Below are positions 1-43,508 of a stretch of 43,508 nucleotides of DNA, piece by piece. Numbering within the stretch: position 1 is the first letter of the stretch; each line of letters starts with the position of its first letter. A program made the position numbers and the translations under genes. The stretch is from a virus. The notes under the pieces are model-generated. The model was not told where the DNA came from, did not search any database, and saw only the letters and a program-made list of their open reading frames with translations. The DNA is taken from IMG/VR virus record IMGVR_UViG_3300030329_002613, positions 1-43,508 of that record. One strand, 5' to 3'.

Positions 1-2
1 TC

Positions 3-2111
3 GTCGTTATCTCGAAAACTGGCAAAATTGGAGAAATCTATGAAATCCAAGGTTTGCGAATTGGCTTGCCGTTGGAACCAGTGCGAGGGGTGCACGTGCA
101 TGAGAAACGAAAATGGGTAAAGTTTGATCCTCCAAAAGAATTAAGTAGATTAAAAAATATATTTGATTGGAGAAATTATCCCGATGAGAATAAAGAACAA
201 TGGTACGATTATATAGATGAGGAGTTTAAAAGAAGAGACGAAGGGTTTTGGTTTGATAATAAAGGAAAAGCAACATACATAACAGGTACGCACTATATGT
301 ATCTTCAATGGAGTAAAATTGATGTTGGTGCTCCAGACTTTAGAGAAGCAAATAGATTATTCTATATATTTTGGGAAGCTTGTAAAGCTGATAAAAGATG
401 TTATGGAATGTGTTATCTAAAAAATAGGCGTTCTGGATTTTCTTTTATGTCTTCTGCAGAAACAGTTAATTTAGCTACTTTAGCGAGTGATAGTAGATAT
501 GGGGTACTTTCTAAAACAGGTGCTGACGCTAAGAAGATGTTTACTGATAAAGTTGTACCAATTAGCATAAACTACCCTTTCTTTTTTAAACCGATTCAAG
601 ATGGTATGGATCGACCTAAAACAGAATTAGCATATAGAGTGCCAGCTAGTAAGTTTACGAGAAAGAAAATTACAGCTAATGAAAAACTGGAAGAGTTAGA
701 AGGATTAGATACTACAATAGATTGGAAAAATACTGGTGATAATAGTTATGATGGTGAAAAACTAGCATTATTAGTACATGACGAAAGTGGCAAGTGGGAG
801 AGACCTGATAATATATTAAATAACTGGAGAGTTACAAAAACATGTTTACGATTAGGTAGTAGGATTATAGGTAAATGCATGATGGGTAGCACTTCAAATG
901 CATTAGATAAAGGTGGAGAAAATTTTAAAAGACTATACAACGCATCCGATGTCACTAAAAGAAATAGAAATGGTCAGACTAAGTCTGGTCTCTATTCTTT
1001 GTTTATCCCAATGGAATGGAACTACGAAGGATTTATTGACGAGTACGGAATTCCAGTATTTGATACACCTGACGTCGATGTGTTCGGGCCGGATGGTGAA
1101 TTAATAGATATAGGTATAATTGAGCATTGGCAAAATGAAGCTGATGGTTTAAAAGGAGATCACGACGCGTTAAATGAGTTTTATAGACAATTTCCTAAAA
1201 CAACAGAACATGCCTTTAGAGATGAGGCGAAAGGAAGTATATTTAACTTAGTAAAAATATACGAGCAAATAGATTATAACGAAGAGATGTCTAGAACTCT
1301 TGGTGTTACAACTGGTAATTTCCAATGGGTTAATGGAGTTAAAGACACACAGGTTATATTTTATCCAGATCAACAAGGTAGATTTAAAGTCAGTTGGGTT
1401 CCAAAAACTGAATTACAAAATAGAGTGGTTCTTAAAAATGGTATAAAGTATCCTGGTAATGAACACATGGGAGCGTTCGGTTGTGACTCTTATGATATAT
1501 CAGGGACCGTAGATGGTCAAGGCTCTAAAGGAGCGCTGCACGGATTGACTAGATTTAGTATGGAAGATGCTCCTGCTAATAGTTTCTTTTTAGAGTACTT
1601 ATCAAGACCACCTACGGCTGAAATATTCTTTGAAGATGTTTTAATGGCAATAGTTTTTTATGGTATGCCAATATTAGCGGAGAATAATAAACCTCGACTA
1701 TTATATTATTTAAGACGTAGAGGTTATAGAGGATTCAGTATGAATCGACCAGATAAAGTATGGAATAAGTTATCTGTAGCAGAAAAGGAAGTTGGGGGAA
1801 TTCCTAATTCTAGCGAAGATATAAAACAAGCTCATGCGGCTGCGATTGAAATGTATATACAAGATCACATAGGTATGAAGCAAGATGGAACGTTTGGAGA
1901 CATGTATTTTAATAAGACTTTAAATGAGTGGACTAGATTTGATATAACCAAACGTACAAAGTTTGACGCGACAATAAGTTCAGGTTTAGCGATTATGGCT
2001 AACAATAGACATCTTTACGCGCCAAACGCAAAAATTGAAAAACCAAAATTAAACATAAATATTGCTAAATATAGAAATAGTGGTAGCATGTCGAAAATAA
2101 TTAAAGAGTAA
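3..2111 (+). CDS. terL: Terminase large subunit, 5' end outside the window
   Basis: ATP-driven DNA packaging motor with headful nuclease. The frame is open from the first complete codon of the window (position 3) with no stop, so the TTG at 54 is not a credible start and the gene continues leftward. Counting from that TTG: a Walker A-like KNRRSGFS at residues 123-130 (the KxRxxGxS form seen in several marine and crAss-like phage terminases), Walker B LALLVHDES at 237-245 with D243/E244, coupling motif MMGSTSNA at 276-283, and the RNase H-like nuclease domain opening with FGCDSYD at 475-481 (D478) followed by LAENN near 541-545. At 685+ residues it is in the usual range for this class. The portal gene starts one base after its stop, as expected for a packaging module. 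Function is confident; the N-terminus is unknown. Confidence 0.93.
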   Translation, partial: VVISKTGKIGEIYEIQGLRIGLPLEPVRGVHVHEKRKWVKFDPPKELSRLKNIFDWRNYPDENKEQWYDYIDEEFKRRDEGFWFDNKGKATYITGTHYMYLQWSKIDVGAPDFREANRLFYIFWEACKADKRCYGMCYLKNRRSGFSFMSSAETVNLATLASDSRYGVLSKTGADAKKMFTDKVVPISINYPFFFKPIQDGMDRPKTELAYRVPASKFTRKKITANEKLEELEGLDTTIDWKNTGDNSYDGEKLALLVHDESGKWERPDNILNNWRVTKTCLRLGSRIIGKCMMGSTSNALDKGGENFKRLYNASDVTKRNRNGQTKSGLYSLFIPMEWNYEGFIDEYGIPVFDTPDVDVFGPDGELIDIGIIEHWQNEADGLKGDHDALNEFYRQFPKTTEHAFRDEAKGSIFNLVKIYEQIDYNEEMSRTLGVTTGNFQWVNGVKDTQVIFYPDQQGRFKVSWVPKTELQNRVVLKNGIKYPGNEHMGAFGCDSYDISGTVDGQGSKGALHGLTRFSMEDAPANSFFLEYLSRPPTAEIFFEDVLMAIVFYGMPILAENNKPRLLYYLRRRGYRGFSMNRPDKVWNKLSVAEKEVGGIPNSSEDIKQAHAAAIEMYIQDHIGMKQDGTFGDMYFNKTLNEWTRFDITKRTKFDATISSGLAIMANNRHLYAPNAKIEKPKLNINIAKYRNSGSMSKIIKE

Positions 2112-2112
2112 T

Positions 2113-4533
2113 ATGGCGCATAATAATGCAAATATAGATTTTCCTAGTCAAGTAGTTAGCGATGCAGAAAAGTTAAGTTATGACTATGGTTTAAAAGTTG
2201 CTAAAGCTATTGAAAAAGAGTGGTTTCATAATGATAGACAGGGTAATAGATTTAGAACACATAAAAATAATTTTCATAATTTAAGATTGTACGCTAGAGG
2301 TGAGCAATCAATTCAAAAATATAAGGATGAGTTATCAATTAATGGTGATTTGTCCTATCTTAATTTAGATTGGAAACCAGTTCCGATTATTTCTAAATTC
2401 GTTGATATTGTTGTAAATGGTTTAACAGAAAGAGTATACGATATAAAAGCTTATTCTCAAGATCCATTCGGTATATCTAAAAGAACTGAATATATGGAAT
2501 CTATATTAAGAGATATGCGTAGCCAAGAGTTCAACGATATAGCCGCCGAAACCATGAATATAGATCTTTATGAAAATAACAAAGAAGATCTACCAGATTC
2601 AGAAGAAGAATTAGCGCTACACATGCAATTAACATACAAGCAAGCTGTAGAGTTAGCTGAAGAGCAAGCTATAAACGTTTTGATGGAGGGTAATAGATAC
2701 GAGTTGATTAAGAAAAGGTTTTTCTATGATTTAACAACTATAGGTATTGGAGCTGTGAAAACATCATTTAACACATCAGAAGGTGTAGTTATAGATTATG
2801 TTGATCCAGCTAATCTTGTTTATTCTTACACCGACTCTCCTTATTTTGAAGATATATATTACGCTGGAGAAGTAAAATCTATTCCTATAAACGAGTTGGC
2901 AAAACAATTTCCACATTTAGAACATGAAGATTTAGAAGATATAGTTCAACAGGCTGGAAGAACATACAATTTTAATCATAGTCATAGTTTAGATGATGGT
3001 GATAGTAATAAGATTCAAGTATTATATTTTAACTACAAAACTTATATGAATGAAGTTTACAAGTTAAAAGAAACAGGTAGTGGCGCTATGAAGATAATAC
3101 CTAAAGATGATTCGTTTAACCCACCAGAAGATGTAGAATTTAACTACGCTAAATTACAAAGATCTATTGAATGTGTGTATGATGGTGCTTTAATTTTAGG
3201 TACAAATAAACTACTCAAATGGGAGATGGCTAGAAATATGATGCGTCCTAAAAGCGATTTTACTAAAGTTAAAATGAACTATGCTATTGTAGCACCTAGA
3301 ATGTATAATGGTAAAATTGAATCTTTAGTTGGTAGAATTACTGGTTTCGCAGATATGATTCAATTAACGCACTTGAAAATACAACAAGTTATGTCGAGAA
3401 TGACACCAGATGGCGTTTATTTAGATGCTGATGGTCTTGCTGAAATAGATTTAGGTAATGGTACTAACTACAATCCACAAGAAGCGTTAAATATGTTCTT
3501 CCAAACTGGTAGTATTATAGGTAGATCATTTACGCAAGATGGTGATCAAAATCCTGGTAAAGTACCAATTCAAGAAATATCAAATGGCCAAGGTGCAGGT
3601 AATAAAATGCAAGCGTTAATTGCAAATTACAACTATTATCTACAAATGATAAGAGATGTAACTGGTCTTAACGAAGCTAGAGATGGTAGTACACCTGATC
3701 CTAAATCACTAGTAGGTGTACAAAAGCTAGCCGCTGCAAACTCTAATACCGCAACTAGACACATACTACAAGCTGGATTATTTTTAACAGCTGAAGTAGC
3801 CGAATGTTTATCTCTTAGAATATCTGATATCATAGAATATTCACCTACAAGAGATGCATTCATACAATCTATAGGTGTACATAATGTAGCTACACTAGAA
3901 GAAATGGCTAACCTGCATTTATATGATTTTGGTATCTTTATTGAATTAGCTCCAGATGAAGAAGAAAAGCAATTACTGGAAAACAATATACAAATAGCAT
4001 TATCTAAAGAGGGTATAGATTTAGAAGATGCTATAGACATTAGAGATATCAGAAGTGTAAAGTTAGCCAATCAAGTATTAAAAATACGAAGGAAGAAAAA
4101 ATTCGAAAGAGATCAATTAGCTCAAAAACAACAATCCGAAGCTCAAGCTCAAGCGCAGGCACAAGCTCAACAACAAATACAACAGAGCGAAGTTCAAAAA
4201 CAACAACAACTTACTCAGAGCGAAATAGAATTAGAAAATGCTAAAGCTCAATTAAAAGGAGCTACATTAGAGAAAGAAGCTCAAGTTAAAAAGGAGTTGA
4301 TGGATCATGAGTTTGAATTGAATTTAAGATTAAGAGAATTAGATTTACAAGCCGCTAGAGAAGACGGTGGCATGAAAGAAGATCGTAAAGATCAAAGAAC
4401 AAAATTACAAGCAAGCCAACAAAGTCAATTAATCGACCAAAGAAAAACTGGTGGACCACCTAAAGATTTTGAATCAGCGGGTAACGATGTGCTTACTGGT
4501 AATTTTGGATTAGGTAATTTTGAACCTAGATAA
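2113..4533 (+). CDS. Portal protein with long Gln-rich coiled-coil tail
   Basis: Dodecameric head-vertex protein through which DNA enters and leaves. The call rests on position directly after terL and before scaffold and capsid, length of 806 aa, and a portal-like body with a central segment around residues 400-560 that includes TGFADMIQLTHLKIQQVM and a Gly/Asn-rich loop. Residues about 660-770 are a charged coiled coil that begins with a run of Gln/Ala dipeptides (SEAQAQAQAQAQQQIQQ) and ends in a GGPP turn, before a short GNFGLGNFEPR terminus. This long C-terminal extension resembles portals of large marine and crAss-like phages. ATG at 2113 follows the terL stop by one base, with no Shine-Dalgarno. 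Fold-level identification was made by eye and not confirmed by search. Confidence 0.85.
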   Translation: MAHNNANIDFPSQVVSDAEKLSYDYGLKVAKAIEKEWFHNDRQGNRFRTHKNNFHNLRLYARGEQSIQKYKDELSINGDLSYLNLDWKPVPIISKFVDIVVNGLTERVYDIKAYSQDPFGISKRTEYMESILRDMRSQEFNDIAAETMNIDLYENNKEDLPDSEEELALHMQLTYKQAVELAEEQAINVLMEGNRYELIKKRFFYDLTTIGIGAVKTSFNTSEGVVIDYVDPANLVYSYTDSPYFEDIYYAGEVKSIPINELAKQFPHLEHEDLEDIVQQAGRTYNFNHSHSLDDGDSNKIQVLYFNYKTYMNEVYKLKETGSGAMKIIPKDDSFNPPEDVEFNYAKLQRSIECVYDGALILGTNKLLKWEMARNMMRPKSDFTKVKMNYAIVAPRMYNGKIESLVGRITGFADMIQLTHLKIQQVMSRMTPDGVYLDADGLAEIDLGNGTNYNPQEALNMFFQTGSIIGRSFTQDGDQNPGKVPIQEISNGQGAGNKMQALIANYNYYLQMIRDVTGLNEARDGSTPDPKSLVGVQKLAAANSNTATRHILQAGLFLTAEVAECLSLRISDIIEYSPTRDAFIQSIGVHNVATLEEMANLHLYDFGIFIELAPDEEEKQLLENNIQIALSKEGIDLEDAIDIRDIRSVKLANQVLKIRRKKKFERDQLAQKQQSEAQAQAQAQAQQQIQQSEVQKQQQLTQSEIELENAKAQLKGATLEKEAQVKKELMDHEFELNLRLRELDLQAAREDGGMKEDRKDQRTKLQASQQSQLIDQRKTGGPPKDFESAGNDVLTGNFGLGNFEPR

Positions 4534-4563
4534 ATTTTTTATTAACTATTATTATATTATATT

Positions 4564-5781
4564 ATGGCAAAAAAGAAAAAAGAAGAGGTAGTAGAACAGA
4601 CTACCGAACAACCAAAAGTAGACAATACAGTCGAAAAAATTAAAGTAAAAAAACCATCGATGAGGAAGTTTAATAACGATCCTGATAGTATGGTAAAAGT
4701 AGATTTAAGTAAACCGTCGGAAACAGATAAGATTGAAGAAGAAGTGAAAAAAGATGAGGAAAAAGTAGAGAGCGTAATAGAAGAAGTCGTGGAAGACGTA
4801 GCCCCACCACAAGAAGACGAAAAGAAAGTTGAAACTGATGGTGTTGAAGAAAAACCTGAGGAAACACCAACAATAGAAGAGATTACTGATGAAGAAGTGG
4901 AAGAGGTTCAAGAACAAATAGAAGAAGCTGTAGCAGAAGCTGAAGCTACAGGTAAAGCTATTCCAGAAGGTATCCAGAAACTTATGGATTTTATGGATGA
5001 AACCGGTGGTGATCTAAATGATTATATTAAGTTAAATAGAGATTATAGTAACGTAGATGATCAAGATTTGTTATTTGAACACTACAAACAAACAAAACCT
5101 CATTTAACTAACGAAGAAATTAACTTCCTTATGGAAGATCAATTCTCTTACGACGAGGAAACTGATGACGAAAGAGATATTAAAAGAAAGAAATTAGCGT
5201 TAAAAGAGCAAGTTGCCAGCGCTAAATCTCAACTGGAAGAGAACAAATCCAAATACTATGAAGATATCAAAGCTGGGAGTAAGTTAACTCCGGAACAACA
5301 AAAAGCTATTGATTTCTTTAATAGATACAACAAGGAATCTGAAGAAACTCAGAAAGCAGCGGATGAAGCTAAATCTAATTTCTTAAAGAAAACAAATAGT
5401 GTTTTCAACGATAAATTCAAAGGTTTTGAATATAACATCGGGGAAAAGAAATTTAGATTTAACGTGAAAGATGCTAATCAAACTAAAGAAACTCAAACAG
5501 ACATTAATAATTTTGTCAAGAAGTTCTTGAATGAAAAAAATGAAATGTCAGACGCTAAAGGTTATCACAAGGGTTTGTTTACAGCTATGAATGCCGATGC
5601 TATTGCTAATCACTTTTACGAACAAGGTAAAGCTGATGCTATGAAAGATAGTGTTACTAAAGCCAAGAATGTAAATATGAATCCAAGACAAAGTCATGGG
5701 CAAATAGAAGCAGGTGGTTTAAAGTTTAAAGTGTTAGGTGATGATTCTTCTGATTTTAAGTTTAAAATTAAACAAAAATAA
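4564..5781 (+). CDS. Scaffolding-type head protein
   Basis: Probable internal scaffold around which the capsid shell assembles. The 405-aa protein opens with MAKKKKEE, then about 100 residues dominated by Glu, Val and Lys (residues 40-125), then helical charged segments with no Cys or Trp-rich core, and a basic C-terminus (FKFKIKQK) preceded by a Gly/Gln-rich HGQIEAGG turn. Acidic N-terminus, high helix propensity and a short basic tail that could bind the capsid protein are typical of phage scaffolds, and the gene lies just before the major capsid gene. The 30-base leader is entirely A/T apart from one C and ends TTATATTATATT directly before the ATG. Family assignment rests on composition and context, not on a sequence motif. 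Confidence 0.75.
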   Translation: MAKKKKEEVVEQTTEQPKVDNTVEKIKVKKPSMRKFNNDPDSMVKVDLSKPSETDKIEEEVKKDEEKVESVIEEVVEDVAPPQEDEKKVETDGVEEKPEETPTIEEITDEEVEEVQEQIEEAVAEAEATGKAIPEGIQKLMDFMDETGGDLNDYIKLNRDYSNVDDQDLLFEHYKQTKPHLTNEEINFLMEDQFSYDEETDDERDIKRKKLALKEQVASAKSQLEENKSKYYEDIKAGSKLTPEQQKAIDFFNRYNKESEETQKAADEAKSNFLKKTNSVFNDKFKGFEYNIGEKKFRFNVKDANQTKETQTDINNFVKKFLNEKNEMSDAKGYHKGLFTAMNADAIANHFYEQGKADAMKDSVTKAKNVNMNPRQSHGQIEAGGLKFKVLGDDSSDFKFKIKQK

Positions 5782-5802
5782 CAAATTTAAAATTACAAAA
5801 TT

Positions 5803-7302
5803 ATGGCAATTACAGCAGGTAGTAATTTAAATAGTGTGCCAGCTTCACAAACTATAGCACTATCTTCAAATTACATCGATTTCGCTACAGCAGGATCTTC
5901 GGACGGCTGGGCACAGCAATACCTGCCTGATTTGATGGAAAAGGAAGCTGAAGTATTTGGTCCTAGGACTATTTCAGGTTTCTTATCTCAAGTTGGCGCA
6001 GAAGAGTCTATGACTTCAGACCAAGTAGTTTGGTCAGAACAAGCTAGACTACACTTATCTTACACGGGTACTCTTAACACGGGTACTTCAGTGTTTACAG
6101 TTTTAAAAGATATTGACGGTAACGTTGATGCTGATGGTTTTGATCCAACAGATCACGGTATTAGACTTAACGATCAATGTTTAGTTGCAACTTCTGAAGG
6201 TACATATAAAGGTATTTGTACTGCTCACTCTGGTGATACAGTAACAATAGTACCTTATGCACAAGAAAATGCAGATGATCTTTCAGCTTTTTCTACAGAG
6301 TCAGCAGCAGCAGCTACAGTTTTAGTTTACGGATCTGAATTCAACAAAGGTGTTGAAGGTCAAGGTAATTATGGTGGTATATCCGCTTCAGGACCTAAGA
6401 CAGTTACACCTAAATTCAAATCATTTACTAACAAGCCAATTATCATGAAAGATTACTACGAGATAAATGGTTCTGATACAGCTCAGATTGGCTGGGTTGA
6501 AGTAACTGGTGAAGATGGACAAAGTGGTTATCTTTGGTATCTAAAAGCCGAAGGTGATGTTAGATCACGTTTTACTGATTATTTAGAAATGACTATGTTA
6601 GAAGCTGAAAAGATTGTTTCTACATCTGTTGCTGTTGATACTATATTCAATGGCGGTTCTGGTCTTGGTACAAACGCTGGTACAGAAGGTTTATTTGCGG
6701 CTATTACAGATAGAGGTAATGTTACAACTGGTGTTACTGGTGTTAATGCTGCTACTGATTTAGCTGAATTTGACGCTATCTTGGCAGAGTTTGACAACCA
6801 AGGTGCAATTGAAGAAAACATGATGTTTGTTAATAGAGCTACGTCTCTAGCAATTGATGACATGTTAGCTTCTATGAATTCTTACGGGGCTGGTGGTACT
6901 TCTTACGGGGTATTTAACAACTCAGAAGATATGGCACTTAATTTAGGTTTCTCTGGATTCCGTAGAGGTTCTTATGATTTCTACAAATCAGATATGAGAT
7001 ACTTAAATGATAAAGCAACTCGTGGTAGTATCAATTCAAGAGACACTGTTGCGCCAATTAGAGGCGTTATGGTTCCAGCTGGTACATCATCAGTTTACGA
7101 TCAATCATTAGGAAAGAATCTTAAAAGACCTTTCTTACATGTTAGATACAGAGCTTCACAAACTGATAACAGAAAATTAAAATCTTGGATAACTGGTTCA
7201 GTTGGCGCTGCTACATCTGATTTAGACGCGATGCAAATGAACTTCTTATCGGAAAGATGTTTAATTACTCAAGGTGCAAATAACTTTATGTTAATGAAGT
7301 AA
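5803..7302 (+). CDS. Major capsid protein
   Basis: Shell-forming subunit, expected HK97 fold. It is 499 aa, follows the scaffold gene, and shows the N-terminal region IDFATAGSSDGWAQQYLP and the conserved-looking core FTNKPIIMKDYYEINGSD (about residues 207-224) typical of marine phage capsid proteins in this gene order. Residues 85-170 contain a Gly/Asp/Thr-rich beta-type insertion. Codon use is visibly more regular (many GGT, GCT, TCT) than in neighbouring genes, fitting high expression. A strong hairpin terminator follows within 20 bases of the stop, which also fits a very highly expressed gene. The leader AAATTACAAAATT before the ATG has no Shine-Dalgarno. Confidence is from context and general pattern. 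Confidence 0.88.
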   Translation: MAITAGSNLNSVPASQTIALSSNYIDFATAGSSDGWAQQYLPDLMEKEAEVFGPRTISGFLSQVGAEESMTSDQVVWSEQARLHLSYTGTLNTGTSVFTVLKDIDGNVDADGFDPTDHGIRLNDQCLVATSEGTYKGICTAHSGDTVTIVPYAQENADDLSAFSTESAAAATVLVYGSEFNKGVEGQGNYGGISASGPKTVTPKFKSFTNKPIIMKDYYEINGSDTAQIGWVEVTGEDGQSGYLWYLKAEGDVRSRFTDYLEMTMLEAEKIVSTSVAVDTIFNGGSGLGTNAGTEGLFAAITDRGNVTTGVTGVNAATDLAEFDAILAEFDNQGAIEENMMFVNRATSLAIDDMLASMNSYGAGGTSYGVFNNSEDMALNLGFSGFRRGSYDFYKSDMRYLNDKATRGSINSRDTVAPIRGVMVPAGTSSVYDQSLGKNLKRPFLHVRYRASQTDNRKLKSWITGSVGAATSDLDAMQMNFLSERCLITQGANNFMLMK

Positions 7303-7318
7303 GCGCTTATTATATTAA

Positions 7319-7351
7319 GGATCGAGGCTTCGGCCTCGACCCTTTCTTTTT
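7319..7351 (+). terminator. Hairpin terminator after the major capsid gene
   Basis: GGATCGAGGC pairs with GCCTCGACCC across a TTCG loop closed by C-G, the especially stable UUCG tetraloop; there is a single A/C mismatch in the stem. It is followed by TTTCTTTTT. This fits an intrinsic terminator or partial attenuator that separates capsid expression from the downstream genes. Confidence 0.9.
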
Positions 7352-7375
7352 ATTAATTTTATTATATATTATATT

Positions 7376-8203
7376 ATGACAAAAAAACAAGAAACAAAAA
7401 AAGAAGTAGTAATCGAAGAGGTTACGCAGGTTGTAGAGCAACCAAAGGTAAAAGAAAAACCTTTACCAACACCTGAGAATACTTGGGAAATAAAAGAAAG
7501 GAATTATTATTTAACTGGTAATCAATCACCTTTATCATATTCTATAAGAACCTCAAATATTTATTATTTTGATGAAGAAAAAGGGTACGAAAGAGAGTTA
7601 AAATATACTTCTAATCAAAGAACACCATTTGTTGATGAAATGGTAGGTGATCAAAGAATGGAGCATATTATTTTTAGAAACGGACATTTAAATGTACCTA
7701 GAAATAAACAGACTTTACAAAAACTTTTATCACTATATCATCCGCATAATGGGACGGTATTTTTAGAATACAACCCTGTTAAGAAAGCTGAAAATGAAAT
7801 TGATTTACTAGAAATTGAAATACAAGCATTAAATGCTGCTGGAAATCTAGATATTGATATGGCAGAAGCTGTTTTAAGAGTTGAGATGGGTTCTAAAGTA
7901 TCACAGATGAGTTCTAAGGAGCTTAGACGAGATTTGTTACTTTATGCTAAGAAAAACCCTAAGTTATTCTTAGAACTTGTAACAGACGAAAATGTTCAAC
8001 TTAGAAACTTTGGTATCAAAGCAACTGAAATGGGGATAATTAAATTATCACCAGATCAAAGAACGTTTAGTTGGGGTTCTAATAATAGAAAACTAATGAA
8101 TGTTCCTTTTGACGAACATCCATATTCAGCTTTAGCCGCTTGGTTTAAAACTGATGAAGGAATGGAGATTTACTCCAACATAGAAAAACGATTAAATTCG
8201 TAA
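7376..8203 (+). CDS. Conserved head-associated phage protein of unknown function
   Basis: No enzymatic motif is visible in this 275-aa protein. It has a charged variable N-terminus of about 35 residues (MTKKQETKKEVV onward), then a compact domain: ENTWEIKERNYYLTG near residue 38, a beta-rich section ending QRMEHIIFRNGHLNVP, a helix with LQKLLSLYHPHNG, a helical middle EIDLLEIEIQALNAA, and SKVSQMSSKELRRDLLLYA. Proteins with these blocks recur between the capsid and connector genes of uncultured marine phages (family recollection, not searched), so a head-completion or decoration role is plausible. It sits behind the capsid terminator with its own leader ending TTATATATTATATT before the ATG, which is almost the same leader as the scaffold gene. 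Confidence 0.7.
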   Translation: MTKKQETKKEVVIEEVTQVVEQPKVKEKPLPTPENTWEIKERNYYLTGNQSPLSYSIRTSNIYYFDEEKGYERELKYTSNQRTPFVDEMVGDQRMEHIIFRNGHLNVPRNKQTLQKLLSLYHPHNGTVFLEYNPVKKAENEIDLLEIEIQALNAAGNLDIDMAEAVLRVEMGSKVSQMSSKELRRDLLLYAKKNPKLFLELVTDENVQLRNFGIKATEMGIIKLSPDQRTFSWGSNNRKLMNVPFDEHPYSALAAWFKTDEGMEIYSNIEKRLNS

Positions 8204-8210
8204 TCAATCT

Positions 8211-8248
8211 GTAGTAGCGATCGCCCTACGGGGCGATTGTTATACTAC
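8211..8248 (+). terminator. Hairpin with TACG tetraloop between structural genes
   Basis: ATCGCCC and GGGCGAT pair across TACG, which with its closing C-G is a stable UNCG-type tetraloop. An outer stem GTAGTA/TACTAC extends the hairpin across a small internal loop. No T-run follows, so it may be an mRNA-processing or stability hairpin instead of a true terminator. It lies 8 bases after the stop of the preceding gene. Confidence 0.65.
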
Positions 8249-8262
8249 ATAAAACAAGTTAT

Positions 8263-8433
8263 ATGAAATCTAAAGGATTAGGCGATACAATAGAAAAAAT
8301 AACAAAGGCAACTGGAATAAAAAAAGTAGTTGATAAGGTTAGTAAAGCTACCAGAAAAGATTGTGGTTGTAACAAGCGAAAAGAAACACTGAATAAATTA
8401 TTTCCTTATCATCCAAACGGAAATAATTTCTAA
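8263..8433 (+). CDS. 56-aa phage protein with DCGC motif
   Basis: A short gene that fits exactly between the hairpin at 8211-8248 and the next gene (10-base gap), on the same strand. The 56-residue product begins MKSKGLGDTIEKITKATG, is rich in Lys, and has a paired cysteine motif KDCGCNKRK at residues 32-40 followed by LNKLFPYHP. I recognise this pattern (GLGDTIEKITKATGIKK, DCGC, NKLFP) as a recurrent small protein of marine phages encoded near connector or tail genes, but no function is established to my knowledge. The two close cysteines could bind metal or form a disulfide. Start ATG 8263 is preceded by an A/T leader. The order, compact spacing and coding-like composition support a real gene. 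Confidence 0.75.
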   Translation: MKSKGLGDTIEKITKATGIKKVVDKVSKATRKDCGCNKRKETLNKLFPYHPNGNNF

Positions 8434-8443
8434 AAAATAAAAT

Positions 8444-9127
8444 ATGGTAAATATAGATACGGTATATCAAAGAGTTTTAGCCTTGGCAAACAAGGAACAG
8501 CGAGGTTATATTACACCATTAGAATTTAATTTATTAGCTAATCAAGCTCAACTAGAAATATTTGAGCAATATTTTTATGATATAAATCAATTTGCGACAG
8601 TAGATGACATTGGTACTGAGTATTCTGATACTGTTGATAATCTTGACGAAAAGATATCTATATTCGAAACTAGCGGTGTTATTGCTAATGGTATTGTTTT
8701 ACCAGGAGATCTATATAGATTAGGTACTGTTATTTTTAATGGTATAAGAGAAGTTGAATACATAGAGCAAAAGAAATTTTTGTATATAATGGGCGCGCCA
8801 CTATCTAGACCTACTAATAATAGACCCGTATATACTAGAAATGCTAATACAATAAACGTAGTTGGTAATAATGGTAATGCTATAACCAATAATATAACAT
8901 GTAATTATATTAGGCAGCCAAATTCTGTTGAATGGGGGTATAATGTTGTTGTAGATAAGGCGCTATATAACGCGGGAGCTTCTACGCATTTTGAACTACA
9001 TAACTCAGAAGAAACAAAATTAGTTATTAAAATATTAGAATTAGCCGGAATAGTTATTAATAAACCAGGACTAGTTTCAATCGCTTCTCAAAAAGAAGCT
9101 AGTATGTCACAACAACAAAAAGCTTAA
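8444..9127 (+). CDS. Head-tail connector/adaptor-like protein
   Basis: Probable neck ring subunit that joins the portal to the tail. The 227-aa protein begins with a helical block (VYQRVLALANKEQRGYITP, then EFNLLANQAQLEIFEQYF) characteristic of adaptor proteins in marine and crAss-like phages, followed by an all-beta section (residues about 80-190) with LPGDLYRLGTVIFNG and a C-terminal helix with KLVIKILELAGIVI, ending in a Gln-rich tail. No catalytic residues are seen. It is followed after 4 bases by a larger connector gene whose C-terminus has the matching helical pattern, so the two probably stack in the neck. Assigned from family resemblance and position; the ring level is not determined. 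Confidence 0.7.
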   Translation: MVNIDTVYQRVLALANKEQRGYITPLEFNLLANQAQLEIFEQYFYDINQFATVDDIGTEYSDTVDNLDEKISIFETSGVIANGIVLPGDLYRLGTVIFNGIREVEYIEQKKFLYIMGAPLSRPTNNRPVYTRNANTINVVGNNGNAITNNITCNYIRQPNSVEWGYNVVVDKALYNAGASTHFELHNSEETKLVIKILELAGIVINKPGLVSIASQKEASMSQQQKA

Positions 9128-9131
9128 ATAA

Positions 9132-10433
9132 ATGGGATTACTTAACCAAACTCCACAAGGATATTATGCTGATAGTAGTAATTATGGCAATTATCAATAT
9201 ATACACATTAACGATGTTATTAACAACTTTATGGTATCTTACGTTGGTGAGGGTAAAGTAATTAATAAAGTTGATAGAACCGACGTTGCTTACCACGCTC
9301 AACGTTCACTACAAGAATTAAATTACGATACATTGCGATCTTGTAAATCTATAGAAGTTGAGGTGTGTGGTAATTTAAAAGTACCATTACCACAAGATTA
9401 TGTTAATTATGTTAAATTGACACGAAGTGATAGTAAGGGTATAGAACATATAATATATCCAACAAGTAAAACTAGTAATCCGTACGCTATAGAGCAAACA
9501 CAAGGCGAATGCACTGATTGTGGAGATACGTCTGATACATATAATTATAATAAATCTGTGTTAAAACGACAAGAAATTGAGTGTGATAGCGCTGACATGA
9601 CTTGTACTTTTAGCACGACAGGACTTGATGATACTAACCATCTTGGTGCCCAACAAATTTATAATTATTTAACATCGAGTGAAACGTCTAATTGGACTGG
9701 TAAGCAAAAAGAAGATTATTGGAATATATGGTTTGGTTTAGTAGACTCTTATTGTGCCTGTTTAGAGACTAGTGGGGCTGAGGAAAATTGTGGAGAGCAG
9801 ATCGGATGGAAAGATTTTGATTTAATAGAAAGTGGAAGAACAAATGCAACTGCAGAAATGTACAATAGAGCTGGTTGGACTAATTTAAGGAATAACAACT
9901 TTACAAATGTAAATGCTATTAATGCTGTAAATGGTACCTGGTGGGAATCAACAACAGCTGTAGCATTAACAACAGTATCTTCAAATACATGGGACAATTA
10001 TAAATCTTCAACACCAGCTGAAAATAATAATGAGGATTATGAAGACGATACTCATTGGCCACATAACGGGCAAAGATATGGTTTAGATCCTCAACACGCT
10101 CAAGTTAATGGTTCTTATTTTATAGATTGCGCCGCGGGTATAATACATTTTAGTTCTAATTTATCTGGCGAAACAGTTATATTACATTATATAAGTGATG
10201 GCTTAAGTACAGATGATGGGATGATGGTACCTAAATTAGCTGAAGAAGCTATTTACAAATGGATTGCTTATGCGGTTTTGTCTACAAAGAAAGATATGGC
10301 TGAACATATTATCCAAAGATATAAAAAAGAAAGATTTGCAGAAACTAGAAAAGCAAAGATACGATTATCAAACTTAAAAATAGAAGAACTATCTCAAATT
10401 ATGAGAGGCAAGTCTAAACATATAAAACATTAA
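9132..10433 (+). CDS. Neck/tail connector protein with Cys-rich insertion
   Basis: Probable second neck ring or tail-tube-like protein, 433 aa. Residues 1-115 form one conserved block (INDVINNFMVSYVGEG, YHAQRSLQELNYDTLR, VPLPQDYVNYVKLTR) and residues about 310-433 the other (QRYGLDPQHAQVNGSYFID, IIHFSSNLSGETVILHYI, a long basic helical end with RLSNLKIEELSQIMRGKSK). Between them, residues 120-300 are an acidic, Trp/Asn-rich stretch with seven cysteines from C127 to C220, which looks like a lineage-specific insertion facing outward. The start is 4 bases after the previous stop and the stop is 4 bases before the giant tail gene, so the neck and tail genes are one transcription unit. Confidence 0.7.
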   Translation: MGLLNQTPQGYYADSSNYGNYQYIHINDVINNFMVSYVGEGKVINKVDRTDVAYHAQRSLQELNYDTLRSCKSIEVEVCGNLKVPLPQDYVNYVKLTRSDSKGIEHIIYPTSKTSNPYAIEQTQGECTDCGDTSDTYNYNKSVLKRQEIECDSADMTCTFSTTGLDDTNHLGAQQIYNYLTSSETSNWTGKQKEDYWNIWFGLVDSYCACLETSGAEENCGEQIGWKDFDLIESGRTNATAEMYNRAGWTNLRNNNFTNVNAINAVNGTWWESTTAVALTTVSSNTWDNYKSSTPAENNNEDYEDDTHWPHNGQRYGLDPQHAQVNGSYFIDCAAGIIHFSSNLSGETVILHYISDGLSTDDGMMVPKLAEEAIYKWIAYAVLSTKKDMAEHIIQRYKKERFAETRKAKIRLSNLKIEELSQIMRGKSKHIKH

Positions 10434-10437
10434 TTAA

Positions 10438-13400
10438 ATGCCAGAGTTAAAACACAACTTTCTTAAAGGCCGAATGAATAAAGACCTTGACGAGAGACTA
10501 GTACCCAATGGTGAGTATAGAGATGCTTTAAATATTGAAGTTTCAACATCTGAAGGATCTAATGCTGGTACTGTTCAAACAGTAATGGGTAATAAAAAAT
10601 TATCTGATTTGAACTTTAGGTTTCCTTCTCCTATGGATACCACTAAATGTGTTGGCAAGATATTAGACGAAAAAAATGATAAGTTATACTGGTTCGTTTC
10701 TGAACTCGGTAATAGACCTAATACTCCTCTACTTCAAACTCCCGAAAAATATGGTGATTTTACAGTTTCTGATTTAATATTAGAAATTGACATAAAAACT
10801 GATGAGGTTCGCCCTGTAGTTGTAGATACGTTTTATTCAACTATGGAGTTGACTGGTTATGATCCAAATCAAGGCGATGGGCGTTGGATCAGTTTAGATT
10901 CTGCTAGTTGGTCAGGTAACATGCAATACACTGTGCATCCAGGAATGGAAGTTGATTGTGTGGATGGTAATGGTAATCCAGTTTTTCCAGAAGGAACAGC
11001 TATTGTAGATGTAAACCTTCCTCAATTTCAAGTTAAAGTATCAAATCCTCCAATTGATCCAGCTGATATGCAAAATAATTTTGCTTTGTATAAAATTAAA
11101 TTCGAAAACTTTAATAGGGCATTAAATTTTCAAAACAAGTTAGTTAACGGGTCAACAATTATAACGGGTATAAATATTATAGATAATCTTTTATTTTGGA
11201 CAGATAATAATTCCGAGCCAAAAAAGATTAATATTGACACTAGCAAAAAAGAAAGAGAGATAAATCCTTATGTGGGAAATCAAACTGGTTTAGATTTTAG
11301 GAATGATTTTCAAACTCAATCAGTATTAATTGTATCTAATACTACTGGCACAAATCCCGGAGCAAAAACCGTTGCTAGAGGTAACGCTTGGTCAAACACC
11401 GCTTTAGTGCCATTAGAGGAAAAGCACATAACTGTTATACGAAAATCTCCTTCTCAAGCCTTAAGTTTAGTAATGCGTAATTCTATTAGAAGTACTAAAT
11501 TATCTGGTACTTTAGATTACTCTAACCCATCAGGACGAGTTGCGCTAGGAACCACGAATCCTAATTCACCACCACCACTATTATATCCAAATCAAACTAA
11601 ACCTGGAACATCTGCTCCAAGTGCGTTCAATCCTTTTTGGGATTATTCTGGTAATCAAGTAAAAGAAAGTTGTTGGGTAGACTTTGGGGGTCCTAATTCT
11701 CGTATTAATCAAATACCTTTGTTATCACAAGGAGGTAATCCTTGGTGGGCATCCAGCGTGCCAATATATGAAGTGGGAGATGTTGTTATATTTACCACCC
11801 AAACTTTTCCAGAAGAAGTAATAAGAGCAAAAGTTACCGGTAGAGATATGAAGCATGGTAGTTATAATTTAGATATTTTATCTTTCTCCGGAACAATAGG
11901 CGCGGATGATAAAGTTTATGATGCTATATTAGAACAACCTGATCCTTTATTTGAGTTTAAGTTTCCAAGATTTAGTTATAGATATAAATATGAAGATGGT
12001 GAATACTCAGCTTTTGCACCATTTACAGAAGTAGCTTTTTTACCTGAAGACTTTGAATATGTACCTAAAAAAGGTTATAATTTAGGAATGACTAACAACA
12101 TAAGAAAGTTAGTTCTTAAAGATTTTGTAGATAGCAAATCACTACCTAAAGATGTTGTTTCTATAGATATATTATACAAAGAATCTAATTCACCTAATGT
12201 ATACACTGTAAAAACCATAACAAAAGATGATTTTGAATGGGACGCTATATCCGAAAGCGAATTAGCACCAAGTGACCAAGGAAGATATTTCGGTAGTAGA
12301 GGATATATTAATATAACCTCAGAATTAATACACGCTATACTACCTTCAAATCAATTATTAAGACCATGGGATAACGTACCTAGAAAAGCCTTAGGACAAG
12401 AGATAGCGGGTAATAGACTAGTATATGGTAATTACTTGCAAAATTATGATATGCGAAGTAATAGTGGCTCGAATATAAATATAAATCTACAATTATCCTC
12501 AACATCAAAGGCTGTTGGATCAGATAATATTGGTAGTTTTAATTACACGCCAGAGCAAAACGACGCGAAAAACGCTTATAGATACTCACCATCTAAATCG
12601 ATAAAAACATTGAGAACGTATCAACTTGGTGTTGTTTATAGAGATAAATATGGTAGAGAAACTCCTGTGTTTTCAACAGATATAAAAAAAGATGGTGGAG
12701 ATACTAGTAAAGCATCTTTGTATTTAGAAAAGAAACTTGCTGACCAACAAAATAAATTAAAAGCTCAAATAAAGAACGCTGCTCCATCCTGGGCGGAAAC
12801 ATATAAATTCTTTATAAAAGAAACTTCTAACGAGTATTATAATTTAGCAATGGACAGGTGGTATGATGCTGCTGATGATAATATATGGTTATCTTTTCCT
12901 TCTTCTGAAAGGAATAAAGTGGATATAGATACTTTTCTAATATTAAAAAAAGAAAAAGATAATGATGTTTTTGTACCAGATCCGGCTAGATATAAAATAT
13001 TAGCAATTGAAAATGAAGCCCCGCTTTTTATAAAAACTGTAGAGCATAATTTAGGAAAACTTAATGATAATAATGATAAGGACATGTTTAGGACAAGTTC
13101 CACTAGTAGTACTGGTTTTCCAGTGGAAAATGCTGGTTTCATGTATGTTCGTTCGGAAGGATTTGGTGATGACACCAATTTTGGTATGGGGTGGCACGAA
13201 AGTATAATAAAACAAGCCAAACCAAATTTATATATGAGAATGAGGACTGCTTCTGTTACTAGTAATTGGTATAAAATACGGTCAATATCATTAGAACAAG
13301 GTCTTGGTAGTGGATCAACTGACATGTATAGAATAGATATAGAAAAAGGTGTATTTGGACCAGATATGAATATTACATGTTCTACTCCTAATAGTGTAAA

Positions 13401-16400
13401 TTCGAACTCAATAGCTGCTGGATTAGCATTAGAGATAAAACAAGATGTTATAGAAAACAGGCCGGAGTATCAAGGTAGATTTTTTGTTAAAATATATAAA
13501 GACGATGTAATCGTTGATAGATTAATAAAACCTACTTTAGAAGCCCTGGAATACGTAGTTCAAGAAGCTAGAGATATAAAATATATTCACACTTGTAATG
13601 ACACCGAAGATTCAGATGGATCTTACACAAGTGAAGGGATTAGTAATTGGGCCGCTACAAATGGTTGGGATGGGTCAGGTACAGGACCAGGTCAAGATAC
13701 TAATGTGGAGTATATTCATCGAGAAAATATTACCACTACCAACAATAGCTTTCCACCAATTCCAACCGTTAACGATGATTATGAAACTTTTTGGAGTGGT
13801 CATCCCCGTTGTTGGTTTATAGATAGAGCACATGCAGGTAGAATGTCTCACTGGAAATCCGTCTATCAAGGTCAAGCTTGTGGTGAAGTAGAATTACATC
13901 ATTCTTGGACTTCCCCATTCTATCCTGAAAATAATAATGGCCGTGGTATTTATAACAATGGATATAACATGCATTTATCCTGGCATAGACCTGGCGAGCG
14001 GGCGCTATGGAGTTGTAACGATTGGGATAACTCGGGATCTGATTGGGATGGTATTCGAAATATGTTTGACAATACACAAATTGATGAAGTAAGTTTTATA
14101 AGTAAATTAACAGCTCCTGGAACGTTATTTAGATGGAGAGAAGATCCAGATCAACATATTTACATTACAAAAGCGACTTGGCAACCAAATCCTAACGCAG
14201 GGTTAAATTTTGGTAAACACTTGTATAATTTTTATGATTGGTATGGTAATCCGGCATATCCAAGGGTTAAGGGCTTTTTCTTTCAATACGCTCATAGAAA
14301 TAGATTTCACGTTGAATTTGAAAGATTAGCAGATGGTCAACCAATGGGTGCCACTGGGGGCAAGCACAATGCTCAATACTCACCAGTTAACGATCCTGGA
14401 ACTGTAGGTTGGTTTGATAGTGACGGTGTTAATTTAGCTGAAAAAGGTACCTGTAGTCCTAACTCAGCTCATGACAATGATGAACAAGGTTGTGAGGACG
14501 CTGGTGGAACTTGGACTTGGGCTTCTGACGCTTTTTATGCAGACGCAACTTATGCAAGTTCTAATAACGTTGCTATTGGATCTTGGAAAACTACAGCCCC
14601 AACAACAAAAGCTCCTGGTATAAGACAAGATGGACACGGTGGAAGTCGTAAATACAAAGATAACGCAGAGACAAATCCTGGAGCTTGGTTTAATCAAGCA
14701 GGTGAAGTAACATTAGAAATAATAGAACCTCTCGTTAGAGGTGCAGATTTAGAAAATGCTAGTACCAATCCAGCTATATGGGAAACAGAACCTAAAGAAG
14801 ATATTGGTTTAGATATATATTACGAAGTTGGACAGATATATCCTGTAGAAATAAATAATAAAACAAACGAATTATTTGCGCCAATAGGATCTGTAGTAGA
14901 ATGTTGGAGATCTACTAACACGAGTTGGTATAGTAATAATGAGACTTGGGATTCTTCTAATGGTGGTTTTACTACTGGGACAGATCCAACACCAGCTGGT
15001 AATATTCCGCTAGGACAACATGGTGCTAATTGGACCCCACCTATAAGAGTTAAATCGTGGAATGATAATATTGTCACATTGGAAGATGAGGCTGGTAATT
15101 TATTTAATAATAATAGTAATTGGCCTAATGAGCATATTATGCCAGAAGATCATCTAGTCTTTAGAAGACCTGATGGTAGTAAAACTTCGGCTTTAATAGG
15201 TGATGCAACAAATATTAATGGAGCTGAATATACCGTAAGAAGAGATGTTCATAATCGTACCGTGACATTACCTTGGCACAATTGCTATTCATTTGGTAAT
15301 GGTGTAGAGTCAGATAGAATACGAGATGATTTTAATCAAGTTAAAATAGATAACGGTTCTAAAGCGTCCACAACATTGGATGAACCTTATTTAGAAGAAA
15401 GAAGAGGTAGTGGGTTTATATGGTCAGGAATATACAATTCTACAAGTGGTATAAATAATTTAAATCAATTTATACAGGCGGAGAAAATAACAAAAGACTT
15501 AAATCCGTCTTATGGTAGTATACAAAAACTACATCAAAGAGATACTGATTTAATAACATTATGTGAAGATAAAGTTTTAAAAGTATTAGCAAATAAAGAT
15601 GCTTTATTTAATGCTGATGGTAACGCTAATTTAACAGCTACTGAAAACGTATTGGGACAAACAACACCGTTTGCAGGTGAATTTGGTATATCTAAAAATC
15701 CAGAATCATTTGTGTCAGAATCATTTAGAGCGTATTTTACAGATAAACAAAGAGGTGCTGTTATGAGATTATCAAGAGATGGGTTAACACCTATATCTGA
15801 AGTCGGTATGAAAGATTGGTTTGCTGATAACTTAAGAACAAGTCAACAATTAATAGGTAGCTATGATGATAAAAAATCAACATATAATCTAACATTAGTA
15901 GATATACAAACTGTTATACCGCAAAATACTTTACCCAACCAACAAGGTTCAGGTGGCCCAGTTCTTGGACCCGCTTTATCTTCTACGCAATCCTCATCTG
16001 TTTATGCTGTAGACAATTCGAAAACTATTAGTTTTAGCGAAAAATCTAAAGGTTGGACAAGTTTTAAGAGTTTTATACCTGAGATTGGAGAAAGTTTAAA
16101 TAATAATTATTACACATTTAAAGCTGGTGATATATGGAGGCATCACGATAAAACCGTAAGTAGAAATAATTTTTACGACAATCAACATAACTCAATAGTA
16201 AACGTTTTATTTAACGATCTACCAGGTTCTGTAAAAAGTATTAGAACATTAAATTACGAAGGTAGCCAAGCTAGAATAACACAAAATTTACAAGACGCGG
16301 AGTATTATAATAACGAAGCTAAATTTGGTTGGTATGTAGATAATATAAAAACAGATTTACAAGATATTAAGCAATTAGAGTTTAAAGGTAAAGAGGGTAA

Positions 16401-18462
16401 ATGGTTTAGCGCTGTAAAAGGTGAATCAACCAATCTATCTAATTTAGACACTAGAGAGTTTTCAGTTCAAGGTATAGGCAATGCTAGCGCGGTAAGTGGA
16501 CCTAGTGGTTCTATATATGGATGTACCGATGTAACAGCAACTAACTACGATCCTACAGCCACAATTGATGATGGTAGTTGTATAGTTATATCTTATAATT
16601 GTACTCTTAATGGCTGTATTGATCCTGGAGATGGAAGCGGTCAATATAGTACGTGGTGTGATTGTATGGAGCAAGGTAATGGTAGTCTTTTGTCAAATCC
16701 TACCGGAGGTTGTTGTGGGGGAGCTGGATATCCTTTTGGTCAATATGAATCTTTATGTTTAGGTGATCCACAACCACCAACAATATATGGATGTACAGAT
16801 CCTAGTGCTTTTAATTATTACACAGCGGTACAAATTGATAACTGTAGTTGCGTAAGTATAGCATACGGCTGTACAGACCCAGTAGCCACTAACTATAATC
16901 CAGTAGCAACAAATGATGATGGTTCTTGTACTTATTCAGTTTCTGGATGTACTGATCCAACTATGCTAAATTATAATCCAAATGCTACTATTGATGATGG
17001 TTCGTGTATACCTATAGTTTACGGTTGTATGGACCCAACAGCATTAAACTATTATATTAGCGCTAATGCAGATGATGGAACTTGTTTGTACCCAACTCCA
17101 ACCCCAAGTTGTGTTACGCAACCAGTTACGTGGTCATGGGATGGTACGGCGCTCGCGATAGCCACTACAGCATTTGATCCTGCGGTGCTTTTCCCTAGTG
17201 CTACTTCTTCGCATTTACTTACTCAAACTAAAGTATTACGTTCTGATGGAACAGAAGTGTTATATCTACAAACTCATTCGCAATCACCAATTGCTTTTGC
17301 TAATCTTGCAATGACTACATCGTGGACGTGGTCTAATCCTTTCTCTAATATTACACCAGGTAGTTACACGATAGTACAAACTGTTTTTGATGGCGCTACA
17401 CTTTCAGATCCTATACTTTCTCAGTGTAGCACAGGTATTACTATTCCTGCTCCTACCGTAATATCAGGATGTACTAATCCAAGTGCAACGAATTATGATC
17501 CAACTGCAACGATTGATGATGGTAGTTGTATATTAGTGGTAAATGGTTGTACAAAACCTTGTAGTAGTAATTATGATCCAAATGCTACTGTTGATGATGG
17601 CTCTTGTGATCCAGAATGTTGTCATAATGCTCCCACAGCAAGCACTTATCAAACGCATCAAAATCATATAATTGGACCATATACACCCCAAAATCATAGT
17701 AATGATTGTGGAAACTCTAGCGTACCGGGCATGGGTTGTAAGTGCGAAGATATAATACAAGGCGATTATAACCAAGAATGGATAGACGCGGGTAGTCAAA
17801 TTTGGGATGCTACGACAACTTATCAGGGATCAACAACCTGTGACGATTGGGGTAATTGTAAACCAACATTATTAGTTAAACATAATAATGTAATATACGT
17901 TGGGCTTAATGTTGGCTCATCTTATGCCCAACAACAAGGTATCGCACAAAATATTCTAGCACCAATACCAGCTGGTATAGAACCCGGTGTTTTCCCGCAA
18001 TTACAAGCTTTGAATCCCCCAACTTCAATAGAAATTAATGGTCATGTTTACGATTCTTCTGTTCCGGGTGATCCAGATTTTCACATGTATGTGGGTAATG
18101 GGCATATATGGGTTCCGGCTACAAGTTATTATTATAAAGGAACACTTACTTATCCCGAGTGCTGTCAACGTCTTGGTTGTCCAGATGTTACACAGGTAAC
18201 ATTTGATCCGTACGTCAATGAAATTGGAGGTTGGACAACTTCTTTGGCACATTGTGTACCAATCGTGTTTGGTTGTACTGATGACCAAGCTATGAATTAT
18301 TATACTGGCGCGCACATAAATAATAATACTTGTATATATGGAGGTTGTATGGATAATACAGCTACTAATTATTGGAGTGGATTTAGCTACGATTGTACTG
18401 CTGCCTTTGATCCAAATGGAAATAATTATACTACCGCAACTGGATGTTGTACTTATGCTTAA
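10438..18462 (+). CDS. Giant tail/stabilization protein with Cys-Asp repeat extension
   Basis: A 2674-aa virion tail protein. The N-terminal signature FLKGRMNKDLDERLVPNGEY followed by RDALNIEVSTSEGS and GTVQTVMGN marks the tail-stabilization (P22 gp10-like by context) family common in marine podovirus-like genomes. Long beta-rich and Trp/Asn-rich sections follow, including FRFPRFSYRYKYEDGEYSAF-like blocks near residue 520 and, near residues 1880-1980, SKGWTSFKSFIPEIGES and DIWRHHD. The family core appears to end near residue 2010 (FSVQGIGNA). Residues 2028-2674 are an extension with at least eight copies of a GCTDxxAxNYxP...DDGSC repeat, two spacer domains, and other Cys-rich segments. No signal peptide. 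The extension probably faces outward and may bind the host surface. The core call is firm at family level; the exact particle position is inferred. Confidence 0.8.
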   Translation: MPELKHNFLKGRMNKDLDERLVPNGEYRDALNIEVSTSEGSNAGTVQTVMGNKKLSDLNFRFPSPMDTTKCVGKILDEKNDKLYWFVSELGNRPNTPLLQTPEKYGDFTVSDLILEIDIKTDEVRPVVVDTFYSTMELTGYDPNQGDGRWISLDSASWSGNMQYTVHPGMEVDCVDGNGNPVFPEGTAIVDVNLPQFQVKVSNPPIDPADMQNNFALYKIKFENFNRALNFQNKLVNGSTIITGINIIDNLLFWTDNNSEPKKINIDTSKKEREINPYVGNQTGLDFRNDFQTQSVLIVSNTTGTNPGAKTVARGNAWSNTALVPLEEKHITVIRKSPSQALSLVMRNSIRSTKLSGTLDYSNPSGRVALGTTNPNSPPPLLYPNQTKPGTSAPSAFNPFWDYSGNQVKESCWVDFGGPNSRINQIPLLSQGGNPWWASSVPIYEVGDVVIFTTQTFPEEVIRAKVTGRDMKHGSYNLDILSFSGTIGADDKVYDAILEQPDPLFEFKFPRFSYRYKYEDGEYSAFAPFTEVAFLPEDFEYVPKKGYNLGMTNNIRKLVLKDFVDSKSLPKDVVSIDILYKESNSPNVYTVKTITKDDFEWDAISESELAPSDQGRYFGSRGYINITSELIHAILPSNQLLRPWDNVPRKALGQEIAGNRLVYGNYLQNYDMRSNSGSNININLQLSSTSKAVGSDNIGSFNYTPEQNDAKNAYRYSPSKSIKTLRTYQLGVVYRDKYGRETPVFSTDIKKDGGDTSKASLYLEKKLADQQNKLKAQIKNAAPSWAETYKFFIKETSNEYYNLAMDRWYDAADDNIWLSFPSSERNKVDIDTFLILKKEKDNDVFVPDPARYKILAIENEAPLFIKTVEHNLGKLNDNNDKDMFRTSSTSSTGFPVENAGFMYVRSEGFGDDTNFGMGWHESIIKQAKPNLYMRMRTASVTSNWYKIRSISLEQGLGSGSTDMYRIDIEKGVFGPDMNITCSTPNSVNSNSIAAGLALEIKQDVIENRPEYQGRFFVKIYKDDVIVDRLIKPTLEALEYVVQEARDIKYIHTCNDTEDSDGSYTSEGISNWAATNGWDGSGTGPGQDTNVEYIHRENITTTNNSFPPIPTVNDDYETFWSGHPRCWFIDRAHAGRMSHWKSVYQGQACGEVELHHSWTSPFYPENNNGRGIYNNGYNMHLSWHRPGERALWSCNDWDNSGSDWDGIRNMFDNTQIDEVSFISKLTAPGTLFRWREDPDQHIYITKATWQPNPNAGLNFGKHLYNFYDWYGNPAYPRVKGFFFQYAHRNRFHVEFERLADGQPMGATGGKHNAQYSPVNDPGTVGWFDSDGVNLAEKGTCSPNSAHDNDEQGCEDAGGTWTWASDAFYADATYASSNNVAIGSWKTTAPTTKAPGIRQDGHGGSRKYKDNAETNPGAWFNQAGEVTLEIIEPLVRGADLENASTNPAIWETEPKEDIGLDIYYEVGQIYPVEINNKTNELFAPIGSVVECWRSTNTSWYSNNETWDSSNGGFTTGTDPTPAGNIPLGQHGANWTPPIRVKSWNDNIVTLEDEAGNLFNNNSNWPNEHIMPEDHLVFRRPDGSKTSALIGDATNINGAEYTVRRDVHNRTVTLPWHNCYSFGNGVESDRIRDDFNQVKIDNGSKASTTLDEPYLEERRGSGFIWSGIYNSTSGINNLNQFIQAEKITKDLNPSYGSIQKLHQRDTDLITLCEDKVLKVLANKDALFNADGNANLTATENVLGQTTPFAGEFGISKNPESFVSESFRAYFTDKQRGAVMRLSRDGLTPISEVGMKDWFADNLRTSQQLIGSYDDKKSTYNLTLVDIQTVIPQNTLPNQQGSGGPVLGPALSSTQSSSVYAVDNSKTISFSEKSKGWTSFKSFIPEIGESLNNNYYTFKAGDIWRHHDKTVSRNNFYDNQHNSIVNVLFNDLPGSVKSIRTLNYEGSQARITQNLQDAEYYNNEAKFGWYVDNIKTDLQDIKQLEFKGKEGKWFSAVKGESTNLSNLDTREFSVQGIGNASAVSGPSGSIYGCTDVTATNYDPTATIDDGSCIVISYNCTLNGCIDPGDGSGQYSTWCDCMEQGNGSLLSNPTGGCCGGAGYPFGQYESLCLGDPQPPTIYGCTDPSAFNYYTAVQIDNCSCVSIAYGCTDPVATNYNPVATNDDGSCTYSVSGCTDPTMLNYNPNATIDDGSCIPIVYGCMDPTALNYYISANADDGTCLYPTPTPSCVTQPVTWSWDGTALAIATTAFDPAVLFPSATSSHLLTQTKVLRSDGTEVLYLQTHSQSPIAFANLAMTTSWTWSNPFSNITPGSYTIVQTVFDGATLSDPILSQCSTGITIPAPTVISGCTNPSATNYDPTATIDDGSCILVVNGCTKPCSSNYDPNATVDDGSCDPECCHNAPTASTYQTHQNHIIGPYTPQNHSNDCGNSSVPGMGCKCEDIIQGDYNQEWIDAGSQIWDATTTYQGSTTCDDWGNCKPTLLVKHNNVIYVGLNVGSSYAQQQGIAQNILAPIPAGIEPGVFPQLQALNPPTSIEINGHVYDSSVPGDPDFHMYVGNGHIWVPATSYYYKGTLTYPECCQRLGCPDVTQVTFDPYVNEIGGWTTSLAHCVPIVFGCTDDQAMNYYTGAHINNNTCIYGGCMDNTATNYWSGFSYDCTAAFDPNGNNYTTATGCCTYA
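16519..18333 (+). repeat. Cys-Asp repeat family in the tail protein C-terminus
   Basis: Coding repeats of 21 residues with two cysteines, starting GC[TM]D, middle NYxPxA, ending DDGSC. Copies lie at 16519-16581, 16789-16851, 16867-16929, 16945-17007, 17023-17085, 17467-17529, 17545-17607 and a degenerate one at 18271-18333; a further broken copy starts near 18343. The third to fifth copies are in tandem at a 78-base period. Other copies are separated by unrelated domains of about 120-220 residues. Similar repeats fill the secreted protein at 35270-38512. Confidence 0.92.
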
Positions 18463-18472
18463 ATAATAAATT

Positions 18473-20128
18473 ATGATAGAACAATTTTACCCTTGGTATT
18501 GGAAATTTTACGACATGGCTGAAGATGAAGGCGATGGTGGATATGATGGTGACGCTGGAGATGATACTGGAGAAGATGAAGCAGGAGAAGACGCTCCGCC
18601 TAGCGAAGACACTGATGTTGATAGAAGTTATGGTGCTGATATAGAGGCCCCTGTAAAAACAGCACCAATCAAGTCATCTACAGTTGATGTTTCCGCTATA
18701 ATTGGTAATAAACAGTTATATGGGTTAGAGATAGTATCTATTCATAATCAATCTCTTATAAATCAAGTTTCTGAAAGTAACGTATCTTCAAGCGGAGAAA
18801 AGGCAACAGCAATTATCCGTGGTAATCCTGGTGCTAGATTTTGGTTAAATATAGTTGATGTAGATGATGATACAGTAGTTGATTTACAAAATATACAAAT
18901 AGGAGAATCTGGTAAGTATACTTATTCTATAAATTTTCCTAGATCATCTACCGCTAATAAGTATAAAGTAAATCTAAGAGTTGGAGATGGAACTAAAATT
19001 AATCCTAGTTTACCAACAGCAGATCCAATGTATACTATACACCAACGTGTAGATCCAACGGTTACTTTTGCAAAAGCAACTGGTACAGCTACAGGTGTAA
19101 CATACAGTGGTAATGATGTTACGTTTCAAGCTCCACCCTACCAAACAGTTAACACAAAGACTAATGCTAGACATTCAACGAGTTTATATAGTGGCACTAA
19201 TAATGTAAAATTATATGGAGAATTAACTTATACCGTAACAGCGGCTAAAGGTGGCGCTAAAGTGTATATAAAAGCGCCAAGACCTATGTTTACAAATAGT
19301 ACATTGTTAAGCAGAATTACAACGCAAGAAGTTGTTAATAGTAATATTATACCACTAAATGATGTTACAAATTTATATAAAGGTATGGAGATATTATTTG
19401 GTTCTGTAGAGGTTATTAAAAATTCTTCTGTTGGCGGTAGAACAATAAGATTATCAAACACGAAAGATTTAGTTGTTGGCATGCGACTTAGTGCTGGTGA
19501 TGCGGGTATCAGCCGTTTAACATCTATAAAAGGTGAAAATGAAGTAGAAATATCTCCTTATATAAACATACCCGATAAACAAAAAATTAACTTTTCTAGA
19601 GAACAAAGTAGATTTATTGTTGCATCAGTAGATACTAATTTAAATAATATTACAATTGGTGAATCTATTAGTTTAGACAAATCTACTTTGTTACATATAG
19701 TAAATAATGAAACAGCATTTTTGAACTCGACAACTATATCTAATAGCGGTTCTGCTTCAGCTACGCTAACTAATAATATAACGTTAACAAGATTTGGTTC
19801 TAGAGATGTAACGTTTACACTTCCAACCGATGATGTATTTACTTTAACTCCAAACGCGTACGATCAACGTGTAGAAACCGCTAAAGAAACAGCGGTAAAT
19901 ATTAATGTAATGTTAAATGATAACGATGATAATGTTTCTGGAAAAACACCTTCTACAGTTAGAGAACCTGCTCATGGTAAAATTACAGGCTCGTATGGTG
20001 CGGGGGACGGTACTATAACTTACACTCCTAATGTTGGATTTGTTGGAGAAGATTCTTTTGATTTTAAAGTTAATGATGGTACAACAGATAGTGAAGTAAA
20101 AACAATTTATATAACAGTACATAAATAA
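18473..20128 (+). CDS. Fibre/adhesin-like tail protein with terminal Ig-like domain
   Basis: 551 aa, probably exposed on the tail. Residues 15-55 are an extreme Asp/Glu/Gly tract (EDEGDGGYDGDAGDDTGEDE and on), followed by repeated beta-sandwich segments, and the last about 95 residues match the cadherin-like/bacterial Ig (Big_9/VCBS-type) pattern: AVNINVMLNDNDDN, ITYTPNVGFVGEDSFDF and KVNDGTTDSEVKTIYITV. Such domains mediate calcium-stabilised adhesion in bacterial surface proteins. There is no signal peptide and the neighbours are tail genes, so it is more likely a virion adhesin than a secreted protein. The ATG at 18473 lies 10 bases after the giant tail gene, and its stop overlaps the next start by one base (TAATG). 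Confidence 0.65.
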   Translation: MIEQFYPWYWKFYDMAEDEGDGGYDGDAGDDTGEDEAGEDAPPSEDTDVDRSYGADIEAPVKTAPIKSSTVDVSAIIGNKQLYGLEIVSIHNQSLINQVSESNVSSSGEKATAIIRGNPGARFWLNIVDVDDDTVVDLQNIQIGESGKYTYSINFPRSSTANKYKVNLRVGDGTKINPSLPTADPMYTIHQRVDPTVTFAKATGTATGVTYSGNDVTFQAPPYQTVNTKTNARHSTSLYSGTNNVKLYGELTYTVTAAKGGAKVYIKAPRPMFTNSTLLSRITTQEVVNSNIIPLNDVTNLYKGMEILFGSVEVIKNSSVGGRTIRLSNTKDLVVGMRLSAGDAGISRLTSIKGENEVEISPYINIPDKQKINFSREQSRFIVASVDTNLNNITIGESISLDKSTLLHIVNNETAFLNSTTISNSGSASATLTNNITLTRFGSRDVTFTLPTDDVFTLTPNAYDQRVETAKETAVNINVMLNDNDDNVSGKTPSTVREPAHGKITGSYGAGDGTITYTPNVGFVGEDSFDFKVNDGTTDSEVKTIYITVHK

Positions 20129-20496
20129 TGGCAAATATTACAATATCATTTCCGCATGCTATAAACGTTTCTGTTCAAGTTGGAGATATAGCATATTATA
20201 CTAGTAGCACTAACACGTTGGGTACACATACTCATTCTAATTATGGTGATATAATACAAATAGGTGAAATATTAATTATAGATAGAATTAACAATACTAT
20301 AACATGTGATTGGGCGCCTAAGCCAGCTGGATCAGCATTCCCATCGGTAAATGATTTTATTATGTTTAGCAAAGACAATAAGGTTAATTTAAGCGGTTTA
20401 TTAGGTTATTATGCAAACATACAGTTTGTAAATAATTCAACTGAAGAGGCTGAGTTATTTAGTGTTGGTGCGGATGTATTTGAAAGTAGTAAATAA
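20128..20496 (+). CDS. Small beta-rich virion protein
   Basis: 122 aa of mostly beta propensity, opening MANITISFPHAINVSVQVGD and ending ELFSVGADVFESSK, with an LSGLLGYYANIQFVNNS segment in the C-terminal third. Small proteins with this opening recur next to tail genes in uncultured marine phages (recollection), without an assigned function. There is no signal peptide, no transmembrane segment and no catalytic motif. The start codon overlaps the upstream stop by one base, indicating translational coupling to the fibre-like gene. It is likely a structural accessory protein. Confidence 0.6.
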   Translation: MANITISFPHAINVSVQVGDIAYYTSSTNTLGTHTHSNYGDIIQIGEILIIDRINNTITCDWAPKPAGSAFPSVNDFIMFSKDNKVNLSGLLGYYANIQFVNNSTEEAELFSVGADVFESSK

Positions 20497-20509
20497 TTGC
20501 TAAAAAATG

Positions 20510-20539
20510 TGATTATATTAATACAATTAAATATAATCA
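20510..20539. promoter_or_regulatory. Perfect inverted repeat directly before the cupin gene
   Basis: TGATTATATT (20510-20519) and AATATAATCA (20530-20539) are perfect 10-base inverted copies separated by 10 bases. The right arm ends one base before the ATG at 20541, so either an operator or an mRNA hairpin that hides the start codon is possible. The AT-rich stem makes a weak hairpin and a dyad protein-binding site somewhat more likely. This is the only such symmetric site I found by eye in the structural region. Confidence 0.5.
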
Positions 20540-20540
20540 A

Positions 20541-21005
20541 ATGAAAAAAGAAATAACTCTTAGTAAAAGAGAGGAAATTCAAATATTACAAGATGCTTTA
20601 ATATCTAAAGCTGATGGAGAAAATATTGTCGGGGACGGTAAAACTATTGTTCATAGTGATGAGTTTCCGTTAAAACACACTTTTGCTGATGGGATATACG
20701 TAAGACAAATGGATATGAAAGCTGGGTCAGCAGTAGTAGGAGCTATACATAACCATCTACATGTTTGGTTTTTATTAACTGGTCATTTAGCTGTTGCAAC
20801 GGAAGACGACGTAGAAGAATTTATATCTCCATGTTATGTATTGGCAAAGCCAGGTAGTAAAAGAGTTATTTACGCTATGGAAGATTCTATATTTGTAAAT
20901 ATACATAAGAATCCTAATAACATTAAAGATATAGATAAATTAGAAAAAGAAATTGTTTCTTTTACTTTTGAAGAATATGAAGAATATATTAATAAAAATA
21001 AGTAA
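20541..21005 (+). CDS. Cupin-fold protein
   Basis: 154 aa with one cupin domain. The first conserved cupin motif is visible as GAIHNHLHVWFLLTGHLAV, with H70, H72 and H74 as candidate metal ligands, and the second half has the barrel strands CYVLAKPGSKRVIYAMED and FVNIHKNP. Cupins range from enzymes to binding proteins; nothing here fixes a substrate. In marine phage genomes a small cupin is often found within the tail/ejection gene cluster, so a virion or assembly role is as likely as an enzymatic one. The perfect inverted repeat just ahead of its ATG suggests separate control from the preceding tail genes. The following gene starts 3 bases after its stop. Confidence 0.7.
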   Translation: MKKEITLSKREEIQILQDALISKADGENIVGDGKTIVHSDEFPLKHTFADGIYVRQMDMKAGSAVVGAIHNHLHVWFLLTGHLAVATEDDVEEFISPCYVLAKPGSKRVIYAMEDSIFVNIHKNPNNIKDIDKLEKEIVSFTFEEYEEYINKNK

Positions 21006-21008
21006 GAT

Positions 21009-21719
21009 ATGAGTTTTGTAGTAGCAGGTATAGCTGTTGGCGTTGCCCAAGTAGGTGCTGGTGTAGCAAAAATGATTGGTGCTAAAAAGGCAAGAAAAGA
21101 AGCTGAGAAAAAAGCCAAAGCAGCTAAAGCCGAAATGGATAGGCGTAAACGTGAATATGAGCAGTTAGATATGAGTAATCCTTATGCTGATTTCCAAAAT
21201 CAAATGGCTGAAAACGTTTATGAAGATTTAACGGTTAATCAACAACAAGCTGAGTTCGAACGCTCTCAACAAGAGCAACAAAGAGCAAATATAATGGATA
21301 GGTTAGCTGGTGCAGCTGGGGGATCTGGTATAGCGGCTTTAGCACAACAAATGGCTAATCAAGGTAGTTTACAAGCAAGACAAGCTGCAGCATCAATTGG
21401 ACAGCAAGAAGCTGCTAACCAAAAATTACAAGCGCAAGGAGAATTAATAGTTCAACAAGGTGAGCAAGCAGCACAGCAAAAAAGAGTTGAAGGTGAAATC
21501 ATGTCTCGTGAATGGGAGAAAGAAAGAACACAAACATTATTGGGTATGTCACAACAAGAGACAGCGGCGCATAATCAAGCGGCAGCACAAGCACGCGCTC
21601 AACAAACAGCTGCTTGGGGAGATATCGCGTCAGGTATTTCATCTGGTATAAGTATGGGAATGACAAATAAAATGCCTGGCGCTGGCGGTGGCACTGGCAT
21701 ACAAACCCCAAATGTATAA
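21009..21719 (+). CDS. Probable internal virion (ejection) protein
   Basis: 236 aa. The first 25 residues are a hydrophobic Gly/Ala/Val helix (VVAGIAVGVAQVGAGVAKMI) that could insert into a membrane, followed by a long Gln/Ala/Glu-rich helical region (residues about 30-200) and a Gly-rich end (GMTNKMPGAGGGTGIQ). Membrane-active start plus Gln/Ala-rich coiled coil is the usual look of podovirus core/ejection proteins such as those in the T7 gp14 position. The gene is followed by two further putative internal proteins of increasing size, as in podovirus ejection clusters. There is no catalytic motif. The call is by composition and context. Confidence 0.6.
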   Translation: MSFVVAGIAVGVAQVGAGVAKMIGAKKARKEAEKKAKAAKAEMDRRKREYEQLDMSNPYADFQNQMAENVYEDLTVNQQQAEFERSQQEQQRANIMDRLAGAAGGSGIAALAQQMANQGSLQARQAAASIGQQEAANQKLQAQGELIVQQGEQAAQQKRVEGEIMSREWEKERTQTLLGMSQQETAAHNQAAAQARAQQTAAWGDIASGISSGISMGMTNKMPGAGGGTGIQTPNV

Positions 21720-21730
21720 AAATAAATAAT

Positions 21731-23194
21731 ATGGCAACAGGTTTAGAAGGACAATTAATATATGGAGCTGGTCAAGCAGCAAAATCACACCAGGATATAA
21801 TAGGTACTGGTATGGACGAGGCAATCAAAGGCGTGACCGAAGGTGTTAAGGAAATAGCTACTAAAGCGGGTGAAATCCATCAAGCGAAATTAGCTGAAGA
21901 AGAGAAACTAAAACAAGAGCAAGAAGATCTGGTTAAAGGTTACGATGCTGCGTGGGAAGCTAACTTGACCCAATACATTGAGGACCAAGGTCTACCTATG
22001 GAGGCTTGGAACCAAGCGCATGATTTAGCTGAAGATATAAAAGTAGATCACGATTCTTGCCCAACTGGTCAAGAGGGAAATAGATGTAGAAGAGAGGCAA
22101 CTGTTAAATTAAGAGAAATGGCCGCACAATGGAAAGAAGCTAACGAAGTTTTGGCTAGTGCAGTAGAAACAGCAGGTTTGATGAAATCCGGGAAATTAGA
22201 AGCATCACTTTATGACAACTCCGAAACTGGTATAGAAAATAAGAAGATCTTAAGCGGTTTAAGTAAAGATAATATAACTTCTAGAATGAAAAACGATGCG
22301 GAAATCGAAGAGTTAACCGCACAATTATCAACCGCTGGACCAGATGAACAGATGGCATTAGAACAAGAGATTGCGGCTTTGGAAAAGTCTAATCAACGTG
22401 TAGTTGGTTGGGATATACCTGGAGTAGGTTTTGTAAGTTCTAAAGATGAAAGATTATCAAATTTATATACACTTAAAGCTAATGATGTTGGTGTGACTTA
22501 TGATAAAGGTGTGAGAGATAAGATATCTGGATCTTGGGAGGGTTATAGAACAGGTGCAAAAGACGGAGCGCCTTTTAATATGGCGGTTTCAAAAGGTAAT
22601 TATGAAAACGTAATTAACGAGGACAATATAGCGTCTGTATATTATGACGGGAAAATAACGGGTTCAAGTGAACCACTTAGAGATAATTTAAGGCAACATC
22701 CAATGTTGTATAATGCTAATACAGACACTTATGCGACATACGATAGTTTAGGTATAACTGGTAAAGACAAGGAGGGTTTAGATCTTGATGGAAACGGTGT
22801 TATAAGCGAAGATGAAATGACTAATTTAATAGATGCCTTGTCAGATCCTAAACATCCTAATTTTGATTTTAAAGTAAGTAGAAATGTTGCTGCTGGATAT
22901 ATGGCTTTAAACGAAGAAAAAGAATATAACAAAGTTATATACGGTCAACATTATTACGTAAAGTCTAACGGTGAACCAACAACCCTAGCGGAACAGGAGG
23001 AAATGAGAACAAAAGCAACAACACCTAATGCTAATGAATCTTTAATTGCATTTGAGAAGAGAGGTGGTTGTGTACCTTGTGCGGAGGAATTGGGTATAAC
23101 ATGGAACGACGAAACAAAAACATGGAATAAACCAGAGTTTGAAGCTGAGGATATTATTCAAGAAGGGATTGATAAAGGATTAATCACGGGCTAG
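21731..23194 (+). CDS. Probable internal virion protein with EF-hand loop
   Basis: 487 aa, mostly helical and acidic, no signal peptide. Residues 351-362 read DLDGNGVISEDE, a textbook 12-residue EF-hand calcium loop (Asp 1, 3; Asn 5; Gly 6; Ile 8; Glu 12), flanked by helix-compatible sequence. Other visible features are a Cys pair in HDSCPTGQEGNRCRR near residues 113-120 and a GGCVPCAEELG segment near residue 445. It lies between the smaller ejection-like protein and the 3340-aa giant, so it is probably part of the same internal or ejected set. The calcium site could sense the ion-rich marine exterior or stabilise the fold; this is inference. Confidence 0.6.
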   Translation: MATGLEGQLIYGAGQAAKSHQDIIGTGMDEAIKGVTEGVKEIATKAGEIHQAKLAEEEKLKQEQEDLVKGYDAAWEANLTQYIEDQGLPMEAWNQAHDLAEDIKVDHDSCPTGQEGNRCRREATVKLREMAAQWKEANEVLASAVETAGLMKSGKLEASLYDNSETGIENKKILSGLSKDNITSRMKNDAEIEELTAQLSTAGPDEQMALEQEIAALEKSNQRVVGWDIPGVGFVSSKDERLSNLYTLKANDVGVTYDKGVRDKISGSWEGYRTGAKDGAPFNMAVSKGNYENVINEDNIASVYYDGKITGSSEPLRDNLRQHPMLYNANTDTYATYDSLGITGKDKEGLDLDGNGVISEDEMTNLIDALSDPKHPNFDFKVSRNVAAGYMALNEEKEYNKVIYGQHYYVKSNGEPTTLAEQEEMRTKATTPNANESLIAFEKRGGCVPCAEELGITWNDETKTWNKPEFEAEDIIQEGIDKGLITG

Positions 23195-23206
23195 AAATTA
23201 TAGTTT

Positions 23207-26200
23207 ATGACAGAATTACAAGCTAAAGAAATTATAAGTTATGGTAGATCTCAAGGGTTTACCAAACAGCAGATTATGTCTCTTTTAAATACACGTGCTC
23301 AACAGTTAAAAGAAGCGCAGGCTAAAGCTGATGCCCAAGCTAAAGCCGACACCCAAACTAAAACTGCTGAAACCGAAGTTCAAGCTGAAACTGAAGAAGT
23401 AAAACCTTATGCTTTTAAAACTAGAGCCGAGAAAAAACCGTGGACTATGAAGGAGGAAGCAGAAAAAGTATCATTAGCTAAAGAGGAAGAAGAAAAAGAA
23501 AAAAATAAAAAATTAGAAGAAGAAGCAAAAATTGCTAGTAAAAATGCTATGATTAACGCGGCTATAGATATGAATCCTACTTATCAATTGTTTAAAAAAG
23601 GATCAGAATTATGGCGTGAGTATTTTCCGAAAGATGAAGAGGGAGAAGTGGATGATGGTTTATCTGCAGAGGAAAAAAATAAGAAATATAAAGACACAGC
23701 GGAAAAACATGGGCATAATTTATATGATCAAGATTCGATTGAATCATCTTATTTTAATCTAATAATGCCTAGTTTGAAGGATGCTGCGCTTGCTGGTGTT
23801 CCAAGTAGCGGCGCTGACGCAAAAAAAGCATTAGCTTTACAAATGAAATTTTCAGGAAAATTTCCAGGTGTTGGAATAAATACCGCTACTGGAGAAATTG
23901 ATTTTAAAATATTAGACGCAGATATAGATGCTTCAATAAATTATTTTCAAAACGAAAAGAAAAATAACGCGATTCAAGAATCAATTTTAAATTATCAAAA
24001 TGATGATGGGACAGTAAACCTTGAGCAACAACAAATTGATATTGAGCAAAATGGTAGAAACGCTGGTTATGGATTAGAATACGACCAAGATATAATAGCA
24101 TTACAAGACGCTGGTAAGCATGAAGAGGCGGATAAACTAGCTAAAGAAAAGGGTTATGTAAAACTTGAAGATAGAGAGACGGGTAAACTTATAGGTTACG
24201 TAGAGGAAGATGTAGAAGAAACAGCGCAGATGACAGCAAAACAGTATACCCCAACAACCGTACAACGCATGTATAAAGACGCGTATTTTGATTTAGTTGG
24301 TATGTCTAATATAATCAACGAAGCTGACGATCAAAATATCATGGGTGCAGCTGGTTTGTTGCAAAAAGGCGTAGATTTACTTACTGGTAACTTTGCTGAA
24401 ACAAAACAAGCGGCAAAATTAATAGCTGAACAAGGTGATTTAGTAGCTGGCTTAAAAAAGCTCCCTGGTAATTCGCGGTACGCGAAAGAGTTTAATCAAA
24501 AGCTAATGCAATTCAAAGCAATGAATAGGGCGTTGCAAATAAATATGGATCCTAGCGCGTTAGAAGAAGAAAATATTATTAAAGAAAAATTTATTGCACC
24601 TGCTTTTGGTGTAACAACAAATGACGAGTATGTAGAAGCGTTTAATAATATTAAAGATTTAAATAATATAAGGTCTATGAGTAGTGTAGAAAGACCTGAT
24701 GATTCTATTTTATTTGGACATATATTAAAAGGTATTGCGCCTAAAGGATATCCTATTAGAAATTTAGTAGAAGGTGGGACAGAGGTAACTAGAGATTTAC
24801 TACCATTAATGGCAGAAGTTGCTGTAACTAAGAAAGTTGGTGGAGCAGCGGTATCGCGTTTTGCAGGTAGACTTGCTGCGATGGGCAAAGCTAAAAGTAA
24901 AAGTAGAACATATAGAAACTTTATAAATCTTTACGCTGCAAACGCAGCTAAAAAAACAAGTGATATTGTAAAAGCAGCAGAAAAAACTAGACTTGGTGCA
25001 TTAGGAGTAAGCGCAGCGAAAGAAACCGCGGTGTTAGCTGGAGCAGATATAGTTAGAAAAGAAATAACATCTCCATTGTTTGGATTGGAAGCGCATCCAT
25101 TTGTTATAAATACTGAAACGGGTGATTTTACCCCAACGTTTGCAGCAGCTTTAGGAGCTGGTAATTCTATAGCTAAAGGTGTTACAAGAGATTGGGCTAG
25201 AATGAATAAGGGTTGGTTTGGAACAAAAATGGCTCAAATTAGTGCATTTAATCCATTCCCAACAACTACAGCAAGATGGACTCAAGGTGTTGTAGGTGCT
25301 AGTGCTGGTACAGGTAGTTTTATGTTTGCTAATTTTGTTCAATCAAATCTTGATCAATTACGAAGTGAACACGGGGGTTTTTACAATGTTGATAATGTAA
25401 AGAAAAAGTATCTTGACGAAGTTGATGATAATGGAAACCCGATTTATACTGATGAGCAAGCTACTAAAATGGCTCAACAAGAGTATGATGAAATATTTGG
25501 CTTTGGCCACATGGCAAAAACTTATATTGGCATGAGAATGCTTGGTACGATACCAAAAAGTCAAAACCCATTTGGCGCTTTGGGTACTACTGCAGAGGCT
25601 ATGAGAACTGATATTTTAGCCATGAAGGGATCTACTAAATACACAAGAAAAGCCGCTAAATTAATGGGTATAAAAGAAGGTTCAGACCCAGAAGTGATAG
25701 AGAAAACCAAAGAGGTTTTAATATCTAAAGCTAAGAACGAGACTGAGGTTAAAAAAATAGAGGCGGCAGCGGAAGAATTACACACGTATAATGATATTGC
25801 TCAAGCTAAAAAAATGGCTAAAGAACATAACGTTTACGTAAGTGGTATAATGAACACATCTACATTGGGTAATAAAATTATTTCAGGTCAAAAATTAACA
25901 ACGAAAGAAGCTCAAAAATTTGCTGAATTAACTGAATATGAATACAACTTTATTAAAGCAAAATTAAAACAAAGAGGATCTTCTGTAGAGCAATTAGAAG
26001 TATTGGACGCTCAAAGAGAAGCGTACAAAGGTGTTAGTGATTTAATAGAAGGAGAAAGAATATATGGACCAGCAAAGGCCAAGACCTTTAAGGACATGTT
26101 AGATTACCAAGATATCACTAGTGAAATTAAATCTTTAAAGGAGCAAATAAAAGAAAATCCAGCATCTGAAGGAATAAATAAAAATAAAATAAAAGCTTTA

Positions 26201-29200
26201 GAAGCTAAAAAAGAAGCTCTAAACGAGAAGATGGGTAATGATTACGCTAACTATAAAGCCGAAGTAAAAAGAAAAGCTAAGCAATATAACGATTTAATGA
26301 AGGTTTATAGTGGGCGATTAGAAGCTGATGGTAGGTATGAAGTTATGGGTATAATGCGTTATGCTGAAAAATTAATGCAAAGAGACGCGAGTTTAAAAAC
26401 TATAGAGCAAGCTATGAAAGTAGCTAAGCAAAGTGAAGGTTTTTATGACAGGTATACTGATCAGATATTTATAAATAAAGAAGTATCTAATCGTAATATG
26501 AATCCTGGTACAGCTATGCACGAGGTTATACATCGAGTATTAAGAAATTCATTAAAAAATAAAGAAGGTATATTAACAGAAGCGGGTATAAATGTTATTG
26601 AATCTTTTAGAGATATAATAAAAGCAAAAGATCCTAGAGCTTATGAGATTATAAATAAAAGAGTTGATATTAATTATAAGTACGATTCAAATGGTAAAGA
26701 AAAACCTAAAGAACAATATTACGAAGAATATTTAAATACATATTTCGATGCTTTGACTCGTGAGCAAATCAAGTACAGTAAAACTACTGGTGAAATACTT
26801 TCGGATTTTGTAATGCCTTTTGTTAGAAAAGTACCAGCGTATCAAAATTGGAGACGGGGTAAAAAATATTCTACAGAAACTGGGAAAGATCTTTACAATA
26901 TGATGAGAGACTTTCATAAGAGTAGTAAAGAAGGTCAAGTTGTAGAAGGAGCTGTTGAACTTGGTAAAGAAGGGCCTAAAATGGAAAAGGGTGAAGGCCC
27001 AGTACAACAAGCAAAAGATATACAGTTAAGAGTAGAAGAACAACAAATAAAAAGATTAGGTTATAAAAAGCCAGAAAGAAACCCAGGGGAAAATGACGCT
27101 GCTTACGAAGCTAGGGTAAATGAAACTCCAGTCGCAGAACTTAAAAGACTTACGAAAGCAGAGTGGCAAAGAGAAAATATGAGTGACGCGTATTTGAAAT
27201 TATTTGGAGATAAAGCAATAGGTGTAAAGGGATTATTAGACGGTGTAATATTGGGAGGGAAAACCCCAATTAGCGGTGAGAACGTGTTTGGTAAATCTAA
27301 AGAAAAATTCGTAGAAGATGTTAAAGGCGAGGTTAAAGAGTGGTTTATGAAATTTGACCCAACTTTAAATGATAACTTATCCGCTTACATGAACCTTATG
27401 GTCAGTAAGAAAAAACCTGGTATTCTTGATAAATATGAAAAAGAAAAATTCGCAAAAGATACAGAAGGACGAAAAGAAGATAAAGGTGGAATTCCAAAAG
27501 ATTATGGAGCTGACTTAACTAAAACTCCAGAAGAAATATTAATAGCAAAACAAGAGAGAGAAGCTAGAAAAAAACTAGAAGCTGAAAGAACTTTTAAAAA
27601 AGAATTTGAAAAAGAATTTGGTGATAAAAAAGAATTATTTGATAATGTTAAAGATGTTGTTATAAGAACTTGGAGTGGTAAACTTCCAGAAATAACATCG
27701 GAAAAATTAAAGCCCGCTTTACAAAAAGATTTTAGAAGAGAGCTCATGATCCCAATTAAAAATACAATGGGTACTGGTCCTGAATATATTAAGTTTTTAG
27801 AAAAATTCTATAAATTAAGACGTCATATTCCACAAAAAACTTGGGTTAGATTTGAAAGAAGACAACCTAGAGATGAGAGAATTTTTACAGAAGTTGAGAT
27901 TGAAAGCATGAGTCGTAAGCAAACTAAAAGGGCTATAGAAGAAGGAAGAATACCTAAAGGTACTAATTTAAACGCTGGTAATACTTTGTGGAGATATAAA
28001 GATCCTACACTAGAACAATTTATACAATTCTTCATGGGTGTAGGTACTAAATCTCCATCGTCATCTAAAGGTACTCGCAAGACAGCTTTAGCAGAGGAAA
28101 TTGGTGTTGAATGGGCTTTTGATGCTACATTCGATGCTCTTAGAAACCCGGCGGTTATTAGTAAGAGAGCTGAGGTAAATTCATTGTTAAAAAGAAAAAC
28201 TGTAGAAAACGAATTAGAAGTAATAGGTAAACAATTAGAAAGAAACCCAGATATACAATTTGCAAAAGATGTACTTGAGAAAAGTTCTAGAGAAACTCAA
28301 GATTATTTTTATGCAAATAGACCGGAATTTTTAAATAAAATATACGAGAAAGGTGCTACACCAGAAGGTATAAGTGTTGCTTTTGATATAGCTTATCCAG
28401 CAGGTATAAAAACTAAAGATGGACTAAAATCTTTGAAAAAAGGTATAGTAAAAGAATATCACAAATTGCTAAAACCGTGGTTTGAAATAGATGGAAGATA
28501 TAAAGAACAAAAAAGAGATAGTAAATTCCAAACTATAGAAGAGTATATTGTTAGTACAGATATAGCTAAAGATAATATTGCGGTAAAGAAATTTTTTGGA
28601 ACCAATGATAATACCGCACTTCATAGAAATATCCCCCAAAGAAAACAATACGCAGAATTTAATAGAGATAATCTTTCGATAAAAAAAGAAAATTTAGCTG
28701 TAAAAAAATATGGTAAAAAGTTTGAGGATTTAAACCCTAAACAAAAAGAAGCTGTAAGAGATCAAGCTGTCGTTGATGCTATTAGAACTAAAGGACATGT
28801 AGAGAATGGTGATATCGGTTTTTCTAGATCTATGGTATATTTCAGATCAAAAACAGATAAAGTAAATAAATTATTAAAACAAGGAGTTTGGGCTGGTGAT
28901 CTTGTTGGAGATTATTTATCGGCAGTACACCCAAAACTTGTAGATTACAAAAGACATAAAGCTAATGTTTCAAAAGGTTTACCACCTAGAATTGAATTAA
29001 TATTTAAAGATGGTAAGAGTAGATTTCATAAAATGCCTGAAAGTTCTGTATATGACGGTAAACAAAAGACTACTAAAGAAATGGTTGAGGGTAATATATC
29101 TGAGAAAGAAAAGGCCATGAGAAAAGAGAATGCAGATTTTCATTGGGAGCAAATGATAGAAACTTTTGAGATCGCATCTGATTTGGTAAAAAGTAGTAAT

Positions 29201-32200
29201 ACGCCATATAGTAAAAATGAGTATGCAATGTTGACGTCAGGATTTTTAGGTAATATGAAAACATCTCTAAGGTCTTCTGCATTACTTACGTATTTACCAG
29301 TTAACCCTCCAACCACACGGTTATACGATGCTAGTGGTAAGAAGTTTTGGGAATATGAACATGGACAACCGGCAAAAGATATAGCGTTAATTTTAGCTGA
29401 TCATTTTTTCAATGGGAATAAAGTTGATTTAAAGAAGTTAAGAGAAGGTTATGAGGTTGGTATTATTCATCGTGATTTCAATAATAATATTGGTAGATTA
29501 TTTAAAGACCGAATGAACTTTGATTATAAGATAGGTGACAAACCTCCAAAAAGATGGTATAGTATATATACTGGAGCTGGACCGTCACATGCTACAAGGA
29601 ATATTTATACTGGTGAAATACACGGAGAAATTCAAGCAGCTAATTGGAAAAGAATTAAAGCAAATACGCAGAAGATATTAAGACAACATAATGCTACGGC
29701 TAAACAAATCGGTATATTAGAATCTAAAGACATTAAACAAGCCGCTGAAAATTCACGCGCTATAGATAGAGCTCTAGAATTAGGTAGAAAGTTAAATAAA
29801 GAAAGAAGAGGTATTAGTGTTTGGGATTTAGATGACACGTTAATTAGAAGTAAATCTGGAGTTAGAGCTAGAATACCTAATCCGGAAGGAGCGCCAAAAC
29901 CTGGTAGAAAAGTTATATTCTTAGCGGGTGGAGCTGGTAGTGGAAAATCAAATGTTGTTAAACAATTAGGTTTAGAAAAACAAGGATTTAAGATTGTTAA
30001 TCAAGATATATCATTAGAATGGTTAAAAAAGAATTCTGGATTACCAGAAAATATGAAAGATCTTACGCCAGAACAATTATCTAAATTAGGTAAATTACAA
30101 TGGGAAGCTAGAAAAATTGCCGCTCGTAAGCAGATGAAGTTTCAAGGTAAGGGAGATGGTATAATTGTTGATGGTACTGGCGGATCTATGAAAGTAATGG
30201 AGAAGCAAGTTAAAGAATTCAAAGATAAAGGATATGACGTACAAATGGTTTTTGTAGAAACATCTTTAGAAACAGCTTTAGCTAGAAATAGAGAGAGAAA
30301 AGAACGAACGTTAAAAGATAAAATAGTAATTAGAAATCATGAAAAAGTACAGAGTAATAAAGAAGGTTTTAGGAAGCTATTTGGTAATAATTTTGCAGAA
30401 GTTAAAACAGACAATCTCAAAATAGGTGATCTTATGCCAGCTGACCTTGTAACGAAGTTAGATGCGTTTACTAAAGGTTATGAAAATCGTAGACTAACAG
30501 CGGAAGAGTTTGCTATAGAAGGTGGTGATATACTAGGTAAAGGAGGTAAATTTGATTTCGTAGAATTTAATGTTATTACAAAGGGAGAAAAAGGGCCTTT
30601 CTTTAATAAGGCTGTAAAGAGAGTTAATAAGTTTGGTAATGAACATAATTATATCTTAACAGCTAGACCACCCGAAGCCGCACCACACATAAGACAGTTT
30701 TTGAAATCACAAGGACTAGATATACCTTTAGAAAATATAACTGGACTAGGTAATAGCACGGCTCAAGCTAAAGCATTATGGATGTTAAAAAGGTTTGAAG
30801 AAGGATATAATGATTTCTATTTTGCTGATGATGCTATTGCCAATGTAAAAGAAGTTAAGAATGTTTTAGATCAATTAGATGTTAAATCTAAAGTTCAACA
30901 AGCTATGCAATTTAGTAAGGACAAATTAAATAGTGATGTTAATAAGATTATGGAAGGCTCGCTAGGAGTAGAAGCTGGAAAAATATTTACCAAAGCAGAG
31001 GCTAAAGTAAGAGGCGTAGATATAAAAAGAAGAAGAATATTTATGCCTGATTCAGCCGCTGATTTAGAACTATTAATAGAACCTTTGTACGGTAAAGGAA
31101 AAGAAGGTATTAAAAACAAAAAATGGTTTGAAAAGAACTTCCTTAAACCTTGGGAAAGAGGTGTTAACGATTTAAACACTGCTAGACAAACTATACTTAA
31201 TGACTACATGTCATTACGTAAGATGAACAAAGATGTTGTTAAAAGATTAGATAAAGCTGTTGAAGGTACTAACTTTACTAATGATCAAGCGATAAGAGTT
31301 TACATTTGGAATAAAAATGGTTTTAAAATTCCTGATTTAGCAAAATCATCAGAAACAAGATTAGTTGAACACGTTAAGAGTGATCCTAAGTTATTAGATT
31401 ACGCTGAAAATATTACTAGATTAACTAAAATAGAAACTGGTCTCAAAGAACCAAAAGCTGAATGGTGGGCAGAAACTTTAGCATCTGAAGTCAGTGAAAC
31501 TGGAAGGACTGTTGATAGAGCTAAATACATTAATGATTGGATAGAGGCTAAAAATGAAATATTTTCCGAAACTAATCTCAACAAAATGGAATCGAAGTTA
31601 GGTACAAGATGGAGGGAGTCCATGGAAGATATGTTAAATAGAATGGAGACGGGTAGAACTAGAGGTAGAGATATGGGTAGAATAGGTAATCAAATAATGA
31701 ATTATCTAAATGGATCTGTTGGTGCAATAATGAACTTAAATACTAGATCTGCAACACTACAGTTGATATCTACTGTTAACTTTATTAATCACGCTGAAAA
31801 TAATCCTTTAGCTGCTAGTAGAGCATTTGCTAATCAAAAACAATATTGGAAAGACTTTATGTTTATAATGAACTCTGATATGTTAAAACAAAGACGTGCT
31901 GGATTAAAGATAAATGTTACGGAAGCTGAACTTGCCGCAGCTGCAGAAGGTAAAGGTAATAAAGCTAAAAGAGCTTTAGCTTGGATATTAAAACAAGGTT
32001 ATATTCCTACAAAAATTGCAGATAGTTTTGCAATATCAGCTGGTGGTGCTACATACTATCGTAATAGAATTAGAATGTATGAAAAACAAGGGCTCGATGT
32101 TAAAACCGCGGAGAAAAAAGCTTGGCAAGATTTTCAAGCGATAGCCGAAAGAACACAGCAATCATCAAGAGCCGATCTATTATCTAAACAGCAAACGTCA

Positions 32201-33229
32201 TTTGAAGGTAGATTAATATTACCATTTTCAAATACACCTTTACAGATGAATAGAATTATGTTAAAAGAAATGTTAGATTTATCTAAAGGTAGATATGAAG
32301 GTGCTTTTGGAGAAAATTCTTTTACTAATAAGATGAGTAAGATAGCTTATTATGGTGCTATTCAATCTTTAATATTTGCAGGATTACAATCTGGATTATT
32401 CGCTTTAATGGCTAATAGCGATGATGAAGAAAAGATTACTGAGAAAAAAGTTAGAACAATAAACACGATGACAGATTCTTTTTTAAGAGGTATGGGTATA
32501 CAAGGCGCTGTATTATCTGGTGTTAAAAATGCTGTGCTTAAATTTATAGATGAAAATGAAAAAGGCTTTAGAGCAGATTATGATGAAGTTGGAGAGGCAT
32601 TATTAAATATATCGCCAACTATAGGTTCTAAAATTACTAAACTAGATGGAGCTGGAAATACTTATAATTACAATAGAAAAGAAATAAAAGAAAAAGGTTT
32701 AAGTTTAGACAATACAAAAGGCATAGAAGCTAGTACTCAAGCTATAGAGGCTATAACAAATGTACCTGTAAATAGAGCTCTTCGTAAAGTTCAAAATATT
32801 CAAGGGGCTTTAGATAAACAAAACGAAGCTTGGCAAAGGGTTATGATGTTATTAGGTTGGAGTAAGTGGGACGTTGGAGCTATAGAAAAGAAAAAGCCAA
32901 AAACAAAAGAAGAAAAAAAGATACAAAAAGAGAAAAAAGAATCTGAAAAGATTAGGGAAAAACAAAAGCAATTAAATAAACAAATTGAACAAGAAAAAAT
33001 ATTAGAGAAAAAAGGTTTATTACAAAACCCAACATGTAGTAGAGTTAGTAGTAAAGGTGTTAGATGTAAAAACCCTGTTGACAAAGCGGGACAAAGATGT
33101 ACTATACATGAAAAGGTAGAAGGTAGAAAAGATGGTAAGAAAGTTCAATGTAAGAAGGTCAAAAAAGACGGTAAAAGATGTAAAATGCAAACAAGTAATA
33201 AATCAGGTTATTGTTATTATCACGATTAA
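23207..33229 (+). CDS. 3340-aa giant virion protein with protease, kinase-phosphatase and zinc-finger segments
   Basis: Probable ejected polyvalent protein. Order of what is visible: an N-terminal Ala/Lys/Glu coiled coil (residues 1-110); helical regions; a zinc-metallopeptidase site AMHEVIHRV with H1105, E1106 and H1109; a basic helical middle; at about 2205-2550 a HAD phosphatase motif I WDLDDT (D2207, D2209), then a P-loop GGAGSGKS (2241-2248, K2247) with IIVDGTGG and basic ARNRERKER after it, then HAD motif II LTAR (T2485) and acidic motif FADDA (D2541, D2542); a hydrophobic segment near 3045-3070 (GAIQSLIFAGLQSGLFALMA); and two Cys/His fingers at 3277-3301 and 3315-3339. No RNA-polymerase DxDGD motif was found, so I do not call it a virion polymerase. 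The P-loop part resembles zeta-toxin/polynucleotide-kinase-like enzymes. Confidence 0.75.
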   Translation: MTELQAKEIISYGRSQGFTKQQIMSLLNTRAQQLKEAQAKADAQAKADTQTKTAETEVQAETEEVKPYAFKTRAEKKPWTMKEEAEKVSLAKEEEEKEKNKKLEEEAKIASKNAMINAAIDMNPTYQLFKKGSELWREYFPKDEEGEVDDGLSAEEKNKKYKDTAEKHGHNLYDQDSIESSYFNLIMPSLKDAALAGVPSSGADAKKALALQMKFSGKFPGVGINTATGEIDFKILDADIDASINYFQNEKKNNAIQESILNYQNDDGTVNLEQQQIDIEQNGRNAGYGLEYDQDIIALQDAGKHEEADKLAKEKGYVKLEDRETGKLIGYVEEDVEETAQMTAKQYTPTTVQRMYKDAYFDLVGMSNIINEADDQNIMGAAGLLQKGVDLLTGNFAETKQAAKLIAEQGDLVAGLKKLPGNSRYAKEFNQKLMQFKAMNRALQINMDPSALEEENIIKEKFIAPAFGVTTNDEYVEAFNNIKDLNNIRSMSSVERPDDSILFGHILKGIAPKGYPIRNLVEGGTEVTRDLLPLMAEVAVTKKVGGAAVSRFAGRLAAMGKAKSKSRTYRNFINLYAANAAKKTSDIVKAAEKTRLGALGVSAAKETAVLAGADIVRKEITSPLFGLEAHPFVINTETGDFTPTFAAALGAGNSIAKGVTRDWARMNKGWFGTKMAQISAFNPFPTTTARWTQGVVGASAGTGSFMFANFVQSNLDQLRSEHGGFYNVDNVKKKYLDEVDDNGNPIYTDEQATKMAQQEYDEIFGFGHMAKTYIGMRMLGTIPKSQNPFGALGTTAEAMRTDILAMKGSTKYTRKAAKLMGIKEGSDPEVIEKTKEVLISKAKNETEVKKIEAAAEELHTYNDIAQAKKMAKEHNVYVSGIMNTSTLGNKIISGQKLTTKEAQKFAELTEYEYNFIKAKLKQRGSSVEQLEVLDAQREAYKGVSDLIEGERIYGPAKAKTFKDMLDYQDITSEIKSLKEQIKENPASEGINKNKIKALEAKKEALNEKMGNDYANYKAEVKRKAKQYNDLMKVYSGRLEADGRYEVMGIMRYAEKLMQRDASLKTIEQAMKVAKQSEGFYDRYTDQIFINKEVSNRNMNPGTAMHEVIHRVLRNSLKNKEGILTEAGINVIESFRDIIKAKDPRAYEIINKRVDINYKYDSNGKEKPKEQYYEEYLNTYFDALTREQIKYSKTTGEILSDFVMPFVRKVPAYQNWRRGKKYSTETGKDLYNMMRDFHKSSKEGQVVEGAVELGKEGPKMEKGEGPVQQAKDIQLRVEEQQIKRLGYKKPERNPGENDAAYEARVNETPVAELKRLTKAEWQRENMSDAYLKLFGDKAIGVKGLLDGVILGGKTPISGENVFGKSKEKFVEDVKGEVKEWFMKFDPTLNDNLSAYMNLMVSKKKPGILDKYEKEKFAKDTEGRKEDKGGIPKDYGADLTKTPEEILIAKQEREARKKLEAERTFKKEFEKEFGDKKELFDNVKDVVIRTWSGKLPEITSEKLKPALQKDFRRELMIPIKNTMGTGPEYIKFLEKFYKLRRHIPQKTWVRFERRQPRDERIFTEVEIESMSRKQTKRAIEEGRIPKGTNLNAGNTLWRYKDPTLEQFIQFFMGVGTKSPSSSKGTRKTALAEEIGVEWAFDATFDALRNPAVISKRAEVNSLLKRKTVENELEVIGKQLERNPDIQFAKDVLEKSSRETQDYFYANRPEFLNKIYEKGATPEGISVAFDIAYPAGIKTKDGLKSLKKGIVKEYHKLLKPWFEIDGRYKEQKRDSKFQTIEEYIVSTDIAKDNIAVKKFFGTNDNTALHRNIPQRKQYAEFNRDNLSIKKENLAVKKYGKKFEDLNPKQKEAVRDQAVVDAIRTKGHVENGDIGFSRSMVYFRSKTDKVNKLLKQGVWAGDLVGDYLSAVHPKLVDYKRHKANVSKGLPPRIELIFKDGKSRFHKMPESSVYDGKQKTTKEMVEGNISEKEKAMRKENADFHWEQMIETFEIASDLVKSSNTPYSKNEYAMLTSGFLGNMKTSLRSSALLTYLPVNPPTTRLYDASGKKFWEYEHGQPAKDIALILADHFFNGNKVDLKKLREGYEVGIIHRDFNNNIGRLFKDRMNFDYKIGDKPPKRWYSIYTGAGPSHATRNIYTGEIHGEIQAANWKRIKANTQKILRQHNATAKQIGILESKDIKQAAENSRAIDRALELGRKLNKERRGISVWDLDDTLIRSKSGVRARIPNPEGAPKPGRKVIFLAGGAGSGKSNVVKQLGLEKQGFKIVNQDISLEWLKKNSGLPENMKDLTPEQLSKLGKLQWEARKIAARKQMKFQGKGDGIIVDGTGGSMKVMEKQVKEFKDKGYDVQMVFVETSLETALARNRERKERTLKDKIVIRNHEKVQSNKEGFRKLFGNNFAEVKTDNLKIGDLMPADLVTKLDAFTKGYENRRLTAEEFAIEGGDILGKGGKFDFVEFNVITKGEKGPFFNKAVKRVNKFGNEHNYILTARPPEAAPHIRQFLKSQGLDIPLENITGLGNSTAQAKALWMLKRFEEGYNDFYFADDAIANVKEVKNVLDQLDVKSKVQQAMQFSKDKLNSDVNKIMEGSLGVEAGKIFTKAEAKVRGVDIKRRRIFMPDSAADLELLIEPLYGKGKEGIKNKKWFEKNFLKPWERGVNDLNTARQTILNDYMSLRKMNKDVVKRLDKAVEGTNFTNDQAIRVYIWNKNGFKIPDLAKSSETRLVEHVKSDPKLLDYAENITRLTKIETGLKEPKAEWWAETLASEVSETGRTVDRAKYINDWIEAKNEIFSETNLNKMESKLGTRWRESMEDMLNRMETGRTRGRDMGRIGNQIMNYLNGSVGAIMNLNTRSATLQLISTVNFINHAENNPLAASRAFANQKQYWKDFMFIMNSDMLKQRRAGLKINVTEAELAAAAEGKGNKAKRALAWILKQGYIPTKIADSFAISAGGATYYRNRIRMYEKQGLDVKTAEKKAWQDFQAIAERTQQSSRADLLSKQQTSFEGRLILPFSNTPLQMNRIMLKEMLDLSKGRYEGAFGENSFTNKMSKIAYYGAIQSLIFAGLQSGLFALMANSDDEEKITEKKVRTINTMTDSFLRGMGIQGAVLSGVKNAVLKFIDENEKGFRADYDEVGEALLNISPTIGSKITKLDGAGNTYNYNRKEIKEKGLSLDNTKGIEASTQAIEAITNVPVNRALRKVQNIQGALDKQNEAWQRVMMLLGWSKWDVGAIEKKKPKTKEEKKIQKEKKESEKIREKQKQLNKQIEQEKILEKKGLLQNPTCSRVSSKGVRCKNPVDKAGQRCTIHEKVEGRKDGKKVQCKKVKKDGKRCKMQTSNKSGYCYYHD

Positions 33230-33230
33230 T

Positions 33231-34280
33231 ATGAAAAAACTAATACTACTATTATTAATAGTTATCACGGCTTGTGCAACTCCAAAAGACTGTTGTTCAC
33301 AGGGTTTAAAGAAATATTTTAAGTTTGCAACGTTTTATGCCGCGGCTAGTGGAGGAACCTCTATATCAGACGTAGACGTATTCTCTGTTAAGAACGGATT
33401 AGAGACATCGACAATTAAAACTCCATTTGACTATAATTTAGCTTTTGGTATTAGAAAGATTGCTAGATTCGGATATGAGAATAGAGCTAATACATTTTAT
33501 GATGGTACAGAAACATCTTGGTCTGATGGCGCTAATATAGGTAAAGTATCTGGTTTAGAGTTTTTATTTGAGACAGATATTAAAAGACAAGAAGGGGTTG
33601 ATTACATAGATCAACATCACTTTATAAGGTATGTAGCTGATAGGTATATAGTTAAAGGTGAATATTTACAAGATGGTTTTGCCGATATAGAATATTTCGA
33701 AACATCACAAAGATATAGACACAAGATAGGAAAGCTATCATTAAATATAGGTGCTGTTCAAAGAATGTCAGAACCGTATGGTTATGATCCACTAGCAGAA
33801 TGGTTGTTAGACAATGGTGATATACATTATACATATCTAGCTTTACAAGAGGGTTACAATGTAGACGTGTATAATTCTATTTACACAGACCCATCTGGAG
33901 AAGTTGTTGCTACGAGTCCAGAAGTTTGGGAGGAAGTTGTTATACCACAAATGTTATCTGATTATACTGAGAAAAAAAGAAATGAGTTAGATAGGCAAAT
34001 GCAACAATCGTTAGTAATAGGTTTAGATTATTATTATTATAAGAAAAACTTTTGGCTACACACTTGGTTAAATTTAATACCTTGGCATTATGATGATGGT
34101 GGAACTTTCTCTTATCATAATTATAATAACGGTGATCAATGGTATGATTATTCAGGTGGAATGATATTTGGATACAAAATAAATAAACATTTGGGGACGT
34201 TTGTAGAGGGTAAATATAATAAGTATTGGAATAGAGAGTGGTACGACTTTAAGTGTGGAGTAAATTATGTAATCTTTTAA
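33231..34280 (+). CDS. Signal-bearing lipoprotein, probable outer-membrane beta-barrel
   Basis: 349 aa from ATG 33231, one base after the giant gene. The start gives a classic signal peptide MKKLILLLLIVITAC with a lipobox-like ITAC, so C15 may be lipidated. A longer in-frame start at 33132 lies inside the giant gene and is rejected. The mature part is rich in aromatic beta strands (YFKFATFYAAASGGTS, LSLNIGAVQRMSEPYG, GMIFGYKINKHLGTFVEG) and ends VNYVIF, a terminal Phe as in outer-membrane barrels. I recall near relatives in uncultured marine phages, always of unknown function. It opens an envelope cassette running to 38512. Possible roles are receptor masking or superinfection exclusion (inference). 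Confidence 0.65.
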   Translation: MKKLILLLLIVITACATPKDCCSQGLKKYFKFATFYAAASGGTSISDVDVFSVKNGLETSTIKTPFDYNLAFGIRKIARFGYENRANTFYDGTETSWSDGANIGKVSGLEFLFETDIKRQEGVDYIDQHHFIRYVADRYIVKGEYLQDGFADIEYFETSQRYRHKIGKLSLNIGAVQRMSEPYGYDPLAEWLLDNGDIHYTYLALQEGYNVDVYNSIYTDPSGEVVATSPEVWEEVVIPQMLSDYTEKKRNELDRQMQQSLVIGLDYYYYKKNFWLHTWLNLIPWHYDDGGTFSYHNYNNGDQWYDYSGGMIFGYKINKHLGTFVEGKYNKYWNREWYDFKCGVNYVIF

Positions 34281-34283
34281 GGT

Positions 34284-34637
34284 ATGATAAAATGTAAAAG
34301 AAGATATATGCACGGTAAAAGGCGGAGGAAATCTCCGTTAAAAGTAGACTTAACTAAAAAAGAAGGTCTTGGACCTAGAGAAAAAGAAACGGATGTAGTA
34401 AAGTTTGAGATGGGTAATCCATTGGGATTTGAAAACCCAGTGGCTAGACAAAAAATGTACGAAAAAACAGAAACAGAAAACATAGAAAAACAATCTGCAG
34501 TAAAAACAAGACCAATGGTTTTTACAATGGGCCCGACTGATGGGACTGAGAAAAAAACAACTGGACTTACTAATCCTTTTTTTCCTAAAATAGGGGGAAG
34601 TAGAAAAAAATCAAAGAATGGCAAAAGAACTAAATGA
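34284..34637 (+). CDS. Small basic protein of unknown function
   Basis: 117 aa, strongly basic at both ends: MIKCKRRYMHGKRRRKSP at the start and GGSRKKSKNGKRTK at the end. There is no signal peptide, no membrane segment and little predicted order, so it may bind nucleic acid or negatively charged virion parts. Its last 20 bases overlap the start of the next gene, and it begins 3 bases after the lipoprotein stop, which supports translation as part of the same operon. A same-sized frame on the opposite strand is less likely because it breaks the operon direction. I do not recognise a characterised family. Confidence 0.55.
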   Translation: MIKCKRRYMHGKRRRKSPLKVDLTKKEGLGPREKETDVVKFEMGNPLGFENPVARQKMYEKTETENIEKQSAVKTRPMVFTMGPTDGTEKKTTGLTNPFFPKIGGSRKKSKNGKRTK

Positions 34638-34896
34638 AGATACTGGTTTTACAGTCAGTATAAAAACACTAGTAGCAATAGGAGCCGCTATCACAACGAT
34701 TGTAGGTATGTGGTTCGCATTACAAGCGGATATTGCGGAAGCGAAAGAATTACCAGTGCCACCACCAGCCGAGGTCACTAGAATGGAGTTTGATATGAAA
34801 GATCAAATGATACGACAAACCATTATCACCACTCAAGAGGATGTTAAAGAAATTAAGAAAACTCTAGAAAAGATAGAGGATAAAATTTATGAATAA
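34618..34896 (+). CDS. Membrane-anchored coiled-coil protein
   Basis: 92 aa: about 14 polar residues, one hydrophobic helix (IKTLVAIGAAITTIVGMWFA, residues about 15-36), a Pro-rich linker (ELPVPPPAE), and a charged C-terminal coiled coil (about residues 60-92). Single-helix anchor plus coiled coil is the shape of inner-membrane spanins and of some holin partners, but lysis function cannot be shown from sequence. It starts inside the preceding gene (20-base overlap) and its TAA is directly followed by the ATG of the next gene, so the three are translationally linked. Confidence 0.6.
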   Translation: MAKELNEDTGFTVSIKTLVAIGAAITTIVGMWFALQADIAEAKELPVPPPAEVTRMEFDMKDQMIRQTIITTQEDVKEIKKTLEKIEDKIYE

Positions 34897-35268
34897 ATGG
34901 AAAAAATAGATACTACCTGGAGAGTTTTCGCTACCTATATGCTAATATTAATATTTGTGTTGATTTGTGGAGGTGCTTTTGGTCAAAATCCTTGTGATGA
35001 GGAAATTTGTGTAGTTGAATTTAATGCTGGTTGGAATGAATCTAATGGGGTTGATTACTTAAATAAATTAACAGATTGTGGTGTTAAGAAAATAAGTATA
35101 GATGAAGGTACTTGGCAAAAAGAATATGGAATCATAGTTGTACCTACTATCATCGTTTTTAACGGTGAAGAGGTTAAAAGATTCCAAGCGGATTTAAGTT
35201 TTAAAATGGCCGCAACTAAAGAAGAAGTACAAGAAGTTGTTGACGAAATTATAATGAGCGCTTTTTAA
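34897..35268 (+). CDS. Exported thioredoxin-fold protein lacking the CxxC site
   Basis: 123 aa with an N-terminal hydrophobic signal or anchor (TYMLILIFVLICGGAFG, residues about 13-29) followed by a thioredoxin-like domain: CVVEFNAGWNESNG occupies the strand and active-site position (where WCxxC would be, both Cys replaced: W-N-E-S-N), and the cis-Pro region reads IIVVPTIIVFNGEEVKRF. The redox cysteines are absent, so it should not catalyse disulfide exchange in the usual way; two other Cys (NPCDEEIC) lie at the front of the mature protein. It sits immediately before the Cys-rich secreted protein, one base apart, and could act as a non-catalytic chaperone or binding partner (inference). Confidence 0.7.
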   Translation: MEKIDTTWRVFATYMLILIFVLICGGAFGQNPCDEEICVVEFNAGWNESNGVDYLNKLTDCGVKKISIDEGTWQKEYGIIVVPTIIVFNGEEVKRFQADLSFKMAATKEEVQEVVDEIIMSAF

Positions 35269-35269
35269 T

Positions 35270-38200
35270 ATGAAAAATTTATTATTACTATTATTACTAC
35301 CATTATCATTACTTGGACAAAACACCTGGGTAAACTTTAAAGTGCAATATGATTTCTATGGAGTTCAGGAATCTAATTTCTTTATGGTTAATGATAGTTC
35401 TGGGCAACAAGTATTTTATCATCAACCAACAGTGTCTTATGAATATTTAGATACAACTATACAATTACAATCCGGTAATTATACTGTATCGTTAACAGAT
35501 AATTATGGTGATGGTTGGACTTCAAATTTACCATCTTGGTTTAAGATGGAGAACACTTGTCAAGGAATGATGATTGATTGGCAGTTGCAAGGACTTAGTT
35601 TCTTTTTAAGAGATACAACTGTAAACATAATGCCTTGTCCACCTCCTTATGGCGGTTGTTTAGACGTGATGGCTTTAAATTATGATTCATTAGCAAGTTT
35701 CGATGATGGTTCCTGTATTTACCCACCGTGTAACGGATTAGATACATTCTACGTATTAAACTATTGCCAAGGAACGCAAAACAAAGTTCATTATAGATGG
35801 ACGAATATGCCAAATCCTAGTTGTAGAATGGCGTATTATACTAGGACAACAGATCCCAATACACTGGGTAACACTTGGTATCCTTATCCTTCAAATTGGT
35901 CTAATACAGGAGTTATATTTAGTAATTCTCAAAACAATACAACATACTATTTCTTAGGTATGTTAGCTGATTCAAGCTTAACAGATACGCTAGTAGTGAC
36001 AACACAAGAGTGTATACCTGGTTGCACAGATCCTACTGCTATAAACTATAATCCATGGGCTAATGTAGATGATGGGAGTTGTCAAATGCCACCAGCAAAC
36101 TGTGTTGCAGGAGAATCTAATATAGTAGTAACTGTAATTCCAGATACATATCCAGGAGAAACATCTTGGGAAATAAAAGATACAAGCGGTGCAATATTAG
36201 CATCATCACCACCATATAGTCAAGTTGGAATTCCAGTAATAACTGAAACTTGTATACCTAATGGCACGGTTATAGAATTTACTTTATATGATTCATTTGG
36301 AGATGGTTTGTGTGGATCGTGTTATGGTGGAGTTGATGGTACAGCGTTGGTCCAAACATTATGCGGTGATACTATATTATCAATAATACCTGGTGATGCT
36401 AATTTTGGCAATGATACAACCGCTCAATATACGGTAGCGCCTTGCGTACCTAATATGATTTATGGTTGTACAGATCCTAATTATTTAGAATATAATCCTC
36501 AAGCAAACGTAAGCGATAGTTCTTGCGTTACACCAGTAATATTAGGTTGTATAGATTCAACGTCGCCAGATTATGATTCTTTAGCTAATAAAATGCAAGT
36601 TATTCCACAGTGTCAATATACACTTGTTATAACAGATGAAGCTGAAGATGGATGGTTTGGTAGCTGGTTAGGATTATTACAAGATTCAATAGCTTTAGGT
36701 CCATTTCAAATGGGACCAAATGATGGTTATTCAGAATCATTTACTATTAGTTTAAGTGCTTTAAGTCCTGTTGAGGTAATGTTCTTTTCTCCAGGTAACG
36801 CTGCAACAACAGCTAGTCAGTGTGGTTTTTATTTAATAGGACCAGAAGGAGATACAACAATATCAGGTGGTACAAACGCTTGGACAGATCCAATACTTCA
36901 ATTTCCTTATAGGTATAATGGAGTTCCTTATTGCGGCGATTATTGTACTGATGGAGTATTTGGATGTATGGATTCAACCGCTTTGAATTATGATTCAACA
37001 GCAAACATGCCAGATATATGTATAGCAAAAGTATTTGGATGTACTAATACGCTAGCGTTTAATTATGATTCTCTTGCTAATGTTGATGATGGTAGTTGCG
37101 TAGCAATTGTAATAGGTTGTATGGATTCTACAGCATTTAATTTTAATCCATCAGCAAATACCAATGACTCGTCTGCTTGTGTTCCGGTAATATATGGTTG
37201 TATGGATGACACTATGTTTAATTACAATCCAGCGGCAAATACTAGTGATAGCTCATGTATACCAATAGTATTTGGTTGTATAGATATGTTAGCGTTTAAC
37301 TATAATCCTTTGGCTAACACAAGTAACAATTCGTGTATTCCGTTTATATATGGATGTACTGATATAACTGCTTTTAATTATGACCCATTAGCTAATACTA
37401 ATGATAGTTCTTGCATACCCGTAGTTTATGGCTGTATAGATGCTATGATGTTTAACTACGATCCTTTAGCAAATACAGATAACGGTAGTTGTATACCGTA
37501 CTTATACGGTTGTATAGATTCTACTATGTGGAATTACGATCCGTTTGCCAATACAGATAACAACACGTGTATACCTTATATTTACGGTTGTACTAATCCT
37601 ATAGCTATAAACTACGATCCATTTGCTAATACAGACGATTTTTCTTGTATACTTCCTATTTACGGTTGCATGGATAGTACGGCTTTTAATTACGATCCAT
37701 TAGCAAATGTGGATAACGGAAGTTGTGTACCGATAATATTAGGTTGTACAAACCCTATTGCATTAAATTATTGCGATAGTTGTAACACAGATGATTTTAG
37801 CTGTATACTTCCAATATATGGATGTACAGACAGCACAATGTTTAATTATAATCCCTTAGCAAATGTCGATAACAACTCTTGCGTCCCTTATATTTATGGC
37901 TGTACTGACCCTAGTATGCTTAACTATAACCCACAAGCTAACACAGAAGATTTTAGCTGTATTTCTTATATTTACGGTTGCACTGATAGTACCGCTCTTA
38001 ATTATGATTCGACAGCTAATACTGACAATGGTTCGTGTGTGGCTGTGGTTGAAGGATGTATGGACCAGTCTGCGTACAACTATGATGTTACGGCTAATGT
38101 TAATGACTCTGCTTCTTGCTTATATGATGCTGGTTGTATCACTGGTGCGGGTAATCCTTATTGGCTCAATAACCCTTGTTACGCCTGGGTAATCAGCGTA

Positions 38201-38512
38201 GATGATTACTGCTGTGAGAACGCTTGGGATGAAATATGTCAATCAACTTATGACTATTGTTCTAATAGTTGGACAGGTCCTGTATTATCAAGAGACGTAG
38301 AAGAGAATATAGTAGTTTACCCTAATCCGGTAGATGAAACAATTAACATAAATAAAAATGTTGACGTAACGATTTATAATATCCTAGGGGATGTCGTTAT
38401 ACGTAAAACAAATACAAACACGTTAGATGTATCCAGATTGAGTCCTGGGACTTACAATTTACAAATAATGTGTAATAATAAAATAGTGAATAAGACAATT
38501 ATAAAAAAATAA
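35270..38512 (+). CDS. Secreted 1080-aa T9SS cargo with 19 Cys-Asp repeats
   Basis: Has the full signature of a type IX (Por) secretion substrate. An N-terminal signal peptide MKNLLLLLLLPLSLLGQ is followed by three copies of a GDGW-type beta domain (near residues 77, 341 and 456; DNYGDGW, DSFGDGL, EDGWFG), 19 GC[TIM]DxxxxNYxPxAN...SC repeats, mostly in tandem from 36962 to 38119, a Cys-rich unit ending CCENAWDEICQSTYDYC, and a C-terminal sorting domain at about residues 1009-1080 (VVYPNPVDE, VTIYNILGDVV, LDVSRLSPGTYNLQI, terminal KTIIKK). The motifs YPNP, NxxG and GxYxL define the type A sorting domain. It is flanked at 1 and 5 bases by phage genes, so it belongs to the phage. It should be exported by Sec and then placed on the host surface by the host T9SS. 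Confidence 0.88.
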   Translation: MKNLLLLLLLPLSLLGQNTWVNFKVQYDFYGVQESNFFMVNDSSGQQVFYHQPTVSYEYLDTTIQLQSGNYTVSLTDNYGDGWTSNLPSWFKMENTCQGMMIDWQLQGLSFFLRDTTVNIMPCPPPYGGCLDVMALNYDSLASFDDGSCIYPPCNGLDTFYVLNYCQGTQNKVHYRWTNMPNPSCRMAYYTRTTDPNTLGNTWYPYPSNWSNTGVIFSNSQNNTTYYFLGMLADSSLTDTLVVTTQECIPGCTDPTAINYNPWANVDDGSCQMPPANCVAGESNIVVTVIPDTYPGETSWEIKDTSGAILASSPPYSQVGIPVITETCIPNGTVIEFTLYDSFGDGLCGSCYGGVDGTALVQTLCGDTILSIIPGDANFGNDTTAQYTVAPCVPNMIYGCTDPNYLEYNPQANVSDSSCVTPVILGCIDSTSPDYDSLANKMQVIPQCQYTLVITDEAEDGWFGSWLGLLQDSIALGPFQMGPNDGYSESFTISLSALSPVEVMFFSPGNAATTASQCGFYLIGPEGDTTISGGTNAWTDPILQFPYRYNGVPYCGDYCTDGVFGCMDSTALNYDSTANMPDICIAKVFGCTNTLAFNYDSLANVDDGSCVAIVIGCMDSTAFNFNPSANTNDSSACVPVIYGCMDDTMFNYNPAANTSDSSCIPIVFGCIDMLAFNYNPLANTSNNSCIPFIYGCTDITAFNYDPLANTNDSSCIPVVYGCIDAMMFNYDPLANTDNGSCIPYLYGCIDSTMWNYDPFANTDNNTCIPYIYGCTNPIAINYDPFANTDDFSCILPIYGCMDSTAFNYDPLANVDNGSCVPIILGCTNPIALNYCDSCNTDDFSCILPIYGCTDSTMFNYNPLANVDNNSCVPYIYGCTDPSMLNYNPQANTEDFSCISYIYGCTDSTALNYDSTANTDNGSCVAVVEGCMDQSAYNYDVTANVNDSASCLYDAGCITGAGNPYWLNNPCYAWVISVDDYCCENAWDEICQSTYDYCSNSWTGPVLSRDVEENIVVYPNPVDETININKNVDVTIYNILGDVVIRKTNTNTLDVSRLSPGTYNLQIMCNNKIVNKTIIKK
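36962..38119 (+). repeat. Tandem Cys-Asp repeat array in the T9SS cargo
   Basis: Fifteen consecutive copies (four more scattered upstream between 35650 and 36600) of a unit of about 78 bases, 26 residues: GC, variable pair, NYxPxANT, a D/N/S stretch ending SC, then a five-residue linker ending in Tyr, Phe or Gly. DNA copies have diverged at many third positions, so the array is old or selected at protein level, not a fresh expansion. Confidence 0.92.
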
Positions 38513-38517
38513 AAGAT

Positions 38518-38880
38518 ATGGGAACTTTAGTACCAACATTAACATTAACAGATTCAACCACATTTAGTGACGAGATAAGTTTTTCAGTAACAGATAGTTT
38601 AACAACAGGAACCCCATCACAAGGGCTAACTAGAGCAACTATAACAACATCTGATAATCAAGAATTAGTAGATAACGCGGAAAGTGGAGTATTTTACTTT
38701 TATGCAAAAAATACTGATTCAACTAATTTCGTTATACTTCAAACTACAGCGAGCGTACAGTATGCTAGGTTAAGTCCTGGAGAATTTTGTTTCTTTCCTG
38801 TAAATGATGGGAACGGGTTAGAAGCTAGAGCAGATACAGCTAGTATTGTTTTAGAATACGCTTATTGGAAAAAAGGATAA
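38518..38880 (+). CDS. Beta-rich small virion protein, paralog 1 of 3
   Basis: 120 aa. It follows the T9SS cargo gene by 5 bases and is one of three related tandem genes. Shared pattern: Thr/Ser-rich N-terminal strands, a middle strand with FYFYAKNTDSTNF, a turn RLSPGEFCFFPVNDG (matching GDWMFIPWN and GDWMLFPYN in the other two) and a C-terminal LEYAYW (LEYAIF and LEYMVF). No signal peptide or membrane helix. Similar small proteins lie near tail-fibre genes in uncultured marine phages, so capsid decoration or fibre accessory is likely, but the function is unassigned. Confidence 0.6.
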   Translation: MGTLVPTLTLTDSTTFSDEISFSVTDSLTTGTPSQGLTRATITTSDNQELVDNAESGVFYFYAKNTDSTNFVILQTTASVQYARLSPGEFCFFPVNDGNGLEARADTASIVLEYAYWKKG

Positions 38881-38918
38881 AAATAAAAATAATTAACAAA
38901 TAAATAAAAACAAAAATT

Positions 38919-39344
38919 ATGGCAACAACAACGGCAACAGTAAGTATTACTAGCAATGATTTGATACCTGGAATGCCTTTAAACATTAACGCTAGCTCTA
39001 CATTGATGAAAACTGGTTTAACAACCGGTTTAGAATTAATGGAAATGGGTAACCATTCAGTGGCAACAGGCACTGAGCATAGACTTGCTGGAGCGTTAGG
39101 TGAGGTAAATGGTGCGCATTATGTTTATATATGTAACACATCAACTGATGATACTTATTATCTAGAATTCGGATTACATGATACGCAGATAGGTAGATTA
39201 TACGCGGGAGACTGGATGTTTATCCCATGGAACAATGCGGTAGCAGATGATTCAGAAATAGAAGTAGAAGCAATTAATGGCACGAATACTTTAGAATACG
39301 CTATCTTTAAATCAGCTTGGACATTACCAACTGCAGAAGCATAG
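38919..39344 (+). CDS. Beta-rich small virion protein, paralog 2 of 3
   Basis: 141 aa. It has the paralog pattern NGAHYVYICNTSTDDTYYLE, then IGRLYAGDWMFIPWN and LEYAIFKSAW. The opening MATTTATVSITSN is close to that of paralog 3 (MATINATIRINSN). It begins after a 38-base A/T leader containing AATTAACAAATAAATAAA, and almost the same leader precedes paralog 3, so gene and leader appear to have been duplicated together. No export signal. Probably forms a homo-oligomeric virion surface or fibre component; this is inference from repetition and position. Confidence 0.6.
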   Translation: MATTTATVSITSNDLIPGMPLNINASSTLMKTGLTTGLELMEMGNHSVATGTEHRLAGALGEVNGAHYVYICNTSTDDTYYLEFGLHDTQIGRLYAGDWMFIPWNNAVADDSEIEVEAINGTNTLEYAIFKSAWTLPTAEA

Positions 39345-39373
39345 AATAATTAACAACAAATAAATAAATAAAT

Positions 39374-39808
39374 ATGGCAACAATAAATGCAACTATTAGA
39401 ATTAATAGCAACATAATGAGTTACCCTTCTACTATAAACAAAACAATGACAATGAAAAAAGCTGGATCTTGTCATGGTTTAGAAGAAACAACTGGTTTAC
39501 GTAGTAAGAAATTTACTGCTTCAACTGACGCTATAATTGTAGAAGCGGATGAAATTGCTGATAACGCGGCGAGTAAAGTATATATAAGAAATACTAGTTC
39601 TAATAAAGCTCTTTTCTTTTATGTATCTTATGGTGACACAGCAGACGCAACAACTACCGAACCTATAGGTAAACTATATGGTGGGGATTGGATGTTATTT
39701 CCTTACAATGGTACTACTAATATATCAGTAGCGTCATCTAGCGATACTCAGACTCAAGTTTTAGAATATATGGTATTTGCTGATGGTATAGAAGCAGCTA
39801 AAGGTTAG
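39374..39808 (+). CDS. Beta-rich small virion protein, paralog 3 of 3
   Basis: 144 aa, the closest copy to paralog 2: KVYIRNTSSNKALFFYVSYG, IGKLYGGDWMLFPYNG and VLEYMVFAD align with the same blocks in that protein. Its single Cys (GSCHG) near residue 34 is not shared. The leader AATTAACAACAAATAAATAA just before the ATG repeats the leader of paralog 2. The next gene starts 14 bases after its stop. Function is not known; a structural role is the best guess. Confidence 0.6.
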   Translation: MATINATIRINSNIMSYPSTINKTMTMKKAGSCHGLEETTGLRSKKFTASTDAIIVEADEIADNAASKVYIRNTSSNKALFFYVSYGDTADATTTEPIGKLYGGDWMLFPYNGTTNISVASSSDTQTQVLEYMVFADGIEAAKG

Positions 39809-39822
39809 AATATAATCATGAA

Positions 39823-40386
39823 ATGGCTTTTCTTACTCAAAAAATAATAGCTAATACAAAAACAGAAATAACTGTACCAGATTTTTTTAAGACTATGACG
39901 TTTACAAACACTGACGCTAGTGCCGACGTGACAATAGACGTATATATAACAGAACAACTTGGCACAAAGTTACGGCAAGCAGCTGCGTATGAAAATACCA
40001 CTCCAACAAAAGTGAATTTATCAGCGGGTTACGTTATAACAAGTAGTTCTCAAGCTATAGTGGTTGACACTACTAATGCTACAGATGATATATTCTTAAA
40101 CGAAAAGGTTTGGTTATCTACAGGGGCTTTAGTTGGAACTTGTACAGCTGTTGGTAGTACTACAGGTATGACATTTGGAGGTGGTCTTAAAGTTGATTTA
40201 CCTAATAACACTGATTTATATACTGGAGCAAGATTTTATATACTAAATAATGTTGTAATACCAAATGGCTCTTCATTACAGTTAACCTCTGATGATATAG
40301 GTGTGGATAGTTTTGCTTATAAAATGTATATTCAATCAGGTGATTCGGACGGTCAAATAGATATTATAACTAGAAACGATCAATAA
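39823..40386 (+). CDS. Beta-rich structural protein
   Basis: 187 aa, beginning MAFLTQKIIANTKTEITVPD and ending SDGQIDIITRNDQ. It is Thr/Asp/Asn-rich with strong strand propensity throughout and no Cys-based or catalytic motif except a single GTCTAVGS segment near residue 107. There is no signal or membrane helix. Its placement between the paralogous beta-rich genes and the M15 peptidase suggests a virion tail or decoration component. An upstream in-phase start is excluded because ATG 39818 is out of frame. I do not recognise a characterised family. Confidence 0.5.
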   Translation: MAFLTQKIIANTKTEITVPDFFKTMTFTNTDASADVTIDVYITEQLGTKLRQAAAYENTTPTKVNLSAGYVITSSSQAIVVDTTNATDDIFLNEKVWLSTGALVGTCTAVGSTTGMTFGGGLKVDLPNNTDLYTGARFYILNNVVIPNGSSLQLTSDDIGVDSFAYKMYIQSGDSDGQIDIITRNDQ

Positions 40387-40395
40387 AATATTACT

Positions 40396-40851
40396 ATGAT
40401 AAGTGAACACATCTCATATAAAGAAGGAACATACAGCATAACAGCTACACGTAAAGGTATTGATAACACCCCAAATAATGAGCAATTATCAAACATGGAA
40501 TTAGTTGCCGAGAAAGTGTTTGAACCGCTTAGGGAATGGGTTGGTGGACCTATAAAAATTAATAGTTTTTTTAGATCACCAGAACTTAATACAGCTATAG
40601 GTGGTAGTAATAAGTCCCAACATTGCAAAGGTCAAGCTATGGATATTGATGATACATTTGGTGTTGTTGCCAATTCAGAAATGTATCATTGGATAAAAGA
40701 CAATTTAGACTTTGACCAAATGATATGGGAGTTTGGAGACGATGATAACCCTGATTGGGTTCACGTTAGTTATGTTTCAGAGGAAAATAATCGTAATAGA
40801 TGTTTGAAAGCTTATCGAAAAGATGGTAGAACACAATATATGGTAATATGA
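40396..40851 (+). CDS. M15-family peptidoglycan peptidase (endolysin or virion lysin)
   Basis: 151 aa; cleaves peptide cross-links of peptidoglycan using one zinc. The family motif SxHxxGxAxD is present as SQHCKGQAMD (S74, H76, G79, A81, D83), preceded by KINSFFRSPELN and followed by the WEFGDDDNPDWVHVS block with probable catalytic E112 and third ligand H123. The length is a typical single M15 domain with no binding module and no signal peptide, so it would need a holin or be carried in the particle. The next gene overlaps it by 4 bases (ATGA). It is the best lysis candidate in the window. Confidence 0.85.
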   Translation: MISEHISYKEGTYSITATRKGIDNTPNNEQLSNMELVAEKVFEPLREWVGGPIKINSFFRSPELNTAIGGSNKSQHCKGQAMDIDDTFGVVANSEMYHWIKDNLDFDQMIWEFGDDDNPDWVHVSYVSEENNRNRCLKAYRKDGRTQYMVI

Positions 40852-41309
40852 AATGGATAGGCCAACACATTTGGGATTTTATATCAAGATTTCGTAGTGA
40901 CGTATATTTAGAAGATATAAGTTCTGGCACTATAGCTAGTGGTGGTAATTTAGGTTTAGATTCTAATAATAAGGTTGTTAAAGCAAATGTAACAACTGAC
41001 ACTAACACTAACCAATTAACAACTTTTACTTTAACAGGTGATAGCGGTAGTAATCAAACTATAGCTCACGGTAATACTTTAGATGTTGCGGGAGGAAATG
41101 GTATATCAACTGTAGTTGGGGCCACTGATACTGTTACGGTAAATATAGACGCTAGCCAAACAACAGTAACATCAATTACAAATTTAACAACTTTATCAGC
41201 GGGTAGTGGAGAAAGTATAGCTACAATAACACTAGTTTTACCTACTGAAGATCCAGGAGCAACAGGTAGATTATGGAATGATGAGGGAACTTTAAAAATA
41301 TCATTATAA
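40848..41309 (+). CDS. Fibre-like protein
   Basis: 153 aa, starting in a 4-base overlap with the M15 gene. The first 22 residues (WIGQHIWDFISRFRSDVYLE) look like an amphipathic anchor; the rest is low-complexity Thr/Gly/Asn beta sequence (TFTLTGDSGSNQTIAHGNTL, VTVNIDASQTTVTSITN) ending GATGRLWNDEGTLKISL, a pattern common in trimeric tail-fibre stems. Proteins with the same opening and closing blocks are frequent in marine phage genomes next to lysis genes (recollection). No signal peptide. A role in host recognition is likely but unproven. Confidence 0.6.
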   Translation: MKWIGQHIWDFISRFRSDVYLEDISSGTIASGGNLGLDSNNKVVKANVTTDTNTNQLTTFTLTGDSGSNQTIAHGNTLDVAGGNGISTVVGATDTVTVNIDASQTTVTSITNLTTLSAGSGESIATITLVLPTEDPGATGRLWNDEGTLKISL

Positions 41310-41372
41310 TTCTTAACAATTACTTAGCACTCTAAATATTAATATCTTATATTTATTAGTAATAATAGATAT

Positions 41373-41450
41373 ATGGAAACAAAACAAATAGATCTTAGCC
41401 CATTAATATATGTGGCAATAATGATTACTATCTTTATGATAGCAAGATAA
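41373..41450 (+). CDS. 25-aa membrane peptide
   Basis: A very short frame between the fibre-like gene and the strand-convergence terminator: METKQIDLSPLIYVAIMITI followed by FMIAR and TAA. Ten polar residues precede a hydrophobic stretch of about 14 residues ending in Arg, i.e. a single membrane-spanning helix. The A/T leader with ATAGATAT before ATG resembles those of its neighbours. A small lytic or regulatory membrane peptide (for example a holin-like element near the M15 gene) is possible; chance occurrence cannot be excluded. Confidence 0.4.
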   Translation: METKQIDLSPLIYVAIMITIFMIAR

Positions 41451-41471
41451 AAGAAAACCATATACCACAAT

Positions 41472-41512
41472 AAAAAAAGGGAGTAACTTTCGTTACCCCC
41501 TTTTCTTTTTTC
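41472..41512. terminator. Bidirectional terminator at strand convergence
   Basis: AAAAAAAGGG and GTAAC pair with GTTAC and CCCCCTTTT around a TTTC loop (one mismatch in the stem), with A-run on one side and T-run on the other. It is symmetrical enough to stop both the rightward structural operon and the leftward operon that ends at 41522. Confidence 0.88.
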
Positions 41513-41521
41513 TAAAACTAT

Positions 41522-41710
41522 TTAGAACTGTCTGTTCTTTTGATCTTGAACTTCAACTCTAACAAACTGTGCAAGCTTTTTTATTTCTTGCATAGCTTTC
41601 CTTACTCGCGTTCCCGCTGAGTTATTTCCTTCAATAAATTTAGAAACATCAGTTTGACAATCGTTAACCGCGTCTTGTAATTCATCGAATAGTGAATTTA
41701 AAGGATTCAT
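41522..41710 (-). CDS. Histone H1-like (Hc1-type) small protein
   Basis: 62 aa. The core IEGNNSAGTRVRKAMQEIKK closely matches the GNKAAGTRARKASLxLEK signature of the small histone H1-like proteins widespread in Bacteroidetes, including the helix before it and the LAQFVRVEVQDQKN end in place of the usual KEFRKVSIE block. It is less Lys-rich than host copies. Expected to bind DNA or organise the nucleoid. In a phage it might help condense the host or phage chromosome, or interfere with the host protein (inference). It is the last gene of the leftward operon, just before the bidirectional terminator; the start ATG is followed upstream by an A/T leader. Confidence 0.72.
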   Translation of the reverse strand: MNPLNSLFDELQDAVNDCQTDVSKFIEGNNSAGTRVRKAMQEIKKLAQFVRVEVQDQKNRQF

Positions 41711-41741
41711 AATTTAATTTAATTTAAGTTATTATATTCAA

Positions 41742-41966
41742 TTACTTTTTCACAAAAAATGATGCTAGAAGAACTAATACAACTAATCCAGTGAAACCAC
41801 CCGTTCCAAAAGAATTTACTAGGGCAGTAAGATTAGTTATAACGTCCATTCCAAATACGTCACCTCCTGTTAACACATACCATAAAATTGTTACTGGTAA
41901 GATAGCCATCATAATGCCCATCAATCCACCAAAAAATCCTGATATATAATTCATTGCTTTTTCCAT
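41742..41966 (-). CDS. Two-helix small membrane protein
   Basis: 74 aa with two hydrophobic segments: residues about 8-32 (GFFGGLMGIMMAILPVTILW) and about 54-72 (TGGFTGLVVLVLLASFF), a short polar loop, and a basic FFVKK end, giving a hairpin with both termini on the same side. Small two-helix proteins of this size can be class II holins, but its position in the leftward ribonucleotide-reductase operon, away from the M15 gene, is not typical of a lysis cassette. No family recognised. Confidence 0.55.
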   Translation of the reverse strand: MEKAMNYISGFFGGLMGIMMAILPVTILWYVLTGGDVFGMDVITNLTALVNSFGTGGFTGLVVLVLLASFFVKK

Positions 41967-41993
41967 TTTTCTAATTTTTTAATTAATACTCAG

Positions 41994-42404
41994 TTAAAAC
42001 TTTAGGCCAACGCCCAACATTAAATTTGTAGTCTTTTGAGTTGCGTTATATACAACTTTAGGATCGACATAGACACCTTTATGGAAAGTAAACATTTTAC
42101 CTAACCCATAATTCATGTTTTCTGTTTTTAACCCTTCTGTTTCTATATAGATAAAATATCCATTCCAGAAATATCTAGCGTGTATATCTAATTCCATATC
42201 AGCGATTGAATCTGCTTGAGAAACATTTAACCCAACCATTAGATTGTCAGTTAACCCGTAACCAACTGTTGGAGCTATAGACCATTCAGTCCAAGCTTTG
42301 CTAGCGATATCACCAGTACCTACGTACCAATCACCTTTCGCTTGCGCGTTTGCTCCAAGTACAATTAATGCACTTAAAAACATTGTTAAAACAATTTTTT
42401 TCAT
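41994..42404 (-). CDS. Small outer-membrane beta-barrel protein
   Basis: 136 aa with a clear signal peptide MKKIVLTMFLSALIVLGANA, predicted cut before QAKG. The mature part alternates strands and turns (WSIAPTVGYGLTDNLMVGLN, LDIHARYFWNGYFIYIETEG, MNYGLGKMFTF) and ends NLMLGVGLKF, the terminal-Phe barrel signal recognised by the BAM machinery. The form resembles eight-stranded porin-like proteins of Bacteroidetes. It is encoded 15 bases downstream of nrdJ on the same strand, so it is probably co-expressed with it. Changing the host surface during infection, such as blocking receptors, is a reasonable guess. Confidence 0.75.
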   Translation of the reverse strand: MKKIVLTMFLSALIVLGANAQAKGDWYVGTGDIASKAWTEWSIAPTVGYGLTDNLMVGLNVSQADSIADMELDIHARYFWNGYFIYIETEGLKTENMNYGLGKMFTFHKGVYVDPKVVYNATQKTTNLMLGVGLKF

Positions 42405-42419
42405 AATAATTTGTTTTGG

Positions 42420-43508
42420 TTATAAGCTTGTTATCTCGCATGATCCACCGGCACAAGCTAATTCACCTGATAGATCAGTATTGTCAACCTCTTCATTAAC
42501 ATGTTCAAGATTTACGTCATGTAATTTAGAAACCAACTTTTCAAACTCCTCTTTAGTTACATCTTCAAAAGGAGCTTGCGTGTATGTACCACCATCAAAT
42601 GGTAATACCGAAAGACCATTATAACAATCTCTGTTTTTCCACATCCACTCACCAGCTTTTTTCCATTCGTCTTCTTTCAAACTTACTGTTGCAGATACAT
42701 TGTGAGTGTTTGATCCGGTTCTATGACCTGATTTAACCCACTCGGTTGCAACCTGTTTAACCCGCTTCAATAAATCGAAAGCAGATTCAGTTCTCAATAT
42801 AGAACCTTTTGGTGCTGATTGTGGTATTTCAATAACAGCAGTGTCGTGTGGTCTAAAATACTCATCCTTTACTAACTCTGGATGATATGTTAAAAGATAA
42901 TTATATATTGCTTCATTTTTACCTACACGAAGTCTTCTAATATAATAATCATTATGCCAAGCATGAATACCAGAAGAAGTACCAAGTACTAGAGATGTAG
43001 TTCCTGCAGGTTTCACGCAGGTAGTTCTAGCAGCTTTATTAATACCTATTAATTTAGCTACTCTAGTATTCTCACGTTTTACAACGCTTGCAGCTTTCTT
43101 CATATCTAACTTCAATACCTTTTTTGAAGCGATACCTGTCATTGATACTCCTATAAGAGCATCTTTTTCAGTGGTCTCTTGCCATATTTCTCTTAGATAG
43201 TGGAATTCCGTATAACCTGCTTGAAGCGTTCCAATGAAGGCCGCTGCTTTAACTCGGTTGTTTAGGTCTTCCTGGTCTGTGACGTCACTAACATTAACTT
43301 CACACAAGTTACAGAATTGGTACGGCCTTAACGCAATTTCACAACATGGATTGGTTCCCCAATCTTTATCGTGGTTAAAGTATATGCCAGGCTCGCCAGC
43401 TCCGGATAATTCAATACGTTTCCACAGATCTAAGAAAAACTCTTTAGTAATCTTATGTCGCATAAGTACCGCAGAGTTATTTGCTCTACCTCTTTGTGGG
43501 TTTTCTTC
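42420..43508 (-). CDS. nrdJ: Class II (B12-dependent) ribonucleotide reductase, 5' end outside the window
   Basis: Reduces ribonucleotides to deoxyribonucleotides for phage DNA synthesis. The visible C-terminal 362 residues run open through the right edge (the Met at 43463 is internal). Counting from that Met: the finger loop NPCCE carries the thiyl-radical C40 and E42, C51 lies 11 residues later as does the second active-site Cys (C408 to C419) of the Lactobacillus leichmannii enzyme, CVKPAGTTSLVLGTSSGIH is the phosphate-binding region, and the end CAGGSCEITSL holds the C-x4-C shuttle pair. This pattern indicates the monomeric adenosylcobalamin-dependent type. The first reducing Cys and the cobalamin contacts lie partly outside. 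It leads a leftward operon with the OMP, two-helix and H1-like genes. Confidence 0.88.
   Translation of the reverse strand, partial: EENPQRGRANNSAVLMRHKITKEFFLDLWKRIELSGAGEPGIYFNHDKDWGTNPCCEIALRPYQFCNLCEVNVSDVTDQEDLNNRVKAAAFIGTLQAGYTEFHYLREIWQETTEKDALIGVSMTGIASKKVLKLDMKKAASVVKRENTRVAKLIGINKAARTTCVKPAGTTSLVLGTSSGIHAWHNDYYIRRLRVGKNEAIYNYLLTYHPELVKDEYFRPHDTAVIEIPQSAPKGSILRTESAFDLLKRVKQVATEWVKSGHRTGSNTHNVSATVSLKEDEWKKAGEWMWKNRDCYNGLSVLPFDGGTYTQAPFEDVTKEEFEKLVSKLHDVNLEHVNEEVDNTDLSGELACAGGSCEITSL

Follow-up and report, generated by a model that had tools for sequence, protein, structure and literature searches.

In the window (the whole stretch of DNA analysed, 43,508 nucleotides long), the giant protein P0001 carries a complete P-loop kinase nested in the flap turn of a HAD phosphatase. 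The nesting, the single insertion site, the conservation of both catalytic sets, purifying selection and the switching of slot contents were all computed directly. We consider it probable that P0001 is a virion-delivered effector of the polyvalent kind, a kinase-phosphatase whose HAD cap slot takes interchangeable enzyme domains. The constant piece of P0001 would then be the HAD, a small open (C0-type) phosphatase related to phage Pnkp-type phosphatases, and its flap-hairpin turn would be the exchange slot, holding a Pnkp/zeta-like kinase here and left empty or filled by an ADP-ribosyltransferase (ART)-like domain in relatives. The features concerned, all on the plus strand, are as follows.

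23207..33229, +, giant ORF P0001, 3340 aa, a single open frame that follows portal, structural and tail genes
29807..29878, +, HAD N-terminal piece, aa 2201-2224: first core strand, motif I and first flap-hairpin strand
29822-29839, +, WDLDDT, HAD motif I, aa 2206-2211 (D2207, D2209, T2211)
29879..30478, +, insert at the C1-cap site, the turn of the flap hairpin, approximately aa 2225-2424, about 200 aa, absent in 188/279 relatives
29906..30409, +, P-loop kinase domain, aa 2234-2401, from Pfam, fold match and hhalign
29927..29950, +, Walker A GGAGSGKS, aa 2241-2248 (K2247)
29999..30019, +, N-x-D-x-x-x-E motif; D2267 corresponds to the catalytic D35 of T4 Pnkp and L2270 to R38
30284..30310, +, lid RNxxRxER (R2360, R2364, R2367), identical in 65/65 and aligning with the T4 and Cth Pnkp lid
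30479..30904, +, HAD C-terminal piece, aa 2425-2566: second flap strand and motifs II, III (K2522) and IV
30656-30670, +, LTARP, HAD motif II, aa 2484-2488 (T2485, R2487)
30821-30835, +, FADDA, HAD motif IV, aa 2539-2543 (D2541, D2542)
30905..32878, +, C-terminal module, aa ~2567-3224, with the HAD the best conserved part of P0001

The initial annotation had noticed WDLDDT, GGAGSGKS, LTAR and FADDA within one giant protein, and each was found at the residues it had assigned in this single frame. K2522 provides motif III, which was absent from that list, and completes the HAD set. All four motifs are thus present, and in the structure model the core strands end at the motifs, as in other members of the HAD superfamily. 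Furthermore, D2207, D2209, T2211, T2485, R2487, K2522, D2541 and D2542 do not vary among the 87 aligned relatives, 65 with the kinase and 22 without it. In one kinase-bearing HAD (L006/L118), 11 residues have been lost in frame and with them most of motif IV (GEGYNDIYFAD); this is either a naturally inactive phosphatase or an assembly error.

The same interrupted unit occurs in ten viral contigs at 61-71% identity. A search with the C-terminal half of the HAD alone found 549 contigs, and in the best 80 of these motif I mostly lies 22-24 aa before the query, so that the HAD is whole. After three further HAD searches and the removal of identical sequences, 279 HADs could be measured. The distance from motif I to TAR is 76-79 aa in the uninterrupted forms (188 of 279), 277-281 aa where a kinase fills the slot (78) and 210-269 aa where an ART-like domain does so (12), with a single case of another insert; some of the kinase-bearing and ART-bearing sequences were gathered by searches directed at these inserts, so 188/78/12/1 are not natural frequencies. 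The interruption is proved by the relatives that carry the same HAD without an insert. In addition, the interval from AEEF to TAR is 51 in 201/201 measured HADs and that from TAR to motif IV is 53 in 276/279; since these other intervals hardly vary in length, insertions occur at one place only. The record is metagenomic, and the same appearance might have arisen from faulty assembly or from motifs matching by chance in so long a protein. Yet the same junctions and open frames recur in 78 distinct sequences from many different samples, which refutes this explanation and leaves its probability practically nil.

The structure models place the insert precisely. The uninterrupted HAD of one relative (L013) was predicted at pLDDT 86, with a hairpin of strands E28-31 and E37-40 after motif I. 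The HAD-kinase unit of the window, for which the initial annotation had proposed a structure prediction and a fold comparison, was modelled with AlphaFold at pLDDT 92.9 and pTM 0.85. In this model the first core strand (E13-18) is followed by the flap pair E30-35 and E236-241, with the kinase between them; this pair corresponds to E28-31 and E37-40 of the uninterrupted HAD, and the later elements match one to one. The insert is accordingly bounded by the two strands of the flap hairpin, at a site common to all inserts, and inserts in the middle of this hairpin are C1 caps by definition (PMC8069645). The motif order and strand topology of the predicted model would fit a HAD site. The suggestion that the kinase sits in the phosphatase as a cap is therefore borne out, both by the uninterrupted relatives and by this mapping of strands. 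PNKP, for its part, is listed as an open C0 enzyme (PMC8069645). When the model of an isolated uninterrupted HAD was compared with the PDB, HADs were among the top hits, all of them weak and none reaching an E value of 0.001.

The contents of the slot differ among the relatives. Two of the ART inserts (L020 and L087) resemble ART-PolyVal PF18760 at sub-threshold scores, and four others that start with YYHGTS (L025, L178-180) are tentatively called ART from a sequence pattern. Two further relatives (L057/L062) have extra inserts resembling low-complexity linkers. The BFVD database holds relatives at 59-61% identity, A0A218MLT5 (uncultured virus) and A0A7S9STY3 (Virus NIOZ-UU157), which are named UDP-GlcNAc kinase or uncharacterized; the nesting is unmentioned in the listed names. 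These relatives are already in UniProt, unrecognised. Among the interchangeable domains that fill the slot the kinase is only one; most relatives leave the slot empty, and the architecture occurs widely.

That the stretch between the HAD motifs is a real kinase, as the initial annotation held, is confirmed by profile searches. Residues 2235-2377 match AAA_33 (1.3e-9) and Zeta_toxin (2.4e-9) in Pfam, both over the curated cut-offs, with 37-40 bits against 22.3 for Zeta_toxin, and in PHROGs the kinase matches the polynucleotide kinase family phrog_505 (5.9e-7). The catalytic residues are identical in 65/65 kinase-bearing relatives with the exception of the serine after the Walker lysine, which is replaced by glycine (GSGKG) in 26 of the 65 P-loops. 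Glycine at this position is found in adenylate kinases. The nearest solved fold is Clostridium thermocellum Pnkp (4gp6, E 1.3e-7, TM 0.75 over the target), followed by T4 Pnkp and, close behind, zeta toxin. Against the T4 Pnkp kinase, hhalign gave an E value of 8e-9 over a region reaching from K15 and D35 to the lid arginines, with K15 paired to K2247 and D35 to D2267; the P-loop, the catalytic aspartate and the lid arginines of a T4-type Pnkp are all present in the window kinase.

T4 Pnkp (PseT) is also a single polypeptide that joins a P-loop kinase of the same fold to a HAD phosphatase of a linked family. The two proteins differ in that T4 Pnkp has kinase and phosphatase in consecutive order, as the initial annotation correctly contrasted, whereas in the window the kinase sits within the flap turn of the phosphatase, and the pair forms part of a 3,340-aa structural-module protein. 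Moreover, while the positions of K15, D35 and the lid arginines are kept, R38, which we take to be the acceptor-binding arginine of T4 Pnkp, is replaced by Leu2270. The equivalent residue is leucine in 65/65 kinase-bearing relatives and phenylalanine, tyrosine or isoleucine in stand-alone relatives, so that the whole kinase family is non-Arg here. The stand-alone kinases of pelagiphage HTVC008M (AGE60463), Melnitz (QZI95068) and freshwater viruses (L166-L170) share 31-38% identity with the nested one and keep all of its catalytic motifs, namely N-x-D (as the full N-x-D-x-x-x-E), RNxxR and T-G; they are single-domain genes of 220-270 aa, annotated as hypothetical. The Melnitz kinase (L172) begins with MKTFAELQE, which we presume to resemble the capsid-targeting sequence of T4 internal proteins, and could be head-packaged. 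In Agrobacterium phage Atu_ph07 (AUZ94865, L174), a related kinase follows an ART-like N-terminal region (YRGM...STS), which is another kinase-ART pairing.

The phosphatase is likewise connected to the Pnkp family, by a less direct route. The C-terminal half of the window HAD has a weak match to phrog_415 in PHROGs, a family matched by 38 of 45 uninterrupted relatives (best 4.3e-9) and, at 3e-24, by the phosphatase domain of T4 Pnkp. Stand-alone phage HADs of phrog_415 (jumbo phage LR756500 and L198) are proteins of 178-187 aa with similar motif spacing and flap and an empty slot, and the LR756500 HAD matches the window-type HAD over its full length (profile E 2e-9). Conversely, direct pairwise alignment of the HAD with T4 Pnkp covers motif I only. 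Pfam HAD models were matched by 24 of the 45 uninterrupted relatives, below threshold; no PNKP-specific model was among the matches of these 45, and no swiss-army-knife HAD model among the 23 Pfam families matched by the 45 members at E<=1. A sequence search of the PDB with the HAD profile returned nothing useful.

Together, these comparisons raise the possibility that the nested pair is a topologically rearranged Pnkp, a true 5'-OH kinase and 3'-phosphatase that heals nuclease-cut RNA or DNA ends after entry. The kinase fold and its alignment with the T4 and Cth enzymes, and the link of the HAD to T4 Pnkp through phrog_415, speak for it, as does the invariant T-A-R of motif II, whose arginine presumably compares with R213 of T4 Pnkp. 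However, the position of R38 is never arginine in the relatives, stand-alone kinases included, and most relatives keep the HAD without any kinase. The Pnkp kinship that the initial annotation had suggested thus holds for the kinase fold and may extend to the HAD through phrog_415, but does not reach the acceptor arginine or an alignment of the HAD beyond motif I. RNA-ligase genes were also compared: they occur in 4 of 66 kinase-bearing and in none of 61 kinase-free records (Fisher p 0.12), records here being fragments. The direction is that expected of a repair enzyme, and phage HADs of both the PNK-HAD and the stand-alone type serve RNA repair (PMC7824862), but the co-occurrence is rare and not significant, and the link to RNA repair by this route was rejected. 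A scan with PF09511 gave no matches and is uninformative because the controls also gave nothing. Overall, we regard a rearranged Pnkp as a serious candidate that falls somewhat short of an even chance.

Alternatively, the kinase might be an effector of the zeta type whose phosphorylation target is a small precursor of the cell wall or some other molecule of the host, with the HAD as a mere carrier that acts separately. The Zeta_toxin family is matched in 65/65 kinase-bearing relatives (best 8.9e-14), on a par with AAA_33, and a BFVD relative at 59% identity bears the name UDP-N-acetylglucosamine kinase, although this UniProt name is probably automatic. The same slot is used by ART-like domains, and zeta-like kinases are described in polyvalent proteins (PMC5512222). 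Against this, polynucleotide kinases are the best structural matches, and a catalytic HAD is retained in every aligned form, those with the kinase included. The zeta-like alternative that the initial annotation had left beside Pnkp is consequently upheld by the Pfam scores, which equal those of the PNK-like family, but less so by the fold, and we judge it unlikely, if still worth weighing.

Both enzymes evolve under constraint. Mean pairwise identity is 0.72 for the kinase and 0.67-0.73 for the HAD, against 0.19 for the linker before the HAD, and close pairs give dN/dS values of about 0.06-0.11 (kinase) and, for the most part, 0.05-0.15 (HAD); both are under purifying selection. The terminase of the window is shared by 27/27 records tested (73-90% identity), and on the terminase tree the presence of the kinase needs 3-5 changes. 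A single clade of kinase-bearing phages is rejected on this tree (p 1.3e-113), in which a kinase-bearing record (G002) and a kinase-free one (G022) are sisters with support 100/97. Close relatives therefore differ in kinase state, and the content of the slot switches among them, through either recombination of the P0001 gene or gain and loss. The HAD tree likewise rejects a single clade of ART-bearing rows (p 1.4e-55); with this short HAD piece, the kinase insert could have arisen once, a hypothesis that the tests do not reject (p 0.25 and 0.12). A second HAD background, with KKIRVFDFDDT as motif I region, has kinases with a different flap (L187, L188, L231-L279).

Such switching between close phages, the several unrelated inserts at one turn and the linker-like additions in L057/L062 would also be expected if the slot were a neutral landing place, an insertion-tolerant surface turn into which inserts are recombined without coupling to the HAD. 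This is difficult to reconcile with the strong purifying selection on both kinase and HAD, and the kinase insert is nearly of one length in all 78 sequences. In addition, the kinase-bearing HADs of the main lineage have a special flap, with G2218 in 65/65 and R2220 in 62/65, that is not seen in empty HADs, though it could equally reflect common descent. A neutral slot appears rather improbable to us.

The probable reading of P0001 as a virion-delivered effector draws on its genomic setting. Upstream of the gene lie terminase, portal, virion structural and short tail fibre genes. The terminase of the record shares 45% identity with that of Flavobacterium elemo podoviruses, and Elemovirus has a matching gene order in which the position of P0001 is taken by gp18, a 3694-aa 'structural protein'. 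P0001 is a giant protein of the virion module in a group of marine phages. By blastp of P0001, its C-terminal module shares 44-78% identity with other giant proteins, whereas the part before aa ~2134 is highly variable and mostly unalignable with them. The C-terminal module had no match in cultured phages, the phage collection searched contained no cultured Bacteroidetes podovirus with this HAD, Pfam found no domain beyond the HAD/insert unit in three other giant proteins, and an RNA-family scan of the whole window gave no matches.

Several other observations were made in P0001 and around it. At residue 1105 (26519-26542, +), HEVIHRVL (HExxH) may be a peptidase motif of the zincin-like kind known from polyvalent proteins; its region has no Pfam match. 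The C-terminal end of P0001 (33035-33229, +) has two Cys/His-rich knuckles of the CxxxxxxGxxC...CxxH type, DUF5763-like (8e-4). Elsewhere, a 2674-aa protein (10438-18462) carries at least 8 GCTDPxAxNYxPxATxDDGSC-type repeats in its last quarter (16516-18300, +). A 1080-aa protein (35270-38512, +) ends in a Por_Secre_tail domain (PF18962, 8.9e-12; type IX secretion C-terminal sorting) and is phage-encoded with a host Bacteroidetes secretion signal. At the edge of the window, on the opposite strand (42420-43463, -), lies a ribonucleotide reductase fragment (phrog_367, 2.5e-65).

Polyvalent proteins (Iyer et al. 2017, PMC5512222) are giant multidomain effectors that presumably enter the host along with the DNA; they adjoin late virion genes and exchange domains such as ART-PolyVal (PF18760), other ARTs and zeta-like kinases. 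P0001 resembles them in uniting several unlike enzymatic domains in a single large protein encoded next to late virion genes; it differs in its HAD and in its domain-in-domain slot, neither of which came up when that paper was searched by term. Known C1-capped HADs such as phosphoserine phosphatase and P-type ATPases likewise carry their insert midway along the flap hairpin (PMC8069645). Their caps, however, serve the HAD, by covering the substrate or, in P-type ATPases, by binding nucleotide, whereas the occupant of this slot can be exchanged and represents an entire enzyme family in its own right.

As an effector of this kind, P0001 would be packaged and ejected with the DNA, as suggested by the position of its gene and the label of Elemovirus gp18. 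The kinase would transfer phosphate from ATP through D2267 and the HAD would remove phosphate through D2207. Tethered to each other, the two may work as a single kinase-phosphatase very soon after entry, on phosphorylated molecules of the host or the phage. As a substrate class we favour nucleic-acid ends most, at somewhat less than even odds and with acceptor binding unlike that of T4 Pnkp, and a 5'-kinase/3'-phosphatase activity of the nested pair, as first proposed from the motifs, is plausible on sequence grounds. Other substrates are nonetheless conceivable, given that the acceptor arginine is missing, that Zeta_toxin equals the PNK-like family in score and that RNA ligase genes are scarce. 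A bolder version, which we consider doubtful, is that the HAD fold is a plug-in socket in an ejected phage protein: recombination would swap kinase or ART at the C1-cap site, and the occupant would both work alone and gate or redirect the phosphatase, so that one polypeptide could add and remove phosphate on the same host target.

Each domain by itself is already known. Among open-licence papers, no kinase was found as a HAD C1 cap, nor any exchangeable enzymatic cap slot. The architecture shows where and how phage effector proteins gain activities: at one loop in a catalytic domain, which is also where HADs acquired their caps in cellular evolution. Whole enzymes enter and leave this loop among phages with 85-90% identical terminases. 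The acquisition of caps, usually inferred from deep time, thereby becomes directly comparable and testable, and the natural pairs with and without the kinase offer a means of learning the role of the phosphatase early in infection.
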